This document shows positions 1-64,000 of a DNA stretch of 64,000 bases, piece after piece. The notes under the pieces were generated by a model, which made no database searches, was not told the origin of the DNA, and saw only the letters and a list, made by a program, of their open reading frames with translations. Made by a program: the position numbers and the translations under genes. This stretch comes from an uncultured Sulfitobacter sp. (GTDB taxonomy: Bacteria > Pseudomonadota > Alphaproteobacteria > Rhodobacterales > Rhodobacteraceae). Position 1 is the first letter of the stretch. Every line of letters begins with the position of its first letter. Where the stretch lies: contig CAKZPD010000005.1 of NCBI GenBank assembly GCA_937138475.1, positions 1 to 64,000 of the forward strand, read 5' to 3'.

Positions 1-32
1 CCGGCACCTGAAACAGGAACCCCTGTCAAGTT

Positions 33-1001
33 TTAGCGATCCAGCATCGCCCGCAGCTCGGCTGCGATATCCTGGCCTGCGGTCTGCGCTGTCACAGCCC
101 AGGCCGCGTCCATCGCCGCATGTTCATAATTGGCCGCGTCCTCGCCTGTCAGCTCAAGAAAGGTCCAGCCCTTGGCCTTCATCTGGGCCTGGCTTTCGGC
201 AATCGGGCCAGACCAGATCACGTCCATACGCGGGGCGAAATCTTCCCGCAGAAAGGCAGTGAGACGCGCCTGCACATCCGCCGGGATCTTGTCCCATGTG
301 CCCGCATTGACCAGCACCGGAAACCCTGCGCGATACACCCCCGGAGCAACGACGGTTTTGACCAGATCGCCAAATTGTTCGGCCTGACCCAATGGCCCCT
401 GCATGAACCCGTCAATGGCCCCGCGTTCAAGCGCGGTGTATATTTCACCCATCGGCAGCACGATTGGCTCTGCCCCGAGTGCCTGAACCAGGGGCAACAG
501 CGTCGGGAACACCCGGATACGTTTCCCCTTGAGGTCGCTAAGGCTTTGAATTTCTTCGCCCATATAGATGAAGAAGTTCAGCTCGGTTGCGGGAATTTCC
601 CCCAGAAACACCAGATCTTTTTCGGCGTGCAGTTCGGTCATCCGCTCGTGATAGTTGGTGGCGGCGATTTCATTATAGGTCTTGAAGGACAGGTTCATCG
701 TTCCCGATGTCGGGACCAACCCCTGATAATAGCTGGGGCTGGTATAGGTCATATCCATCGCGCCATTGCGAACGCCTTCGGCCTGTTTGAACGGCGGCAT
801 CACCTCGGGGCCACCGCGCCAGTTGATCTCAATCTCGCCGGCGAATTTCTCGTTTACTTCTTCAACGAAGCTTTTGAACGGGCCGTTGATATAGACCGGC
901 TTGGGGGCCAGCGTGACCGCATTGATCTTTACCGCATCTGCCAGAGCGGGCATGCCAGACAAGGCCAGCGCCAATGCGGCGGTCTTTAATAGATGTTTCA
1001 T
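33..1001 (-). CDS. TRAP transporter substrate-binding protein, DctP family
   Basis: Periplasmic binding protein that would capture a carboxylated substrate and hand it to a TRAP permease. It has 322 residues, the usual family length. Residues 1-21 are a signal peptide ending PALA; GKRIRVFPT (159-167) and ALERGAIDGFM (190-200) are typical of the DctP fold. An AGGGAGA ribosome site precedes the start. The DctQ/DctM permease genes are not in the window; the gene reads leftward and ends 32 bases from the edge, so they may follow outside. It diverges from an IclR gene across a region with an operator-like palindrome. The ligand is unknown; the shared operator with the ring-cleavage cluster suggests that pathway's substrate (inference). 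Confidence 0.9.
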   Translation of the reverse strand: MKHLLKTAALALALSGMPALADAVKINAVTLAPKPVYINGPFKSFVEEVNEKFAGEIEINWRGGPEVMPPFKQAEGVRNGAMDMTYTSPSYYQGLVPTSGTMNLSFKTYNEIAATNYHERMTELHAEKDLVFLGEIPATELNFFIYMGEEIQSLSDLKGKRIRVFPTLLPLVQALGAEPIVLPMGEIYTALERGAIDGFMQGPLGQAEQFGDLVKTVVAPGVYRAGFPVLVNAGTWDKIPADVQARLTAFLREDFAPRMDVIWSGPIAESQAQMKAKGWTFLELTGEDAANYEHAAMDAAWAVTAQTAGQDIAAELRAMLDR

Positions 1002-1350
1002 GATGTCTCCCTATCTTTGCGCTTTGTTCGGTTTTGGCTGAATACTGTGGCGGGCAACCATTATGGCCGCTGTCATTTGCCGGGCGGTGCGACCCCGATC
1101 GCATCGGCCGATGTGGCGCGCGGCGAAGGCAAAAGCGGCATCGACACACACGCGCGCGCCTTGCCTGTTTCAACCGTCCTGACCGCTTGCCTTGGCGTCG
1201 GCACAGTCCATTTTCCTCTTGATTAAGTTCTATATTGAACATAGTGTTCATAATGTAAGCAGGATGTTTTGCCCGGTCAACTGTTTTGTCAGGGCGGCGA
1301 TGCGTCCAGATCCAGTGGCCCAAGGACAAGAACCCGGAGCGCAAACCAAC
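1002..1350. other. Divergent intergenic region between dctP and iclR
   Basis: This 349-base stretch separates the divergent TRAP binding-protein and IclR genes. It is AT-richer than its surroundings around 1215-1265. It holds the operator-like palindrome at 1229-1256 listed separately. I see no convincing small gene in it. Upstream in-frame starts for the IclR gene exist at 1192 and 1300, so part of it could be coding. Confidence 0.6.
1229..1256. promoter_or_regulatory. Operator-like palindrome, site A
   Basis: TGAACA (1236-1241), a three-base spacer and TGTTCA (1245-1250) form a perfect inverted repeat. The 15 bases from 1229 (TCTATATTGAACATA) recur exactly at 23784-23798, and 23 of 28 positions match that site overall. 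It lies about 95-120 bases before the likely IclR start and about 230 bases before dctP. The simplest reading is the autoregulatory operator of the adjacent IclR protein; no binding data exist here. Confidence 0.65.
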
Positions 1351-2148
1351 GTGACACAAGAAACGAACATGCCGGCCTATGCGGTCCCGCCTGTCGAACG
1401 CGCCATAAAGCTTTTGCGCTATATTGGCGATGGGAATACCTGCCGGAACCTCAGCACTGTTTCGCGGGACCTCAAGATCAACCGCACCACGCTGATCCGC
1501 CTTATTCACACGCTGCTGGATCAGCATATGATCGAAGAATTGGCCGAAAAGGCCGGGTATCGGCTGGGCGTTGGTCTGGTCACGCTTGGGGCGCAGGCCA
1601 TCCAAGGGCGCGATCTGGTGCGCATTTGTCAGCCCGTGCTTCAGCACCTCAGCGAAACAACCGGGATGTCCGCGCATTTGGGGGTGCTGGATGGCGCGGA
1701 TATCGTATACCTCAGCCGGGTGGCGCCGAATTCACATCTGGTCAGCAATATACATGCCGGCGCCCGCCTTGGGGCGCATGCGTCGTCGATTGGGCGGGCG
1801 ATCCTTGCGCAGATGGACCAAGGCCGCATCGCCGCCCTGCTGAAAGATGCCCCCCTGACAGCCGTCACCCCCAAAACGCCAACGACGCTTGCCGCTGTCC
1901 TTCAGCAAGCCCAGGCAGATCACGCCAAAGGCTTTGCCTGGAGCGTCGGGAACTTTGAGGCGGGGATCGGATCATGCGGGGCGGCGATCTTTGATCACAG
2001 CGGGGCCGTCGTCGGGGCGCTAAACGTGTCCGGCCCCGACAGCCGCTTTACCGATCCCAGCGGCAGCGCCGCGATCAGCGCCGCAGTGTGCCAGGCCGCC
2101 CAAGACGCCAGCACGCGGTTGGGTGCATCGCCCGCCCCCGCGTCCTGA
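1351..2148 (+). CDS. IclR-family transcriptional regulator (first of three)
   Basis: IclR-type regulator with an N-terminal winged helix-turn-helix (PPVERAIKLLRYI, then LKINRTTLIRLIHTLL) and a C-terminal effector domain containing HLGVLDGADIVYLSRV and a GSCGAAIFDHSG segment. The start is uncertain: GTG 1351 has GGAG 12 bases upstream, ATG 1369 is closest to the usual family N-terminus, and ATG 1300 follows AGGGCGG. A palindrome upstream (site A) is repeated in front of the ring-cleavage genes near 23.7 kb, so this protein is the best candidate regulator of that pathway. The effector is unknown. Confidence 0.88.
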   Translation: MTQETNMPAYAVPPVERAIKLLRYIGDGNTCRNLSTVSRDLKINRTTLIRLIHTLLDQHMIEELAEKAGYRLGVGLVTLGAQAIQGRDLVRICQPVLQHLSETTGMSAHLGVLDGADIVYLSRVAPNSHLVSNIHAGARLGAHASSIGRAILAQMDQGRIAALLKDAPLTAVTPKTPTTLAAVLQQAQADHAKGFAWSVGNFEAGIGSCGAAIFDHSGAVVGALNVSGPDSRFTDPSGSAAISAAVCQAAQDASTRLGASPAPAS

Positions 2149-2163
2149 TCATCACAGCACCGC

Positions 2164-2186
2164 CCGGCCCAAGGCCGCCGGGCCGG
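2164..2186. terminator. Hairpin between convergent iclR and tctA
   Basis: CCGGCCC (2164-2170) pairs with GGGCCGG (2180-2186) across a nine-base loop and is followed by TTTAA. It sits between the ends of two convergent genes, so it may act as a bidirectional terminator, though the T-tract is short. Confidence 0.45.
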
Positions 2187-2187
2187 T

Positions 2188-3723
2188 TTAATCGCTGATT
2201 GCGCCCTCTTGGTCCTTTTTCAGGCGCATCCCGGCTTTGACCCGCGCGCCGATCAACAGCGGCAGCACAAAGCCGATGATGGCAATCGCCCAAAGGGTCA
2301 TGGCCAGCGGCGTATCGACCAGGGTCCACCAATTCCCGTTGTCGATGGTCACGGCGCGGCGCAGATTGTTTTCCATCGAATTACCCAACAGCGTGCCCAA
2401 GATAATCGGCACAAGCGGCACATCAAACTTGCGCAGCACCCAGCCCATCACCCCAAAGCCAATCATCACCATCAGATCAAAGCTGGACCCCGATATTCCA
2501 TAGATCCCGACAAAGCTGACCATCGCGACGATGGGCATCAAGATACGCGATGGAATCATCAGCACGCGGGTAAAGATACCAACCATCGGAATATTCATCG
2601 CCAACAGCATGAAATTCGCAATAAACAGCGCCGCAATCAGCCCCCAGACCACATCCGGGTTTTGGGTAAACAGCAGCGGCCCCGGCGTGATGTTCAGGCT
2701 AAGCAGCACCGCCAAAAGCACTGCGGTTGTGCCAGACCCCGGCACGCCCAGCGCCAGCATCGGCACCAAGGCACCGCCCGCCGCCGCGTTGTTGCCTGCC
2801 TCGGGGGCGGCAAGGCCGCGCGGATCGCCTGTGCCAAAGGTCTTCTCTTTGTCGACCAGACGCTTTTCCATCGAATAGCTGATGAACGATCCCAAAGACG
2901 CCCCGGCCCCCGGCAGCACCCCGGCAAGAAAGCCCAGAAATGACGTGCGCAACATGGTCGGCATACAGGCCTTGACCATCGACATCGGCGGATACAGCCG
3001 GCCCAGCCTTAGCTTGGATTTATCCGCTGTTCCGCCGTGGCGGTTTTCCAAAAAGATAAAGACCTCGGACAGGGCGAAAAGCCCGACAATGGCCACAAGG
3101 AAATCAAGACCATCGTAAAGATGAACCTCACCAAAGGTAAAGCGCGGCACGCCGGTTTGTGTGTCAACGCCAATGGTTGCCAAACCAAGCCCCAGCGCCG
3201 CCGCAAAGGCGGATTTGGCCTGGTTTGTCGATGACACACCGCCCAATGTCATAAAGGCCAGAGCAAACAGTGCGAAATATTCCGCCGGGCCAAACAACAG
3301 CGCGATCTTGACCAGTTGCGGCGCCAGAAGGATCAGACCCCAGGTGGCCAGGAACGCCCCGATAAACGAGGCAATCCCAGACAGGGACAGCGCCTCGCCA
3401 GCGAGGCCCTTTTGCGCCATCGGATACCCGTCCAGACAGGTCATCATTGCCGGTTCGTCGCCGGGAATATTCAACAGGATCGACGAAATCCGCCCCCCAT
3501 ACATCGCCCCGTAATAGACCGAGGTCAGCAAGATCAGCGAGGGCGTCGCCCCAAGCCCCAGCGTAAACGCCAGGGGGATCAAGATCGCCACCCCGTTGGA
3601 TGGCCCAAGCCCCGGCAGCGCCCCCATAACCGTGCCCAAAAAACAGCCCAGCAGGGCCAAAAGCAGGTTCTGCCAGGTCAGCGCAATGGCAAAGCCATCG
3701 GCAAGATTAGACATCAGTTCCAT
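2188..3723 (-). CDS. tctA: Tripartite tricarboxylate transporter large permease TctA
   Basis: Large membrane subunit of a tripartite tricarboxylate transporter, 511 residues, the expected length. It is hydrophobic throughout with about a dozen predicted membrane segments. The N-terminal GALPGLGPSNGVAILIP (residues 34-50) is the conserved TctA signature, and a second loop LPGAGASLGSFIS lies mid-protein. It is the last gene of the leftward tctC-tctB-tctA set, starting three bases after the tctB stop. The substrate class (citrate, tartrate, aromatic acid or other) cannot be told from the sequence. Confidence 0.95.
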   Translation of the reverse strand: MELMSNLADGFAIALTWQNLLLALLGCFLGTVMGALPGLGPSNGVAILIPLAFTLGLGATPSLILLTSVYYGAMYGGRISSILLNIPGDEPAMMTCLDGYPMAQKGLAGEALSLSGIASFIGAFLATWGLILLAPQLVKIALLFGPAEYFALFALAFMTLGGVSSTNQAKSAFAAALGLGLATIGVDTQTGVPRFTFGEVHLYDGLDFLVAIVGLFALSEVFIFLENRHGGTADKSKLRLGRLYPPMSMVKACMPTMLRTSFLGFLAGVLPGAGASLGSFISYSMEKRLVDKEKTFGTGDPRGLAAPEAGNNAAAGGALVPMLALGVPGSGTTAVLLAVLLSLNITPGPLLFTQNPDVVWGLIAALFIANFMLLAMNIPMVGIFTRVLMIPSRILMPIVAMVSFVGIYGISGSSFDLMVMIGFGVMGWVLRKFDVPLVPIILGTLLGNSMENNLRRAVTIDNGNWWTLVDTPLAMTLWAIAIIGFVLPLLIGARVKAGMRLKKDQEGAISD

Positions 3724-3726
3724 TGA

Positions 3727-4158
3727 TCAAAACCCCCATGGGCCGCGCGCAAGCGACAGGCCAAGAATCAGGTGAAAGACAGCATAAATGCCAACCGACG
3801 TTCCCGCCCCCACCGCGACGGCTTCGGCCGGGCCGGATCCAAGCCGCCAGGTCAGATACGCCGCCGCACAGGCGGTGGCCAAAACGAACCCGGCCACGGG
3901 CAACAGCTTGGCATAGATCAGCATAACCACCACGGCGGCGGCAATTTCGGTCAGGCGCCCCAGGGACGGCCAATCGGGTTCGGCATCCGGGCGCAGCGCG
4001 ATGATCGCGCTTGATATGCCAAGGACGGCGGCGATGATCAGCGGAAAGGCCTTTGGGCCAACGGCATCGGACAAAAAGCTTTCCTCGATCGCGAGGGCGG
4101 CAAACACATAGCCAAACGCGAGGATCATACCGACAACCCCAAAGATACGGTTGCTCAT
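3727..4158 (-). CDS. tctB: Tripartite tricarboxylate transporter small permease TctB
   Basis: Small membrane subunit, 143 residues with about four predicted transmembrane helices. The start at 4158 is chosen because AAGGAA lies just upstream; the open frame extends to 4221, but that longer start lies inside a strong hairpin. SEFLSDAVGPKAFPLII-like residues near the N-terminus match the family. It would form the membrane unit with TctA and receive ligand from TctC. Confidence 0.9.
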   Translation of the reverse strand: MSNRIFGVVGMILAFGYVFAALAIEESFLSDAVGPKAFPLIIAAVLGISSAIIALRPDAEPDWPSLGRLTEIAAAVVVMLIYAKLLPVAGFVLATACAAAYLTWRLGSGPAEAVAVGAGTSVGIYAVFHLILGLSLARGPWGF

Positions 4159-4200
4159 GGCGAATTCCTTTCGGGTCAAAAGGGCGGACACTGGAAGATT

Positions 4201-4232
4201 GGGCGGGCGCCAGTTGTGCATGGCGCCCGCCC
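4201..4232 (-). repeat. Strong intercistronic hairpin between tctC and tctB
   Basis: GGGCGGGCGCC (4201-4211) and GGCGCCCGCCC (4222-4232) are perfect inverted repeats with a ten-base loop. It lies between the binding-protein gene and the permease genes. Hairpins in this position commonly protect the binding-protein mRNA end, giving more binding protein than permease; there is no T-tract, so full termination is unlikely. Confidence 0.55.
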
Positions 4233-4276
4233 AGTGCTGGGCTCAGAACCGGGCCCGTTGGTGGGCCTGCTCCGGC

Positions 4277-5245
4277 TTACTTGATGATGCCAATCTCGCG
4301 CGAGATTGACTGGATCTCGGCAACCGAGTCGGCGACAAAGGCCTCAAAGGCGGCGCCTTGCAGGTTCAGCGGCGCCAATCCATTGGCGGCCATGACCTCT
4401 TGCCATTGCGACGAACCGTAAAGGTCTGCGATCTTGGACACCCATGCGTCATAGGCCGCGTCGCTCATGTCGCCGGGGGCGTAAAATCCGCGCCAATTCG
4501 CGCCGATTGCATCAACGCCTTGCTCCTTGGCAGTCGGGAACTTGCTAAAGGCGCCGGGCAGACGTTCGGGGGACAGAACCGCCAGAACCCGGATATCGCC
4601 GCTGTCGACAAAGCCCTTTGCCTCGGAAATGTCGCCGGTGAACGCCTGCACCGATCCAGCCAAAAGCTGGGTCACGGCCTCGCCGCCGCCATCAAAGGCG
4701 ATGTATTTGACCGACCGCACATCGTCGATGCCATAGGCGTTGGTGGCGATCAGAACCTTCAGATGGTCCCAGCCCCCAACAGCCGATCCGCCGGCGATGG
4801 AAACCGATGTCGGGTCAGACTTGATCTGGTCAAGCAGCGCCGTCAGGGATGTGACTTCGCTGTCGGCTGCGACCGCAATCACACCATAGTCGGCACCAAT
4901 GGTCGCCAACCAGCGCACCTGATCCATGGAATTGCCCGGATAGGCCCCCTGCGCCAGACGGGTGGCTGTCGCGGTTGACGCCGCGACGATCAATTCGTCA
5001 TCGCCGCCCCGCTTGTTGACCACCTCGGCAAAGGCCACGCCGCCGCCGCCACCCGCCAGGTTGACCACCTGCATTGTGGACCCGATCAGCCCCAGATCCT
5101 GCATGGTTTTACCCACCTGACGGCAGGTAAAGTCCCAGCCGCCCCCCGGATTGGCCGGCGCGATACATTCCTGCGCAGACGCGCCAAGGCCCGAAATTGA
5201 CAAAAGACCGGCGGCCAAAACGCCGCGAACTGACATAAGTTTCAT
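4277..5245 (-). CDS. tctC: Tripartite tricarboxylate transporter binding protein TctC
   Basis: Periplasmic binding protein of the TctC (Bug) family, 322 residues. Residues 1-24 are a signal peptide ending GASA, followed by APANPGGGWDFTCR, the family's ligand-loop signature. A strong AAGGAGGAA ribosome site precedes the start. It is the first gene of tctCBA and diverges from the tctDE two-component genes, the usual arrangement in which the sensor kinase controls tctCBA in response to ligand. Confidence 0.95.
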   Translation of the reverse strand: MKLMSVRGVLAAGLLSISGLGASAQECIAPANPGGGWDFTCRQVGKTMQDLGLIGSTMQVVNLAGGGGGVAFAEVVNKRGGDDELIVAASTATATRLAQGAYPGNSMDQVRWLATIGADYGVIAVAADSEVTSLTALLDQIKSDPTSVSIAGGSAVGGWDHLKVLIATNAYGIDDVRSVKYIAFDGGGEAVTQLLAGSVQAFTGDISEAKGFVDSGDIRVLAVLSPERLPGAFSKFPTAKEQGVDAIGANWRGFYAPGDMSDAAYDAWVSKIADLYGSSQWQEVMAANGLAPLNLQGAAFEAFVADSVAEIQSISREIGIIK

Positions 5246-5394
5246 GTATTCCTCCTTAAGGTATGCGCGATGACCGTCTTTGCATCGGCATGTCTCCCCG
5301 CCTGGTCTGGGCCGTGCGGCCTCTTTTCAGCGGGTTGAGGATGTGTAACCAATGTTCCTGTCGCGAACCTGTCGTCGCTGACGAAGGAGGTGCA

Positions 5395-6072
5395 ATGCGG
5401 ATTCTTTTGGTCGAAGATGCGCAGGATTTGGCCGAAGGTGTGATCGCCCATCTGACCCGTGCCGGGCTGGTTTGTGATCTGGCCAAGTCGCTTGAGACGG
5501 CGCGCGATTGCTGCGCGGTGCAGCGCTATGATGCCATCGTTCTTGATATCAATTTGCCCGACGGTTCGGGCCTGGAATTGTTGCGCAACATGCGCGCCAC
5601 CAAAGACCGCACGCCGGTGCTGATGCTGACGGCTTTGGTTTCGGTTGACGACCGGGTTCAGGCCCTTGACCAAGGCGCCGATGATTATCTGGGCAAACCC
5701 TTTGACCAACGCGAGCTTGAGGCCCGGCTGAGGGCGCTTGTCCGCCGCGAGGCCGCCGATAAACACGAAGCCATCGAATTGGGATCATTGCGATATTTGC
5801 TGCGCGACAGGCGGGCCACCTTGGGCGAACGGCGGCTGGACCTGACCCGCCGCGAGGCCATGATGCTGGATGTGCTGATCCGCCATCGCGGGCAATATGT
5901 GTCGAAATCCCGGCTGTATGATTCGCTCTATAGTTTTGATGATGCCGATGTCGGCGTCAACGCGATCGAGCTGTATATCGCCCGTCTGCGCAAGCGGTTC
6001 GCCGGCAGCGATGTCGCCATCACAACCCAACGCGGGGTGGGGTATCGGATTGGGCTTGCGGATGGGATCTGA
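5395..6072 (+). CDS. tctD: Response regulator, TctD/OmpR family
   Basis: DNA-binding response regulator of 225 residues. The receiver domain has the acidic pocket E7/D8, phosphoacceptor D51 (IVLDINLPDG) and the conserved lysine in LGKPFDQRE; the C-terminal half is an OmpR-type winged helix (LTRREAMMLDVL, then TTQRGVGYRIG). ATG 5395 is chosen over the upstream in-frame ATG because AAGGAGGTGC lies directly before it. It overlaps the kinase gene by 11 bases and diverges from tctC, so tctCBA is the probable target. Confidence 0.95.
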   Translation: MRILLVEDAQDLAEGVIAHLTRAGLVCDLAKSLETARDCCAVQRYDAIVLDINLPDGSGLELLRNMRATKDRTPVLMLTALVSVDDRVQALDQGADDYLGKPFDQRELEARLRALVRREAADKHEAIELGSLRYLLRDRRATLGERRLDLTRREAMMLDVLIRHRGQYVSKSRLYDSLYSFDDADVGVNAIELYIARLRKRFAGSDVAITTQRGVGYRIGLADGI

Positions 6073-7432
6073 TCCCCGCCCAGCCCGCGCGCTTTCGACC
6101 CGCGTGTTGCTGGCGGTGCTGACGATTTTGCTGCTTGGCGGGGTGATGGTGGCCGGATCAATCTGGTGGACCAGCCGCGAAGCCGCGCGCCAAAGCTATG
6201 ACCGGATATTGCTGGGCGCGGCCAACGATATCGCCGAATCGATTCGCATTCAGGGCGCAGCCCCACAGGTTGTTTTGCCCATCTCGGCCTTTGAGCTGTT
6301 GGCCCAGGCGCCCGAAGACCGGATATTTTATGCCGTGCGCGGCCCGGCAGGGGCGCTGATCACCGGCTTGGACACGGATATCCCCTTTGACACCCCCGAA
6401 GGGTTTTTTGACGCCATGCTGCACGATGAGCCGGCGCGGTTTGTCCGGGTGACGCGCCGCTTTGTGGAACGCAACTTTTCCGGGTCGGTTCAGGTGATCG
6501 TCGGGCAAACCCTGCGGGCGCGGCAAGCGATGACCGCCACCCTCAGCTGGAATGCGCTTTGGCCGATGGGCCTGGCGGGAATCGCGCTGTTGTTGATTGC
6601 CTGGGCCGTGGTGCGCCGGGCATTGCGTCCGCTGGATGCGATCACCGATGATCTGGCCCGGCGCGATCCCTATGACCTGACGGCCATCCCGGTCGAGGGG
6701 CTGCCCCACGAATTGCAAGTCACCCTGGGGGCGATCAATCGCTTTATGGCCCGTCTGGAAAGCCAATTCGAAGCCATGCGCAATCTGATCTCGGATACGG
6801 CCCATCAACTGCGCACGCCGGTCGCCGCCATCCGTGTACAAGCCGAGGCCGCCCACGCAGAACGCCAAGGCGCCGGTCAGGCGCTTGACCGGTTGTTGCT
6901 GCGTACGCGGTCCCTGGGCCAGCTGCTGGATCAGTTGCTTAACCGCGCCTTGGTCGTGCATCGCACCGACAGCGTGCCGCGCCGGGCGGTGGACCTGCGC
7001 GAGGTCGCGCTTGATATTACCGAACGCGAAGATCACGCGTTGTTGGCGCCCAAGGTGTCGGTGCGGCTTGAAATCGGTGAAGATCCGCTTTTTGTGCGCG
7101 GCGACGCGTTCTCGCTGGGCGAGGCGGGGCGCAACCTGCTGAACAACGCAGTGCGGCACGGGGTTTCCCCAATTACGATCGGTGCGCAAGAACACGCCGG
7201 CAAGGCGCGGCTGTGGGTGCGCGACAGCGGCCCCGGCCCAAGCCCGGCCCTGCTGGCACAGCTTGGCAGCCGCTTTAACCGCAGCGCCGGCACCCGCGAA
7301 ATCAGCAGCGGTATCGGCCTGTCGATTGTCGATGCCGTGGCCAAGGCTTTTGGCGGCACACTGGAAACCAGCACGGATGATGACGGATTTTGCATCGCAT
7401 TGGTCCTGCCAATTCACGAGGCCCCCCAATGA
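6062..7432 (+). CDS. tctE: Sensor histidine kinase, TctE type
   Basis: Inner-membrane histidine kinase of 456 residues. A transmembrane helix near residues 14-32, a periplasmic domain of about 130 residues and a second helix near 160-180 precede the kinase core. H248 (SDTAHQLRTP) is the phospho-accepting histidine; the N box (NLLNNAVRHG) and G boxes (RDSGPGP, GIGLSIV) follow. It overlaps tctD by 11 bases and the next binding-protein gene by four (ATGA). It should sense the TctCBA substrate. Confidence 0.94.
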   Translation: MGSDPRPARALSTRVLLAVLTILLLGGVMVAGSIWWTSREAARQSYDRILLGAANDIAESIRIQGAAPQVVLPISAFELLAQAPEDRIFYAVRGPAGALITGLDTDIPFDTPEGFFDAMLHDEPARFVRVTRRFVERNFSGSVQVIVGQTLRARQAMTATLSWNALWPMGLAGIALLLIAWAVVRRALRPLDAITDDLARRDPYDLTAIPVEGLPHELQVTLGAINRFMARLESQFEAMRNLISDTAHQLRTPVAAIRVQAEAAHAERQGAGQALDRLLLRTRSLGQLLDQLLNRALVVHRTDSVPRRAVDLREVALDITEREDHALLAPKVSVRLEIGEDPLFVRGDAFSLGEAGRNLLNNAVRHGVSPITIGAQEHAGKARLWVRDSGPGPSPALLAQLGSRFNRSAGTREISSGIGLSIVDAVAKAFGGTLETSTDDDGFCIALVLPIHEAPQ

Positions 7433-8463
7433 CATGGCTGCGCGTTTTTCTGGTGTTGTTTTTGGTGCCTGTGCCGCTTGCCGCGCAAGAAGACATCGCA
7501 CGCTTTGGCGCCGGACCACAGCCGTTCTTGATCCGATCGACCACGGATATCGCAATTATCCGCCCCTTGATCCAACGGTTTGCCGACACGCGGCCGGATC
7601 TGACAATCACCTATGAGCAATGGGGCTCAAACGCCTTGTTTGATCGCAGCCGCGCCGACTGTCGCCAGCAATCGCAACCGGCCGATGCCGTTCTGTCATC
7701 GGCGGTGCAACAAATGGTCTGGCTGGTCAACGCCGCCTGCGCCCAGCCGCATCGGTCTGATGTGACCGCCCAGTTGCCCCAGACCCGGCGCTGGCGCGAT
7801 GAACTGTGGGGGATCACATTGGAACCGGCGGTGATCGCATATAACCGCACCGCATTTTCCGGCGGCACCGTCCCCAAAAGCCGCTTTGCCCTGCTTGATG
7901 CTTTGCGCGCCGACCCGGAACGCTTTCGCAATCGTATCGCCACATATGACATTGCCACCTCGGGGCTTGGGTTCCTGTTCGCGTTCAGCGACAGCCTTGA
8001 GGCCACAACCTTCGGCGCGCTTTTGGAAAGCTTTGCCCGCGTCGATGCCGTCGCGACCTGCTGTTCCGCCGAGATCATAACCGGGGTGGCAAACGGGCGA
8101 TATCTGGTCGCCTATAATGTGCTTGGGTCTTATGTCGCCAGCGCCAACCACCCCGAAGTGGGCGTCATCCTGCCGGAAGATTACACATTGGTCCTGTCGC
8201 GCGCCTTTATGATCCCGCGCGGGGCACGGCAGGCGCAGGCTGCTGCGGCGCTCCTTGATTTTCTGCTGACACCCGAGGCCCAGGCCATGCTGACGCAGGT
8301 GGGGTTGGTGTTTTCGCTGGATGCGGCGGAAACCGGGCTGGCCGCCAGCGCCCGGCGCCCGATTGCCCTGTCACCGTCTTTGATGGTCGGGCTGGACGCG
8401 GCGCGGCGTCAACAGCTGCTGGATGCGTGGTCAGAAACCTTTCAGCCCGGTTGGTTGCCATGA
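7429..8463 (+). CDS. Periplasmic solute-binding protein coupled to tctDE
   Basis: Exported binding protein of 344 residues; residues 1-19 form a signal peptide ending PLAAQ. The layout resembles iron/spermidine-type ABC binding proteins (LTITYEQWGSNALFD, ELWGITLEPAVIAYN, and a C-terminal AQAAAALLDFLLTPEAQAML). No ABC permease or ATPase gene is near. It is joined to the kinase gene by an ATGA overlap, so it may feed ligand to the sensor rather than to a transporter (inference). Three cysteines lie in the mature part. The ligand is unknown. Confidence 0.8.
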   Translation: MTWLRVFLVLFLVPVPLAAQEDIARFGAGPQPFLIRSTTDIAIIRPLIQRFADTRPDLTITYEQWGSNALFDRSRADCRQQSQPADAVLSSAVQQMVWLVNAACAQPHRSDVTAQLPQTRRWRDELWGITLEPAVIAYNRTAFSGGTVPKSRFALLDALRADPERFRNRIATYDIATSGLGFLFAFSDSLEATTFGALLESFARVDAVATCCSAEIITGVANGRYLVAYNVLGSYVASANHPEVGVILPEDYTLVLSRAFMIPRGARQAQAAAALLDFLLTPEAQAMLTQVGLVFSLDAAETGLAASARRPIALSPSLMVGLDAARRQQLLDAWSETFQPGWLP

Positions 8464-8506
8464 CCGGCGCCGCCAGCCGCCCCAGAAGAAAGACCCCCGC
8501 CCCGGC

Positions 8507-8531
8507 ATTTGTGCCACCAGGCGGCACAAAT
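8507..8531. repeat. Perfect 9-bp inverted repeat before the sulfatase operon
   Basis: ATTTGTGCC (8507-8515) and GGCACAAAT (8523-8531) are separated by seven bases. The repeat lies after the tctDE-linked gene and just upstream of the FNR-type box. It could be a terminator for the preceding operon, but it has no T-tract, or a second operator for the sulfatase genes. Confidence 0.5.
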
Positions 8532-8537
8532 TGGTAT

Positions 8538-8551
8538 TTGATATAGATCAA
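8538..8551. promoter_or_regulatory. FNR/FnrL-type box
   Basis: TTGAT-ATAG-ATCAA is a perfect match to the FNR consensus TTGATNNNNATCAA. Its centre is about 54 bases before the sulfatase start at 8598, close to where an activator would sit if transcription starts some 10-15 bases before the gene. FnrL or another CRP/FNR-family protein is the expected ligand. Confidence 0.6.
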
Positions 8552-8597
8552 ACACCGCTCTGTGGCATCTTGCCCGCACATCAAAAGGAAAAGCGCG

Positions 8598-10262
8598 ATG
8601 CGCAAGCCATCTGCCGCCAAGAACATTTTGTTTGTCATGTATGACCAGCTGCGATTTGATTATCTCAGCTGCGCCGGTCATCCGCATTTGCATACGCCGA
8701 ATTTTGACCGGGTCGCCGCGATGGGCGTGCGATTCACCAACGCCTATGTACAGTCACCGATCTGTGGCGCCAGCAGGATGAGCTTTTACACCGGGCGCTA
8801 TGCGTCCAGCCATGGTGCACAGTGGAACGGCTTTCCCCTGCGGGTCGGCGAGCACACGCTTGGCGATCATCTGCGCAAAGTCGGTATGGAATGCTGCCTG
8901 ATCGGCAAAACCCATATGAAAGCCGACGCCGAGGGCATGGCCCGTCTGGGCCTGGCCCCCGACAGCATCATCGGCGCACGGCAAGCCGAATGTGGTTTTG
9001 ATGCCTGGGTGCGCGAAGACGGGTTGCAGGCGTGCGGACCCGATGGGTTCTATGACGAAAAGCGTTCCCCCTATAATGAATATCTTAGGGCCAAGGGTTA
9101 TCCGTCTGACAACCCCTGGGCAGATTTTGCCAATGCCGGCATCGACCAGAACGGCGATATGGCCTCGGGGTGGATGTTCGCCAATGCCGACAAGCCCGCC
9201 AACATCCGCGAAGAAGACAGCGAAACCCCCTGGCTGACGCAGAAAACAATCGAATATATCGACCAGGCCCAAGGCCCATGGTGCGCGCACGTCAGCTTTA
9301 TCAAGCCGCATTGGCCCTATATTGTGCCGGCCCCCTATCATGACATGTTCAACGCCAGCCATGTGCCCCAGCCCAAGCGGCATGATTGCGAACGCATCGA
9401 CACGCATCCGGTCTTTGACGCCCATCTGAACAACAAGATCGGCCAGGCCTTTCACCGCGAAGATGTCCGCAACAAGGTCATCCCGGCCTATATGGGCCTG
9501 ATCAAGCAATGCGACGATCAGTTGGGCCTGCTGCTGGATCATCTTGAGGGCGCCGGCCTGATGAAGGACACGATGATCGTGCTGACCTCGGATCATGGTG
9601 ATTATCTGGGTGACCACTGGATGGGCGAAAAAAACCTGTTTCACGAACCAAGCGTGAAGATCCCCTTGATCATCTATGATCCCAGCCCCAAGGCCGATGG
9701 CACCCGTGGCACCACCTGTGACGCGCTGGTTGAATCGATTGATCTGGCCCCGACCTTTGTGGCCTTTGCCGGCGGGCAAATCCCCGATCACATCCTTGAG
9801 GGGCGATCGCTGTTGCCTTGGCTTTGGGGGGAAACGCCCGACTGGCGTCGCTTTGCGATCAGCGAATACGATTATTCGCCAACACCGCAATGCGAACAAC
9901 TGGGGCTTGAGCCACGCGATGCGCGCTTGTTCATGGTGTTTGATGGGCGGTTCAAGCTGATGCATGCCGAAGGCGGCTTTCGCCCGATGCTGTTCGATCT
10001 GCACAACGACCCAGACGAATTCATAGATCTGGCCAAAGGCGACAGCCACACCGCCGAGATCGACCGTCTTTATGGCTATCTTGCCCAATGGGGGCGCCGC
10101 CTAGCCCAGCGGGTGACAAAATCCGAAGACGATATCAAGGCCATGCGCGGCCGGTCCTTGCGCAAAGGGATTTTGCCCTTTCTTGTTGACGGGTCCGAGG
10201 TCCCGGAAGAGCTGACAGCGCGTTACCGCGGCCCAGCGCCCAAGAGTTACCTAAAGTCATGA
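8598..10262 (+). CDS. Type I sulfatase family hydrolase
   Basis: Alkaline-phosphatase-fold sulfatase or phosphonate-monoester-hydrolase-like enzyme of 554 residues. Metal ligands are visible in FVMYDQLRFDYL and LTSDHGDYLGDHWMGEKN. The modification motif at C56 reads CGASR, a C-x-A-x-R variant of the usual C-x-P-S-R; C56 would be converted to formylglycine, and a converting enzyme is encoded at 15547-16497. No signal peptide is seen, so it is probably cytoplasmic. AAAAGGAAA precedes the start. It overlaps the next gene by ATGA and heads an operon behind the FNR-type box. The substrate is unknown; an organosulfate fits the neighbours best. Confidence 0.9.
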   Translation: MRKPSAAKNILFVMYDQLRFDYLSCAGHPHLHTPNFDRVAAMGVRFTNAYVQSPICGASRMSFYTGRYASSHGAQWNGFPLRVGEHTLGDHLRKVGMECCLIGKTHMKADAEGMARLGLAPDSIIGARQAECGFDAWVREDGLQACGPDGFYDEKRSPYNEYLRAKGYPSDNPWADFANAGIDQNGDMASGWMFANADKPANIREEDSETPWLTQKTIEYIDQAQGPWCAHVSFIKPHWPYIVPAPYHDMFNASHVPQPKRHDCERIDTHPVFDAHLNNKIGQAFHREDVRNKVIPAYMGLIKQCDDQLGLLLDHLEGAGLMKDTMIVLTSDHGDYLGDHWMGEKNLFHEPSVKIPLIIYDPSPKADGTRGTTCDALVESIDLAPTFVAFAGGQIPDHILEGRSLLPWLWGETPDWRRFAISEYDYSPTPQCEQLGLEPRDARLFMVFDGRFKLMHAEGGFRPMLFDLHNDPDEFIDLAKGDSHTAEIDRLYGYLAQWGRRLAQRVTKSEDDIKAMRGRSLRKGILPFLVDGSEVPEELTARYRGPAPKSYLKS

Positions 10263-11524
10263 AAGCCAACCCACAGCTTGTCCACCACAACCAGACCCAG
10301 TGCGCAAAGTCGATTGTCGCGCTGGCGCCGGGGGTGTGGACAGCGGTCGGTTTTGCCGCGTCAAACCAGCATATGATCGAAGGTGACACATGTGTCACGA
10401 TAATTGACACCTGTGAAAGCACCGCCGCCGCGCAAGCCGTTCTGGCCGCGTTTCGCAAGCTGACGACCAAGCCCGTGGGCCGCATCATCTATACCCACAG
10501 CCACCGCGATCACATCTCGGGGGCGTCGGTGTTTTGCCAAGGCCAAAGCATTCCGATCATCGCCCAGGCCACATTTGCATCCGATCTGGTTGACCAAGAT
10601 CCCACAAAGATTGCACCGCACCAGGCCCTGAACCGGCGCACCCAGGCGCAATTTGGCATTGGCCTAACCCCGCAAGAACGCATTAGCCTGGGCTGTGGGC
10701 CGGGGGACCGACCGATGACAGGCTTGGGCGCGGGGTATATCCCGCCGACCCAATCGGTGGCCGAGGATTGCGATATTGATCTGGATGGCGTTGCCGCCCG
10801 CTTGATCATGGCCCCCGGAGAAACCGAAGATCACATGCTGGTCTGGCTGCCCGGCAGCGGCGTCTTGATCGGCGGCGACAACTGGTATCATGCCTTTCCC
10901 AACCTTTATGCCATTCGCGGCACGCCCTATCGTGATTTCGCAGCATGGGCCCAAAGCCTGGATTTGATGGCGCAGCTTGGCGCGCGGGTCCTGGCGCCGG
11001 GGCACACCATGCCGGTCCATGGCCCCGATGCGGTCCATAAGGTTCTGACAACCACCCGCGACGCCATTCTGCATGTCATGCGCCACACCGCAGATGGGAT
11101 GAACCAAGGTCTGGCCCTGGACGATATCGCCAGCAGCATCACACTGCCGCCGCATCTGGCCGACCTGCCCTGGCTGCAAGAATACTATGGCAAGGCGGCC
11201 TGGTCGGTGCGGGCCTTTGCCGCCGGCACTTTGGGCTGGTATGATGGCAATCCAACACATCTGGGCGTTTTGTCCACCGGCCAGCGGGCCCGGCATCTTG
11301 CCGATCTTGCCGGCGGGGTCGATGCGCTGATGGCGGCGGCGCATGGCACCGACGATCTGCAATGGCGGCTGGAACTGTGCGATCATCTGATTGCGCTTGG
11401 GGCATCGGCCCAGCCCCTAAAGGCCGAGACCCTGAAAACCCTGGCCCAGACCGAGATCAACGCCACCGCCAGAAACACTTTTTTGTGGGAAGCCCATCGG
11501 CTTTGCCAGAACCCGGAAGGATAA
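10259..11524 (+). CDS. Alkyl sulfatase-like metallo-beta-lactamase-fold hydrolase
   Basis: Type III (SdsA1/BDS1-like) zinc sulfatase relative of 421 residues. The metal site THSHRDH lies near residues 80-86, with further ligands in GETEDHML, IGGDNWYHAFPN and APGHTMPVHG. A helical dimerisation region with YYGKAAWSVRAFAAGTLGWYDGNP follows. Members are usually about 650 residues with a C-terminal SCP2-like domain; that domain is absent here and the gene ends cleanly. No signal peptide is seen, whereas SdsA-type enzymes are often exported. It is translationally coupled to the type I sulfatase and followed by its transporter. Confidence 0.87.
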   Translation: MKANPQLVHHNQTQCAKSIVALAPGVWTAVGFAASNQHMIEGDTCVTIIDTCESTAAAQAVLAAFRKLTTKPVGRIIYTHSHRDHISGASVFCQGQSIPIIAQATFASDLVDQDPTKIAPHQALNRRTQAQFGIGLTPQERISLGCGPGDRPMTGLGAGYIPPTQSVAEDCDIDLDGVAARLIMAPGETEDHMLVWLPGSGVLIGGDNWYHAFPNLYAIRGTPYRDFAAWAQSLDLMAQLGARVLAPGHTMPVHGPDAVHKVLTTTRDAILHVMRHTADGMNQGLALDDIASSITLPPHLADLPWLQEYYGKAAWSVRAFAAGTLGWYDGNPTHLGVLSTGQRARHLADLAGGVDALMAAAHGTDDLQWRLELCDHLIALGASAQPLKAETLKTLAQTEINATARNTFLWEAHRLCQNPEG

Positions 11525-11527
11525 CCG

Positions 11528-13615
11528 ATGAAGCCCGTCCAGACGCTGGAAACCAAAGCGGCCAACGTTATCGCCCTTTGCTTTGTGCTTGTGGTGCTTG
11601 TCTATGCCGCGTCCGGCCCGCTGACAGATTTTGTCCGGTGGTTCATTGAAACCACGACCCCCGGTTTTGACGAACTGTCGCGCCGTGACAAGCGCGTGCT
11701 TTACAAGACCCACTGGCTGGGCGCCGCCTATCGCACAATCGAGCGCGACTTCCTGCTGCCCACCGGGCTGATCCTTGGTTTGCCGATCCTGTTTTCTTTT
11801 GCCATCTCGTTCCTGGCCATGTCGTTCCCATCCCGCTGGATGAACTGGACGTTGATGGGGATTGCGACAGCGGTCTTTTCGCTGTGGGTGCTAAAGCTTT
11901 TCGCCCTTGACGATGGCGCATTGCCCAGCGCGGCACCTGTCGATTTCTTGCTGTTTCCGCTGGCGGTCCTGTTGACGCTGTATCTGACATGGCGGCATTT
12001 CGGCACCTTTATCGTCGGGTTCTGCCTGTTCTGGATCGTTTACTTTTTCATCCGCGGCCTTCTGCCCGAATGGACGGGCGTTCTGGCCGGTTCCGCCAGC
12101 AGCTTTGAACAATCCATGCGTTCGATGGTGTTGAATTTCTGGGCACAAACCGGCGGGATGTTTGGGCAGCCGCTGCAAGTGGTCAGCGGCAATGTGCTGA
12201 TCTTTATCGTCTTTGGCGCCGTTTTGATGGCCTCGGGGGCGGGGGATCTGTTGATGAAGATTGCCAATCTTTTGACCGGCCGGTTCACCGGCGGCGCGGC
12301 CCATGCGGCGGTCGCGTCCTCGGCCCTGTTTGGCACGCTTAGCGGCGCGGCCATTTCCAACGTGGTTTCCACCGGCGTCATGACCATTCCGGTGATCAAG
12401 AAATCCGGGTTCAAACCCTCGTTTGCCGCAGCGGTCGAGGCCGCCGCATCAACCGGCGGGCAGGTCATGCCGCCGGTCATGGGCATTGTCGCCTTTTTCG
12501 TGGCCGGGCAAATCGGGCTTGAGTATCGCTATATCGTGGTGGCCGCGATTGTGCCGGCGATTTTCTTTTATGTGGGCACCTTCCTGACCGTCTATTTCGA
12601 GGCCCGGCGCCAAGGTGTTGGCCCCCTGCCACCCGAAAGCCGCCAGCGCCTGACCCGGCGCGAACTGATGCAATGTCTGGTATTTATCCTTCCGCTTGGG
12701 GTGCTTAGCTATTTTCTGTTCGCCCAACCGTCGGTGCCCAAGGCCGGTTTCTATGGCTTTGTGACCGCAATTGCCGCGTCTTTGGTGCTGTTTCCCGAAT
12801 TTCGGTCACGCTCGCGGGTGTTCCGCGCCTTTGCCGATGCGGGCCGGATGTCGGCGTCGATTGTGGTGATCGTGACGGCAATCGGGTTGATTGTCGGGCT
12901 GATCCAGGTGTCTGGCTTTTCGGGGCGTTTATCGCTGCTTTTGACCCAGCTGGCGTCGGGCCCGTTGTTCAGCACCCTGATCGTTGTTGCCATCGGCGCC
13001 ATCGTCCTTGGGATGGGCCTGCCGCCGGGCGCCACCTATTTCATCATCGTCATCGCGCTTAGCTCGGGCATTGATGCGGTGGGGATCGCCCCGCTGACGC
13101 TGCATCTTTTTGTGGTGTTCTTTGCCGTGATCTCAACCGTGACGCCGCCGGTCGCGCTGGCGGCTTTTGCGGCGGCGCCCATTGCCGGGGCCGACCCGGT
13201 CAAGACAGGTTTTCAGGCCGCTCGGCTGGCCATTGCCGGCTTTATCATCCCCTTTGTTTTCGTCTATCACCCGGCCGTGCTTTACAAGCTTCAGGTGCTG
13301 TTCCAGTGGTTCGGCGAAGAGCTGCCATCCTCGAACGCCATGATCGACATTGCCAGCGTCAGCTGGTTCGATCTGGGCTGGATTGTTCTGGCCTTTACCA
13401 TGGCGATGTGGCTGTTGACGTCGGCCATGGCGGGATACGAACGAAACCGGCTGTTTCGGGCCGAAAGGGTGGCGCGCGTTGTTATCGCCGCTGCCGTGCT
13501 GTTTCCAACTATGACCATCGCAATTCCGGCCCTTTTCACCGGGATCATGCTGATCATCGGGCATCGCTTTGTTGGGGGGGAACCCTCACCGATTGATACC
13601 GCTTCACTACAATGA
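11528..13615 (+). CDS. TRAP transporter fused permease, 4TM/12TM (TAXI type)
   Basis: Fused small and large membrane subunits of a TAXI-type TRAP transporter, 695 residues. An N-terminal group of about four helices is followed by a DctM-like region (LFGTLSGAAISNVVSTGVMTIP, shown in parts, and EAAASTGGQVMPPVMGIVAF near residue 310), then further helices with LGMGLPPGATYFI. It starts three bases after the alkylsulfatase-like gene and is followed by its TAXI binding protein. It would drive sodium-coupled uptake of the compound cleaved by the upstream sulfatases (inference from the operon). Confidence 0.93.
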   Translation: MKPVQTLETKAANVIALCFVLVVLVYAASGPLTDFVRWFIETTTPGFDELSRRDKRVLYKTHWLGAAYRTIERDFLLPTGLILGLPILFSFAISFLAMSFPSRWMNWTLMGIATAVFSLWVLKLFALDDGALPSAAPVDFLLFPLAVLLTLYLTWRHFGTFIVGFCLFWIVYFFIRGLLPEWTGVLAGSASSFEQSMRSMVLNFWAQTGGMFGQPLQVVSGNVLIFIVFGAVLMASGAGDLLMKIANLLTGRFTGGAAHAAVASSALFGTLSGAAISNVVSTGVMTIPVIKKSGFKPSFAAAVEAAASTGGQVMPPVMGIVAFFVAGQIGLEYRYIVVAAIVPAIFFYVGTFLTVYFEARRQGVGPLPPESRQRLTRRELMQCLVFILPLGVLSYFLFAQPSVPKAGFYGFVTAIAASLVLFPEFRSRSRVFRAFADAGRMSASIVVIVTAIGLIVGLIQVSGFSGRLSLLLTQLASGPLFSTLIVVAIGAIVLGMGLPPGATYFIIVIALSSGIDAVGIAPLTLHLFVVFFAVISTVTPPVALAAFAAAPIAGADPVKTGFQAARLAIAGFIIPFVFVYHPAVLYKLQVLFQWFGEELPSSNAMIDIASVSWFDLGWIVLAFTMAMWLLTSAMAGYERNRLFRAERVARVVIAAAVLFPTMTIAIPALFTGIMLIIGHRFVGGEPSPIDTASLQ

Positions 13616-13643
13616 ATTCGCTTTACTTCAGGGAGGAAATCTA

Positions 13644-14621
13644 ATGCGAAATTTCACAATGGCCGTTGCCGCGGCCCTGGTTACAACAGGATCGGCGATG
13701 GCCGAGAATGTGACCCTCAAGATGGCGACAATCGCGCCAAGCTTGGGGCAGGCGATCACAATGGCAACCTTTGCCAATGTCGTGACCGATCAGCTTGACA
13801 ATGTATCCATCGAAGTATCGGCCGGCGGGGCCGCGACCCTGCACCAAATGGAAGTTGGGCGCGGGAACCTTGACCTGACCATGACCAGCCCGGTGATCTA
13901 TAATCTGATGGCCGCCGGCAAAGCCATGTACAAGAACCAACCCGAGGCCCCGGCCCTGTCCGAGAACCTTGATCTGTTGATGTGGTTCCCCTACGGCCAA
14001 TATCACTTTGCCGTTCGTGCCGACAGCGACATCCGCACCCTGGACGATCTTGAGGGCGCGACCGTCTTTCTTGGCCCGCAGGGCGGCGGCGCCTATAGCG
14101 GCGGACGCGGCTGGATCGAGGCCACGACCGGCCTGAAGGTCGGCGAAGATTACGAGGCGATCAAGGCCAACTGGCAGACCGGCTTTCAGGCGTTTCTGGA
14201 CGGCAAGGTGGATATGTATACCAATGGCTGCCTCGATCCGTGTGGCCAGTTCATCCAATTCACCGAAACCGAGAACGTCCGCTTTCTTGGCCCGGAAGAG
14301 CATGACAACGAAGACGTGACCAAATGGTTGGGTCAATATCGCTGGCGCGAAGAGGTGCCCGCCGGGCTTTACAAAGGTCAGGTCAATGACGGGCCGGTCA
14401 TGTCGTGGTCAACCGCTGTGGGTATCGGGGTGCGCGGCGATCTGGACGAAGAGATCGTTTATCAGATCACCAAGGCGTTCTGGGACAATCTGGACCAAGT
14501 CACATCCGACGCCCCCTGGGCCAAGGCCCTAAGCGTTGAGTTCGCCGCCCAACAGCGCGGCAAGATGAAGCTGCATCCGGGCGCGGCGCGCTATTACCGC
14601 GAGGTTGGCGTTATCAAATAA
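13644..14621 (+). CDS. TAXI-family TRAP substrate-binding protein
   Basis: Periplasmic binding protein of 325 residues. Residues 1-20 are a signal peptide ending GSAMA. The mature protein has the TAXI pattern: VSAGGAATLHQMEVGRGNLD, then LEGATVFLGPQGGGAYSG and a conserved WxxGFQAFLDGKVD segment. GGAGGAAA precedes the start. It is the last gene of the sulfatase-TRAP operon and delivers substrate to the preceding fused permease. The paired CLDPC cysteines near the middle could form a disulfide. Confidence 0.92.
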   Translation: MRNFTMAVAAALVTTGSAMAENVTLKMATIAPSLGQAITMATFANVVTDQLDNVSIEVSAGGAATLHQMEVGRGNLDLTMTSPVIYNLMAAGKAMYKNQPEAPALSENLDLLMWFPYGQYHFAVRADSDIRTLDDLEGATVFLGPQGGGAYSGGRGWIEATTGLKVGEDYEAIKANWQTGFQAFLDGKVDMYTNGCLDPCGQFIQFTETENVRFLGPEEHDNEDVTKWLGQYRWREEVPAGLYKGQVNDGPVMSWSTAVGIGVRGDLDEEIVYQITKAFWDNLDQVTSDAPWAKALSVEFAAQQRGKMKLHPGAARYYREVGVIK

Positions 14622-14631
14622 GGTCGCGCGC

Positions 14632-14658
14632 GGCCCGGCAGCACGCAGCTGCCGGGCC
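14632..14658. terminator. Hairpin between convergent TAXI and iclR genes
   Basis: An 11-bp perfect stem (GGCCCGGCAGC, 14632-14642, with GCTGCCGGGCC, 14648-14658) has a five-base loop and lies between two convergent gene ends. It lacks a T-tract, so it may be a weak or factor-assisted bidirectional terminator or a 3' stabiliser. Confidence 0.5.
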
Positions 14659-14677
14659 ATCGCCAATATGCCGGGCG

Positions 14678-15550
14678 CTATTTGGCGCGGCGCCGATTCC
14701 CCGATTGGTCGTTGTGGTCGATATCCTGTGCAACCAATTGCGCTGTTTGGCGCAGCTCATCCAGATACAGTTTGGCAAAGGCTTCGTGCCCCATCAGGAT
14801 CTTGGGCCACAAAAGCGAAATCGCCCCGCAGGCCTTGCCACCGCGCATCAACGGAACCGCGATGGCGGACAGGCGGTCATTGATGGCGATTGCGCTGCGG
14901 AACCCCGGCACACGAACCCCATAGCCCTGGGTTCTGACCTGCGCCAGATGCCGGTCAAGCGCGGCCCAATCCAGCGGGCTGTCCGGTCCCTGGCCATGGG
15001 TGCGCCGATCTTTGTCGAACAAGGCGCGCACGGTGGCCGGCGGCATTTGGGCAAGGCACACTGTTCCCGCAGCCGACGCAAACAGGCTGACCTGAAAATC
15101 AATCGGCACTTGGTAAATGCCATAGGGGCTGATCGCACGGGTGGATTCGCCGATCCGCATACAATGTTCATCCACCACATGAATATCAGAGGGCCAGCCG
15201 ATCCGCCGGGTCAGTGACAGCGCGTGCGACAAACCGATATCGGCGATCAACGCCAGAGCAGGCGGCACCACGGCGGCTGAAATCTCGGGGATGGTGACAA
15301 CCGATCGGTATTTCCTATCCGACAGCGACCGCCGAATAAACCGCCGCGCCACAAGCGTGGCCAAAAGCCGCCGCAACGTCGATTTCGGCAACCCGGTCAG
15401 GCGATGCAATTCGGCCAGGGTCAGCGCGGGGTGCTGGGCCAACGTTTCAAGGATGATCAATCCGCGTTCAAGGGATCTGTTTTCTTTCAGCATACGAACA
15501 TTTACGGGGCTTTCCCGCCCTTGATCAAGATGGGCGCGCCGCGCGGTCAC
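14678..15550 (-). CDS. IclR-family transcriptional regulator (second)
   Basis: IclR regulator of 290 residues from GTG 15550, which overlaps the stop of the formylglycine-enzyme gene as GTGA; ATG 15493 is an alternative giving 271 residues. The winged helix (SLERGLIILETLAQHP, LTGLPKSTLRRLLATLV) is followed by an effector domain with SLFASAAGTVCLAQMP. As the last gene of the leftward sulfatase-maturase set it may control sulfatase expression. The target and effector are not visible. Confidence 0.88.
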   Translation of the reverse strand: MTARRAHLDQGRESPVNVRMLKENRSLERGLIILETLAQHPALTLAELHRLTGLPKSTLRRLLATLVARRFIRRSLSDRKYRSVVTIPEISAAVVPPALALIADIGLSHALSLTRRIGWPSDIHVVDEHCMRIGESTRAISPYGIYQVPIDFQVSLFASAAGTVCLAQMPPATVRALFDKDRRTHGQGPDSPLDWAALDRHLAQVRTQGYGVRVPGFRSAIAINDRLSAIAVPLMRGGKACGAISLLWPKILMGHEAFAKLYLDELRQTAQLVAQDIDHNDQSGNRRRAK

Positions 15551-16497
15551 GCCACATCGCGCGCCACGCGAAACCCAAGGTTACCGGTTGTCGTATCGGG
15601 CGCCAGCGGTTGGCGCGACGATGTACGATAGCGCGCACAGTAAGAGGCATGGCACAGATACGACCCCCCCTTGGCGACCCAGGTCGCCCCGTTCAGCGGC
15701 CCGCGTGGGTTACGGACGGGGCGCGGTGAATGCAGGTTGGTGAACCGATCCGCCGTCCATTCCCAGACATTTCCGGTCATATTGAACAGCCCAAAGCCAT
15801 TGGGCGCAAAGCTTGTGACCGGGGCCGTGCCTGAAAATCCGTCCTCGGCTGTGTTGTGATCCGGGAACCGCCCCTGCCAGATATTGCAGCGATGCGCCCC
15901 CTCTGGGGTCAGGGTCTCGCCCCACGGAAAGGGTTGCGCGTCAAGCCCACCGCGCGCTGCAAATTCCCACTCGGCCTCATGCGGCAATCGCACCCCCGCC
16001 CAATGGCAAAAGGCCAAGGCATCTTCATGCGCGATATGCGTCACCGGATGGTCGGGCTGAGCGGGGGCGCGGGCCGTCGTCGGGTGGTTTGGCCCGTTTG
16101 GACATCGCCAGCTGGCACCATCGACCATACGCCACCAAGGCGCCTGTTGGACAGATTGCGCCGGGGTTGCAGACCCGGCCAATGCAAAGAACACGAACGA
16201 CCCGCCGGCGCGTTCGGCCACGGTGCGATACCCTGTTTGCCGAACAAATGCGGCAAAGTCCTGTTGCGTGACGGCGGTCTGGGCAATTTCGAACGGGTCG
16301 ACAAAAACCTGCCGGGCGGGGCCTTCGCCGTCTTCGGGGTGCGGGGCATCATCGGCACCCATCTGGAACCACCCGCCGGGCAACCGCGCGAATATCCCGG
16401 CGTTTGCCGGCCCCGATGCCCGCGTCACGATCTGCGGCGGCGCATGGGATGGCTTTGGCATCGCCGGCAGGCAGCACCCCCCGCGCGCCTTAGTCAT
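15547..16497 (-). CDS. Formylglycine-generating enzyme, sulfatase-modifying
   Basis: Converts the active-site cysteine of type I sulfatases to C-alpha-formylglycine in the cytoplasm, using oxygen and copper. It has 316 residues with the FGE-sulfatase fold: PGGWFQMGADD, RLPHEAEWEFAARGG, NMTGNVWEWTADRF and, near the C-terminus, GGSYLCHASYCARYR. The two cysteines of CHASYC match the catalytic pair. ATG 16497 overlaps the sulfatase stop by eight bases; the open frame extends to 16581 but that start lies far inside the sulfatase gene. It probably serves both type I sulfatases in the window. Confidence 0.93.
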   Translation of the reverse strand: MTKARGGCCLPAMPKPSHAPPQIVTRASGPANAGIFARLPGGWFQMGADDAPHPEDGEGPARQVFVDPFEIAQTAVTQQDFAAFVRQTGYRTVAERAGGSFVFFALAGSATPAQSVQQAPWWRMVDGASWRCPNGPNHPTTARAPAQPDHPVTHIAHEDALAFCHWAGVRLPHEAEWEFAARGGLDAQPFPWGETLTPEGAHRCNIWQGRFPDHNTAEDGFSGTAPVTSFAPNGFGLFNMTGNVWEWTADRFTNLHSPRPVRNPRGPLNGATWVAKGGSYLCHASYCARYRTSSRQPLAPDTTTGNLGFRVARDVA

Positions 16498-17965
16498 AGC
16501 GATAGACCGGCTGCCAATCATCGCCCCAGGCGTTTTGCCAGAACGCGCGGCGTTCGGTGTTTTGCACCGGCACACCGCCACGCCACAGGTCGGCCTCGGG
16601 CCGGGTGTGCTGATCGAAAAACTGGGTCAGCATGTCATCCAAAACCGCAAGAACCTTGGCGCAGGCCGGATCATCGACCAGGTTACGGGTCTCGGCCGGG
16701 TCGTTTTCAACGTCAAACAATTCGGGACCGATCGGGTAATCTTTGGCCCCCTGAAACCGTTTAAAATAGGCCCATTTTCGGGTGCGCACCACGCGGGTTT
16801 CCTCTTGCTCGGAGAACACTGCGTCTTGGCCTATGTCTTCTGCACGGTCGGTCAGCAGCGGCGTCAGGGACCGGCTTGGCACCGCCATATCGCCCTGATC
16901 ATTCGGCAATCCAACATAATCAAGTATCGTCGAGAACACATCCATATTGGACACAGGCACCCCTGAGCGCCGCCCCCCCGCGATCTGGCCGGGATGGCGC
17001 ACCAAAAGCGGCACGGAATGGGCCGCCCGGTGCAGGTTGGATGGGAACGTCGCCGCCCCATGCCCCCAGAACCCATGCTGCCCATTGGATAACCCGTGAT
17101 CCGACGTAAAAATCAGCAGCGTTTCCTGGGTCAGGCCCAACCGGTCAAGCGCGGCGATTATCTGGCCCACCCCGTCATCGACCATCGAAATCTGTGCATA
17201 GAAATTGCGCAAAGTCGGCAAATCGTTGGGCGCACGCAGCCCCATCGAATAATCAAGCCCGCCGCCCGATTGTGCCCGGCGCATCAAAAAGGCCTCGATC
17301 GCTGGTTTGCTTAGGGCCTGCCGCGGGATCGACTCCATCGGGCAATCGTCATAAAGCGCCGAGAACCGACAGCGGTCTGTTTCTTGGGTGGCCGGCCAAT
17401 GGCCATAGGGCGCCGGATAGGGCAGATACAAAAAGAACGGGGTCTTGGCCTTGGCCTGCGCGTCCATAAAGGCGATGGCCTTTTGCGTGAAGAAATCAAC
17501 CGTATGCCCCTGATGGTCATAGGTCTGGCCGTTTTCGGTGATGGTGTTTCGATAAAAACTGCGGACATGCCCATCCTTGAGGGTACACCATTCATCAAAG
17601 CCATCCATGGGGGCTGTTGGCTCTCCGAGGTGGTATTTCCCCGTCAGCGCCGTGGCATAACCCGCATCCCGAAGCGTTTTCGGCAAGGTGCGCAACCCAT
17701 CCAGCGCGTGCCAGTTTTTTGGCCAGTCGGCCATATTGCGGTCATCAATCCAACTGTGGACACCGTGCTGCGACGGCATCAGACCCGTCAAGACCGAGGC
17801 CCGGCAAGGCGAGCAAAACCCATTGGGACAAAAAGCATTTTCGAACATCATGCCGTCTTGGGCCATCTGGTCCAGATGCGGGGTATGGATTTCAGGATTG
17901 CCATAACACCCCAACGTCGAGGCCTGTTGATTATCGGTAAATATCAAAACAATGTTGGGTTTCAC
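16490..17965 (-). CDS. Type I sulfatase (second)
   Basis: Alkaline-phosphatase-fold sulfatase of about 491 residues. The modification site is C51 in CSPCR, a canonical C-x-P-x-R, and metal ligands appear in LIFTDNQQAS and FTSDHGLSNGQHGFWGHG. The start is GTG 17965 because GGAG lies eight bases upstream; GTG 18001 in frame would add 12 residues. No signal peptide is evident. The gene is followed, with an eight-base overlap, by its maturation enzyme. The substrate is unknown. It resembles the large arylsulfatase A-like class. Confidence 0.9.
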   Translation of the reverse strand: MKPNIVLIFTDNQQASTLGCYGNPEIHTPHLDQMAQDGMMFENAFCPNGFCSPCRASVLTGLMPSQHGVHSWIDDRNMADWPKNWHALDGLRTLPKTLRDAGYATALTGKYHLGEPTAPMDGFDEWCTLKDGHVRSFYRNTITENGQTYDHQGHTVDFFTQKAIAFMDAQAKAKTPFFLYLPYPAPYGHWPATQETDRCRFSALYDDCPMESIPRQALSKPAIEAFLMRRAQSGGGLDYSMGLRAPNDLPTLRNFYAQISMVDDGVGQIIAALDRLGLTQETLLIFTSDHGLSNGQHGFWGHGAATFPSNLHRAAHSVPLLVRHPGQIAGGRRSGVPVSNMDVFSTILDYVGLPNDQGDMAVPSRSLTPLLTDRAEDIGQDAVFSEQEETRVVRTRKWAYFKRFQGAKDYPIGPELFDVENDPAETRNLVDDPACAKVLAVLDDMLTQFFDQHTRPEADLWRGGVPVQNTERRAFWQNAWGDDWQPVYRYD

Positions 17966-18046
17966 GCGGGGTCTCCTGCTGCTTGTCTCTTTCAAGCACA
18001 CTGGCGGGGCAAAGCCCAGATGGACGTTGCATGGCCGGTGTGGGCG

Positions 18047-18721
18047 CTAAATATCCCCCGGAACGCCATAGGATGGCGCAGCGCGTGGATCAAGCGCCCG
18101 CTGGACATAGGTGTCAAGCTGCGGCTTGTAGATCCCCCAGATCGAGGTCAACGCCTTGATCGGGCAGTATTCGGTCCAATCGCAGCGCAGATCCGCCACC
18201 GGCCAATCCTGTGCGTCAACGATCAACAGGCCGGCGGAATGCACCGGACCTGCCTCGCCGCCGGCGGTCAACCCGGCCCGCAAGGCCGCCAGCAACCGAT
18301 CCCCGATATGGCCGGAGGTCGCCAGATACGCCGCGACGATGGCGTTGGGGATCTGGTCGTTGGCCAACATATTTCCGCCCGCCGCGACATTTTTTGCCTG
18401 GGCCTCGGCCCAGATGCCCAGCGCTTTGGGGCCAGAATGAACGGCCGTGCGCCCCAGGCCATCCACCGCCAGCACCTGACGGTATTCCATGAACTGCCCC
18501 TGCGTTTTCAGCCTGGCGATTGCGTCAGGGGCCGACAGCCCGGCCCCCATCAAATCCAGCATCCGCGGGCCAAGCGCCGGATCGGTCACATTCTGAGAGG
18601 CCACAGCCCCAACCCCCGCCCGCGCAAAGGCACAGCGCGCCGCCACCGCCGGCGAGGACGATGACACAGCCATGCCGAACATTCCGGTTTGCGGGCAACG
18701 GGCCACCAAGGAAAACGTCAT
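18047..18721 (-). CDS. DUF1028 family protein, putative Ntn-hydrolase
   Basis: Protein of 224 residues matching the DUF1028 family, thought to have an N-terminal-nucleophile hydrolase fold. It begins MTFSLVARCPQTGMFGMAV, so T2 would be the nucleophile after removal of Met. The start overlaps the ridA-like stop by ATGA. It lies in a leftward run of FMO, RidA and DUF1028, followed 81 bases on by sulfatase and maturase. The substrate is unknown; an amide or imine-related product of the monooxygenase is a guess. Confidence 0.85.
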   Translation of the reverse strand: MTFSLVARCPQTGMFGMAVSSSSPAVAARCAFARAGVGAVASQNVTDPALGPRMLDLMGAGLSAPDAIARLKTQGQFMEYRQVLAVDGLGRTAVHSGPKALGIWAEAQAKNVAAGGNMLANDQIPNAIVAAYLATSGHIGDRLLAALRAGLTAGGEAGPVHSAGLLIVDAQDWPVADLRCDWTEYCPIKALTSIWGIYKPQLDTYVQRALDPRAAPSYGVPGDI

Positions 18722-19143
18722 GCCTCCCCCTCGGGGATCACGGCGGTTCCGTCGATCTCGACCAACCATTCTGGCCGGGCAAGGGCCTGCACCACCAGCC
18801 CGGTCGACACGGGATGCACCCCTTTGATATATTCGCCCATGGTGCGATATACTGCCTCGCGGTGGCGCACATCGGTGATATAAACCACGACCTTGACCAG
18901 ATGCTCCATCTTGCCGCCCGCCTCTTCGATCAGCTGGCGAATATTTTGCATGACCTTATGCGTTTGCACCACAGGATCATGGCTGTCGATGTTCTTGGCG
19001 TCATCAAGGTTTTGCGGGCATTGCCCGCGCAGCCAAACGATGCGCCCGCCTTGTGTCACCACCGCTTGGCTTAGGTCATTGTCAAGGTTTTGCTCAGGAT
19101 AGGTGTCCTTGGTGTTGAACGTGCGGATGCGACGGTGCGCCAT
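18718..19143 (-). CDS. RidA/YjgF family protein
   Basis: RidA-family protein of 141 residues; members hydrolyse reactive enamines or imines or act in amine catabolism. Conserved elements include IRTFNTKDTYPEQN, GQCPQNLDD, LIEEAGGKMEHLVKVVVYITD and a C-terminal ARPEWLVEIDGTAVIP. The arginine of the usual IRQ-type ligand site is not clear. AAGGA precedes the start. It lies 15 bases after the flavin monooxygenase gene and overlaps the DUF1028 gene, so the three probably act together on an amine-derived intermediate (inference). Confidence 0.88.
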   Translation of the reverse strand: MAHRRIRTFNTKDTYPEQNLDNDLSQAVVTQGGRIVWLRGQCPQNLDDAKNIDSHDPVVQTHKVMQNIRQLIEEAGGKMEHLVKVVVYITDVRHREAVYRTMGEYIKGVHPVSTGLVVQALARPEWLVEIDGTAVIPEGEA

Positions 19144-19158
19144 GATCTGGTCCTTGGG

Positions 19159-20430
19159 TTATTCAGCAGCCGCCTGAACGATGGCCGCATTGCCGCTGTA
19201 TTGTAAATAGGCGCGTTGAATGGCGATCTGATCGGCGATGTGTTTGGCATCATGCCACACCCCCCAAAGAAACGATGACCCGCGCCGCGATTGCCAGGGC
19301 AGCCCCAAGAAATAGACATCAGGCGCCGCCGACAGGCCGCGCTGATGGATGGGCGCGCCCTTTTCGTCAAAGGCATCAACCTTGAGCCAATCAAAATCCT
19401 GGCGAAAGCCAGTGGCCCATATGATCGTGCTGATACCCTCTTGCGTCAGGTTCAGCTTGCGGATCGGGTCACGGATACAGGCGGCATCCGGCAAGATGCG
19501 CCGGGCGTCCGGGTCAGGCGGCAGATCAAGGCCGGTGCGCTGAATATAGGCATCCGCCAGATCCAGCAGCCGGTGATAATCCGCGTCGCCCGTCGCCAGG
19601 TTGGCGCCAAGATCATCTGCAAATTCAAGCGCACCGTCCTGAAAGGCGCAGGTGCGACCTGTCAGGGTGACCCCCTCTTGCGCCAACCGGCGAAAATCCA
19701 TGGTATGCCCGCCATAGGCGCCGCTGACCGCGATTGTCACATGTTCGGTTCCGGGGGCCGGGGCGGCAATATCCCACAGCCCCAACACGCCCAGCCACCA
19801 GACATAATCCCGTCCACGATATCGGCGCGGCGGACGCCCATGCGGGCCAACCGACAAAAACACCCGCCGGCCCGCGCGGCGCAGCTCATCCGCGATCTGC
19901 GCCCCGGACGATCCCCCGCCAACCACCATAACCGCCCCGGCAGGAAGCTGATCTGGGTTCTTATAGAAGAATGAATGAAGCTGTTTGACCCCTGCGGTCT
20001 GTGGCACGATTTTCGGCAAAACCGGATGTTGAAAGGCGCCAGTGGCCGCAACGATGCGCCGGGCAACAATATCCCCCGCCGAAGTCTGCACCAAAAAGCC
20101 GCCCTGACCGGGCAGGCGCACCGCTTGGGTGACCTTGACCCCTTGACGGATCGGCGCCTTGATCATCGCGGCATAATCGACAAGATACTGCGCCATGCGG
20201 TCTTTGCCCACAAACGCATCGGGGTCGCTGTCGGTGAATTCCAGGCTGGGAAACCGATCATGCCAGGCGGGGCCGTTCGCCATCAACCCATCCCAGCGCC
20301 CGGTGCGCCATGCCTCGGCTGTGCGGTCCTTTTCCAGCACAATATGCGGCACACCCGCTTGGCTTAGGTGTTCGCTCATTGCGATGCCAGCCTGCCCGCC
20401 CCCAACAACCAGCGTGTCGATCTTCTCCAT
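19159..20430 (-). CDS. Flavin-containing monooxygenase
   Basis: FAD- and NADPH-dependent monooxygenase of 423 residues, class B. The FAD fingerprint GGGQAGIAMSEHL is at residues 10-22 and the NADP fingerprint GGGSSGAQIADEL near the middle, with an ATGAF motif before it and an IIWATGF motif in the C-terminal part. Such enzymes oxidise nitrogen, sulfur or carbonyl carbon. It is the first gene of a leftward run with RidA and DUF1028 genes. A perfect 17-base palindrome lies 107-123 bases upstream. The substrate is unknown. Confidence 0.9.
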   Translation of the reverse strand: MEKIDTLVVGGGQAGIAMSEHLSQAGVPHIVLEKDRTAEAWRTGRWDGLMANGPAWHDRFPSLEFTDSDPDAFVGKDRMAQYLVDYAAMIKAPIRQGVKVTQAVRLPGQGGFLVQTSAGDIVARRIVAATGAFQHPVLPKIVPQTAGVKQLHSFFYKNPDQLPAGAVMVVGGGSSGAQIADELRRAGRRVFLSVGPHGRPPRRYRGRDYVWWLGVLGLWDIAAPAPGTEHVTIAVSGAYGGHTMDFRRLAQEGVTLTGRTCAFQDGALEFADDLGANLATGDADYHRLLDLADAYIQRTGLDLPPDPDARRILPDAACIRDPIRKLNLTQEGISTIIWATGFRQDFDWLKVDAFDEKGAPIHQRGLSAAPDVYFLGLPWQSRRGSSFLWGVWHDAKHIADQIAIQRAYLQYSGNAAIVQAAAE

Positions 20431-20536
20431 CTGTCTTTCGCCCCTTCGGCAATCACCATCCCAGCCCCCAACAGGCCGCGATCGCCGGTTTAAACCAGGC
20501 CTGCATAGGCGGAAATTATGATTTGATGCGCCCCTG

Positions 20537-20553
20537 ATTAGGCAATGCCTAAT
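20537..20553. promoter_or_regulatory. Perfect palindrome upstream of the FMO-RidA-DUF1028 genes
   Basis: ATTAGGCA-A-TGCCTAAT is a perfect 17-base palindrome. It lies between the FMO start (20430) and the end of the third IclR gene, in an otherwise gene-free 156 bases. It looks like a dimeric repressor or activator site; it also fits the loose LysR T-N11-A pattern. The regulator is not identified. Confidence 0.55.
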
Positions 20554-20586
20554 TAAATAAGCACCCCTGCCCGGTAAGGAAATCCA

Positions 20587-21405
20587 TCACAGGTGTGGGA
20601 TCAACGGGGCATCGCCAGCGCCCAGCAAACGGGAAATCCGCGCCGCCGTATCCCGGACACTTTTGACAATTGTCTCGGGCACCACAGCACCCACTTCGGC
20701 GTTGGTGGTGGCGTTGATGGCGGCAATCACCTTGCCGGTCATATCGCGCAGCGGGGCCGCCACTGAGGTCATCCCCGCCTCAAAACTGCCGATTTGAATA
20801 ACCGTTTCTGATGCCCGATCTTGCTGGGCTTGGCGCAGCAGCTGGCCCGTCATCCTGTCGCTGGGGTGCGGCAGCTGGCGGTTCTTGCGCAGCACCGCGA
20901 TCAAGGTGTCTTGATCCAGATCCGCCAACAAAACCCGTCCCATTGTTGTGCTGGCTGCGGGAAGACGGCTGCCGACATGAACGATACTGCCCAGGCCAAG
21001 ACGGCTGGGCACGCGCAACATATAGAGCACCTGCGCCGCATCCCGCACGCCAAGATGTGTTGACCAATCGGTGTCATCGCGCAGGCGCTCAAGCTCTGGC
21101 AGGGCGATTTCGACCAGCTCGCGGGTGGCAAGATAACCAAAGCCAAGCCGCATGACCGCCGGACCCAGGGCATAGGTTTTTCGGGCAGGATCGTGCAGCA
21201 GATACCCCATCTGCGCCAATGTATAAACCGTGCGAAACGCGGCGGACCGGCTAAGGTCGATGGCGCGCGCAATATCTGACAGGGTCATCTCGCGGTGCTC
21301 GGGGGTGAACACGGACAACACCGCAAGCCCACGCATCAGTCCCGGCACAAGATAGCGATCCTCGGTTGGGTCAAGCCGGCTGTCGGGGTCATGTGTTTTA
21401 TCCAT
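20587..21405 (-). CDS. IclR-family transcriptional regulator (third)
   Basis: IclR regulator of 272 residues with an N-terminal winged helix (GLMRGLAVLSVFTPEH, LSRSAAFRTVYTLAQMGYL) and an effector domain (STHLGVRDAAQVLYMLRV, ASTTMGRVLLADLDQD, IGSFEAGMTSVAAPLRD). It resembles the PcaR/PobR side of the family. It diverges from the bicupin gene with about 84 bases between starts and lies downstream of nothing obvious. A 16-base palindrome spans its own start codon. Candidate targets are the bicupin gene and the FMO run. Confidence 0.9.
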   Translation of the reverse strand: MDKTHDPDSRLDPTEDRYLVPGLMRGLAVLSVFTPEHREMTLSDIARAIDLSRSAAFRTVYTLAQMGYLLHDPARKTYALGPAVMRLGFGYLATRELVEIALPELERLRDDTDWSTHLGVRDAAQVLYMLRVPSRLGLGSIVHVGSRLPAASTTMGRVLLADLDQDTLIAVLRKNRQLPHPSDRMTGQLLRQAQQDRASETVIQIGSFEAGMTSVAAPLRDMTGKVIAAINATTNAEVGAVVPETIVKSVRDTAARISRLLGAGDAPLIPHL

Positions 21406-21410
21406 AAAAC
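21395..21410. promoter_or_regulatory. Palindrome spanning the third iclR start codon
   Basis: GTTTTAT-CC-ATAAAAC is a perfect 7-2-7 inverted repeat covering the ATG of the third IclR gene. It may be an autoregulatory operator in the short divergent region with the bicupin gene. Coding constraint (M-D-K-T) could produce part of it by chance. Confidence 0.4.
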
Positions 21411-21489
21411 GAGATATAGAATATGAAACGCCGCGTTGCTAGCCAGAAGGCCACAACAACCGATGACGAACATCACAATGGGGGTCGCC

Positions 21490-22437
21490 ATGAACATCCA
21501 AGATAAATCCATTTCGACGCTGGCCAAGGATTTGGCGGCGCATACGGGGCGCTTTACCGGCAAGACATTCGATTGGAACGCCTTTCCGTCGAACGCCGGA
21601 TTTGCCGATCTGGAACGGGCGCAGATGCGCTATATCGGGGCGGGCGGGTCGCCCAAGGTCGGAGACACATCGACGCTAAAGCCCGACCACTTTACCCTGT
21701 CGCTGATTTATAAAGAACCGGGCAAATACGCCGCCTGTCACAGCCACGAGATCGAAGAAAGCTTTTTGATCATCAACGGGGCGCTGATCGTTGGCTGGGA
21801 GCGCGATGGCGAAGTGGTCGAGGTCAATCTTGGCCCCAAGGACATGATATTGAACGCCCGCGATGTCGGCCATGGCTTTCGGGTCGACGGCCCCGAGCCG
21901 GTCTTGATGACCATCTCGGTGGATGTCGGGAAACCCTTGCCACCCAAATACCATTACCACCCCAAGGAACACGCCCCGGAACTGGCGCGCAGTTTTGGCG
22001 CCGCACCGGGAAAGACCCTGCCATTTGATCGAAACGGGGCGCATCCGCTGCAACAACAGATGGGTAAATTCGTCATTCGCCATGCCGAAGCGCCCACAAT
22101 TTGGGAAGACGCCGGCTTTGCCCGCAAGGTATATGTGGGCGATGGCGGCGTGGTCAATGACAGCTGCCGGAAGGAAATGTGGGACATCCCAAGCCGCGTT
22201 GGCGTGCAACCATTCACCCGCAAGGTCGAAGACGCTTTTCTGGTTCTGGAAGGATCATTGACCGTCGGATGGGAAGAAAACGGCGAAACCGTCGAGGTCG
22301 AACTTGGCCCACGCGATCTGGTCAAAACCCCGGCAGGGCGCAAACATTGGTTCCGCAACAACTCCGCCGGCCATGCAACCGTCTGGACCGTCATCGGCAC
22401 GGCGCAAGACGATCAGCTTCGCTATGTAAAGGCCTGA
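21490..22437 (+). CDS. Bicupin protein
   Basis: Protein of 315 residues with two cupin domains. The first (about residues 70-145) keeps metal ligands: HSHEIEE and a later GHGF histidine. In the second (about 235-310) the HxH pair is replaced by FTRK, with only the glutamate (VEDAF) and the late histidine (GRKHWF) left, so only the first site probably binds metal. The start ATG 21490 follows GGGGG; ATG 21478 is an alternative. It diverges from the third IclR gene. It could be a ring-cleaving dioxygenase, isomerase or sensor; I cannot choose. Confidence 0.8.
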   Translation: MNIQDKSISTLAKDLAAHTGRFTGKTFDWNAFPSNAGFADLERAQMRYIGAGGSPKVGDTSTLKPDHFTLSLIYKEPGKYAACHSHEIEESFLIINGALIVGWERDGEVVEVNLGPKDMILNARDVGHGFRVDGPEPVLMTISVDVGKPLPPKYHYHPKEHAPELARSFGAAPGKTLPFDRNGAHPLQQQMGKFVIRHAEAPTIWEDAGFARKVYVGDGGVVNDSCRKEMWDIPSRVGVQPFTRKVEDAFLVLEGSLTVGWEENGETVEVELGPRDLVKTPAGRKHWFRNNSAGHATVWTVIGTAQDDQLRYVKA

Positions 22438-22443
22438 GCATAG

Positions 22444-22478
22444 CGCACCCGCCGCCCTTACATCAGGCGGCGGGTGCG
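22444..22478. terminator. Hairpin between convergent bicupin and FAD monooxygenase genes
   Basis: A 13-bp perfect stem (22444-22456 with 22466-22478) with a nine-base loop lies between two convergent gene ends and is followed by TTAT on the + strand. The strong GC stem makes it a plausible bidirectional terminator despite a poor T-tract. Confidence 0.6.
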
Positions 22479-22491
22479 TTATCTGTTGCAC

Positions 22492-23634
22492 TCAGCCGAT
22501 ATCTGCCAAGGGCACGGTCCAGGCGTGATATCCATAAACCCAATCGGCGTTGCCGCCTTCCTTTAGCCATTCATTGGCCAGCGATCCGCGCTGAATTTCC
22601 GCGGTGCGGTCGCGCCGGGCATCTTCATAGGCGCCAAGCGCGGCGGGAACATCACCGGGCGACCCTGAAATGGCCCGCGCCAGGACCACCGCGTCTTCGA
22701 TTGCCATACAGGCCCCCTGCGCCATGAACGGCACCATCGGATGGGCCGCATCCCCCAGCAACGTCGCACGCCCCTGTGACCAACTCGGCATTGGGTCACG
22801 CACATGCAGCGCCGAACGCGTAACCGCGTGGCAAGCGTCAAGCAGGGCGCGGGCCTCGGGATGAAAATCTTGATAGGCAGCGCGCAAAACGCCAATATCC
22901 CCCGGAAGGGTCCACCCTTCGGTTTGCCAGTCGGATTGCGGCGTTGTGGCGAACACGAAAACCTCGCGGCCGCCGGTCAAAGGAAAGGTCACAATTTGGC
23001 GGGCAGGATCCGGCCCCCACCATTTGGTAAAGCTGTCAAGGTTGGCGATCCCGTCAAGGGCCGCACGCGGGACAACCGCCCGCCATGAGACAAGGCCGGT
23101 AAAGCGTGGCGCGTCCGCACCAAACATCGCCGAGCGAAGCACAGAGTGAATGCCATCAGCACCAATCAGCACGTCGGCCTGAATTTGGCTGCCGTCCTCC
23201 AAATCTATGGCGGCTGAGGCCGGTGTTTGCGTGACCCCCTGCGCCGCAACACCAAAGCGGATGGTGCCAGGGATCAGGGCCGCCTCAAGCGCTGCCAGCA
23301 AGTCCGCCCGGTGAATGGTCAATTGCGGGGCGCCATATTTTTCCTCGGCGGCGGCGCTCATGGGCAACCGCGAGGTCTCTCGACCGTCGTCCCACATTCG
23401 ACTGATCCGGTATTCAGGTCTGGCCGCCGTTTCGCGCAATCGCGCGCCGATCTGACCGCCAAGCCCATCCAATGCATGCACCGCATTCGGGGTCAGGTTC
23501 ACATCCGCGCCAACCCGACCAAAGGCCGAGGTGCGTTCAAAAATGGATACATCGTGCCCCTTGGCTTGCAACGCAATGGCGGCCGTCATCCCGCCAACAC
23601 CACCCCCAACAATTGCTATTCTCAATGGCTTCAT
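22492..23634 (-). CDS. FAD-dependent aromatic monooxygenase, salicylate/6-hydroxynicotinate hydroxylase type
   Basis: Single-component flavoprotein hydroxylase of 380 residues. It has the FAD fingerprint GGGVGGMTAAIAL (9-21), the DG motif (VLIGADGIHSVLRS) and the GD motif (GDAAHPMVPFMAQGA). Relatives include salicylate 1-hydroxylase and 6-hydroxynicotinate 3-monooxygenase, which hydroxylate with loss of carboxyl. ATG 23634 is used; a GTG lies 12 bases upstream. It diverges from the Rieske operon, and an operator copy lies just upstream. In the pathway it could prepare the ring for extradiol cleavage (inference). Confidence 0.9.
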   Translation of the reverse strand: MKPLRIAIVGGGVGGMTAAIALQAKGHDVSIFERTSAFGRVGADVNLTPNAVHALDGLGGQIGARLRETAARPEYRISRMWDDGRETSRLPMSAAAEEKYGAPQLTIHRADLLAALEAALIPGTIRFGVAAQGVTQTPASAAIDLEDGSQIQADVLIGADGIHSVLRSAMFGADAPRFTGLVSWRAVVPRAALDGIANLDSFTKWWGPDPARQIVTFPLTGGREVFVFATTPQSDWQTEGWTLPGDIGVLRAAYQDFHPEARALLDACHAVTRSALHVRDPMPSWSQGRATLLGDAAHPMVPFMAQGACMAIEDAVVLARAISGSPGDVPAALGAYEDARRDRTAEIQRGSLANEWLKEGGNADWVYGYHAWTVPLADIG

Positions 23635-23650
23635 GGACGTTCTCACTTAT

Positions 23651-23679
23651 TGTTCAAATATAAACTATTCGTTCAATAA
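23651..23679 (-). promoter_or_regulatory. Operator-like repeat, site C
   Basis: Read on the - strand, ATTGAAC, five variable bases, then GTTTATATTTGAACA. It is an inverted copy of site B about 105 bases away. It lies 17-45 bases before the FAD monooxygenase start, where a bound regulator would block or assist polymerase. Confidence 0.65.
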
Positions 23680-23783
23680 ATAACATTCCTGCATCTAGCG
23701 CATTTGTCAATTCCCTGCATTCCACTGCCGATCTGAAAATGGAAGGGGCAAACAGGGTTGACAGTGCCGACCCTCAAGGGCAA

Positions 23784-23816
23784 TCTATATTGAACATACT
23801 GTTTATATTTGAACAC
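23784..23816 (+). promoter_or_regulatory. Operator-like repeat, site B
   Basis: The site reads TCTATATTGAACATA, then CTGTTTATATTTGAACA. Its first 15 bases equal site A at 1229, and the last 15 equal site C. It lies 34-66 bases before the first gene of the Rieske operon. An IclR dimer or tetramer, probably the one encoded at 1351-2148, is the expected ligand. Confidence 0.65.
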
Positions 23817-23849
23817 ATGCACGACTAGATCGATGGGGAAGGGGGAAAC

Positions 23850-24161
23850 ATGATGCAAAATGATACATTCAAAGACAGGCTGTCCGACCGCGCCAAGGAT
23901 ACCAGCCGGCCAATGCTGGCCCACCAATGCCAAGGCCGTGCGCTGACGGCGCAGGAAATGGCGCTGGCAGATGCGCTGATGGACATCTATCGCACCGATG
24001 GACATGACTTTGACCAAGTCGCCGCTGCCCTTCAGGCACGCGGTATTGCCGCGCCCAAATCTGGGCAAACCGATTGGACAAAGGCCCTGCTTGCCGCAGA
24101 GCTTGCGGCGATCAACGCTGACCTTGACGCAGCCTATGCCGAACACGGCTATGGCGCCTAG
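23850..24161 (+). CDS. Small protein with recombinase-like helix-turn-helix
   Basis: Protein of 103 residues, first gene of the Rieske operon, behind a good AAGGGGG ribosome site. Residues about 32-75 (LTAQEMALADALM, DFDQVAAALQARGIAAPKSG) resemble the HTH that follows the catalytic domain in large serine recombinases, but no recombinase is present. It might regulate the operon or act as a small partner of the oxygenase. The rest is helical and acidic. Function is not established; the position at the operon head argues that it is real. Confidence 0.7.
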   Translation: MMQNDTFKDRLSDRAKDTSRPMLAHQCQGRALTAQEMALADALMDIYRTDGHDFDQVAAALQARGIAAPKSGQTDWTKALLAAELAAINADLDAAYAEHGYGA

Positions 24162-24259
24162 GCGCCCCAATCGCGCGCCATAGGGCACATCAGCCCGCCC
24201 CGCGCCCGCGCGCCGCTGACCACAGGCAGATCGGGCCACACGACAAGAAAGACGGAAAA

Positions 24260-25318
24260 ATGACCCAGACCACCGATAAGAAGGCCCTGATCGAACAGCG
24301 CGTCAATCAAGGACTGCGCGGACAATGGTATCCGGTGTGCAAATCGGTCGAAGTCAAAGCATCCTGCCCCTATGGAACCCGCCTGCTGGGTGAAAAAATC
24401 GTGCTGTGGCGCGATCAGGCCGGCAAGTTGCGCTGTATCGAGGACTTCTGCCCGCATCGCGGCGCGCCGCTAAGCTTTGGGGAAATTCACCAAGGTCACA
24501 TCAGCTGCCGGTATCACGGGGTAAAAGTCGACGGCGACGGCGTGGTCGTCGAAGTGCCGGCAATGCCGGAATGTGCGCTTGAGGGGCGCAAGGCCGTCGC
24601 CTCATACACGGTGACCGAAGCCAATGACGCGGTGTTTGTCTATGTTCCCTCAGTTGACCGGCCGGATGCGCCGGAATTGGTCATCCCCGATGTTATGCGC
24701 GATGACACATGGGCCGGGTTCTTGTGCACCTCGGTCTGGGGGGCGAATTATCGCTATGCCTTGGATAACCTCGCGGATCCGATGCACGGCTGCTATCTTC
24801 ATGCTGAAAGCTTTACCCTGGCCTATGGGTCAAAGCAGGATCTGATGACGCTGGACAAAACTGACAGCGGCTTTCGCATTTCCCGCGTTGGCCAGACCGG
24901 CGAAAACTTTGATTGGACCGAATTCGAAGTGCATCCAGGCGGCATGTTCTGCTTTTTGGAAATCCCATACCCGCCCGCCGCCGGACCGGGCGGGGTCTTT
25001 CGCATTGTCGGCTTTGTGACACCGATGGATGCGCGCACAACCAAAGTGTTTTTCTGGCGGATGCGACAAGTAGAAGGTCTGGCCCGCGAAAGCTGGCGTT
25101 TTTTGTATCGGGCCAAGATGGAAAGCACCCATTGGGACGTGCTTGAACAAGACCGCGTGATGCTTGAGGGAATGCCCGATGATGCCCGCAAGCGCGAGAT
25201 GCTGTATCAGCACGATCTGGGCGTCAGCCGTATCCGTCAAATTCTGACACGCGCGGCAAAAGCCCAGATCGAGGCCGAATTGACGCAAGATACCGCAACG
25301 GCCGATCAAGCATGTTAA
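24260..25318 (+). CDS. Rieske non-heme iron aromatic oxygenase, alpha subunit
   Basis: Terminal oxygenase of 352 residues that inserts oxygen into an aromatic or related ring. The Rieske [2Fe-2S] ligands are CPHRGAPL (near residue 70) and CRYHG (near 88); the mononuclear iron site is NLADPMHGCYLH (about 173-184). No beta-subunit gene is nearby, so it is the alpha-only, vanillate O-demethylase/phthalate-oxygenase-like type. GGAAAA precedes the start. It overlaps the SDR gene by seven bases. Reductase and flavodoxin genes 7-8 kb downstream in the same operon probably supply electrons. Confidence 0.93.
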   Translation: MTQTTDKKALIEQRVNQGLRGQWYPVCKSVEVKASCPYGTRLLGEKIVLWRDQAGKLRCIEDFCPHRGAPLSFGEIHQGHISCRYHGVKVDGDGVVVEVPAMPECALEGRKAVASYTVTEANDAVFVYVPSVDRPDAPELVIPDVMRDDTWAGFLCTSVWGANYRYALDNLADPMHGCYLHAESFTLAYGSKQDLMTLDKTDSGFRISRVGQTGENFDWTEFEVHPGGMFCFLEIPYPPAAGPGGVFRIVGFVTPMDARTTKVFFWRMRQVEGLARESWRFLYRAKMESTHWDVLEQDRVMLEGMPDDARKREMLYQHDLGVSRIRQILTRAAKAQIEAELTQDTATADQAC

Positions 25319-26049
25319 CGGATCGGCATATCTTGGTAACCGGCGCGGCGCGGGGGCTTGGGGCGGTGATTGCACAAGCCCTGAGCGAGCACGGCGCCCG
25401 TCTGTATCTTGCCGATATTGCCCATGACGAAGGCCGCGCCACAGCCGATCGGATCGGGGCACAGTTTTTCCCGCTTGATCTGGGCGATGCCGCCCAAATC
25501 AACGCTTTGGCACGCGATCTGGGTGGGCAAACCGGCGGCAAGCTGGACGGGCTGGTCAACAATGGCGCCATCGCAACCGGTATCGGCGGCATCGGATTTG
25601 AAGCCGTCGACATCGACACCTGGGACAAAGTTCAGCGGGTCAACGTTCGGGGCACCTGGCTTATGACCCGCGCCTGCGCACCGCTTTTGCGTGCGTCAGA
25701 TGGTGGAAGGGTGGTGAATGTGGCCTCGGACACCGCGCTTTGGGGTGCGCCGAACCTTTTGCCCTATGTTGCAAGCAAAGGCGCGGTGATGGCCATGACC
25801 CATTCCCTCGCTCGCGAGTTGGGGCCGGATCGTATCGCGGTCACGGCAGTTGCGCCCGGTATCCTGACGACCCCCTCGACCGACTATGTTCCCGCGGAAC
25901 GTCACCGCCACTATGCCGAAGGTCGCGCGATCACTGGCCCGCAAGATCCGGGCGAGATCACCGATGTGATCGCCTTCTTGCTGACCCAAGGGGCTTTGAC
26001 CCTGACGGGGCAAGTCCTGCCCGTCAACAATGGCTTTGTTTTCAAATGA
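25312..26049 (+). CDS. Short-chain dehydrogenase/reductase
   Basis: NAD(P)-dependent SDR of 245 residues. It has the cofactor motif TGAARGLG (10-17), NNGA, and an intact catalytic set including YVASK. It directly overlaps the Rieske oxygenase gene, so oxidation of a cis-diol or hydroxylated product is the likely role (inference). It overlaps the alpha/beta hydrolase gene by ATGA. Confidence 0.9.
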   Translation: MLTDRHILVTGAARGLGAVIAQALSEHGARLYLADIAHDEGRATADRIGAQFFPLDLGDAAQINALARDLGGQTGGKLDGLVNNGAIATGIGGIGFEAVDIDTWDKVQRVNVRGTWLMTRACAPLLRASDGGRVVNVASDTALWGAPNLLPYVASKGAVMAMTHSLARELGPDRIAVTAVAPGILTTPSTDYVPAERHRHYAEGRAITGPQDPGEITDVIAFLLTQGALTLTGQVLPVNNGFVFK

Positions 26050-26885
26050 CTGACTGGCAATGCAAGGAAACCGCCGGCATTCGGTATTACGAACGCGATG
26101 GCCAGGGCGAGGCATTGATCCTGCTTCATGGGATTGGCTCATTCGGGGGGAGCTTTGCCCCACTTTTGCCTTGTCTTGAATCATGGCGGCGGGTGATCGC
26201 GTGGAACGCGCCCGGCTATCAGGGGTCTGCGGCGCTGGCGGCGGATTGGCCCACCGCCGCAGATTACGCGCAAGCGCTTGCCGGGGTTCTGGATCGGCTG
26301 GGGCTGGAACAGGTTTCATTGCTGGGCCATTCATTGGGCGCCTTGATGGGCGCAGCCTTTGCTGCGCGGCACCCCAAGCGGGTCCGCCGGTTGATTCTGG
26401 CCGCGCCGGCCTTGGGGCATGGCGTGGCGCCGGGCGGAGCGCTAAGCCAGGCCGCCCAAGCGCGGATTGATGATCTAGAGCGTATGGGCGCCGCCAAATT
26501 TGCCGCCGCGCGGGCCAAGCGCCTGTTGTTCGCCCCGCAGGAAAATCCAGACCTTCTGGCGCAGGTCCAAGCCGGGATGGCCCAGGTTTCCATGCCCGGT
26601 TACGGCCAAGCGGCGCGGATGCTCGCGGCCGGGGGGTTGGTTCAGGATGTCGAACGTCTGACCATGCGCACGGATGTCATCGTCGGGGCCGATGATCTGA
26701 TCACCCCGCCGCAAGACGCCCGGCGCGCCTTTGCTGCCCTGCGGCCCAGCGCCAAGGGGGATCTTTGCATCGTGCCCAAGGCAGGTCACGCGGTTTACCT
26801 TCAGGCGCCGCAAGCTGTTGCAACCGTGGTGATGACCGAAACCAACCCCGCCGCGTGCAACGCAAAACAAACGGAGACACATTAA
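26046..26885 (+). CDS. Alpha/beta hydrolase, possible ring-cleavage-product hydrolase
   Basis: Alpha/beta-fold hydrolase of 279 residues. The oxyanion region LLHGIGSFGGSF, the nucleophile elbow GHSLGA (serine near residue 96), a late aspartate (VIVGADDLITPP) and the histidine in PKAGHAVYLQ form the expected triad. The start is set by the ATGA overlap with the SDR gene; longer frames run inside that gene. Next to an extradiol dioxygenase, cleavage of the C-C bond of a meta-fission product is the natural guess, but ester or amide hydrolysis is possible. Confidence 0.9.
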   Translation: MTDWQCKETAGIRYYERDGQGEALILLHGIGSFGGSFAPLLPCLESWRRVIAWNAPGYQGSAALAADWPTAADYAQALAGVLDRLGLEQVSLLGHSLGALMGAAFAARHPKRVRRLILAAPALGHGVAPGGALSQAAQARIDDLERMGAAKFAAARAKRLLFAPQENPDLLAQVQAGMAQVSMPGYGQAARMLAAGGLVQDVERLTMRTDVIVGADDLITPPQDARRAFAALRPSAKGDLCIVPKAGHAVYLQAPQAVATVVMTETNPAACNAKQTETH

Positions 26886-27818
26886 ATGACCGACTCAATG
26901 ATCCGTGCTGGCGCCCTGAGGGGGATCATGATGCGCGGCCCCGGTTTGACCGAGACCTTGCCGTTTTACCAAGATATGTGGGGGCTTTGCCTTGCCCATG
27001 CAAAGGATGGGGTTGCTTTGTTGCGCGGCACCGGCGCCGAGCCATTTCTTTATGGCCTACGCGATGGTGATACGTTTGGCATCGAATATGTCCACTTTGC
27101 CATGCCTGACCAAGAAACAACCGACGCACTTTATGCGCAATGCCTGGACAGATCGGCGCGGGTGCTTGGCCCGCCAGCGGATTTCGACGACTGGGCGGGG
27201 GGCTATGGCTTTGAGGTTCTTGACCCTGACCACCGCCGCCTGCGGTTTCGCACCCAAGCGCGCGAACTGACACCCCAGCCTGATTGGTCCAAACCCAAAA
27301 AGGTCAGCCATGTGGTTCTGAACACGCCCGACATGGAGGGCGTTCAGGCATTCTATGAACAGACGCTTGGCTTTCGCGCATCGGATTATTCGGCCGATCA
27401 AATGGTGTTCTTGCGCTGCAACAGCGACCACCATTCGATTGCCTTGGTCCGCAACAACTATGCCAGCGTCAACCACGTCGCTTTTGAGCTGCCCACCCTT
27501 GATGAATTCATGCGGGCCATCGGACGGATGAAACAAAAAGGCCATGTGCCCAGCTGGGGACCAGGGCGGCATGGACCGGGCAACAATCCCTTTGCGTATT
27601 TTGTATCGCCCTCGGGGTTTGTGATCGAATTCACCAGCGAATTGCAGCAAATCGACGAAGCCACCCACACGGCCCAGATCTGGTCCCGCGACGACCCCGA
27701 AGCAATGGATCGCTGGATGACCGCCGGGCCGCCCACCCCGGCACAGCGGGCGGTCATGCAAGGGCGCCCCGACCCCGGTTGGCCTGCATTGTGGCCCAAC
27801 ACCGGGGGGGCGCGTTGA
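26886..27818 (+). CDS. Extradiol dioxygenase-like VOC protein
   Basis: Two-domain vicinal-oxygen-chelate protein of 310 residues, the length of type I extradiol dioxygenases. The C-terminal domain keeps the ligand pattern: histidine in KKVSHVVLNTP (near 140), histidine in SVNHVAFELP (near 198) and glutamate in GFVIEFTSE (near 250). It would open a catechol-type ring beside a hydroxyl using Fe(II). The start codon directly follows the hydrolase stop. Confidence 0.9.
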   Translation: MTDSMIRAGALRGIMMRGPGLTETLPFYQDMWGLCLAHAKDGVALLRGTGAEPFLYGLRDGDTFGIEYVHFAMPDQETTDALYAQCLDRSARVLGPPADFDDWAGGYGFEVLDPDHRRLRFRTQARELTPQPDWSKPKKVSHVVLNTPDMEGVQAFYEQTLGFRASDYSADQMVFLRCNSDHHSIALVRNNYASVNHVAFELPTLDEFMRAIGRMKQKGHVPSWGPGRHGPGNNPFAYFVSPSGFVIEFTSELQQIDEATHTAQIWSRDDPEAMDRWMTAGPPTPAQRAVMQGRPDPGWPALWPNTGGAR

Positions 27819-28606
27819 TGCAGCTGGGCTATGAAGATGCTGTTGCGGTTGTCACCGGCGGATCGTCAGGGATCGGGCTGGCCACGGTGCGGGTGTTGCT
27901 GCGCGCTGGCGCGCGGGTGGCCCTGTGTGCCCGCAACGCAGGGCGGCTTGACGATGTTGCCAATATTCTGCGCCGTGATCACGGCGACGACAAGGTGATG
28001 GCCAAGCCATTTTCCGTGTTGGACGAAGGTGCAGTCGCCACGTTTGCGGCGGACGTTCAGGATCGTTGGGGGCAATGCGACCTGTTGGTCAACAACGCGG
28101 GCCAAGGCCGTCAATCCACCTTTGCGACCACATCGAACGATGACTGGCGCGCAGAATACGAGCTTAAGCTGTTCAGCCAGATTTACCCGATCCGCGCCTT
28201 TGAGCCAATGCTGCGCAGCGCCAAGGGCGCCATTGTCGCGGTGAATTCGCTTTTGGCCTATCAGCCCGAACCGCATATGGTCTGCACCTCGTCGGCGCGG
28301 GCGGGTGTGCAAAATATGCTCAAGTCCCTCAGCGTCGAACTGGCCCCGGATGTCAGGGTGAATTCGGTCCTAATGGGGTTGATCGAAAGCGGGCAATGGA
28401 CCCGCCGCTTTGCCGCCCGCCAAGATCAAAGCGTCAGCCGCGCCGATTGGTATGGTGCCCTGGCCCAGCGCAAAGGCATCCCGCTGGGGCGTCTTGGCGA
28501 TCCGGTCGAGGCCGCCAACGCCATCGCATTTCTTGGCTCGCGCGCAGCGAGCTATATCACTGGTGCCCAGCTCGATGTGTCGGGCGGGCTGAACCGGCAC
28601 ATCTGA
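27818..28606 (+). CDS. SDR-family protein with altered catalytic residues
   Basis: Rossmann-fold SDR of 262 residues with cofactor motif TGGSSGIG (13-20) and NNAG. At the catalytic position the usual Y-x-x-x-K reads T-S-S-A-R, so the tyrosine and lysine appear replaced by threonine and arginine. A family with SARAG at this point is known among SDRs, so this may be a subfamily trait rather than damage. The start overlaps the dioxygenase stop by one base. It may be a binding protein, a lyase-like enzyme or an atypical reductase. Confidence 0.88.
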   Translation: MQLGYEDAVAVVTGGSSGIGLATVRVLLRAGARVALCARNAGRLDDVANILRRDHGDDKVMAKPFSVLDEGAVATFAADVQDRWGQCDLLVNNAGQGRQSTFATTSNDDWRAEYELKLFSQIYPIRAFEPMLRSAKGAIVAVNSLLAYQPEPHMVCTSSARAGVQNMLKSLSVELAPDVRVNSVLMGLIESGQWTRRFAARQDQSVSRADWYGALAQRKGIPLGRLGDPVEAANAIAFLGSRAASYITGAQLDVSGGLNRHI

Positions 28607-28616
28607 GGAGAGCACA

Positions 28617-30296
28617 ATGAAACACGATCCGATCGAGCAAACCGAGACGGTTGGCGATTTCATCGCGCGTTTTCTGGCCGATATCGGGGTGACAACGGTG
28701 TTCGGTGTGATCTCGATTCACAACATGCCGATTCTTGACGCCCTGGCCCGGCAGGGGCGTATTCGATTTATTCCTGCCCGCGGAGAAGCCGGCGCGATGA
28801 ATATGGCCGACGCCTTTGCCCGCGTTTCGGGTGGGCTTGGGGTGTGCATCACCTCGACCGGGACCGCGGCTGGAAATGCTGCCGGCGCCCAAGCCGAAGC
28901 CCTGACGGCAGGCAGCCGGGTGCTGCATATCACGTCGCAGGTCGATCTGGAATTTTGTGACCGCGATCGCGCCGCGATCCATGACGTTCCCCGACAACCC
29001 GAGATGCTGCGCGGCGTGTCCAAAGCCGTCTTTCGGATGTGGAGCGCCAGCGGCGCCATCGGCGTTCTGACCGCCGCCGTATCCGCAACCTTGTCTGCGC
29101 CAAGCGGGCCCGTCAGCCTTGAAATCCCTGTGGATGTTCAACGCGCCGCAGCCGGTGCATCGCCGAACGCTGTTCACGCCCCTGTGCCGTTGCGCCCGCA
29201 TGCCCCTGATGGGTTGGTCACAGAAATCGCAGACCACCTTAGGGCCGCCAAACGTCCGCTTTTGTGGCTGGGCGGCGGCGCGCGCGGCGCGGTGCGCGAG
29301 GCGACCGAATTGATGCAGCGCGGCGTCGGGATTGTCAGCTCGACCAATGGGCGCGGCATCGTATCCGAAGAATCCCCCGGCACCCTTGGCGCCTTCAACA
29401 TGGGACCAGAAGCCGCCGAACTGTATCAAAGCTGTGATTTGATGATTGTCGTCGGCTCGCGCTTGCGCGGGAACGAAACACGCAACAACAACCTGCCTTT
29501 GCCACGCCCGCTGCTTCAGATAGATGCCGATGCGGCACAGGGTGGGCGCAACTATCCGGTGCAGCTTTTTGCGCATGGCGACGCGGCGGACACCCTGCGC
29601 CGGGTGTTGGACCTGTTACCAGAAAAACTGAAGGTTGATCCCGGCCTTGGCTTTGATATCGCCAAAGCGCGGGCGATGGCCGAAGGGGCGCTGCGCGGAC
29701 GGCTTGGCCCCTATGCGATCGTGGCCGAGGCGCTGAACGCCGCTGTCGTCGAAGGCGATCACATCTGGGTGCGTGATGTCACGATTTCCAACTCGACCTT
29801 TGGCAACAGATATGTGCGGCTTGCCCATCCACACCAAGGGGTTCATGCGCTTGGCGGCGGTATCGGTCAGGGCATTGCAATGGGGATTGGCGCAGCCTTG
29901 GCATCCCCGCCCGGCAAAAAGGCGATCACCCTTTTGGGGGATGGGGGTGCGATGCTGGGGCTGGCGGAAATGATCACCGCAGTAGAGGAAAGCGCCCCCC
30001 TGGTTTATGTGCTGATGAACGATCAGGCCTATGGGGTGATCCAGAACATCCAGGATGCCCAGTATGAGCGCCGGCGCCATTATTCCGCCCTGCAAACCAC
30101 CGATTTCGCGCAATTTTGCGGCGCGGTTGGCATGCCGCACCATCTTGCTGCATCGGCTGAGGGCTTTGCGGCAACGCTCAGGACCGCTCTGGCCGCGAAT
30201 GGGCCGCAATTGATCGAGGTCGATATGTGCACCATCGGCCCGTTTGCAGAGCCCTTTGCCGGCCCACCCGCCGGTGCCGCCCAAAAGGCGGGCTAG
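28617..30296 (+). CDS. ThDP-dependent enzyme, decarboxylase or acetolactate-synthase-like
   Basis: Thiamine-diphosphate enzyme of 559 residues, the full family length. It has the glutamate-containing RGEAGAMNMADAFAR in the N-terminal domain, a central domain with LLWLGGGARGA and the ThDP/Mg motif GDGGAMLGLAE to MNDQAYG in the C-terminal domain. The family includes benzoylformate and other 2-oxo acid decarboxylases. With an aldehyde dehydrogenase downstream, decarboxylation of a 2-oxo acid to an aldehyde fits (inference). GGAGAG precedes the start. Confidence 0.92.
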   Translation: MKHDPIEQTETVGDFIARFLADIGVTTVFGVISIHNMPILDALARQGRIRFIPARGEAGAMNMADAFARVSGGLGVCITSTGTAAGNAAGAQAEALTAGSRVLHITSQVDLEFCDRDRAAIHDVPRQPEMLRGVSKAVFRMWSASGAIGVLTAAVSATLSAPSGPVSLEIPVDVQRAAAGASPNAVHAPVPLRPHAPDGLVTEIADHLRAAKRPLLWLGGGARGAVREATELMQRGVGIVSSTNGRGIVSEESPGTLGAFNMGPEAAELYQSCDLMIVVGSRLRGNETRNNNLPLPRPLLQIDADAAQGGRNYPVQLFAHGDAADTLRRVLDLLPEKLKVDPGLGFDIAKARAMAEGALRGRLGPYAIVAEALNAAVVEGDHIWVRDVTISNSTFGNRYVRLAHPHQGVHALGGGIGQGIAMGIGAALASPPGKKAITLLGDGGAMLGLAEMITAVEESAPLVYVLMNDQAYGVIQNIQDAQYERRRHYSALQTTDFAQFCGAVGMPHHLAASAEGFAATLRTALAANGPQLIEVDMCTIGPFAEPFAGPPAGAAQKAG

Positions 30297-30299
30297 GCC

Positions 30300-31121
30300 A
30301 TGCGCATTGGGATCATTGGTTTTGGCAATATCGCGGCAAGTCTGCTGGATCTGTTGGATCGAAGCGACCTGACACCGGCGCATGTTGCGGTGCTTGCCTC
30401 GGCCCGAGGTGCGGATGCGGCGCGGGCGCAATTGGCGCAAAGGGGCCAATTGCGCCCCCACACACAGGCGGTGGTGACGACCGCCGAAGCGCTTGTCGAG
30501 GAAACCCCAAATCTGGTGATCGAATGTGCGGGCCATGGGGCCGTCATCAGCCACGTCCCGACGATTTTGCAGGCCGGCATTGATGTTATTGTTGTCTCGG
30601 TCGGTGCGCTGGCGGATGCGGCATTGGCCGAAACCCTAAGGCACGCGGCACAGGCGGGCGGGGCACAGGTGATCCTGCCTGCCGGCGCGGTGGGCGGCAT
30701 TGACCTGTTGTCTGCCTTGTCTGTGGCAGATGGGCTTGAGGTGCGCTATCGCGGAACCAAGCCCCCGCGCGCCTGGGCCGGCAGCCGAGCCGAAGACACC
30801 ATTGATCTGGCCGCAACCAGCACCGCCACCGTGTTTTTTCAGGGCAGCGCCCGCCAAGCGGCATTGGCCTTTCCAAAAAACGCCAATGTCGCGGCGACCT
30901 TGGCGCTGGCCGGGGCGGGGCTTGACGATACGCTGGTTGAGCTGATCGCCGATCCAGCGGCGGCAGGCAACATCCACAGCTATGAGGTGCGTTCTGCGAT
31001 TGCCAATTACCGCATGGAAATCGAAAGCCTGCCATCGGCGGGCAATGCCAAAACCAGCGCATCCACCGTCTATTCGATCCTGCGGGCGATACGAAACCGA
31101 ACCAATTGGGTGACACTTTGA
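30300..31121 (+). CDS. Aspartate dehydrogenase-like protein (DUF108/NadX family)
   Basis: NAD(P)-dependent amino-acid-dehydrogenase-like protein of 273 residues with the N-terminal fingerprint GIIGFGNIA (4-12), VIECAGHGAV, and the family's PAGAVGGIDLLSAL and RGTKPP stretches. Known relatives oxidise L-aspartate to iminoaspartate. The gene starts three bases after the ThDP enzyme gene and overlaps the aldehyde dehydrogenase gene by one base. Its presence suggests an amino group in the pathway or amination of a 2-oxo acid intermediate (inference). Confidence 0.88.
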   Translation: MRIGIIGFGNIAASLLDLLDRSDLTPAHVAVLASARGADAARAQLAQRGQLRPHTQAVVTTAEALVEETPNLVIECAGHGAVISHVPTILQAGIDVIVVSVGALADAALAETLRHAAQAGGAQVILPAGAVGGIDLLSALSVADGLEVRYRGTKPPRAWAGSRAEDTIDLAATSTATVFFQGSARQAALAFPKNANVAATLALAGAGLDDTLVELIADPAAAGNIHSYEVRSAIANYRMEIESLPSAGNAKTSASTVYSILRAIRNRTNWVTL

Positions 31122-32638
31122 TGGACAAAACAGCAAAGGATTGGGCCGCCGAACTGCCAGACGGGCAGCTTTTTCTTGGCGGTGAATGGCGGCAGGGAAC
31201 CGGCGCAGAAATCGTTTCAACCTTTCCCGCTGATGGCAGCGTCAACCGGGTGTTAAGCGGCGCGTCAACCTCGGATGGCAATGAGGCCATTGACCGCGCC
31301 AAACGCGCGCAAGCCGACCCGTCTTGGCGGGCATTACGGCCACACGAACGGGCCAGGTATCTATATCGCATCGCCGACGGCCTGGAACGCAACGCGGCGC
31401 GGGTGTCGCACATTCAGTCGCTTGATACAGGCAAAACCCTGGCGGAAACACAGGCGCTGGCCCTGTCGGCCGCAGGCACGTTCCGTTACTTTGGCGCCGT
31501 GGCCGAAACCATGGACGACGATCTGACCGCCCAACGCGGCACCGCCCTGACCCTTTCGGTCTTTGACCCCTTGGGCGTGGTTGCGGCCATCACCCCTTGG
31601 AATTCACCCATAGCGTCAGATGCACAAAAGGTGGCGCCCGCCTTGGCGGCCGGCAACGCCGTGATCCTTAAACCTGCGTCTTGGGCCCCTTTGACCGCGC
31701 TTGAGCTGGCGCGCATCATTGACGACGCAGGCCTGCCCAAAGGGTTGTTTTCCGTGCTGCCCGGATCGGGCAGCCAGATCGGAAACCTGTTGGTTGAGCA
31801 CCCCGATATCGCCAAAGTCAGCTTTACCGGCGGCACACAAACCGGGCGCGCTTTGGCGCACAAAGCCGCGGAAAAGCTTATGCCCATCAGCCTTGAACTG
31901 GGGGGGAAATCTCCAACTATCGTCTTTGCCGATGCGGATATGAACCAAGCCATCGCCGGGGTGATGTTCGGGATTTTCTCGTCCTCGGGCCAAAGCTGTA
32001 TCGCAGGTTCGCGGCTTTTTGTTCAGCGCGCGGTCTATGATGAATTTGTTGCCCGGCTGGTTGCAGCAACCAAGGCGCTGAGGGTGGGGCATCCCTTTGA
32101 CTGCGCAACCCAGGTTGCACCGTTGATCCACCCCGATCACCAAAGCGAAGTCGCCGGCCATGTGAACCGCGCCCTTGAAGACGGCGCCACATTGCTGTGC
32201 GGCGGCAAACCCCCCATGGGCGACAGCTTTGCCAAAGGAAATTATTTCGAACCAACGATCCTTGCCGATCTGCCCAACACGGCGCGCCTGTGCCGTGACG
32301 AGGTGTTCGGCCCGGTCTTGGCCGTGCTGCCCTTTGACGACGAAGCAGATGTGATTGCAGCGGCAAACGACAACGATTACGGCCTTGCTTGCGGGATTTG
32401 GACCCGCGATTTCACCCGCGCTTGGCGGGTCGGTCGCGCCATTCGCGCCGGCACCGTTTGGCACAACACCTATAAGCAATTCTCGATTTCGACCCCCTTT
32501 GGCGGCGACGGCGACAGCGGCATCGGCCGCGAAAAAGGCCGGCAAGGGTTGCGGGCCTATATGCGCCAAAAAAGCATCTACACAGACCTGAGCGGCGCCC
32601 CCCACCCATGGGCCGGCCCAATTCCGGGGTCAACATGA
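31121..32638 (+). CDS. NAD(P)-dependent aldehyde dehydrogenase
   Basis: Aldehyde dehydrogenase of 505 residues. ITPWNSP near residue 155, the general base in LELGGKSP and the nucleophile in SSGQSCIAGSR are in place; EVFGPVL follows. It probably oxidises the aldehyde from the ThDP enzyme. The start overlaps the previous stop (TGATG) and the end overlaps the reductase gene by ATGA. Confidence 0.93.
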   Translation: MDKTAKDWAAELPDGQLFLGGEWRQGTGAEIVSTFPADGSVNRVLSGASTSDGNEAIDRAKRAQADPSWRALRPHERARYLYRIADGLERNAARVSHIQSLDTGKTLAETQALALSAAGTFRYFGAVAETMDDDLTAQRGTALTLSVFDPLGVVAAITPWNSPIASDAQKVAPALAAGNAVILKPASWAPLTALELARIIDDAGLPKGLFSVLPGSGSQIGNLLVEHPDIAKVSFTGGTQTGRALAHKAAEKLMPISLELGGKSPTIVFADADMNQAIAGVMFGIFSSSGQSCIAGSRLFVQRAVYDEFVARLVAATKALRVGHPFDCATQVAPLIHPDHQSEVAGHVNRALEDGATLLCGGKPPMGDSFAKGNYFEPTILADLPNTARLCRDEVFGPVLAVLPFDDEADVIAAANDNDYGLACGIWTRDFTRAWRVGRAIRAGTVWHNTYKQFSISTPFGGDGDSGIGREKGRQGLRAYMRQKSIYTDLSGAPHPWAGPIPGST

Positions 32639-33876
32639 CCGGCAAGATCTGCATCATCGGTGCCGGGCCTTCCGGCTGTTTTCTTGCGCAGGCGCTGCTT
32701 AAATCTGCACCGGGCCTTGAGGTTGACGTGATTGACGCGCTGCCCGTGCCATTTGGGTTGGTCCGCTATGGCGTGGCCGCTGATCACCAAGGAACCAAGG
32801 CCATCGCGCGCCAGTTCGCCCGAATTTTCGAACGGCAGGGTGCGCGCTTTTTGGGCAATATCTGTGTGGGCCGCGATATCACCTTGACACAATTGCAGGC
32901 GGCTTATGACGTTGTGGTCTTGGCCGCAGGTCTGTCCGGCGATCGCCGCTTGGGCATTTCCGGGGATACCCTTTCTGGCGTTTATGGCGCCGGGTCGCTG
33001 ACCCGTGCCCTGAATGAACACCCAGACGCCCCCCCTTTGCCGGTTTTGGGCCCAAGGCCGTTGATCATCGGAAACGGCAATGTCGCCCTTGATATCCTGC
33101 GCCTTCTGGCCAAAACCCAAGCCGAGCTTGAAGGATCGGACCTGGGGCCAGGGCCAAGCCAATGGCTGGCGCAAAACCGGATTGACCATCTGACAATTGT
33201 CGGGCGTGCCGCCCCCGAACGGGCAAAATTCGACACCGTTATGCTGAAAGAATTGGCCAAGCTGTCTGATGTCACGATCCAGATGAACGATATCGCACCC
33301 AGCGCCACAGATGCCGATGGTGAAAAACTTTTGCAGTCATTGACCGGCCTTGACGGCAAATCGGATGGGCCGCGCCAATTGATCTTTCGTTTCGGCCTTA
33401 CGCCCTTGGCGCTGACTGGCGATACGCATGTGCGCGCCGCGCATTTTTCCAACGCAGCGCAACAACAGGTGGACATCCCCTGTTCATCAGTCATCACCGC
33501 CATCGGGTTTGAGGCCCAGAACGATTGGTTGCCGCGCGATGCTCTGATCCAGTCTGCGGCTGACCTCAGCTCTGGTCGGCTTGGCCCTCGGCTTTATGCG
33601 GCCGGTTGGTTTCGCCGCGGGCCACGCGGCACAATCCCAGAGCACCGCACAGATGCCCAAATACTGGCCCGAACCATTCTGGCCGATCTGGATCCCGATG
33701 CAGGGCGCGCCGGGCGACGCGCGCTTGGCCAGATCAAACAAGTCACAGACTTTGACGGATGGCTGCGCATTGATGCCGCCGAAACCCAATCCCCACCGAC
33801 CGGGCGCTGCCGCAGCAAGATTTCCTCGCGTTTGCGGATGGTGCAGATCGCGCAGCAAGAAGGGACACGACAATGA
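32635..33876 (+). CDS. Adrenodoxin-reductase-type ferredoxin/flavodoxin NADP reductase
   Basis: Flavoprotein reductase of 413 residues, related to FprA of mycobacteria and mitochondrial adrenodoxin reductase. The FAD motif GAGPSG is at residues 9-14, PFGLVRYGVAADH near 40 is a hallmark, and the NADP region carries GNGNVALDILR. It would pass electrons from NADPH to a one-electron carrier. The next gene, coupled by ATGA, is a flavodoxin; no ferredoxin gene is in the cluster. Likely role: electron supply to the Rieske oxygenase. Confidence 0.9.
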   Translation: MTGKICIIGAGPSGCFLAQALLKSAPGLEVDVIDALPVPFGLVRYGVAADHQGTKAIARQFARIFERQGARFLGNICVGRDITLTQLQAAYDVVVLAAGLSGDRRLGISGDTLSGVYGAGSLTRALNEHPDAPPLPVLGPRPLIIGNGNVALDILRLLAKTQAELEGSDLGPGPSQWLAQNRIDHLTIVGRAAPERAKFDTVMLKELAKLSDVTIQMNDIAPSATDADGEKLLQSLTGLDGKSDGPRQLIFRFGLTPLALTGDTHVRAAHFSNAAQQQVDIPCSSVITAIGFEAQNDWLPRDALIQSAADLSSGRLGPRLYAAGWFRRGPRGTIPEHRTDAQILARTILADLDPDAGRAGRRALGQIKQVTDFDGWLRIDAAETQSPPTGRCRSKISSRLRMVQIAQQEGTRQ

Positions 33877-34340
33877 AGATCACAATTCTATACGGCACAG
33901 AAACCGGAAACGCCGAAATGCTGGCCGAGGACATTCAGGCCGAATTTGAGGCCGCGCATGACGTCAATTGTCAAAACCTGTCCGAGACGTCGCCAGACGA
34001 CCTTGCCCCGGACCGGTTCTATCTTTTGGTCTGTTCGACCTATGGCGATGGCGATCTGCCGGCCTCGGCCCAGCCGTTCGGCGCCGCGCTGACCAAGGCC
34101 CAGCCCGATCTGTCACAGGTTCACTTTGCAATCTTTGGGCTGGGCGACAGCGAATATGATGAAACCTTTAACCATGGCCCCCAGAAATTGGCCACGCTGA
34201 TGACGGCCTGCGGCGCCATTCAGCTTGGGCCGCGCATCGCACATGATGCATCTGGCGCCGACTTGGCCGAGGATCTGGCCATGCCTTGGGCCTCAGCCGT
34301 GATTGCGCTGGCCCAGACGGCCTTGGGTATCCCGGCGTGA
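33873..34340 (+). CDS. Flavodoxin
   Basis: FMN-binding electron carrier of 155 residues. The phosphate loop YGTETGNAE is at residues 7-15, STYGDGDLPASAQPF (near 55) and FGLGDSEYDETF (near 88) line the FMN, as in MioC and short-chain flavodoxins. It overlaps the reductase gene by ATGA and the pentapeptide gene by GTGA. It is the probable partner between that reductase and the Rieske oxygenase. Confidence 0.93.
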   Translation: MKITILYGTETGNAEMLAEDIQAEFEAAHDVNCQNLSETSPDDLAPDRFYLLVCSTYGDGDLPASAQPFGAALTKAQPDLSQVHFAIFGLGDSEYDETFNHGPQKLATLMTACGAIQLGPRIAHDASGADLAEDLAMPWASAVIALAQTALGIPA

Positions 34341-34945
34341 CCACCCTGTCTGCGCAAAAGCTGCGCGCGCAGCTGACCACGGCGCATCGGCACGGAAAGC
34401 ACGTCGATCTGAGCGGCGTGACATGTCAGGGGGTACTGGATCTAAGGGGCTGTGATCTGTCGGGGTTCGATCTGTCGGGGGCGCATTTTCCGCAAGGTCT
34501 GGATGCACGCGGCGCCCGGTTTCTGGGGCTTAGCTGGTTTACCGGTATCAAGGTTGGGTCCACCGCCGATTTCAGCACTGCCATTTTCCTGAATGACGCG
34601 CGATTTGAGGCCGCCGATTTTCAGGGCAGCGCCATCTTTTCCGACACTGAATTTCGCGGAATTGCCCGATTTGACCGCGCACAGTTTAATGCAGGCGCCC
34701 AGTTTCAACGCACCGTCGCCTATGGGAACTTTTCGCTTGAGGCCGCCCACATCCAAGGCAAGGCCAGTTTTCGCAGCAGCGAGTGGCTGGGCGGGCTTTG
34801 GTGCCAAGATACGTCGCTTGCGCCCGGCACCGACCTTTCGCACACCCAAGTACACGGGCGGCTGTGGCTGCGCGGCGCCCAGCTTGGCAACGCCGCGTTG
34901 CCGGCTGCTGCTTTCGGGATGGCATTTGGCTATGCCTATCGCTGA
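34337..34945 (+). CDS. Pentapeptide-repeat-like protein
   Basis: Protein of 202 residues built of imperfect five-residue repeats (GVLDLRGCDLSGFDLSGAHF, then ADFSTAIF, ADFQGSAIF, ARFDRAQF), giving a right-handed beta-helix. The start is GTG 34337 in a GTGA overlap with the flavodoxin stop; the ATG at 34286 would lie deep inside that gene. It ends the operon. Function is unknown; such proteins can be scaffolds or mimic nucleic acid. No signal peptide is seen. Confidence 0.8.
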   Translation: MTTLSAQKLRAQLTTAHRHGKHVDLSGVTCQGVLDLRGCDLSGFDLSGAHFPQGLDARGARFLGLSWFTGIKVGSTADFSTAIFLNDARFEAADFQGSAIFSDTEFRGIARFDRAQFNAGAQFQRTVAYGNFSLEAAHIQGKASFRSSEWLGGLWCQDTSLAPGTDLSHTQVHGRLWLRGAQLGNAALPAAAFGMAFGYAYR

Positions 34946-35065
34946 TCTGGGGGCGTGGACGGGTTAAGGCCCTTGCAGGCTGGTCCCGGCGGCAAAAGAT
35001 TGCCATCCAAGTTCATTTCTGTCAGGCATTTAAGAAATATTAGCCATCTGAATTTCTCAAGTCAT

Positions 35066-35608
35066 ATGACGGACCGCAACGACATTGAACAGCTGATCAG
35101 CAAGGTCGCGCTTGGGGACAGGGCCGCGCTGGCCGTTTTGTATGATGCAACAAGCCGGAAACTTTTTGGTGTCTGCCTGCGTGTCTTAAAGAACCGATCA
35201 GAGGCCGAGGATGCATTGCAGGACGTCTATCTTCGAATTTGGGCCAAGGCCGACCGATACGCGGTGACCGGCCACAGCCCGATGACATGGCTGATCACTG
35301 TTGCGCGGAACCTGTCGATTGATCGGCTACGCGCCAGAAAGGCGGCCCATATTAACCTCGACAGCATTGGCGAGCTTGTCGAGAAACGCCCCGGCCCCGA
35401 GGCCGCAAGTATCGCCGCCTCGGAACAGCGCCGGATCAGCGCGTGTTTTGAGGAATTGCCACCAGACCGGGCCGATGCTGTGCGCGCGGCTTATCTTGAC
35501 GGGGCGACTTACCAGGCGCTTGCACAGCGCTTTGATGTGCCGCTGAACACGATGCGAACCTGGCTGCGCCGCAGCCTGATATCTTTGAAGGAGTGCCTTT
35601 CGCGATGA
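35066..35608 (+). CDS. ECF-type RNA polymerase sigma factor
   Basis: Sigma-70 ECF factor of 180 residues. Region 2 reads LYDATSRKLFGVCLRVL, AEDALQDVYLRIW and MTWLITVARNLSIDRLR; region 4 reads ELPPDRADAVRAAYLDGATYQALAQRF and the helix MRTWLRRSLISLKECL. It overlaps an RskA-type anti-sigma gene by ATGA, with a fasciclin gene following, like the mycobacterial SigK system. A CCATCC at 35003-35008 is compatible with a SigK-like -35 element, but the -10 match is weak. Confidence 0.92.
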   Translation: MTDRNDIEQLISKVALGDRAALAVLYDATSRKLFGVCLRVLKNRSEAEDALQDVYLRIWAKADRYAVTGHSPMTWLITVARNLSIDRLRARKAAHINLDSIGELVEKRPGPEAASIAASEQRRISACFEELPPDRADAVRAAYLDGATYQALAQRFDVPLNTMRTWLRRSLISLKECLSR

Positions 35609-36309
35609 GCGACCAACAGGAGATACCGGAAGATGAGGCGCTTGCCGCCGAATACGTCTTGCGCCTGCTGGACGCGGACACGGAACGATCATTCAAAACG
35701 CGGCTTTTGACCGATCCGAACCTGCGCGCGCATGTGCATTTCTGGGAGGCAGAATTCGCAGCCCTGACCGATAACATCCCCGACGCACCCCCATCGCCTT
35801 CGGTCAAAGCAAAGCTGGTGGCAGACCTGAGCGGCCGGCAAGCCGGCACAAGACGCGGCTGGGCCCGTGGCTGGTTTGCCTTCCCGGCACTGGCCGTCAT
35901 CATTGTCGCCGCGTTCTTGGCCTTTGGTCCGGTGTCGCGCGGCCCGGCCTTTGATCCATCGCTTCATGCGACGCTGATTTCAGAAGATGGGACAGTACAT
36001 ATCGAGGCCGGCTATGCGCCGGACGGACACCTGTTCAAGGTGATCCCCGAACGGGGCGCGCCTGCGGCTGGCCGGGATTTTGAGCTTTGGGTGATCGGCC
36101 CAGAGGCGCAGGCCCCGGTGTCGCTGGGTGTAATTGCGGCAAATCAGGAAAGCCTGTTCAAGATCACGCCCGAGATTGCCGCCCTGATGGACGGTGGAAC
36201 GCTGGCTGTCTCGGACGAGCCGGCAGGCGGCTCGCCGACAGGCGCGCCAACAGGTGCCATTCTTGCGATCGACGAATTCTTTGACGCAGATTTATTTCAG
36301 GCGGGCTGA
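35605..36309 (+). CDS. Anti-sigma factor, RskA type
   Basis: Single-pass membrane anti-sigma factor of 234 residues. The cytoplasmic N-terminus (DEALAAEYVLRLLDADTERSF) is a zinc-free anti-sigma domain of the RskA class, followed by a membrane helix (about residues 96-116) and a periplasmic RskA domain (AGYAPDGHLFKVIP, FELWVIGP). It would hold the ECF factor inactive until periplasmic signal and proteolysis. The ATGA overlap supports cotranslation. Confidence 0.9.
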   Translation: MSDQQEIPEDEALAAEYVLRLLDADTERSFKTRLLTDPNLRAHVHFWEAEFAALTDNIPDAPPSPSVKAKLVADLSGRQAGTRRGWARGWFAFPALAVIIVAAFLAFGPVSRGPAFDPSLHATLISEDGTVHIEAGYAPDGHLFKVIPERGAPAAGRDFELWVIGPEAQAPVSLGVIAANQESLFKITPEIAALMDGGTLAVSDEPAGGSPTGAPTGAILAIDEFFDADLFQAG

Positions 36310-36383
36310 AACTCTTTTTCGGCTTCGCTCGTGTCTCTCTCATAGCCGCGAAAAATCGCGGACAAACCTGAGAGGAGATACCA

Positions 36384-36935
36384 ATGAAATTTGCATCCAC
36401 CCTTACCGCCACAGCAGTTGCCCTGACCGTTGCATCCGCCACCTATGCCGAGAACCCAATGGTCGGAGGGGCCGCGATGTTTGAAACCAAGAACATTGTC
36501 GAAAACGCCGTGAACTCGGCCGATCACACCACATTGGTGGCCGCGGTCAAGGCGGCCGGTTTGGTTGACACGCTGCAAAGCCCCGGACCATTCACCGTCT
36601 TTGCGCCGGTGAACGATGCCTTTGCCGCCTTGCCCGCCGGGACGGTCGACACCCTTTTGAAGCCGGAGAACAAGGATATGCTGACCAAAGTGCTGACCGC
36701 GCATGTTGTGGCCGGTGATTGGTCCGCAGCCGAAATCGCGCGCCAGGCGCGGGCATCGGCTGATGGGTTTTACCACTTCAATGCCGTGTCGGGTGACGCC
36801 TTGTCGGCACAGGTCAAAGGCAACAGTGTCTATATCTATGATGAAAACGGCAACGCCGGTCGCGTGACCATTGCAGATGTCGACCAGTCGAATGGCGTAA
36901 TCCACGTCGTCGATGCCGTGCTTGTTCCGAAATAA
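36384..36935 (+). CDS. Exported fasciclin-domain protein
   Basis: Secreted or periplasmic fasciclin (FAS1) protein of 183 residues. Residues 1-22 are a signal peptide ending TYA. The domain shows NIVENAVNSADHTTLVAAVKAAGL in part, the H1 box TVFAPVNDAFAALPAG and a C-terminal GVIHVVDAVLVPK. GAGGAG precedes the start. Following sigma and RskA-type genes, it is a likely target of that sigma factor, as Mpt70/Mpt83 are for mycobacterial SigK. Confidence 0.92.
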   Translation: MKFASTLTATAVALTVASATYAENPMVGGAAMFETKNIVENAVNSADHTTLVAAVKAAGLVDTLQSPGPFTVFAPVNDAFAALPAGTVDTLLKPENKDMLTKVLTAHVVAGDWSAAEIARQARASADGFYHFNAVSGDALSAQVKGNSVYIYDENGNAGRVTIADVDQSNGVIHVVDAVLVPK

Positions 36936-36960
36936 CACACACAAAAACCCACGCGCTTTA

Positions 36961-36992
36961 CCTGGGCCGGTCAGCAAGACGGCTGGCCCAGG
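36961..36992. terminator. Hairpin after the fasciclin gene
   Basis: CCTGGGCC (36961-36968) pairs perfectly with GGCCCAGG (36985-36992). It lies between the fasciclin and msrB genes. No T-tract follows, so it may only reduce read-through or stabilise the upstream mRNA. Confidence 0.4.
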
Positions 36993-37017
36993 CAGACCCA
37001 TTCAAAACAGGTGACAC

Positions 37018-37485
37018 ATGAACCGCAGAGCATTTCTGATTACCACCGGGTCGGCCCTGATCGCCGCGCCCCTACACGCCACGGATTGCGGCTTTGAGAT
37101 TTGTCGCAGCGAAGCTGAGTGGCGCCAACGGCTGAGCCGGGATGAATACCTTGTCCTCCGCGAGGAAGAGACAGAGCGCCCCTTTACCAGCCCGCTGAAT
37201 GACGAAACCCGCGCAGGCATCTATCATTGCCGCGGGTGCGATCTTGGCGTTTATGACGCAAGCGCCAAATATGACAGCGAAACCGGCTGGCCAAGTTTTT
37301 ATCAAAGCTTGCCCAATGCCGTCGGCACAAAAAAGGACAGGCATTTCATCTTTCAAGTCCGAACCGAAGTGCATTGCCGCCGTTGCGGCAGCCACCTTGG
37401 ACACATCTTCGATGACGGGCCAGAACCGACCGGCAAGCGCCATTGTTTGAATGGTCTCAGCCTGACCTTCACGCCCGCTGGATGA
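37018..37485 (+). CDS. msrB: Exported peptide-methionine (R)-S-oxide reductase
   Basis: MsrB of 155 residues that repairs methionine-R-sulfoxide. Residues 1-22 are a Tat-like signal (NRRAFLI, ending PLHA), so the enzyme would act in the periplasm. Zinc is held by CRGC (near 73) and CRRC (near 121); the catalytic cysteine lies in KRHCLNGLSL near the end. GWPSFYQSL is a family hallmark. Its position after the sigma, anti-sigma and fasciclin genes suggests an envelope oxidative-stress role. Confidence 0.93.
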   Translation: MNRRAFLITTGSALIAAPLHATDCGFEICRSEAEWRQRLSRDEYLVLREEETERPFTSPLNDETRAGIYHCRGCDLGVYDASAKYDSETGWPSFYQSLPNAVGTKKDRHFIFQVRTEVHCRRCGSHLGHIFDDGPEPTGKRHCLNGLSLTFTPAG

Positions 37486-37616
37486 CAGCCGGATTTGAAC
37501 CATCCGCCGTCCATGCGCCTTCGGCAACTGTTTTGGTTACAGACCACGCCACCCTTGCCAAAGGCATATGAAACATCCCGTGCAAACGGCAGATACGCTA
37601 TTGAATGGTAACTGTT

Positions 37617-40292
37617 TTACAGCTTGCCATGACAGTGCTTGAACTTCTTTCCCGAACCGCATGGGCAGGCTTCGTTGCGGCCGGTGTTTTCCCAACCCTC
37701 TGGGAGGGGGGCATCCGGGTTTTCCGCTTGGGCCAGGGCCTGATCCGTGGCCTCTTGCAACGCTGATTGCTGGGCCCGGACCTGTGCGATCATCTGCATT
37801 TGCTCGGCTTCGGTCATGGGCCGAATTTGCGACAGCTTTTGCGTCACATCCGCCCTCAGGCTATCAAGCATCATTTCAAACAGCTGAAAGCTTTCGTTCT
37901 TATATTCGTTCAACGGATCGCGCTGCGCATAGCCACGGAACCCAACGACCGAACGCAGATGTTCAAGCGTCAGCAGGTGCTCGCGCCATTTGGCATCGAT
38001 GGTTTGCAGCAGCAATTGCTTTTCGATGTTGCGCATATTGTCTGCGCCGAACGCTTCGGCTTTTTCGGCCATGAAATCCATGCTGGCCTGATTAAGCCGC
38101 TCGCGGATGATTTCGTCATCGACGCCTTCTTCATCGGCCCAATCCATAACCGGCAGATCCAACCCAAGGTTTTCAATGACCGCCGCATAAAGCCCTTGGG
38201 TGTTCCATTGATCGGCATAGGTGTTGGGCGGCATGAATTGGTCGATCAGATCGTCGATCACCTGCTCGCGCATATCCTGGGTGATTTCGGACAGGTCTGA
38301 TGCCTCCATGATGTCACGGCGCTGCGCAAAAACCACCTTGCGCTGTTCGTTCATCACATCGTCGAACTTCAACAACTGTTTGCGGATATCGAAATTCCGC
38401 CCTTCGACCTTGGCCTGCGCACGCTCAAGCGATTTGTTGACCCAAGGGTGGATGATGGCCTCGCCTTCTTTCAGGCCCAAAGTGGTCAGAACTTTTTCCA
38501 AACGTTCGGATCCGAAAATCCGCATCAGATCGTCTTCCAGGCTTAGGTAAAACGACGACCGGCCGGGATCCCCCTGCCGGCCTGAACGGCCACGCAGCTG
38601 GTTGTCAATGCGGCGGCTTTCGTGGCGCTCCGAAGCCAGAACATAAAGCCCGCCGGCCTCAAGCACCTTGGCCTTTTCATCGGCGTGCTCCGCTTCGATC
38701 CGCGCCCGCAGGGCTTCGGGATCGGCCGCAGGATCCGCGTCAAGCGCCGCCAGAACCTGAAGCTCAACATTGCCGCCAAGCTGAATATCGGTGCCGCGCC
38801 CCGCCATATTGGTGGCGATGGTCACCGCGCCCAGCTTGCCGGCGTCGGCCACGATCTGGGCCTCTTGCTCGTGCTGGCGGGCGTTCAAGACATTGTGCGG
38901 GATCTGCGACGATGTCAGCATCTGGCTCAGCATTTCGGATTTCTCGATCGAGGTGGTCCCCACCAGAACCGGCTGCCCCTTGGCGTGGCTTTGCTTGATC
39001 TGTTCGATCATCGCCTCGTATTTTTCGCGGGCGGTGCGATAGACCTGATCGTCTTCATCAACACGGGCAACAGGACGGTTGGTCGGCACTTCGACAACGC
39101 CAAGCCCATAGATTTCAGAGAATTCTTCTTCTTCGGTCAGGGCCGTGCCGGTCATCCCGGCCAGCTTGTCATAAAGCCGGAAATAGTTCTGGAACGTTAC
39201 AGACGCCAGCGTCACGTTTTCGGGCTTGATGCTTACGCCCTCTTTGGCTTCGATCGCCTGATGCAACCCGTCCGACAGACGCCGCCCGGCCATCATCCGG
39301 CCAGTGAATTCGTCGATCAGCACCACCTCGCCGTCGCGCACGATATAGTCTTTGTCGCGCTGAAACAGCTTGTGCGCCCGCAGCCCCTGATTGACGTGAT
39401 GCACAACTGTGGTGCTTTCGGGGTCATAAAGCGACTGACCCTCTTCCAGCAATCCGCGCGTGCGCAGCAGGGTTTCCAGAAATTCGTTGCCATCGTCGGT
39501 AAAGGTGACATTGCGGGTTTTCTCATCCAGCTCAAAATGGCTGTCGTCCAGATCGGGGATCAGCCCATCAATGCTTTGATACAGATCGGACCGATCGTCC
39601 GAAGGGCCGGAAATAATCAGCGGGGTCCGGGCCTCGTCGATCAGGATGCTGTCCACTTCGTCCACAATCGCGAAATTGTGATGGCGCTGGAATATCTGGC
39701 TTAGCTCAGAGCGCATGTTGTCGCGCAGATAATCAAAGCCCAACTCGTTGTTGGTCGCATAGGTAATATCGCTGGCATAGGCCGCGCGCTTGGCGTCTTC
39801 GGGCATATCCGAAAAGGCAACGCCGGTGGTCAGGCCAAGGGCCTCGAACACTTTGCCCATCCAAGCGGCATCCCGTTTGGCCAGATATTCGTTCACCGTC
39901 ACGATATGAACGCCCTTGCCGGACAGCGCATTCAGATAGGCGGCAAAAGTCGCCGTCAGGGTCTTGCCCTCGCCGGTTTTTTGTTCAGCGATATTGCCTT
40001 GGTGCAAAAACACCGCGCCCATCAGCTGGGTATCAAAGGCCCGCAAACCCAGCGCCCGGCGGGCGGCCTCGCGGCAGTTGGCAAAGGCTTCGGGCAGCAG
40101 CGCATCCAGGGCGGCCCCCTCATTAAGGCGGGTGCGGAATTCTTCGGTCTTGGCGATCAGATCCTGGTCGCTCAGCGCTTCGAATTCAGGCTCAAGCGCG
40201 TTGATCTGTGCGATCAGAGGGCGGGTCGCCTTGATTTTCCGGTCATTGGGCGTTCCAAAGACCTTTTTGGCGAGTGTTCCTAAACCCAGCAT
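37617..40292 (-). CDS. secA: Preprotein translocase ATPase SecA
   Basis: Motor ATPase of Sec protein export, 891 residues. Walker A (QKTGEGKT) lies near residue 105, the [12 protein letters not shown] box near 208, and the helicase motifs [14 protein letters not shown] and [13 protein letters not shown] in NBD2. The C-terminus [16 protein letters not shown] is the zinc/SecB-binding tail. ATG 40292 is chosen for its GGAG ribosome site; the frame extends to 40379. It diverges from a parvulin gene. Confidence 0.98.
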
Positions 40293-40401
40293 GCGTTCTC
40301 CAGCCGATAATTCATTGTCATGCGCTGATCTGCTTGCCCGCGCCGGGCACAGCCCATAAATAGATGTGACAAGCCGCAAGCCTTGGCTGCGCCCTTAACG
40401 C

Positions 40402-40430
40402 GATGTAAGGGGCGGGCCAAACACTGTCAA
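40402..40430 (-). promoter_or_regulatory. Candidate sigma-70 promoter for secA
   Basis: On the - strand, TTGACA (40430-40425) is a perfect -35 element, separated by 17 bases from TACATC (40407-40402). It lies about 110 bases upstream of the secA start. The -10 match is modest. Confidence 0.5.
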
Positions 40431-40468
40431 TGTCGTGACCCATCGCGACCCCAATCCAGGACTGTTCC

Positions 40469-41320
40469 ATGCAAAAACATCTCAAATTTCTGGCGTCGTC
40501 TTTGATTGCTGTCGCATTGTCGATGCCGGCCATCGCCCAAGACACACAGGCCGACACCAAGACCGTGGTGGCGACCGTCAATGGCACTGAGATCACCTTG
40601 GGGCATATGATCCTGGCCTATGCGTCGCTTCCCGAGCAATATCGGGGCCTGCCGGACGAGGTTCTGTTTCCCGGCATCTTGGATCAGCTGATTGAACAAA
40701 CCGCATTGGCACAATCCTATACCGGCGCCTTGCCGGAGCGGGTGACGCTGACGCTGGAAAATGAACGCCGGGCCATGACCGCAAACGAGGCCATCGAAAC
40801 CGCGCTTGAGGGGGCAATCACCGAAGACGCGCTGCAAGCCGCCTATGAGGCCAAGTTCAAAGATGCCGAGCCAGCACAGGAATACAATGCCTCGCATATC
40901 TTGGTCGAAACCCAGGACGAGGCCCAAGCCCTGATCGCACAATTGGACGATGGCGCGGATTTTGCGGAATTGGCAAAGGAACATTCCACCGGCCCATCCG
41001 GCCCCAACGGCGGTGCGCTGGGCTGGTTCGGCCTTGGCATGATGGTGCCCAGCTTCGAAGCAGCAACCGTTGCCCTTGGGGTTGGATCCGTTTCCGCCCC
41101 GGTCGAGACCCAATTTGGCTGGCATGTCATTATGTTGAACGAAACGCGGATCGCGCAGATCCCGACGCTTGAGCAAGAACGCGCCGGGCTTGAGCAAGAT
41201 ATTCGTGTGCAAACTGCGCAGGCCTTCATTAACAAGCAGACCGAGGCCGCATCCATCGACAAGACGGGTGCGCTTAGCGGGCAAGAGGCCCTCATTAAAC
41301 AGATCAACCTTTTGGACTGA
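40469..41320 (+). CDS. Peptidyl-prolyl isomerase, parvulin type (PpiC/SurA-like)
   Basis: Exported foldase of 283 residues. Residues 1-23 are a signal peptide ending PAIAQ. A helical N-terminal part is followed by a PpiC rotamase domain at about 137-225 (ASHILVETQDEA, FAELAKEHSTGPSGPNGGALGWF, GWHVIMLNE). It acts on outer-membrane or periplasmic proteins, and divergence from secA fits an export theme. argJ follows after seven bases. Confidence 0.94.
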   Translation: MQKHLKFLASSLIAVALSMPAIAQDTQADTKTVVATVNGTEITLGHMILAYASLPEQYRGLPDEVLFPGILDQLIEQTALAQSYTGALPERVTLTLENERRAMTANEAIETALEGAITEDALQAAYEAKFKDAEPAQEYNASHILVETQDEAQALIAQLDDGADFAELAKEHSTGPSGPNGGALGWFGLGMMVPSFEAATVALGVGSVSAPVETQFGWHVIMLNETRIAQIPTLEQERAGLEQDIRVQTAQAFINKQTEAASIDKTGALSGQEALIKQINLLD

Positions 41321-41327
41321 ACCTTCG

Positions 41328-42554
41328 ATGGCTAAAATCTCTCATGTGTCGCCGCTGGCGCCGGCGCGCTTTCCTGACCTGCCCGTGATTGACGGCGTAA
41401 CCTTTGCCAGCACCGCAGCCGGTGTGCGTTATCAGGGGCGCACCGATCTGATGTTGGCGTTGTTAACGCCCGGAACCGTGATTGCCGGAACCTTTACCAA
41501 ATCGGCAACCCGATCGGCCCCGGTTCTGGACTGCCAGGCCAAACTGGGCAGTGACCCCCAAACCGGCGCGGCGATCTTGGTGAACTCGGGGAACTCAAAC
41601 GCGTTCACCGGCCAGCGCGGCGTTGAATCGGTGCAGGCGATCACCCTTGCCACGGCAACGGCTTGCGGCGTGCCGCAGGCGCGGGTGTTTACCGCATCGA
41701 CCGGGGTCATCGGCGAGCCGCTGCCGCATCAGCGTATCATCGACAAGCTTGACGAATTGGCCAAGGCCCAGACGCCTGACACCATCCAGGCCGCCGCCCG
41801 CGCCATCATGACCACCGATACTTTTCCAAAAGGCGCCACCGCAAAGATCAAGATCAACGGCAAAACCGTCAAGATCGCCGGCATCGCCAAGGGCTCGGGA
41901 ATGATTGCCCCCGATATGGCCACCATGCTGGTCTATGTGTTCACCGACGCCCGCGTTGATCAGGCGGTGTTGCAAGACCACATCAGCGCCCAGACCGATC
42001 GCACCTTCAATTGCATCACGGTCGACAGCGACACATCAACATCCGACAGCCTGATCGTCGCCGCCACCGGCGCAAGCGGCGTGGATGTCACCCACCACCC
42101 CGCCTATTGGAGCGCCCTAGAAGATGTAATGCGCGAATTGGCCCAACAGGTGGTGCGCGACGGCGAAGGCGCCAGCAAATTCGTCCAGATCACCGTTTCC
42201 GGCGCAGCCAGCGCACAAGACGCCAAGACCCACGCAATGGCTATTGCGAATTCACCGCTGGTCAAAACCGCCATCGCCGGCGAAGACCCGAACTGGGGCC
42301 GGGTGGTTATGGCTGTGGGCAAATCAGGCGCAGCCGCGGATCGCGACAGACTAGCCATCTGGTTCGGAGACATCCTGGTCGCCGAAAACGGTTGGGTCAG
42401 CCCGCAATATGACGAAGCACAAGCCGCCGCCTATATGAAAAACGCCGAGCTATCGCTGCGTGTCGATCTGGGGCTTGGCGCCTTTGGCAGCACCGTCTGG
42501 ACCTGTGATTTGACCCATGGCTATATCGACATCAACGCCGATTACCGGTCCTAG
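41328..42554 (+). CDS. argJ: Glutamate N-acetyltransferase / amino-acid acetyltransferase ArgJ
   Basis: Bifunctional ornithine acetyltransferase of arginine synthesis, 408 residues. The self-cleavage and nucleophile site is the threonine of GMIAPDMATML; TASTGVIGEPLP and the C-terminal GYIDINADYRS also match. The start at 41328 avoids long overlap with the parvulin gene. It lies between ppiC-like and mutT genes on the same strand, an order common in Rhodobacterales. Confidence 0.97.
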   Translation: MAKISHVSPLAPARFPDLPVIDGVTFASTAAGVRYQGRTDLMLALLTPGTVIAGTFTKSATRSAPVLDCQAKLGSDPQTGAAILVNSGNSNAFTGQRGVESVQAITLATATACGVPQARVFTASTGVIGEPLPHQRIIDKLDELAKAQTPDTIQAAARAIMTTDTFPKGATAKIKINGKTVKIAGIAKGSGMIAPDMATMLVYVFTDARVDQAVLQDHISAQTDRTFNCITVDSDTSTSDSLIVAATGASGVDVTHHPAYWSALEDVMRELAQQVVRDGEGASKFVQITVSGAASAQDAKTHAMAIANSPLVKTAIAGEDPNWGRVVMAVGKSGAAADRDRLAIWFGDILVAENGWVSPQYDEAQAAAYMKNAELSLRVDLGLGAFGSTVWTCDLTHGYIDINADYRS

Positions 42555-42563
42555 GTGCGCGAG

Positions 42564-42962
42564 ATGAAGGTTGTTCTTGTTTCGGCGGTGGCATTGATCG
42601 ACGTGGATGGGCGGGTGCTGTTGTCGCAGCGCCCGGCCGGCAAACCCATGGCCGGGCTATGGGAATTTCCCGGCGGCAAAGTAGAACCCCAGGAAACCCC
42701 CGAGGCGGCCCTGATCCGCGAGCTGCAAGAAGAGCTGGGCATAGACACCTGGGCCTCGTGTTTGGCGCCGCTGACATTTGCCAGCCACAGCTATGATGAT
42801 TTCCATCTGATAATGCCGCTTTTTGCCTGTCGCAAGTGGCAAGGCACCCCAACCCCCCGCGAGGGGCAGGTGTTGAAATGGGTGCGCCCATCCGCCATGC
42901 GCGATTACCCGATGCCCGCTGCCGATCTGCCGCTGATCCCCATCCTGCGCGATTGGTTGTGA
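42564..42962 (+). CDS. mutT: 8-oxo-dGTP diphosphatase MutT
   Basis: Nudix hydrolase of 132 residues that clears oxidised dGTP. The Nudix box reads GGKVEPQETPEAALIRELQEE and onward, from about residue 37, with WEFPGGK before it. ATG 42564 is preferred because AGGTG lies upstream; GTG 42555 is also in frame. It follows argJ after nine bases. Confidence 0.93.
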   Translation: MKVVLVSAVALIDVDGRVLLSQRPAGKPMAGLWEFPGGKVEPQETPEAALIRELQEELGIDTWASCLAPLTFASHSYDDFHLIMPLFACRKWQGTPTPREGQVLKWVRPSAMRDYPMPAADLPLIPILRDWL

Positions 42963-43063
42963 CGCGCCTGTATCAAATGATATGAGGATTGCGCCAAAAT
43001 CTTTATGACATTGAAACCTTTGCCGCCTATTTTGCGGATAGGTCAGTCAAGAAGGATCGCACC

Positions 43064-43198
43064 ATGTTGCGCACCATTATCTTAGGCAGCGCCGTCTCGG
43101 TTCAGGGGACATTTGTCCGTGAACTGCCCGATGGGCGGATCGCTGTCAAAGTCGATAACACCGTGTTTGCCGGCCAACCCGTCAGCAAAGCGGCCTGA
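43064..43198 (+). CDS. Small conserved protein of 44 residues
   Basis: Short gene beginning MLRTIILGSAVSVQGTFVRE and ending PVSKAA, with AAGGA seven bases before the ATG. Its composition is protein-like and beta-rich (GRIAVKVDN). The longer frame from 42989 has no ribosome site. I recall similar short proteins beside argJ-mutT in Rhodobacterales, but cannot verify this. No function can be assigned. Confidence 0.6.
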   Translation: MLRTIILGSAVSVQGTFVRELPDGRIAVKVDNTVFAGQPVSKAA

Positions 43199-43261
43199 TC
43201 GCCTTTACACCTAATCCCAAGCCCATTACACACAGCGCCTTTCGGCGGACCAAAGGCGCGT

Positions 43262-44500
43262 ATGATGGGCAATACACTTGGGATTGACTTTGGCACGTCG
43301 AACTCGGCTGCGGGGTTCCTGCACAAGGGCAAGCCCCGTCTGATCACGCTGGGCGCAGGGCAACCCACCATCCCCACCACCTTCTTTTTCGATTTCGAAA
43401 CCCGTCAAACCTTGCTTGGGGATGCGGCCAGCCGCGCCCTGTTGGCCGGGGCCGAAGGGCGGTTTATGCGGGCGCTAAAGCGGGTGCTGGGCACAAGCTT
43501 GATGCACGAAAAGCGCCAGATATTGAATGATCGCGTGACCTTCGTGGATATCATCGCGCGGTTTCTGCGTCACATAAAATCCAGCGCCGAAGCAGAGACC
43601 GGCCTGCGGTTTGATCACGCGCTGGCCGGACGGCCGGTGGTTTTTCATGGCCAGAACGACCCGCGCGAGGGGCAAGCCCTTGCCGATTTACGCGCCTGCT
43701 TTGACGCAGCCGGGTTCAAAACCGTACGGTTCCTTGCCGAACCCGAGGCCGCCGCCATCGCCAGCGGCGTGCTTCAACAAGGCGGCCAAACCGGGCTGAT
43801 CATCGACATCGGCGGCGGAACATCGGATTTCACCGTATTTCGCAGCAACCCAACAGGAACCTCGATCATGGCCAGCCACGGGATGCGTATCGGCGGCACC
43901 GATTTTGACCGCAGCATCAGCATTGATCACGTTATGCCGCTGTTTGGAAAGGGCGGGCAACTGCGCAAGACAATCGGCGACGGTCTTACCCCGGTGCCCG
44001 CCGCGCTTTTCAATGATCTGGCCACATGGGAGAAAATCCCCTTTGTTTACACGGCGCAAAACCGCAAACTGGCGCAGGATATGCTGCGCCTTGCGCAAAG
44101 CCCAACGCAGATGACCCGCCTGTCCCAAGTTCTGGAACACGAGCTGGGCCATGATGTGTCTTTTGCCGTTGAACGCGGAAAGATTGCTGCCAACAGCGGC
44201 CAGGATGGCGCGCAGATTGCGCTTGGCATCGTCGAGGCCGGGCTTATCGCGCCACTTTCCCCCGCCGCATTGTCCCAGGGCCTGGCCATCCACGCCGCGC
44301 CATTGGCAGGCGCCATGGCCGACACGGTTCAAATGGCCGGGCTGTCTTTGAACGAGATTGATCAGGTGATTTATGTAGGCGGATCAAGCCTGATGTCGCT
44401 GGTCACGCAAACAGCGGCCCAGGCCTTTCCCAGGGCCAAACATGTGCAGACTGATGTGTTTACCGCCGTCGCCAATGGGCTTGCCATCGCCGCTGGATAA
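43262..44500 (+). CDS. Hsp70-family ATPase, YegD-like
   Basis: Actin/Hsp70-fold ATPase of 412 residues. The phosphate-1 motif IDFGTSNSA lies near the start, IDIGGGTSDFTVF is phosphate-2, and VGGSSLMSLV is the adenosine motif. The peptide-binding domain of DnaK is missing, as in YegD-like proteins. Partners are unknown. It ends convergent to infB with a terminator between. Confidence 0.9.
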   Translation: MMGNTLGIDFGTSNSAAGFLHKGKPRLITLGAGQPTIPTTFFFDFETRQTLLGDAASRALLAGAEGRFMRALKRVLGTSLMHEKRQILNDRVTFVDIIARFLRHIKSSAEAETGLRFDHALAGRPVVFHGQNDPREGQALADLRACFDAAGFKTVRFLAEPEAAAIASGVLQQGGQTGLIIDIGGGTSDFTVFRSNPTGTSIMASHGMRIGGTDFDRSISIDHVMPLFGKGGQLRKTIGDGLTPVPAALFNDLATWEKIPFVYTAQNRKLAQDMLRLAQSPTQMTRLSQVLEHELGHDVSFAVERGKIAANSGQDGAQIALGIVEAGLIAPLSPAALSQGLAIHAAPLAGAMADTVQMAGLSLNEIDQVIYVGGSSLMSLVTQTAAQAFPRAKHVQTDVFTAVANGLAIAAG

Positions 44501-44509
44501 GCCAGCCGA

Positions 44510-44536
44510 AAAAGGGGCCGCGTTGCGACCCCTTTT
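44510..44536. terminator. Bidirectional terminator between hsp70-like gene and infB
   Basis: AAAAGGGG (44510-44517) pairs with CCCCTTTT (44529-44536), with an extra CGC/GCG pairing in the loop. T-rich sequence follows on the + strand and the A-run gives a T-tract on the - strand. Confidence 0.75.
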
Positions 44537-44541
44537 GTTTG

Positions 44542-47022
44542 TTATTTCAATGTCCGGGTGATTTCTTCGCGTTCGAAAATTTCGATCACGTCGTTGGGCC
44601 GGATATCGTCATAGTTCTCAAAGGCCATGCCACATTCCTGACCCGACTGGACCTCGGACACTTCGTCCTTGAACCGCTTGAGGGTTTTCAACGTGCCTTC
44701 GTGGATCACAACGTTATCGCGCAGCAAGCGCACGCCGGCCGACCGGCGCGCCACGCCTTCTGTCACCAAACAGCCCGCAACCTTGCCGACACCTGTGACC
44801 TTGAACACCTCTTTGATATTCGCATAGCCGATAAAGTTTTCGCGAATTTCGGCGCTCAGCAGTCCCGAGGCTGCGGCTTTTACATCATCCACAAGATCAT
44901 AGATGACTGAATAATAGCGCAGCTCGACACCTTTTTGGTTGGCGGTATTGCGCGCCGAGGCATTTGCCCGGACGTTGAACCCCATAATCGGCGCACCAGA
45001 CGCTTCGGCCAGGCCGACATCGGTTTCGGTGATGGCGCCAACGCCCGAATGCAGAACCCGCACGCGGACTTCGTCGTTGCCGATTTTTTCCATCGCCTGA
45101 ACGATGGCCTCGGCCGAACCTTGAACATCGGCTTTGACCAAGATGGGCAATTCGCTGATGGTCTCATCGGCTTTGGCATTCGCCATAAGCTGTTCCAGGG
45201 TGGTCGCGGCACCGGCGGCGGCGCGTTTGTCCTTGGCCGCTTTTTCGCGATATGTGGCGATTTCGCGCGCTTGGGCCTCGGTTTCCGTGACGTTCAGAAC
45301 ATCGCCCGCTTCGGGTGTGCCATTCAGGCCCAAAACCTCGACCGGGACGGATGGGCCGGCTTCTTTGACCCGCTCGCCCTGATCGTTAATCAAGGCGCGG
45401 ACTTTACCGTATTGTTCACCCACAACGAAAATGTCGCCCTGGCGCAATGTGCCGTTTTGCACAAGAACCGTGGCAACGGGGCCACGACCAACGTCCAGTT
45501 GGGCCTCGATCACCGCACCCTGCGCCGCGCGCTTGGGGTTCGCTTTCAATTCAAGAATTTCAGCCTGAAGGGCAATCGCTTCAAGCAGATCATCCAAACC
45601 CTGGCCCGAAATGGCCGACACTTCGACATCCTGCACATCGCCGGACATCTTTTCGACAACCACCTCGTGCTGCAACAAATCGGTGCGCACCTTGTCAGGA
45701 TTGGCCGCCGGTTTGTCGATCTTGTTGATCGCAACGATCATCGGCACCTTGGCCGCCTTGGCGTGGTTGATCGCCTCGATCGTCTGAGGCATGACCGCAT
45801 CGTCAGCGGCCACAACAAGAACGACGATATCCGTGACCTGCGCCCCGCGCGATCGCATCGACGTAAAGGCCGCGTGACCCGGAGTATCCAGGAATGACAG
45901 CACGCTGCCGTTGTCGGTCGTAACCTGATAGGCGCCGATATGCTGGGTGATGCCGCCCGCTTCGCTGGCGACAACCTTGGCGTTGCGGATCGCATCCAAA
46001 AGCGATGTCTTGCCGTGGTCAACGTGGCCCATGATCGTGATGACAGGTGGGCGCGACTGAAGATCCTTTGGATCATCCTCTTCGGTTTTGATCACGTCCT
46101 CGACGTCGGCATCCGAAACCCGCACAACCTTGTGCCCGAATTCTTCGATGATCAGCTCTGCGGTATCGGCGTCGATGGTTTCGTTCTGAGTCATCATCAG
46201 ACCCATACCCATCAGCGCCTTGATCACCGCGCCAACGCGTTCGGCCATACGGTTTGCCAGCTCGGAAACCACGATGGCTTCGGGCAGTTGCACTTCGCGG
46301 ACAATCTTTTCCCGCTCAACCGCGCCGCCCATTGCCTTTTGGCGGGCGCGCTCTTGCTTGCGCTTCATTGCGGCCATGGACCGCTGGCGGCCACCTTCAC
46401 CACCAGACAACGCTTGATTAAGCGTCAGCTTGCCCGAGCGGCGGTTGTCGTCGCCCGATTTGCTGCGTTTGTTTTGCTGTTCGCGCTCGCGGTCTTGTGG
46501 CTTGCGCTGCGCGGTATCTGGCGCAGGCTTGTTGCCAGCAGGGCGCGGTGCCGGGGTCGGGGCAACGGGCGCAGCCGCAGCGGCCTGCGTTGCTGCCTCG
46601 GCTTCGCGGGCGCGCCGTTCATCTTCCTCGGCCTTGGCTTTCAGGCTTTCCTGGCGCTCTTGCTCTTCGCGCTCTTTGGCTTCCTGCTCGGCGCGGCGGC
46701 GCTCGCGCTCTTCGGCGCGGGCTTTTTCCTCGGCCTCACGGGCGGCCGCTTCTTCGACCTCGCGGGCTTTGGCCGCCTGGACCGCTTTCAGGCGGCGCTC
46801 CATCTCTGCGTCGGAAATCCCCGCAGGACGCTTGGAGGGATCACCAACCGTGGCCCCACCGCCCGCTGATTTCGCGGCACCCGCTTTTGGCACCACAACG
46901 CGTTTGCGCTTGGTTTCCACCACGACGTTTTTAGTGCGCCCATGGCTGAAACTCTGTTTCACATTGCCAGGACGCGCACCGCCGCGCAGACCCAAAGTTT
47001 TTTTGCCGTCAGTATCGCTCAT
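44542..47022 (-). CDS. infB: Translation initiation factor IF-2
   Basis: GTPase that places initiator tRNA on the 30S ribosome, 826 residues. A long charged N-terminus rich in Glu, Arg and Ala (about residues 80-200) is followed by the G domain with GHVDHGKT at about 332-339, DTPGHAAF and NKIDKP, and then IF-2 domains II-IV. It is the last gene of rimP-nusA-ylxR-infB, nine bases after the ylxR gene. Confidence 0.98.
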
Positions 47023-47031
47023 GAAGCTCGT

Positions 47032-47652
47032 CTATCCTTTCGGATGGCCCTTGCCACCCTCCGCTATGCGCACGCCTTTAAGTCGTTGGGCTTCCTCTAC
47101 AACACGTTGCGTGAGTCCACCAGAGGCAAGCGCCCCATGTATCACAGTTTGGCGCCCAAACGCCAAACCCAGTTCATCTGCCGTAAGCCAGCCAATATAC
47201 GTTCCGTAGTGCGGCGTGCTCAGTTTCGATTTTCCGCGGCCCGATCCATCGCTGGCTTGGATCAACACCTGCGCCACCTCTTGATCCAGCCATCCCTTGA
47301 CCTTTTCATAGCCGGCAACGGCCTTGCCTGCCTTGCGCTGCAAGGACACCAAATCAACCACGCGGCGGGCCAGCTGGCCTTCGACCTCGGCCACCAGATC
47401 CGGCGATACAGTCACCGGCTGCCGCGCAGCGCGCGCAAAAAGCCCCTTGGCCACCGCCTTGTCCAGCGCCGCGCGATCGGCCGCGACATAAATGCCCCGA
47501 CCGGGCAGCTTGCCCAACACATCGGCGACAACCTGACCATCCGGCCCGACAACAAAGCGGATCAGCCCGTATTTTGGCTGCACCTCGCCCGTGGCAATGC
47601 ACTTGCGTTCCGGCCCATCCGAGCGGTCTTTTTCTGCGCCACCGCGTGTCAT
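47032..47652 (-). CDS. YlxR-type RNA-binding protein (DUF448) with L7Ae-like domain
   Basis: Protein of 206 residues. The N-terminal DUF448/YlxR domain has RKCIATGEVQPKYGLIRFVV and PGRGIYVAAD; the C-terminal half resembles a ribosomal L7Ae/L30e-type fold (AGKAVAGYEKVKGWL). ATG 47652 is the natural start; the frame extends to 47730 inside the nusA end. Between nusA and infB, it belongs to the transcription-translation operon. Confidence 0.9.
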   Translation of the reverse strand: MTRGGAEKDRSDGPERKCIATGEVQPKYGLIRFVVGPDGQVVADVLGKLPGRGIYVAADRAALDKAVAKGLFARAARQPVTVSPDLVAEVEGQLARRVVDLVSLQRKAGKAVAGYEKVKGWLDQEVAQVLIQASDGSGRGKSKLSTPHYGTYIGWLTADELGLAFGRQTVIHGALASGGLTQRVVEEAQRLKGVRIAEGGKGHPKG

Positions 47653-47671
47653 ATCCGCCCCTTGACCCTGA

Positions 47672-49291
47672 TCAGGCGTCCAAATCTTCGGAAAGATCGC
47701 CGTCTTCTTCGGTTTCGGCCTCTTGCTCAAGATCCGCAGGATCGACCCAGCCCAAAAGAACGCGCGCGGTCATGATCATATGCTGCGCCTCTTCAAGCGA
47801 AACGTCAAATGGTTCCAGCGTGCCGTCATCCTTGCTGCGCTCACCGTTGACGGTTGTCCAGCCGCCTGCCAGCTCCCAGTCGGCGCAGGTCGCGAAATCT
47901 TCAAGCGTTTTCACGTCGTCTTTCGCCAACGCTTCGATCATCTGCGGGGTCAAACCGTCAAATTCAACCAGGCTGTCTTCGACGCCCAGCGCACGGGCAT
48001 TATCCAGCGCCGCCTTGTTTTGTGCCTCAAGCACATCACGGGCACGGGCCTGCAATTCGCTGGCGGTGTCGTCATCAACGCCATCAATCACAAGCAGCTC
48101 GTCCAGCTCGACATAGGCGACCTCTTCAAGGTTGGTGAACCCTTCAGAGACCAAAAGCTGGGCAAAGAATTCGTCCAGGTCCAGCTTGTCCATGAACAAT
48201 TTGGTGCGCAGTTCGAATTCGGCCTGACGGCGGGCGCTTTCTTGCTCTTCCGTCATGATGTCGATGTCCAGTCCGGTCAGCTGCGATGCCAAACGCACGT
48301 TCTGGCCCCGGCGACCAATCGCCAGGCTCAGCTGTTCTTCGGGCACCACGACCTCGATCTTGCCGGCTTCATCATCCAGAACCACCTTGGACACTTCGGC
48401 AGGTTGAAGCGCGTTCACCAAAAATGTCGGCTGATCCTCATTCCATGGGATAATGTCGATCTTTTCGCCTTGCAGTTCGTTCACGACGGCCTGAACCCGG
48501 CTGCCGCGCATCCCGACACAGGCGCCCACTGGATCAATCGACCCGTCATAGGAAATCACCGCGATCTTGGCGCGCGATCCGGGGTCACGGGCCACGGCTT
48601 TGATCTCGATGATGCCGTCATAGATCTCGGGCACTTCCATCTTGAACAGCTCGGCCATAAATTCGGGCGCGGTGCGGCTCAGGAAAATCTGTGGGCCGCG
48701 CTGCTCGCGGCGCACATCCTTGATGTAAACCCGAATACGGTCATTGGGGCGATAGCTTTCGCGGCCGATCTTTTCATTGCGGCGCAAAATCGCCTCGCCG
48801 GCGCCGACATCCACGATGACATTGCCATATTCTTCGCGCTTGACCAGACCGTTAATGATGGTGCCGGCGCGGTCTTTGAATTCTTCATACTGACGATCGC
48901 GTTCGGCTTCGCGCACCTTTTGCAAGATCACTTGCTTGGCGGACTGCGCGGCGATGCGGCCCATTTCCACCGGCGGCACCTCTTCTACGAATGTATCACC
49001 CACCTTGGGGTCATCCATATACTGTTTGGCCTGCTCAACGGTGAATTCCGCCTGATAGTTTTCCAATTCTTCATCTTCGACCACGGTGCGCACACGGGTG
49101 AATGTGGCACGGCCTGTCTTGCGATCAATCGACACGCGGATATCCATTTCGGCGCCATAGCGCGACTTGGCCGCCCGCGCGAGGGATTCCTCCATCGCCT
49201 CGACAACCAAACCGGGGTCGATCATCTTTTCACGCGCCACCGCCTCGGCGGTTTGCAAAAGCTCAAGCTGGTTTGCAGATGTGATTGCCAT
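47672..49291 (-). CDS. nusA: Transcription termination/antitermination factor NusA
   Basis: RNA polymerase-binding factor of 539 residues. An N-terminal domain is followed by S1 (about 135-200), two KH domains (GACVGMRGSRVQAVVNEL; GRRGQNVRLASQL) and C-terminal acidic repeats ending EDGDLSEDLDA. Its start overlaps the rimP stop by one base (TGATG). Confidence 0.98.
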   Translation of the reverse strand: MAITSANQLELLQTAEAVAREKMIDPGLVVEAMEESLARAAKSRYGAEMDIRVSIDRKTGRATFTRVRTVVEDEELENYQAEFTVEQAKQYMDDPKVGDTFVEEVPPVEMGRIAAQSAKQVILQKVREAERDRQYEEFKDRAGTIINGLVKREEYGNVIVDVGAGEAILRRNEKIGRESYRPNDRIRVYIKDVRREQRGPQIFLSRTAPEFMAELFKMEVPEIYDGIIEIKAVARDPGSRAKIAVISYDGSIDPVGACVGMRGSRVQAVVNELQGEKIDIIPWNEDQPTFLVNALQPAEVSKVVLDDEAGKIEVVVPEEQLSLAIGRRGQNVRLASQLTGLDIDIMTEEQESARRQAEFELRTKLFMDKLDLDEFFAQLLVSEGFTNLEEVAYVELDELLVIDGVDDDTASELQARARDVLEAQNKAALDNARALGVEDSLVEFDGLTPQMIEALAKDDVKTLEDFATCADWELAGGWTTVNGERSKDDGTLEPFDVSLEEAQHMIMTARVLLGWVDPADLEQEAETEEDGDLSEDLDA

Positions 49292-49872
49292 CAGTCATTT
49301 TCCTCTTCAGCAGACGCATCGGTCTGGATCTCGTCAAATTGGGTTTCGTCGATTGCACCAAGCGCTTTGCGTTGGCGCAGCATTTCGCTGATCAGGTCGT
49401 CGGTCAGGACAAGTTTGGCATCGCTCAGCCATTCAAACCGCAGCCCGATGGTGCCTTCCTCGACATTGATCAGAACTTCGTCGCCTTCAATACCGGCCAG
49501 CGCCCCCTTGAAGCGGCGGCGCCCGTCAATCAAATCGGCGGTCTCAAGCTTGACCTCATAGCCTTCGAAGGCTTCGAAATCCTTGAGTCGGGTCAACGGG
49601 CGGTCAATCCCCGGACTTGAGACCTCAAGCGTGTATTCATCAATGATCGGGTCTTCGACATCCAGCACCGCCCCAACCGCAAGCGAAATCTGCGCGCAAT
49701 CGTCAACCTCGATGCCGCCATCGGGCTTGTCAGCCATGATTTGCAGGGTCGTGGTCTTGCCAGACATCAACCGCACGCGCACCAGTTCAAACCCAAGATC
49801 TTCGATCACAGGCGTAATGATTTCAGCCATACGGCGGTCGATGGCAGCTTTGGCAATCAGGTCATTCGTCAT
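49291..49872 (-). CDS. rimP: Ribosome maturation factor RimP
   Basis: 30S-subunit assembly factor of 193 residues. [18 protein letters not shown] and [17 protein letters not shown] are family hallmarks. It is the first gene of the rimP-nusA-ylxR-infB operon. A hairpin with a T-run lies in the 36-60 bases upstream of its start and a promoter-like pair beyond it. Confidence 0.96.
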
Positions 49873-49907
49873 ACGTCAGGTCAGCCTTTGAAGCGCGGCG
49901 TGCAAGC

Positions 49908-49932
49908 ACAAAAAAACGGGCGCGCGGCCCGT
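49908..49932 (-). terminator. Intrinsic terminator upstream of rimP
   Basis: On the - strand, ACGGGC (49932-49927), a five-base loop and GCCCGT (49921-49916) are followed by a run of six to seven T. It ends the miniature binding-protein gene, but also falls after a promoter-like pair at 49986-50014, so it may work as an attenuator for rimP. Confidence 0.75.
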
Positions 49933-49985
49933 CGAAAATTTCGGTGGGCGTCTGGTTTGGACCCAAACGCGCCGCTGTTGGGCAT

Positions 49986-50014
49986 CATATACGCAGGTCT
50001 GCGTGAAACTGCAA
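49986..50014 (-). promoter_or_regulatory. Candidate promoter for rimP-nusA-infB
   Basis: On the - strand, TTGCAG (50014-50009), 17 bases, then TATATG (49991-49986) overlapping TATGAT. Distance to rimP is about 115 bases, with the terminator hairpin between. Confidence 0.4.
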
Positions 50015-50030
50015 CCCCTGCTGACGGACG

Positions 50031-50912
50031 TCAGGCAAACCACCACCGCTCGGGCGCCCGATAGTTGTCCATAAGGGACGATGTGCCGATCTGCGCCTGA
50101 CAGGCGATTCGCGCACTGACCGCCTGCGCCATTCCCGGCGGGGCCGGCAACAAGCCCAGCGCATGATGCGACGCCGGCTGGTCCACCGCATCGACATATT
50201 CACCAAGCAATGCCTCGGTGCGCACCTGCGGGGCGGTAATCGACACCAGTTCCAATTCGTCGAACCACCCGGCGCGCCCATCCTTGTAATGCCCCGATAC
50301 CCGCTCGGCCAATAGATGGCCACCGGGATGGAACCTTGCGACCTTGTACAATCCGGTGCCCACCCCCTGCGTCATCGCCTGCGCCGTCTGGCGATGCGGC
50401 AACATCACAAAACGCGGCGCCGACAGGACAAAGGGCAAATCAGGGTTCCCCGCCGTCAGGGTGATCTTGATCCGGTAAGGGTCCAGCGCCTGAACCCCGG
50501 CCAGGTTCAGCCCACTTTCCGGCCCGTGCAACAAGATCGAAGCCACGGCATCCGCCGCACCAAACCCGGCGCCATTGTGAAACACCGCATCCCGGCGCAG
50601 GGTAAACTCCCAGACGCTGGCATCGGCATTGGCCTGCCACCCCAGGGCCAGCTCGGGGCGCAGGGTGCCATCGGCGGCCACCTCGGTCAGGGTGTCAAAG
50701 ACCGCGCCCAGCGCCGCCACCCGCATGAATACCCCGGCCGGACGACGCGGATCAAAGCTGTCGCTTCGCGCCGCCCCAGACAGGGCCAATCGCAGCCGCC
50801 CGCCAGAATGCGGCGCAGCCCCCGCCCCAACGCCCGCCGCCGCCAAAAGCGCCGCCGCCGCCGCCGAGGCAAAGACCGCCCGCCGGTCTATTCTGGGGCG
50901 CCCCGCTTTCAT
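50031..50912 (-). CDS. Short peptide-type ABC binding protein (SBP family 5)
   Basis: Exported binding-protein-like gene of 293 residues; full members are about 500-550. A Tat-like signal (DRRAVFASA) opens it. The N-terminal lobe is recognisable (LRPELALGWQAN, WEFTLRRDAVFHNG, GTGLYKVARFHPGG) and the end (DNYRAPERWWFA) looks like a family C-terminus, so the middle-late part seems missing. The reading frame is intact. It overlaps the pip stop by ATGA and ends in a strong terminator. No ABC permease genes are near. Confidence 0.75.
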   Translation of the reverse strand: MKAGRPRIDRRAVFASAAAAALLAAAGVGAGAAPHSGGRLRLALSGAARSDSFDPRRPAGVFMRVAALGAVFDTLTEVAADGTLRPELALGWQANADASVWEFTLRRDAVFHNGAGFGAADAVASILLHGPESGLNLAGVQALDPYRIKITLTAGNPDLPFVLSAPRFVMLPHRQTAQAMTQGVGTGLYKVARFHPGGHLLAERVSGHYKDGRAGWFDELELVSITAPQVRTEALLGEYVDAVDQPASHHALGLLPAPPGMAQAVSARIACQAQIGTSSLMDNYRAPERWWFA

Positions 50913-51880
50913 TGTTCCGCAATCCGATCCATTGTGCGCACCAATTCAGCACTGATCCCCGGTTCTGACAAGGCATGGCCGGCATTGCGCACCATGACCA
51001 AATCGCAATTGCCCCAGGCCTTTGCCAGTTGAAAGGCCGTGTCGGGCGGGCAAATCATATCGTAACGGCCCTGCACAATGACCCCCGGAATCTGCGCCAT
51101 CTTGCCGACTTCGGCCAACAACTGCCCGTCATATTCCAAAAACCCGCCATGGGAAAAATAGTGGTTCTCCAGCCGGGCAAAAGCACGGGCATACTCTGGC
51201 GGCCCCTCCCCTCCGAACCCGGATGAGTGAATGGACGCAAGGGCATTTTCCCACGCCGTCCAGGCACGGGCAAAGCGGGTCTCGGTTGCTAAATCCCCGC
51301 AAAACAGGCGCTTGTGATACGCGCCGATCATGTCCACCTGTTCATGCTTGGGAATCAATTCGGCGAATCGCCCCCAGGTTTCAGGCCAGAACTTGCCGGC
51401 GCCGCCCCCATAGAACCAATCCAGCTCGGCGTTGGTCATCATAAAGACCCCGCGCAGCACCAGCTGGCGCACCCGCCCGGCATGGGCCTGCGCATAGGCC
51501 AAGGCCAGCGTCGCCCCCCAGCTGCCGCCAAAGACGATCCACCGGTCAATGCCCAGCACGCGGCGAATAAGCTCGATATCCTCCAGCAAATGCGCCGTTG
51601 TGTTCTCCGCAACCGACGCATGCGGCACCGACCGCCCGCAACCGCGTTGATCAAACAGAATCACCCGATAGACCGCCGGATCAAAATAGCGCCGCATCGC
51701 CGGGCTGCATCCCCCCCCCGGCCCACCATGAAACACCACCACCGGAAGGCCCAGCGGATTGCCGCATTGCTCGACATAAATGCGATGCCCCTGGCCAACC
51801 TCCAACATCCGCTGATCAAAAGGATCAATCGGCGGGTAAAGATATTGAACTGCGCGCTTTTGGTCCGGGTGTTTGTCCAT
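50909..51880 (-). CDS. pip: Proline iminopeptidase
   Basis: Alpha/beta hydrolase of 323 residues that removes N-terminal proline from peptides (S33 family). HGGPGGG, DQRGCGRS, the nucleophile elbow GGSWGA and the late RNAGHALSEPG histidine match. ATG 51880 is used, though the frame extends 13 residues. It diverges from ubiG with 49 bases between and overlaps the short binding-protein gene. Confidence 0.94.
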   Translation of the reverse strand: MDKHPDQKRAVQYLYPPIDPFDQRMLEVGQGHRIYVEQCGNPLGLPVVVFHGGPGGGCSPAMRRYFDPAVYRVILFDQRGCGRSVPHASVAENTTAHLLEDIELIRRVLGIDRWIVFGGSWGATLALAYAQAHAGRVRQLVLRGVFMMTNAELDWFYGGGAGKFWPETWGRFAELIPKHEQVDMIGAYHKRLFCGDLATETRFARAWTAWENALASIHSSGFGGEGPPEYARAFARLENHYFSHGGFLEYDGQLLAEVGKMAQIPGVIVQGRYDMICPPDTAFQLAKAWGNCDLVMVRNAGHALSEPGISAELVRTMDRIAEQ

Positions 51881-51929
51881 TACTGACCTATAGTAATCTA
51901 GATCGCCACAAGAACACATGGAGAATGGA

Positions 51930-52682
51930 ATGCAAGCGTCTCAATCCACTGTCGACCCCGCTGAGATCGCCAAATTCGAAGCAATGGCGGCCGAATGGTG
52001 GGATCCCACCGGGAAATTCAAACCGCTGCACATGCTGAACCCCTGCCGGCTGGATTACATCACCGCGCAAATTGCCGCCGAATTTGACCGCGATCTGCGC
52101 GAACCTGCCCCCTTTCAGGGCCTGCGCATTCTCGACATCGGCTGTGGTGGCGGGCTGTTATCTGAACCCATGGCCCGGCTTGGCGCCGATGTGGTGGGCG
52201 CCGATGCGGCGGCGGGCAATATCCCCGTGGCACGCATCCACGCCGAACAATCGGGCCTCACCATCGACTATCGGCACACCACAGCCGAAGCGCTGGCCGA
52301 CAGCGGCGAACCCTTCGATGTGGTCCTCAACATGGAGGTGGTGGAACATGTCGCCGCCCCCCTCGACTATCTGACCGCCTGCCGCCGCCTGCTCAAACCC
52401 GGCGGGCTGCACCTGTGCTCCACCATCAACCGCAACCCCAAATCCTTCCTCGTCGCGATCATCGGCGCCGAACATGTCATGCGCTGGTTGCCCAAAGGCA
52501 CCCACGAATGGGCAAAATTCATCACCCCGTCAGAGCTGGAAACCCTGCTGGAACAAGCCGGCCTCGACGTGGTCGACAAAAAAGGTTTTGTCTTTAACCC
52601 CGTCGCCTGGTCCTGGCGCCTCTCGGACCGCGACCTCAGCGTCAATTACGTCACCGCCAGCCTCGCGCCAAGCGCCACCTGA
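51930..52682 (+). CDS. ubiG: Ubiquinone biosynthesis O-methyltransferase UbiG
   Basis: SAM-dependent methyltransferase of 250 residues for the two O-methylations in ubiquinone synthesis. Motif [31 protein letters not shown] and [14 protein letters not shown] are characteristic. ATG 51930 is used because GGAGA lies at proper spacing; ATG 51918 is upstream and in frame. Confidence 0.96.
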
Positions 52683-52763
52683 TCGGCTTGCACGGCACTT
52701 CTTTTGTTCTGAAATATCCCCGCCGGAGGCCCCCAGCCGCGCCACCATCCCGGCGGCGGGCGG

Positions 52764-53207
52764 TCAATCCTTGCGGTCCAACTGGCGCCGCATCTCGCGC
52801 AAGATCGGCAAGGTAGAGCGCACGCGATCATCGCCCAGATCCTCAACCACCTGCGACACCATCGGCGCAATAGAGCTCAGCGCCTGATCGCGCGCCGCGC
52901 GCCCGGCCGGGCTGATCGCGACCATCTTGCGGCGCGCATCATCCCAATCGGGGCGAATATGCACATAGCCGGCCCACTCCAACTTGCTCAAAGTATTGGT
53001 CATCGCACCGCGGGTTACGTGAAAAACCTCGGCCAGCTGCGCGGGCGACCGCTCTCCCTCATGCCAGGCCAGATGGTTCAGCACCGAAAAATGCGAAATC
53101 TCCATCCCTTTGGGCAAAACACGGCTCAGCCGGTTTCGCACCATCTGGTCAACGGCCAGAACTTCGCTGAACAGCGAAATCGCCAAGGCTTTACGTTCGT
53201 CACTCAT
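52764..53207 (-). CDS. MarR-family transcriptional regulator
   Basis: Winged-helix regulator of 147 residues: LAEVFHVTRGAMTNTLSKLE is the recognition helix region and RPDWDDARRKMVAISPAG the wing. It overlaps the nitrilase-family gene by ATGA and is the last gene of the comF-grxC-nitrilase-marR run. Its targets are unknown. Confidence 0.9.
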   Translation of the reverse strand: MSDERKALAISLFSEVLAVDQMVRNRLSRVLPKGMEISHFSVLNHLAWHEGERSPAQLAEVFHVTRGAMTNTLSKLEWAGYVHIRPDWDDARRKMVAISPAGRAARDQALSSIAPMVSQVVEDLGDDRVRSTLPILREMRRQLDRKD

Positions 53208-54040
53208 TGCGGACCATCAAATCGTCGTGCGTTTTGCAAACTGGGCACCCTACGCCGCGCTGATGCCACTTGTTCAAGGTCAAGGTCAAACACATAGGCC
53301 CCCGGCGCCGTGCCCGCATCCAGCAACACCTCCCCCCAGGGTGCCACAACCAGCGAATGACCATAGGTCGCCCGGCCCTTGCCTTGGGCGTCAAGATGCT
53401 GGCCGGTTTGCGCCGGCGCCAACACGAAACACCCCGTTTCAATGGCCCGCGCCCGCAGCAAAACATGCCAGTGCGCCGCCCCTGTCACCGGGGAAAACGC
53501 CGCCGGAACCGTCAAGATTGTCGCCCCCGCCGCGGCCAACGCATGAAACAACAGCGGGAACCGCAAATCATAACAGATCGTCATGCCCACAGCGGCAAAA
53601 TCGCACGGCGCGACAACCGCCCGCCCGCCTGGGCGATACCCATCTGATTCGCGGAATGTCTCTTCGGGGGTCACATCCACGTCAAACATATGAATTTTGT
53701 CGTATCGCGCGATGATCTCACCCTTGGGGTTGATCATGAACGACCGATTGGCAAAGCGACCATCAGCGTCCTGTGTGCGCAGCGCCAAAGACCCGATAAG
53801 CACCCAAACCCCCAACGCACGGGCCTGGGCGCGCACAGCGGCCAGGGTTGCGTCTTGGGCCTCGGTCGCAAGCACCTGCCGCTGATGGCTGCGGCTAAGC
53901 GAAACACAGTTGGTGACCTCTGGCGTCAGGATGAACTGCGCGCCTTTCTGGGCAGCCTCGGCCAAAAGGCGCAGCGTTTCCCGCAGGTTGGCCTGCGGGT
54001 CATCGCTGGCGTTCAGCTGAAGCAAAGCCGCGCGCATCAC
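53204..54040 (-). CDS. Carbon-nitrogen hydrolase, Nit1-like amidase
   Basis: Nitrilase-superfamily amidase of 278 residues with the Glu-Lys-Cys triad: TPEVTN (E near 41), YDKIHMFDVD (K near 114) and MTICYDLRFP (C near 155). The IHMFDVD signature suits Nit1/YbeM deaminated-glutathione amidases. Neighbouring grxC, coupled by ATGA, agrees with a glutathione link. Confidence 0.92.
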   Translation of the reverse strand: MMRAALLQLNASDDPQANLRETLRLLAEAAQKGAQFILTPEVTNCVSLSRSHQRQVLATEAQDATLAAVRAQARALGVWVLIGSLALRTQDADGRFANRSFMINPKGEIIARYDKIHMFDVDVTPEETFRESDGYRPGGRAVVAPCDFAAVGMTICYDLRFPLLFHALAAAGATILTVPAAFSPVTGAAHWHVLLRARAIETGCFVLAPAQTGQHLDAQGKGRATYGHSLVVAPWGEVLLDAGTAPGAYVFDLDLEQVASARRRVPSLQNARRFDGPQ

Positions 54041-54294
54041 CCGGCCAACAAGGCGTCCAGCTTGCCCGCCCGCTCAAGCGCATAAAGATCGTCACAGCCG
54101 CCAACATGCCGATCGCCCACAAAAATTTGCGGCACAGTGCGCCCGCCTTGTGCGCGGGCGATCATTTCGGGCTTGCGCTCGGGCTGGGCCAGCACGTCGA
54201 TTTCAGCAAAGCTGACACCCTTTTCCGCCAACAACCGCTTGGCCGAATGGCAAAATCCGCACAGGGGCGATGTGTAAATTTCTACGGTATTCAT
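54037..54294 (-). CDS. grxC: Glutaredoxin 3
   Basis: Thiol oxidoreductase of 85 residues. The active site is CGFC (residues 12-15) rather than the usual CPYC; GRTVPQIFVGDRHVGGCDDL holds the glutathione-binding TVP and GG. The start is preceded by AGGACAG. It lies between comF and the nitrilase-family gene. Confidence 0.93.
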   Translation of the reverse strand: MNTVEIYTSPLCGFCHSAKRLLAEKGVSFAEIDVLAQPERKPEMIARAQGGRTVPQIFVGDRHVGGCDDLYALERAGKLDALLAG

Positions 54295-54329
54295 CCCGTC
54301 TGTCCTTATCATGACCTTCTGCCACTGAC

Positions 54330-55061
54330 TTAGGGCTCTTTTGTCACGCGCGCTAGGGTTACCACATAAATTGGTCCCGACCCCGCCCGACGACAGGCGC
54401 GCGCAGCCGCCCCAAGCGTTGCCCCGCTTGTCATTACATCATCCACCAAAAGCACCGGACGCCCCAGCAGACGATGCCGGCGCCCTGGATGCACCTCTAT
54501 GGCGGCCTTTTGGGTCTCAAACCTTTGGGATACTGTCATTTTCTCCATCGGGGCGGTGCGGCGCTTGCGCAACAAAAGATCCGGGCAATAGCCAAGCCCG
54601 CATTGATTGGCCAAAGGCCGCGCCAGCAACCCCGCCTGATTAAATCGCCGCTTCAGCAACCGCGTCCAATGCAGCGGCACCGGGGCCACCAACAGGTTCT
54701 CCTGCGGCAGGTCGGCAATCGCGCGGGCCATCCAGCTTGCCGCCGGTCCGGCGATTTCGGCCCTGTCGCCATGCTTAAGGGCCAAAACCAGCCGCCGGGC
54801 ATTATCTTTGTAAATCAACGCAGCACGCCCCTTTTCCCACGGTCTGGGATCACGCAAACAGGCATCACAACGCAGCAAGGCGCCATCCGTGGCCCCCATC
54901 AAAGGCACACCGCACCCATCACAAATCGCCCCACCAATAAAATAGGTCTTGGCCCAACACGGCCCGCACAAACCAAAATCGGTCAGGACCGTTTCCCCGC
55001 AACTTAAACAACGCGGCGGATAAATAAGCGAAACCGCCCTTTGAAAACCTGATCTCAGCAC
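54330..55061 (-). CDS. ComF-family phosphoribosyltransferase-like protein
   Basis: ComF protein of 243 residues linked to natural transformation or amidophosphoribosyltransferase-like activity. Zinc-finger cysteines (CLSC, CGPC, CDGC, CDAC) are followed by the PRPP-loop VLLVDDVMTSGATLGAAARA. GTG 55061 is chosen because GGAG lies seven bases upstream; a longer frame to 55160 would overlap the divergent gene. It is only three to fifteen bases head-to-head from the methyltransferase start. Confidence 0.9.
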   Translation of the reverse strand: MLRSGFQRAVSLIYPPRCLSCGETVLTDFGLCGPCWAKTYFIGGAICDGCGVPLMGATDGALLRCDACLRDPRPWEKGRAALIYKDNARRLVLALKHGDRAEIAGPAASWMARAIADLPQENLLVAPVPLHWTRLLKRRFNQAGLLARPLANQCGLGYCPDLLLRKRRTAPMEKMTVSQRFETQKAAIEVHPGRRHRLLGRPVLLVDDVMTSGATLGAAARACRRAGSGPIYVVTLARVTKEP

Positions 55062-55076
55062 AGTATGACTCCGCTC

Positions 55077-55895
55077 ATGAATGCGCCTCACATATTGACC
55101 GACACCAACACCCTTGCCCGGAATCGCAAGCGCGCCGACCCGGCGGCGCTGTTTCTGCAAGCCGCCGCCGCAGATGAAATTCAGGATCGGCTGGCAATGG
55201 TTAACAGGGCGTTTACCGCCCCGGTGATTGTCACCCCTTTTCCGTCGATATGGCGCAACCGCCTTCCCGGCGCGCGCCTGCTAACCAGCGCCGAGCACCT
55301 GCCGCTGGACCCGGCAAGCTGCGATCTGATTGTCCACGCCATGGACCTGCATTGGGCAAATGACCCGGTTGGGCAGTTGATCCAATGCCGCAGGGCACTG
55401 CGCCCCGACGGCCTGTTGATGGTCGCGACGCTGGGCGGACAAACCCTGCATGAATTGCGCAGCTGCCTGAGCCAAGCCGAAGTTTCATTGGCTGGCGGTC
55501 TGTCACCGCGCGTGGCGCCCATGGGCGAAGTCCGTGATCTGGGCGCTTTGCTTCAGCGGGCCGGCCTGGCGCTGCCGGTTGCGGATGTCATGCCGCTGCG
55601 GGTTGAATACCGCGATCTGCATCATCTGATGCACGATCTGCGCGCCATGGGCGAAACCAATGCGCTGACCGCGCGTCACCGCCTGCCACCGCCGCGCCGG
55701 CTGTTTGATCGCGCTGCGGCCCTGTATCGCGACCATTTCCCCGCCCAAGGCTCCCGTATTCTTGCAACTTTTGAGCTGGTCTTTTTGACCGGCTGGCACC
55801 CCGCCGACAGCCAACAAAAGCCGCTGCGCCCCGGATCGGCGCAACATCGGCTGGCGCAGGCCCTGGGGGTGGCGGAAACGCCGCTCAGCGATTGA
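55077..55895 (+). CDS. SAM-dependent methyltransferase-like protein (BioC/NDUFAF5-like)
   Basis: Protein of 272 residues resembling the BioC/NDUFAF5 methyltransferase group: RNRKRADPAALFLQAAAADE at the start, LPLDPASCDLIVHAMDLHW and LRPDGLLMVATLGGQTLHEL. The usual glycine-rich motif I is weak or altered, so SAM binding is uncertain. ATG 55065 is an alternative start. It is followed by hemH. Confidence 0.82.
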   Translation: MNAPHILTDTNTLARNRKRADPAALFLQAAAADEIQDRLAMVNRAFTAPVIVTPFPSIWRNRLPGARLLTSAEHLPLDPASCDLIVHAMDLHWANDPVGQLIQCRRALRPDGLLMVATLGGQTLHELRSCLSQAEVSLAGGLSPRVAPMGEVRDLGALLQRAGLALPVADVMPLRVEYRDLHHLMHDLRAMGETNALTARHRLPPPRRLFDRAAALYRDHFPAQGSRILATFELVFLTGWHPADSQQKPLRPGSAQHRLAQALGVAETPLSD

Positions 55896-55950
55896 CCCCC
55901 GGCGCAAAGCGACTATTTCAGGGGGAACGGCCCCAAAAGGAACCCCCGCA

Positions 55951-57012
55951 ATGCTGGACTCAAGCCAAGATACGGCGCGCCCCGAGCACGCCCCCCAAGA
56001 CCACCCGACCCTTTCCAAGCCCAAAGTCGGGGTGATTTTTGCGAATCTTGGCACGCCGGATCACTATGATTATTGGTCGATGCGGCGCTATCTGAACGAA
56101 TTTTTGTCGGACAAGCGGGTCATCGACTATAGCGCCTGGCTCTGGCAGCCTTTGTTGCAACTGATCATCCTGACCAAGCGACCCTTCTCAAGCGGCGCCG
56201 CCTACAAAAGCATCTGGAACGAAAAAGACGGCGAAAGCCCGCTGATGACAATCACCAAGGCGCAAACGGCGAAACTGGCCCAACGGCTGGGGCAGCGGTA
56301 TGGCGATGCGGTAATGGTCGATTTCTCAATGCGCTACGGCAATCCATCCACAAAATCCGTCGTCCGCAAGCTCAGCCAGGCCGGGTGCCGCAAGATCTTG
56401 TTTTTCCCGCTTTATCCGCAATATGCGGGGGCCACATCCGCCACCGCCAATGATCAGTTCTTTCGCGCCCTGCTGGAAGAAAAATGGCAACCTGCCGCCC
56501 GCACCGCCCCGCCCTATTTTGACGACCCTGGTTATATCGAGGCCCTCGCCCAATCAATTGAGCGCAGCTATGCCCAGCTGGACAAGCGGCCTGATATTCT
56601 GGTGTGTTCCTATCACGGGGTGCCGCAGCGCTATTTGACCGAGGGCGATCCCTATCATTGCCATTGCCAGAAAACCACGCGGCTGCTGCGCGAACGGCTG
56701 GGCTGGGCTGACACTGAAATCACCACCACCTTTCAATCCAAATTTGGCCCGGAAGAATGGCTGAAACCCTATACCGTCGAAGAGGTGGCCCGGCTGGCAC
56801 AAGCGGGCAAGACCAACATCGCCGTATGCGCGCCCGCCTTTTCCGCCGATTGCATCGAAACGCTTGAGGAAATCAACGAAGAGATCAAAGAAAGCTTTGA
56901 ACACGCCGGCGGCAAGCAGTTTACCTATATTCCCTGTCTGAACGATGATGATGCCCATATCGCAGCGCTGGCGCAGCTGGCCGAGGCAAATCTGCAAGGC
57001 TGGCTGGATTAA
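55951..57012 (+). CDS. hemH: Ferrochelatase
   Basis: Inserts Fe(II) into protoporphyrin IX, 353 residues. CSYHGVPQRY contains the catalytic histidine, PYHCHCQ with other cysteines suggests a [2Fe-2S] cluster as in alphaproteobacterial enzymes, and FSADCIETLEEI has the conserved glutamate. It ends at a strong terminator shared with the convergent small gene. Confidence 0.97.
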   Translation: MLDSSQDTARPEHAPQDHPTLSKPKVGVIFANLGTPDHYDYWSMRRYLNEFLSDKRVIDYSAWLWQPLLQLIILTKRPFSSGAAYKSIWNEKDGESPLMTITKAQTAKLAQRLGQRYGDAVMVDFSMRYGNPSTKSVVRKLSQAGCRKILFFPLYPQYAGATSATANDQFFRALLEEKWQPAARTAPPYFDDPGYIEALAQSIERSYAQLDKRPDILVCSYHGVPQRYLTEGDPYHCHCQKTTRLLRERLGWADTEITTTFQSKFGPEEWLKPYTVEEVARLAQAGKTNIAVCAPAFSADCIETLEEINEEIKESFEHAGGKQFTYIPCLNDDDAHIAALAQLAEANLQGWLD

Positions 57013-57080
57013 TCCGGCCCAAGAAAACGCCCTGATCGAAACCGGCGGATCAATATCGTCCGGGCAAAATGCGGGCACAA

Positions 57081-57109
57081 AAAAAGGTGGCGAAAATCGC
57101 CACCTTTTT
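57081..57109. terminator. Bidirectional intrinsic terminator after hemH
   Basis: AAAAA-GGTGGCGA pairs with TCGCCACC-TTTTT around a three-base loop (57081-57109), with T-rich sequence on both strands. It separates hemH from the convergent small gene. Confidence 0.88.
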
Positions 57110-57128
57110 CTTTTGGTATCAGAACTGC

Positions 57129-57308
57129 TTAGTCAGCGACAGCGGCAGCAACGACGGCCAACAGGATCAGCGGCAGAAGCGCGCCTGTGGAAGAGCTGGA
57201 AGCTTCTTCAACAACAACAGGGGCTTCGATTGCTGGGTCCGAAAGGGAACCGGCGAATGCGGACGATGCGGCGGCGGTCAGGGCTGCGGCCAGAACGAGT
57301 TTTTTCAT
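57129..57308 (-). CDS. Small exported protein with C-terminal membrane segment
   Basis: Gene of 59 residues. Residues 1-19 are a signal peptide (MKKLVLAAALTAAASSAFAG), then a short acidic, serine-rich linker and a terminal hydrophobic stretch LLPLILLAVVAAAVAD. GGAGG lies nine bases before the ATG. No function is recognised. It is convergent with hemH. Confidence 0.7.
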   Translation of the reverse strand: MKKLVLAAALTAAASSAFAGSLSDPAIEAPVVVEEASSSSTGALLPLILLAVVAAAVAD

Positions 57309-57447
57309 GTAAATAACCTCCAGGATCGGCACGTCATGATTTTTTTTGGCGTGCGCTCAAAACTTACCTCGTAATTTTCATAAACAACATATCCGAAGAA
57401 ATGGAAATAGGATTACGCTGCTTGCCCCTAGTATCAGCAGATTGTCG

Positions 57448-58059
57448 TCAAATTAGCAACACCTGAGTTCCCACCTTGGCCATCGCGAAAAGCTCAGCGA
57501 TATGTTCATTGTAAAGACCAATGCAGCCGTTCGACGACTGGCGGCCGATCTTGCGGGTGTCATGGGTTCCGTGAATACGATAGTATTTCCATCCCAGATA
57601 CAGCGCATGGGTGCCCAGCGGATTGTCAGGCCCTGGCCCGATAAAGGGCGGCCATTCAGGGTTGCGCTTCAGCATGGATGGCGTTGGCCGCCAGCTTGGG
57701 CCCTCGACCTTTTGCACAACCGCTGTGCGGCCGCGGCGCGTCAGCTCTTCGGTCAGCGGCACACTGGACGGATACAGCTTATAAGTCTCGCCGCCCGCCG
57801 TCCAATAATGCAAGGCGCGGCTGTCGATATCGACCAAGATCGCCCCATTGCGCAAATTGGGAAAATAAGGCCGCCAATCCAGGGTGCGAAAGCTGGAAAT
57901 ATTATGCCGCACCACTTCGGTGATATCGCGCTCAACCTCGGTTGTGCTGTCGGCATTCACATCGCTGGCATCCTGCGCAAGCGCCGGCGCGGCCACCATC
58001 GCCGCACCAGATAACAAAAAAGCACGGCGGCTGGGGTTGGGTTTCATCGGATCAGACAT
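57448..58059 (-). CDS. L,D-transpeptidase, Tat-exported
   Basis: YkuD-family peptidoglycan L,D-transpeptidase of 203 residues. The signal SRRAFLLSGA is Tat-like. The catalytic motif is HGTHDTRKIGRQSSNGCIGLYN in parts: the histidine in RIHGTHD and the cysteine in SNGCI. It would form cross-links or anchor proteins to peptidoglycan in the periplasm. A second enzyme of this type lies at 58721. Confidence 0.93.
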   Translation of the reverse strand: MSDPMKPNPSRRAFLLSGAAMVAAPALAQDASDVNADSTTEVERDITEVVRHNISSFRTLDWRPYFPNLRNGAILVDIDSRALHYWTAGGETYKLYPSSVPLTEELTRRGRTAVVQKVEGPSWRPTPSMLKRNPEWPPFIGPGPDNPLGTHALYLGWKYYRIHGTHDTRKIGRQSSNGCIGLYNEHIAELFAMAKVGTQVLLI

Positions 58060-58209
58060 GGGGGCTCCGTTTCAGATGCCAGAATTTTCGGCATACTATG
58101 GCCAGAATACAGCAGTCGCAAATCAAACAGATGTCATTTTCTGTATGTGCGTTTGAATTGCAACGCAGCGCAAGGTAAGGCAGAAAAACCAAAACGGGGG
58201 AAACCGAAC

Positions 58210-58731
58210 ATGCTGCGTGCGATCTTGATGGTTCTGACCTTGACGGTGCTGGGCGCTTGCGTCCCAGAGCCGCAGAGCACGCTTGGCCCCGATGGCAAAC
58301 CCTTGCCCCGCGTCTATCGCATCCGTGCGGCAGACGAAAGCACGATACAGTTCCGCATGCTTGACGCCGTCAACGCATTGCGCAGCGCCGCCGGCCACCC
58401 CGAGGTCGCGCTGGAACCGCGCCTGACAGCGGCCGCCGAAACCCACGCCCGCGATATGGCCCTTCAGAACCGGCCCTGGCATTTTGGGTCGGACGGATCA
58501 TCGCCGATCGACCGGGCCGCACGGGTTGGTTACGATGGCACCTTGCTTGGGGAAAACATCTCTGAGACCTTTGAAACCGAAATGGAAACCCTTGCGGCAT
58601 GGATGGATAACCCCAACACCCGCCGCATTATTCTTGAGCCATCTGCAACACACATGGGGTTTGGCTGGTTGCAAGAACCATCCGGCAAGCTGTGGTGGGT
58701 GCTGGAAATCGGCGGCGTGGTCAGGGGTTGA
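58210..58731 (+). CDS. CAP-domain lipoprotein
   Basis: Lipoprotein of 173 residues with lipobox LGAC (C17). The CAP/SCP domain shows NALRSAAGHPEVALEPRL, AAAETHARDMA, WHFGSDGSSPIDRA and GENISETF, typical of bacterial CAP proteins of unknown function. It is convergent with the second L,D-transpeptidase gene and overlaps it by 11 bases. Confidence 0.88.
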   Translation: MLRAILMVLTLTVLGACVPEPQSTLGPDGKPLPRVYRIRAADESTIQFRMLDAVNALRSAAGHPEVALEPRLTAAAETHARDMALQNRPWHFGSDGSSPIDRAARVGYDGTLLGENISETFETEMETLAAWMDNPNTRRIILEPSATHMGFGWLQEPSGKLWWVLEIGGVVRG

Positions 58732-59233
58732 TGCTGATCGGTGTGCCGCGGCGCACCATGGCAAAGATCTCTTCCATTTCTCGGTTCGTGACCGAGATAC
58801 AGCCCCAGGTCCAATCCTTCTTGTCCCGTTTTCCGGGCGTCTTTTGCCCGTGAATAAAGATATCGCCGCCCGGCTTTTTGCCGATCGCCTTGGCGGCGGC
58901 GCGATCCTGGGCATTGGGATAGGAAATGCCCAGCGACAGGTGAAAGGCGCTGTTGGGGTTGATCCGGTCAATGTGGTACAGCCCCTCGGGCGTGCGACCA
59001 TCGCCCTCGAACACCTTGTGGCCCACGGGCGCAAATCCCAGATTGATCCGATAGCTTTTCAATATCTTGTCGTCATGTAACAAGAACATCCGTCTTGAAC
59101 CCTTGTTGACCACGACAAAGGTCACCTCGGGGCCGTCATAGCGGCGCAACTTGTGTGCCGGCGCGCGCAGCCCGCAGCCGCTTAGCCCTGCCAAAGCTGT
59201 GGCGCCCAAAATCATTTGTCTGCGATGCAACAT
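58721..59233 (-). CDS. L,D-transpeptidase lipoprotein
   Basis: YkuD-family protein of 170 residues. A lipobox-like LSGC (near residue 20) suggests membrane anchoring. The catalytic histidine lies in FIHGQKTPG and the cysteine in WTWGCISVTN. It would act on peptidoglycan in the periplasm. Confidence 0.92.
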   Translation of the reverse strand: MLHRRQMILGATALAGLSGCGLRAPAHKLRRYDGPEVTFVVVNKGSRRMFLLHDDKILKSYRINLGFAPVGHKVFEGDGRTPEGLYHIDRINPNSAFHLSLGISYPNAQDRAAAKAIGKKPGGDIFIHGQKTPGKRDKKDWTWGCISVTNREMEEIFAMVRRGTPISINP

Positions 59234-59303
59234 GATGCCTTGCCTGTTTTTGGGCGATCTAGCACGAAAAAACTAAGAATACCGCAACAAATTTTGGGCC
59301 TTG

Positions 59304-60524
59304 TCAGATGCGGCGAAAGGCAGCGACCAGCTCAATATGCGCGGACCAGCGGAACTGATCCACCACCTTGACCCAGTCAAGCTGATAACCGCCGGCCACA
59401 AGAACGGCAGCATCGCGGGCAAATGTCACCGGGTTACAGGACACATAGGCCAACGTGGGCACCGCGCTTTGCGCCAGCTCGGCGACTTGGGCCTCGGCGC
59501 CGGCGCGCGGAGGGTCCAGAACAACGGCGTCGATTTTCGCCAGCTCATCCGGCATCAGCGGCCGGCGGAACAAATCGCGCGCCGTGGCGGTGACTTTCTT
59601 CAGACCCTTGGCCCTGCGCCAACCCTGATCCAGCGCCGCGATCATCTCGGGGGCGCTTTCGAACGCCTGCACCTCGGCCCCAAGGGCCAAAGGCAGCGCA
59701 AAGGTGCCGCAACCGGCAAACAGGTCCACCACCTGCGGCGCGTCGCCAACGATCTGTTGCACCGCCTGCAACAATGCCGCCTCGCCGTCGGCGGTGGCTT
59801 GCAGGAACGACCCAGGCGGCGGCACCACCAGCGCCGGGCCAAACCGCTGCGTGGGCGGCGCGCGCATGGCGACCACCTCATCCCCCCAGGCCAGCCGCGC
59901 AAGACCAAACCCTTCGCACAGCGCCGCCAATTCCTGGCGCAACGGGCCATCCAGCGGCTTGCCATGCTGCACCGCGACATCCAACCCCTCAAGCGAGGCC
60001 GTCACCGTCACCGCCAGGGCCGCCTTGCGGCTGGCCCCCACCAGCGCCAATTCCTGCGCGACCACCAAACCGCCCCGCACCTTTTCATCCAGCAAAATAC
60101 AACCGGGAATTTCGATGATTGCATCGCCCCCACGCCCGAAAAATCCGGCCATTGCCCCTTTTTTGGTGCGTTTCGCGGCAAAGGTGGCACGGCGGCGTGA
60201 CTGCGCAGCCGAGGTTTCGATCGGGTGGAACGGCGCGTTCAGGCCATGGGCCGCCAGAGCATTGCGCACCATGTCAACCTTCCAGCCCGCCACCAGATCA
60301 TCCGAGGCATGCTGCAACTGACAACCGCCGCAGGCTTTGAAATGCCGGCAAGGGGCGCTGACCCGCGCGGCGGACGGCTGAAGGATTTTCACATCGGTCA
60401 GCTGATGGCCGTCAAGCTGGCCGGTTACTTCTTCGCCGGGCAGGGCCATTGGCACAAACACCGGCCCATCGGCCACGCCGTCGCCATGCAGGCCCAAACG
60501 ATTGATCACATAAGATGTTGTCAT
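59304..60524 (-). CDS. RNA uracil-5 methyltransferase, RumA/TrmA family
   Basis: SAM-dependent tRNA/rRNA m5U methyltransferase of 406 residues. Four cysteines in PCRHFKACGGCQLQH and IPGCILLDE can bind a [4Fe-4S] cluster; VVDLFAGCGTFALPLA binds SAM; SCNPVTFARD carries the catalytic cysteine. ATG 60524 is used. The exact RNA target is unresolved. Confidence 0.92.
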   Translation of the reverse strand: MTTSYVINRLGLHGDGVADGPVFVPMALPGEEVTGQLDGHQLTDVKILQPSAARVSAPCRHFKACGGCQLQHASDDLVAGWKVDMVRNALAAHGLNAPFHPIETSAAQSRRRATFAAKRTKKGAMAGFFGRGGDAIIEIPGCILLDEKVRGGLVVAQELALVGASRKAALAVTVTASLEGLDVAVQHGKPLDGPLRQELAALCEGFGLARLAWGDEVVAMRAPPTQRFGPALVVPPPGSFLQATADGEAALLQAVQQIVGDAPQVVDLFAGCGTFALPLALGAEVQAFESAPEMIAALDQGWRRAKGLKKVTATARDLFRRPLMPDELAKIDAVVLDPPRAGAEAQVAELAQSAVPTLAYVSCNPVTFARDAAVLVAGGYQLDWVKVVDQFRWSAHIELVAAFRRI

Positions 60525-60596
60525 ACCCACCGCATACTGTGTGAACCGGCGACGCAAAAGCCCCCTTTTGCGCGGCCCGGCGATAAATACAGCGCC

Positions 60597-62435
60597 TCAG
60601 GCGTCGTCGTCGACTTGCAAAAACCCGCCCGATTGCCGCGCCCAGAACTGTGCATAAAGCCCGCCCTGCGCCAAAAGCGCGCTATGGGGGCCATCCTCGA
60701 CAATGCGCCCGTCATCCAGCACCAGGATCCGGTCCATCTTGGCAATGGTGGACAGACGGTGCGCAATCGCCAGAACGGTCTTGCCTTCCATCATCCCATA
60801 CAGGGTGTCCTGGATTGCCGCCTCGACCTCGCTGTCCAGGGCGCTTGTCGCCTCGTCCAGCAAAAGGATCGGCGCGTCCTTCAGGATCACCCGCGCCAAA
60901 GTCACCCGCTGGCGCTGACCACCCGACAGCTTGACCCCGCGTTCACCCACCTGCGCATCATAGCCGCGCCGCCCTTCGGGATCGGTCAGCCCCAGAATGA
61001 ATTCATGCGCCTGCGCCTGTTTGGCCGCGTCCAGCATCTGGGCCTCGGTGGCATCGCTGCGGCCATAAAGAATGTTGTCACGCACGGAACGATGCAGCAA
61101 AGCGCTGTCTTGCTGAACCATGCCGATCTGCCGGCGCAAACTGTCCTGGCTGACGGTGGTGATATCCTGTCCGTCAATCAGGATCTGACCGCCATCGGCA
61201 TCGTAAAACCGCAACAACAGCTTGACCAAAGTCGACTTGCCCGCCCCCGAGCGCCCGACAAGCCCGATCTTTTCGCCGCGCCGGATGGTCAGGTTCAGCC
61301 GATCCAGGCCGCCGCTGGTCTGGCCGTAATGATGGCTGAGGTCGCGCAGCTCGATTGTTCCATCGCTCAAACGCAGGGGCGGGGCCCCCGGCGCATCAGT
61401 CAGGGCAATCGGCTGGGCGATGGTTTCCATACCTTCGGCCACCACGCCCAGTTGCCGAAAGAACGACGTCAGCGCCCACATGATCCAACCGGTCATCGCA
61501 TTCAACCGCAGCGTCAGCGTTGCCGCCGCTGCCACCACCCCAACCGAAGCGCTGCCGTTCATCCAAAGCAGAATTGCCCAGCCGACCACCCCGACGATCA
61601 GCACGCCATTCAGCACCACCAAAAAGAAATCCATGATGGTGAATATCCGCATTTCCACCTGAAAGGTGCGGCGCGCGTCCTCGATTGCTTCTTTGGCATA
61701 GTCCAATTCCTGATCGTGATGGGCGAACATCTTGACGGAATGGATATTGGTATAGGCATCCACAACCCGGCCCGTCACCGCCGATCGCGCATTCGACGCC
61801 GCCTGGCTGGCTGGGCCGACGCGCTGGACCGTCCAGCGAATAAGCAATCCATAAAGAACGAACCACCCCACCAGCGGCAACAACAGACGCGGGTCGGCCA
61901 CCGTCAGCAAAATCGCAGCCCCCAGAAGATAGGCCAGCGAAAAGGAAATCGCATCAAAGACCTGGAAGACCACCTCGCCGGCGGCGGGCGGGGTCTGCAT
62001 GATCCGGTTGGCGATGCGTCCGGCGAAATCGTTCTCGAACCAACCCACCGACTGCCGCAAGACCTGGCGATGCGCCCGCCAGCGGATCAACGTGCCGAAA
62101 TTGGGCATCACGGCGTTGTTCAACAAGGCCACATCCACCACCTGAACCAGCGGTCGCAGCAACAAGATAAACACCGCCATAGCAATCAGCTCGTGGCGGT
62201 ATGCGGCCCAAACCTGCGCGGGATCACCCACCAACAGATCGACCAGACGCCCCATATACGAAATCAGCCCCACTTCGATGGCGGCCACCAGCACGGAAAA
62301 CAGGGCTGTCCAAATGAACACGCGCCTGAACGGCCCGCAATAGGCGCGGATGAACGGCCACAGGCGCTGTGGCGGGTGATCCGTTTCCGCATAGGGCACA
62401 TAGGGATCGACCAGGTTTTCAAACAGGCGGAACAT
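60597..62435 (-). CDS. ABC exporter, fused membrane and ATPase domains
   Basis: Half-transporter of 612 residues. A six-helix membrane domain (about 30-330) precedes an ATPase domain with Walker A GRSGAGKST, signature LSGGQ, Walker B ILLLDEATSALD and a switch histidine in AIAHRLST. Members export lipids, peptides or drugs; the substrate cannot be told. Confidence 0.94.
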   Translation of the reverse strand: MFRLFENLVDPYVPYAETDHPPQRLWPFIRAYCGPFRRVFIWTALFSVLVAAIEVGLISYMGRLVDLLVGDPAQVWAAYRHELIAMAVFILLLRPLVQVVDVALLNNAVMPNFGTLIRWRAHRQVLRQSVGWFENDFAGRIANRIMQTPPAAGEVVFQVFDAISFSLAYLLGAAILLTVADPRLLLPLVGWFVLYGLLIRWTVQRVGPASQAASNARSAVTGRVVDAYTNIHSVKMFAHHDQELDYAKEAIEDARRTFQVEMRIFTIMDFFLVVLNGVLIVGVVGWAILLWMNGSASVGVVAAAATLTLRLNAMTGWIMWALTSFFRQLGVVAEGMETIAQPIALTDAPGAPPLRLSDGTIELRDLSHHYGQTSGGLDRLNLTIRRGEKIGLVGRSGAGKSTLVKLLLRFYDADGGQILIDGQDITTVSQDSLRRQIGMVQQDSALLHRSVRDNILYGRSDATEAQMLDAAKQAQAHEFILGLTDPEGRRGYDAQVGERGVKLSGGQRQRVTLARVILKDAPILLLDEATSALDSEVEAAIQDTLYGMMEGKTVLAIAHRLSTIAKMDRILVLDDGRIVEDGPHSALLAQGGLYAQFWARQSGGFLQVDDDA

Positions 62436-62468
62436 GACGGCAAGCTTTGCGTATTTTGGGCGCCAAGG

Positions 62469-63632
62469 CTAGAGCGTTCGGGCGCGGTTCAGCAGGGCTT
62501 GTTTATCTAGGGCGAAATCAGAGGCGATCCAGATTTCCTCAAGCTGGCGCAACCGGGCGCCCAGCGCCTTGCCCTTGAGGGCGGGCAAATCCCCGCCGCG
62601 CAGCGGAAAGACCGCGGCGCCGGCGCGGGCCAAGGCCGGCAAGTCCCGACAATCAACCCCGGTTCCGGCCAGAACCGCCCGCAAGATCATCGCGCCGCGC
62701 GCCACCTCTGTCCCTTGACGATAGGCGACCTCGCTCAGTGCGGGGCCATCAAAGGCCGCCTTATGCAGCGCCTCAAAGTGGCGGATTTCATTTCTGGTCA
62801 GACGCAGCCCGGCCCGCAAAGCGGTGATCGCGGCAAGACGCAGCAGCCAATCGGGGGCCAAAGACAGCGTTGCCTCGGCGTGGACGACCGGTGCCAAAAG
62901 GCGATCATCGGCCCCCTCAAGCACGCGCGCCAACACCCCGGTTTGACGCATCGCCGCAACCGCAGGGGCGGGATCACCGGCGCCCAGCAGCTTGCGCAGC
63001 TCGCTCGTGACACGTTCGCTCGACAGTGCGGCAAGCCCGTCCAGATTTCGCGCAATCGCATCCAGTGTCGCCGCATCAAACCCCAAGGCCGGATCCGCAT
63101 AATGGGCGTGAAACCGGAAAAACCGCAAAATACGCAGATAATCCTCGCGAATGCGGGCGCCGGCGTCTTCGATGAACCGCACCCGCCGGGCGATCAGATC
63201 AGGCAACCCGCCCAAAGGGTCGATCACCTGCCCCGACAAATCGGCATAAAGCGCGTTGATGGTAAAATCCCGACGCCGCGCGTCTTGCGTCATGCTGGCT
63301 GCAAAGGAGACACGCGCGCGGCGACCATCGGTTTGCACGTCTTGGCGAAAGGTCGTGATTTCGAAACCGTTCCCCCCGGAAACCACCGTGACGGTTCCGT
63401 GGTCAATCCCTGTGGGAACCGCGCGCAACCCGGCAGCCTGCGCCAAAGCCATCACCTGATTGGGCGGGGCATCCGTGGCCAGATCTATGTCCGATCCCGC
63501 CACCCCCATCAGGGCGTTGCGCACACAGCCCCCGACAAAATACAGCCCATACCCCCCCGTGCCGGTCACGGCCTGAAACACCGCCCGCACATCCGGGTCG
63601 GTCAACCATGGGGTTTGAGGCGGCAACCTCAT
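62469..63632 (-). CDS. CCA tRNA nucleotidyltransferase, class II type
   Basis: Adds or repairs the tRNA CCA end, 387 residues. The head has YFVGGCVRNALMG and the metal pair SDIDLATD (D residues near 43/45), then RRDFTINALY and RIREDYLRILRFFRFHA. ATG 63632 follows the ATGA overlap with the Nudix gene; the frame extends further upstream inside that gene. Confidence 0.92.
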   Translation of the reverse strand: MRLPPQTPWLTDPDVRAVFQAVTGTGGYGLYFVGGCVRNALMGVAGSDIDLATDAPPNQVMALAQAAGLRAVPTGIDHGTVTVVSGGNGFEITTFRQDVQTDGRRARVSFAASMTQDARRRDFTINALYADLSGQVIDPLGGLPDLIARRVRFIEDAGARIREDYLRILRFFRFHAHYADPALGFDAATLDAIARNLDGLAALSSERVTSELRKLLGAGDPAPAVAAMRQTGVLARVLEGADDRLLAPVVHAEATLSLAPDWLLRLAAITALRAGLRLTRNEIRHFEALHKAAFDGPALSEVAYRQGTEVARGAMILRAVLAGTGVDCRDLPALARAGAAVFPLRGGDLPALKGKALGARLRQLEEIWIASDFALDKQALLNRARTL

Positions 63633-64000
63633 GGCATCCGGTCGCCAAGGGCGCGCAAAATACGCGCCGTTGCGCCCCAGATATAATACGGCCCAAAGGG
63701 CACAGTGAAATAAGACCGCATCTGACCCCGCCACCGCCGCGACTGAATCGCGAAATTTGCCGGGTTCAGCACATGATCAAGCGGCACATGGAAGACTTCT
63801 TCCACTTCGCCCGGTTCGGGGCGGATCGCAAACCCGCCCTGCACCAGCCCGACCACCGGCGTGACGCAAAACCCTGTGACGGTCTCGTGATCGGGCAATA
63901 CACCCAACACCTGCACCTGGCTGCGGGGCAGGCCAATTTCCTCTTGCGCCTCGCGCAGGGCGGCATCAATCGGCGTGGCATCGCCGGCGTCTTGCTTGCC
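63629..64000 (-). CDS. Nudix hydrolase, CoA pyrophosphatase-like, cut by window edge
   Basis: The 3' part of a Nudix gene, about 123 codons, with its start beyond the window. The Nudix box is readable near the edge: GKQDAGD, then ALREAQEEIGL. FGPYYIWGATARI near the end resembles the CoA pyrophosphatase (NudL-like) group. It overlaps the CCA enzyme gene by ATGA, indicating cotranscription. Confidence 0.85.
   Translation of the reverse strand, partial: GKQDAGDATPIDAALREAQEEIGLPRSQVQVLGVLPDHETVTGFCVTPVVGLVQGGFAIRPEPGEVEEVFHVPLDHVLNPANFAIQSRRWRGQMRSYFTVPFGPYYIWGATARILRALGDRMP

Follow-up and report, generated by a model that had tools for sequence, protein, structure and literature searches.

A Conserved Proteobacterial Gene Cluster with a Probable Role in Aerobic Kynurenate Catabolism

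Introduction

Which compound is degraded by a gene cluster that combines ring-cleavage enzymes with an aspartate dehydrogenase (AspDH)–like protein? The question is raised by a locus in the window, the stretch of 64,000 nucleotides from an uncultured Sulfitobacter sp. analyzed here, in which an earlier note had described positions 22492-34945 as a catabolic gene set that could not be mapped onto a known route. Kynurenic acid is a by-product of tryptophan, and its classical bacterial degradation, the "quinoline" pathway (EC 1.14.99.2, 1.3.1.18, and 1.13.11.10), dates from the 1960s work of Hayaishi, Taniuchi, and Kuno and of Dagley and Johnson. To our knowledge, no sequences have been assigned to its enzymes, and the literature matches listed in our search named no genes for it.

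Results

Layout and Conservation of the Cluster

All enzymes named in the earlier note are present at the given place as open reading frames with Pfam matches (FAD_binding_3; Rieske and VanA_C; two SDRs; Abhydrolase; Glyoxalase, or VOC; TPP enzyme N/M/C; Asp_DH_C and NAD_binding_3; Aldedh; and, further, flavodoxin, pyridine-nucleotide oxidoreductase, and pentapeptide). Within this range, 24260-34945 is a co-directional operon of eleven plus-strand genes whose neighbors overlap or sit at most 10 bases apart, and the flavin hydroxylase at the left end (22492-23646) lies on the minus strand (Table 1). The operon encodes a Rieske oxygenase alpha subunit, an SDR, an alpha/beta hydrolase, an extradiol dioxygenase, an atypical SDR, a ThDP enzyme, an AspDH-like protein, an aldehyde dehydrogenase (ALDH), a reductase, a flavodoxin, and a pentapeptide protein. 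Upstream lie the NicC-like flavin hydroxylase, a bicupin, and an IclR regulator, the latter two just beyond the range and accompanying the cluster in relatives too. The redox chain described in the earlier note consists of the reductase and flavodoxin; no ferredoxin family was matched among the operon's genes (Pfam). The ATG of the reductase gene overlaps the ALDH stop, and a second open start lies upstream at 32608.

Table 1. Features of the locus, with proposed roles and the matches on which they rest.
Feature	Position	Strand	Basis
IclR-family regulator (PcaR/PcaU-like), divergent from cupin	20587..21405	-	Pfam IclR_C/HTH_IclR
Bicupin	21490..22437	+	two Cupin_2 matches
FMOar, class A flavin hydroxylase, proposed pyridine hydroxylation/opening	22492..23646	-	nearest structure 5eow
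Rieske oxygenase alpha subunit, proposed kynurenate 7,8-dioxygenase	24260..25318	+	Rieske + VanA_C
SDRa, proposed dihydrodiol dehydrogenase	25312..26049	+	classical SDR
ABhyd, alpha/beta hydrolase, proposed hydrolase of opened pyridine ring	26046..26885	+	Abhydrolase
VOC extradiol dioxygenase, proposed 7,8-dihydroxykynurenate 8,8a-dioxygenase	26886..27818	+	Glyoxalase family
SDRb, atypical SDR, proposed side-chain double-bond reductase	27818..28606	+	PRK07062, 380 bits (cut-off 266)
ThDP enzyme, proposed 2-oxo-acid decarboxylase	28617..30296	+	PRK07064, 753 bits (cut-off 495)
AspDH-like protein, proposed iminosuccinate reductase	30300..31121	+	PRK13303.1-3, 253 bits (cut-off 177)
ALDH, proposed maker of 2-carboxyethyl side chain	31121..32638	+	Aldedh
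Pyridine-nucleotide reductase of oxygenase chain	32635..33876	+	Pyr_redox_2, weak GltD-like matches
Flavodoxin, proposed electron carrier to Rieske protein	33873..34340	+	Flavodoxin_1
Pentapeptide-repeat protein	34337..34945	+	Pentapeptide_3; GTG start assumed from overlap

The IclR regulator scored 171 bits against the PcaR/PcaU subfamily, under the cut-off of 285. Its divergent placement recurs in two other loci (L126 and L166), both with a pentapeptide gene annotated at the operon end. The bicupin (13 relatives aligned, 64-83% identity) was compared with ring-cleaving bicupins of the gentisate 1,2-dioxygenase type. Its low-confidence model (pLDDT 62) has a generic bicupin fold that matches oxalate decarboxylases, quercetinase, and salicylate dioxygenase about equally well.

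Relatives were collected as 104 loci with a match to the ThDP enzyme, reduced to 101 by removal of genome repeats (L081, L086, and L162, the last being the genome of L042 again) and to 83 by a minimum length of 14 kb; L031, which has a distant relative of the ThDP enzyme and lacks the cluster, was kept among these, and further repeats may remain. ABhyd is found in 80 of the 83 loci, SDRb in 79, AspDH in 76, ALDH in 66, and the Rieske gene in 64. Conservation of the cluster is far beyond chance, and its bearers are Alpha-, Beta-, and Gammaproteobacteria; the set of ThDP enzyme, AspDH, ALDH, and SDR with an IclR gene, which the earlier note had mentioned for pseudomonads, recurs widely in the relatives' loci.

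Gene order and partners vary, with loci differing in their electron-transfer genes, type of cupin, and transporter, as might be seen if several functionally separate modules were neighbors by accident. We regard such an accident as very improbable, given a single operon with overlapping genes, pairwise identities of all nine proteins that correlate across loci (r 0.66-0.94, raw values that include the shared descent of the species), and the joint presence of ABhyd, VOC, SDRb, AspDH, and ALDH beside the ThDP gene in 61/83 loci. The overlapping genes and their sharing across many relatives agree with the previously proposed single, coherent catabolic unit.

A Model for Kynurenate Degradation

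Based on these data, a simple model would suggest that kynurenate (4-hydroxyquinoline-2-carboxylate) is degraded aerobically by the enzymes of the cluster, a reading to which we give a probability of about 0.68, with the assignment of genes to steps being inferred. The classical upper pathway employs enzymes for dihydroxylation, diol dehydrogenation, extradiol cleavage, reduction, decarboxylation, and aldehyde oxidation; matching classes (SDR, extradiol VOC, second SDR, ThDP decarboxylase-like enzyme, and ALDH) all occur, at class level, in one operon. The earlier conclusion that the set follows no known route is probably wrong: it corresponds to the classical kynurenate route, which was missing from the routes considered.

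In the model, the Rieske protein, fed by reductase and flavodoxin, would make the 7,8-dihydrodiol of kynurenate, which SDRa would oxidize to 7,8-dihydroxykynurenate. VOC would cleave the C8-C8a bond to give 5-(3-carboxy-3-oxopropenyl)-4,6-dihydroxypicolinate, the side-chain double bond of which would be reduced by SDRb before decarboxylation by the ThDP enzyme to a 2-formylethyl compound and conversion by ALDH to 5-(2-carboxyethyl)-4,6-dihydroxypicolinate. Intermediates up to this carboxyethyl compound are classical kynurenate biochemistry. The pyridine-opening steps that follow are a new proposal beyond the classical pathway: FMOar would hydroxylate the pyridine, and ABhyd would open it to a C5 acid (2-hydroxyglutarate or 2-oxoglutarate) and iminosuccinate, the latter comprising N1, C2 with its carboxyl, C3, and C4 of the ring and being reduced by AspDH to L-aspartate. 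The formula of the whole route balances, with carbon divided as 10 = 4+5+1. Release of iminosuccinate from the pyridine half would explain an AspDH among ring-cleavage genes; such an enzyme would have a task where, as in kynurenate, the carbon next to nitrogen bears a carboxyl group and the carbon two positions beyond it is oxygenated. More generally, a nitrogen-bearing (hetero)aromatic substrate, as suggested in the earlier note, would be the simplest reason for this neighborhood. The odds are roughly even for the scheme in full, that is, kynurenate-pathway genes including a flavodoxin-fed Rieske protein, a T-x-x-x-R SDR that reduces a C=C bond, and the new pyridine opening with iminosuccinate passing to aspartate.

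Judging by their titles, one study reportedly has Pseudomonas extracts forming glutamate, alanine, and acetate from kynurenate, and another is said to concern the enzymatic formation of 7,8-dihydroxykynurenate; both were counted in favor of kynurenate. A P. aeruginosa kynU mutant builds up kynurenic acid to 100 µM, which would count against the kynurenate reading if that strain carries the cluster.

Sequence Features of the Predicted Enzymes

Alignments comprised open reading frames within set score and length limits, each locus contributing no more than a single frame per gene. The oxygenase and redox genes are present with intact motifs, and the 7,8-dihydrodiol-forming activity is putative: the CxH/CxxH cluster ligands and the N-D-H-H iron motif of the Rieske protein are invariant (58/58 aligned), and both flavodoxin and reductase are found in 23/69 Rieske loci. 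SDRa retains S139-Y152-K156 (43/43) and scored 190 bits as pyridoxal 4-dehydrogenase, under the curated cut-off of 325. The iron triad His142/His197/Glu248 of VOC, whose nearest structure is 3b59, is invariant in 31/31 aligned proteins, a divergent VOCb type lying outside the alignment.

SDRb had been called odd, and with good reason: the catalytic Tyr-x-x-x-Lys of classical SDRs is absent in 63/63 aligned proteins, with T157 and R161 (placed by spacing from the catalytic Ser144, which is kept) where it is expected. Its nearest solved relative is 3lf1 ("Q9HYA2"; 283 bits), which we take to be a P. aeruginosa protein. SDRb, the SDR that lacks this motif, is also the one whose step is predicted to differ from an ordinary alcohol/ketone conversion, and this was counted in favor of kynurenate. 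Invariant residues were also found in the ThDP enzyme (Glu57, GDG, and Asn468; 87/87) and ALDH (Cys293/Glu259; 59/59).

The nearest solved relatives of FMOar (14 relatives aligned, 56-79% identity) are 6-hydroxynicotinate 3-monooxygenase (5eow, 276 bits) and then tropone 2-monooxygenase (237 bits). Because the former acts on a hydroxypyridine carboxylate, it was likewise counted for kynurenate; the cut-offs for 3-hydroxybenzoate 6-monooxygenase (261 bits versus 459) and salicylate monooxygenase (176 versus 446) were not reached. Counting against kynurenate, the closest functionally characterized relatives of FMOar, VOC, and ALDH have other substrates. AspDH passed the cut-off of PRK13303.1-2 (243 bits versus 226) and stayed under those of PRK13303.1-1 and NadX; its nearest structures are 1h2h/1j5p, and Asn224/His226 are invariant (70/70). 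Its gene is labeled NAD biosynthesis in 4/7 plasmid records examined.

The catalytic residues of ABhyd (Ser96, Asp217, and His248) are invariant in 71/71 aligned proteins, and its predicted structure (pLDDT 94) has enol-lactonase and esterases as nearest folds. The PcaD model gave 92 bits, under its curated cut-off of 256. No meta-cleavage C-C hydrolase was among the 50 matches listed in a second structural comparison; the Foldseek list contained several, and ABhyd may be one. By sequence, the solved structures that ABhyd matches best are those of BphD-type meta-cleavage hydrolases (51 bits), VOC best matches HpaD and C23O models, ALDH matches BADH, HpaE, and HMSD, and the Rieske C-terminal domain is VanA-like. 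VOC and hydrolase could thus be an ordinary meta-cleavage pair for a different aromatic, with or without nitrogen, and AspDH could belong to general ammonia/oxaloacetate metabolism. However, all these model scores are far under the curated cut-offs (HpaD 71 bits versus 321, C23O 68 versus 320, HpaE 477 versus 638, and likewise BADH and HMSD), no hydratase or aldolase family was matched among the operon's genes (Pfam), and such a pair would leave unexplained why the ThDP enzyme, atypical SDR, and AspDH are kept together in three proteobacterial classes. We consider this explanation improbable.

Entry Substrates and Tryptophan Genes

Not every locus holds every gene of the kynurenate model: ALDH is absent from 17/83, VOC from 14/83, and AspDH from 7/83, FMOar is seen in just 37/83, and 6/45 cluster genomes gave no close Rieske match at E<=1e-70. 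These observations count against kynurenate. Where an NMT1-type ABC transporter gene is present, the Rieske gene accompanies it in 48/49 loci, which was counted in favor of kynurenate; the Rieske gene is not seen in 11/13 DctP loci (both transporter counts include repeats L081, L086, and L162). A class of TRAP/sulfatase clusters without Rieske was rejected, since the apparent absence stems largely from the 10 kb limit of the flanks: searched across whole genomes, the protein turned up in 39/45, and in five of these (G397, G266, G296, G225, and G337) its gene shares a contig with the ThDP gene at a distance of 9-11 kb.

The six Rieske-less genomes would also fit a shared lower pathway whose main natural substrate is another quinoline-2-carboxylate. 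This could be quinaldate or xanthurenate (8-hydroxykynurenate), the latter perhaps in the form of a sulfate ester, and it would join the route at the level of 7,8-dihydroxykynurenate or once a molybdenum hydroxylase has acted. Nine distinct loci have a sulfatase gene close to the cluster, six of them together with a TRAP DctP gene (L081 and L086 removed); this points the same way, as do xanthine-oxidase-family subunits adjoining the cluster in L029, L065, L093, and L113 (Pfam-tested in L065 and L093). By a rough estimate, however, four such neighbors in some 80-100 loci are close to chance, and this linkage was rejected as proof of an N-heterocycle. A MobA-like phenol hydroxylase, the candidate xanthurenate entry enzyme, adjoins the cluster in two loci (L042 and L076); it was dropped, with 0/6 Rieske-less genomes and 7/45 overall containing it. 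The window itself has both Rieske protein and SDRa. Another main substrate is therefore unlikely, if slightly less so than the meta-cleavage pair.

An association of the cluster with tryptophan genes bears on kynurenate itself. Tryptophan dioxygenase (TDO) is found in 10/15 cluster-bearing versus 98/383 other genomes (Fisher p 0.0013), which was counted in its favor. Within the window's own family the figures are 4/5 versus 12/22 (p 0.62), which counts against kynurenate, as does the lack of a TDO match in 18/53 cluster genomes. Physical linkage of the cluster to tryptophan genes is rare. In favor of kynurenate, about 6 kb separates kynureninase from the first gene of the cluster in L070 and L079, and in G266, an extra stretch taken because of its TDO, both TDO and kynureninase lie 9-10 kb from that gene. 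This stretch aside, none of the searched loci has TDO in its flanks, which extend up to 10 kb, and wherever comparable it is on another contig or far off.

Discussion

If the kynurenate reading is right, the cluster would supply genes for a pathway so far gene-less among the literature matches listed, its degraders could be recognized in genomes and in metagenomes from the gut, soil, and sea, the pyridine-opening half would become directly testable, and annotation such as the NAD biosynthesis label could be corrected. If the lower route stays the same while transporters and entry enzymes can be exchanged, kynurenate, and perhaps sulfated xanthurenate likewise, would be a nutrient common to Proteobacteria of sea and soil.

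Comparison with Known Systems

In the vitamin B6 (MHPCO, AAMSH) and nicotinate (NicC) routes, a hydroxypyridine flavin hydroxylase is followed by an alpha/beta hydrolase, a pair that the cluster shares, with FMOar scoring 276 bits to NicC and 95 to MHPCO and the hydrolase just 34 to AAMSH. We know of no Rieske, VOC, ThDP, or AspDH enzyme in either route, and both, with gentisate, were dropped on the enzyme content compared. The iac indole-acetate, homarine, and trigonelline routes presumably do not fit either. The literature searches gave nothing on homarine genes (judged by title), no work covering two of PA3504, PA3505, and PA3506, and no relevant work joining AspDH with a ThDP enzyme or with Rieske.

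The hcdABC system for 7-hydroxycoumarin in Pseudomonas mandelii, as described in PMC6222606, resembles the cluster in combining an extradiol dioxygenase and a hydrolase with a flavin hydroxylase that attacks a dihydroxyaryl propionate at the ipso position; it differs in its benzenoid substrate, in a dioxygenase acting after the flavin step, and in being a three-gene operon without AspDH. Likeness to the homoprotocatechuate (Hpa) meta pathway is distant, confined to VOC and ALDH, and that route was dropped along with catechol and protocatechuate, the curated cut-offs not being reached. The classical kynurenate pathway, known as biochemistry, presents the same series of enzyme types as the cluster.

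Gene Organization and Active Sites

The window comprises the initial 64 kb of a 125-kb contig from a 2.8-Mb genome. All enzymes that the earlier note had listed for the catabolic cluster are present, each backed by an open reading frame and Pfam matches. Within the core operon, successive intergenic gaps are -7, -4, 0, -1, 10, 3, -1, -4, -4, and -4 bases.

Features of the cluster and its surroundings
Feature	Positions	Strand	Remarks
TRAP solute-binding protein	33-1001	-	at contig start, so any partner genes would be out of view
Sulfate-ester island	8562-10262, 10259-11524, 11528-14621, 15547-18001		left of cluster
DUF1028 protein and MSMEG_0569-like flavin oxidoreductase	18047-20430	-	adjoining cluster
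IclR gene	20587-21405		upstream of operon
Bicupin	21490-22437		upstream of operon
Flavin hydroxylase (FMOar)	22492-23646	opposite to operon
Core operon, Rieske gene to pentapeptide gene	24260-34945	+	ORFs, Pfam

The expected catalytic residues are invariant among aligned Rieske proteins (58/58), proposed dihydrodiol dehydrogenases (SDRa, 43/43), alpha/beta hydrolases (ABhyd, 71/71), extradiol dioxygenases (VOC, 31/31), ThDP enzymes (87/87), aspartate-dehydrogenase-like proteins (AspDH, 70/70), and aldehyde dehydrogenases (ALDH, 59/59). The atypical SDR (SDRb) keeps Ser144 and has Thr157 and Arg161 at the spacing-defined Tyr and Lys sites of classical SDRs (63/63 aligned), which makes an ordinary alcohol dehydrogenase unlikely; the enzyme may instead reduce a double bond.

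The closest solved relatives are 6-hydroxynicotinate 3-monooxygenase (276 bits) and tropone 2-monooxygenase for FMOar, 3b59 (no function stated) for VOC, 1h2h and 1j5p (entries named TM1643, aspartate dehydrogenase) for AspDH, BbmA for the ThDP enzyme, and phthalate, carbazole, and related oxygenases for the Rieske protein; none of these indicates the substrate of the cluster. The predicted structure of ABhyd is confident (pLDDT 94) and resembles enol-lactonases and esterases; the modeled fold fits a hydrolase and leaves the target bond unfixed. That of the bicupin is of poor quality.

A Candidate Kynurenate Pathway

Based on enzyme chemistry, we propose the cluster as a candidate pathway for kynurenate breakdown, with a probability of roughly two in three; the nearest rival would have xanthurenate or quinaldate as the substrate. 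The suggestion arises because the kynurenate reaction series matches the combination of Rieske protein, SDRa, VOC, SDRb, ThDP enzyme, and ALDH. The Rieske protein would dihydroxylate kynurenate and SDRa would dehydrogenate the product, followed by extradiol cleavage of dihydroxylated kynurenate by VOC; the intermediates of this route, through to the aldehyde oxidation, reportedly stem from biochemistry of the 1960s. After ring cleavage, reduction by SDRb, decarboxylation of a 2-oxo acid by the ThDP enzyme, and aldehyde oxidation by ALDH would leave a pyridine with N1, C2 bearing a carboxyl group, C3, and C4 bearing oxygen. Opening of this ring between C4 and C5, together with an amide split, would yield iminosuccinate and a five-carbon acid, for which the computed formula balance closes. 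Calculated [M-H]- masses are 188.035 for kynurenate and, for the proposed intermediates, 222.041 (dihydrodiol), 220.025 (7,8-dihydroxykynurenate), 252.015 (ring-cleavage product), 254.031 (its reduced form), 210.041 (formylethyl compound), and 226.036 (carboxyethyl compound). Iminosuccinate as a product would provide a job for AspDH. We infer a nitrogen-heterocyclic substrate, in support of the idea in the earlier note. Glutamate and alanine are said to be products of kynurenate breakdown, with which the proposed split agrees.

Distribution and Conservation

The ThDP family was found at E<=1e-120 in 15 of 398 genomes sampled across the phylum. Named genomes were scanned with an alignment of 14 ThDP proteins; at least 595 stretches matched, 562 of those listed encoded a relative, and we retained the top 80. 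Marine roseobacters, Hyphomicrobiales, Burkholderiales, and SUP05-type gammaproteobacteria are among the hosts. Individual strains with the cluster are Pseudodonghicola xiamenensis DSM 18339 (L049), Nitratireductor pacificus pht-3B (L053), and Ruegeria marisrubri ZGT118 (L051); the flank of L051 showed no FMOar.

We counted partner genes in 83 loci that were selected by the ThDP gene and span 14 kb or more: ABhyd (80 loci), SDRb (79), AspDH (76), VOC (69), ALDH (66), Rieske and cupin genes (64 each), SDRa (63), and FMOar (37). ABhyd, VOC, SDRb, AspDH, and ALDH are found jointly in 61 loci, and together with Rieske and SDRa in 48. Pairwise identities of nine cluster proteins correlate (r 0.66 to 0.94, with no species-tree control).

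Within the flanks, AspDH was not seen in 7/83 loci and VOC in 14/83, many of the latter being uncultured Rhizobiales or Beijerinckiaceae MAGs. Seven such MAG loci (L085, L089, L095, L101, L104, L106, and L110), perhaps of lake origin judging from isolate names, have Rieske, SDRb, ThDP, and AspDH genes, and neither VOC nor ALDH was seen within the flank. Whole-genome searches found no close Rieske protein in 6 of 45 cluster genomes (Chelativorans multitrophicus, Pelagibacterium lentulum, Sedimentitalea nanhaiensis, Cucumibacter marinus, Aliiroseovarius crassostreae, and Limimaricola cinnabarinus). Seven of 18 matching plasmid records were inspected, and these carry much of the set, in Pseudosulfitobacter, Nitratireductor, Paracoccus, two Caballeronia, Novosphingobium, and Vibrio nigripulchritudo; the annotation of the last stretch lacks a Rieske gene.

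Electron-transfer partners vary among 69 Rieske loci: a reductase with flavodoxin in 23, a BenC/PaaE-like reductase in 18, a Rieske-type ferredoxin or other reductase in 6, and no partner seen in 22. A Rieske oxygenase fed by flavodoxin would, to our knowledge, be unusual. A "recombinase-like helix-turn-helix" protein of about 100 residues, present in 28/83 loci, precedes Rieske or transporter genes in six (HTH_62 in L126; annotation only in L128, L129, L130, L131, and L166).

Genomic Context

Tryptophan dioxygenase (TDO, PF03301) is encoded in 35/53 cluster genomes. In the phylum sample it occurs in 10/15 genomes with the cluster versus 98/383 without (p 0.0013), both counts being taken as from the same 398 genomes since the genome handles agree. 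Within the window's family, no significant association was found (4/5 versus 12/22, p 0.62), and taxonomy may therefore explain the phylum-level difference. In the window's genome, TDO adjoins a kynureninase-like gene on a contig other than that of the cluster. This gene, picked out by eye, served as query against the cluster loci. Physical proximity is rare: in genome G266, TDO and kynureninase precede the first cluster gene by 9-10 kb, and in two related gammaproteobacterial loci (L070 and L079) the distance to kynureninase is about 6 kb.

The Rieske gene is present in 48/49 loci that have an NMT1-type transporter gene. RidA-like genes occur in 13/83 loci and are compatible with imine intermediates.

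The sulfate-ester island contains sulfatase-like genes and an FGE-type sulfatase activator and, by eye, a metallo-beta-lactamase-like protein and a fused TRAP/TAXI-like transporter. Nine distinct loci (L041, L042, L043, L070, L072, L077, L079, L091, and L104) have a sulfatase at a distance of 2-7 kb from the ThDP gene, which may point to sulfated substrates; six of these nine also have a DctP TRAP gene. The window's TRAP protein is 71-85% identical to the cluster-near DctP of L076, L043, L079, L042, L091, L041, and L082. The MSMEG_0569-like oxidoreductase scores 356 bits, under the cut-off of 498.

Comparison with Known Systems

Among the papers listed in our search of the open-access literature, we found no gene assignment for kynurenate degradation; a published assignment could exist beyond those listed or in subscription papers, which lay mostly outside its range. 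P. aeruginosa presumably bears genes related to the cluster. If it has the full set, the build-up of kynurenic acid that published work describes for its kynU mutant in rich medium counts against the proposal. For the proposed FMOar step, the HcdA study offers a precedent: this flavin hydroxylase attacks a dihydroxyaryl propionate at the ipso position (PMC6222606).
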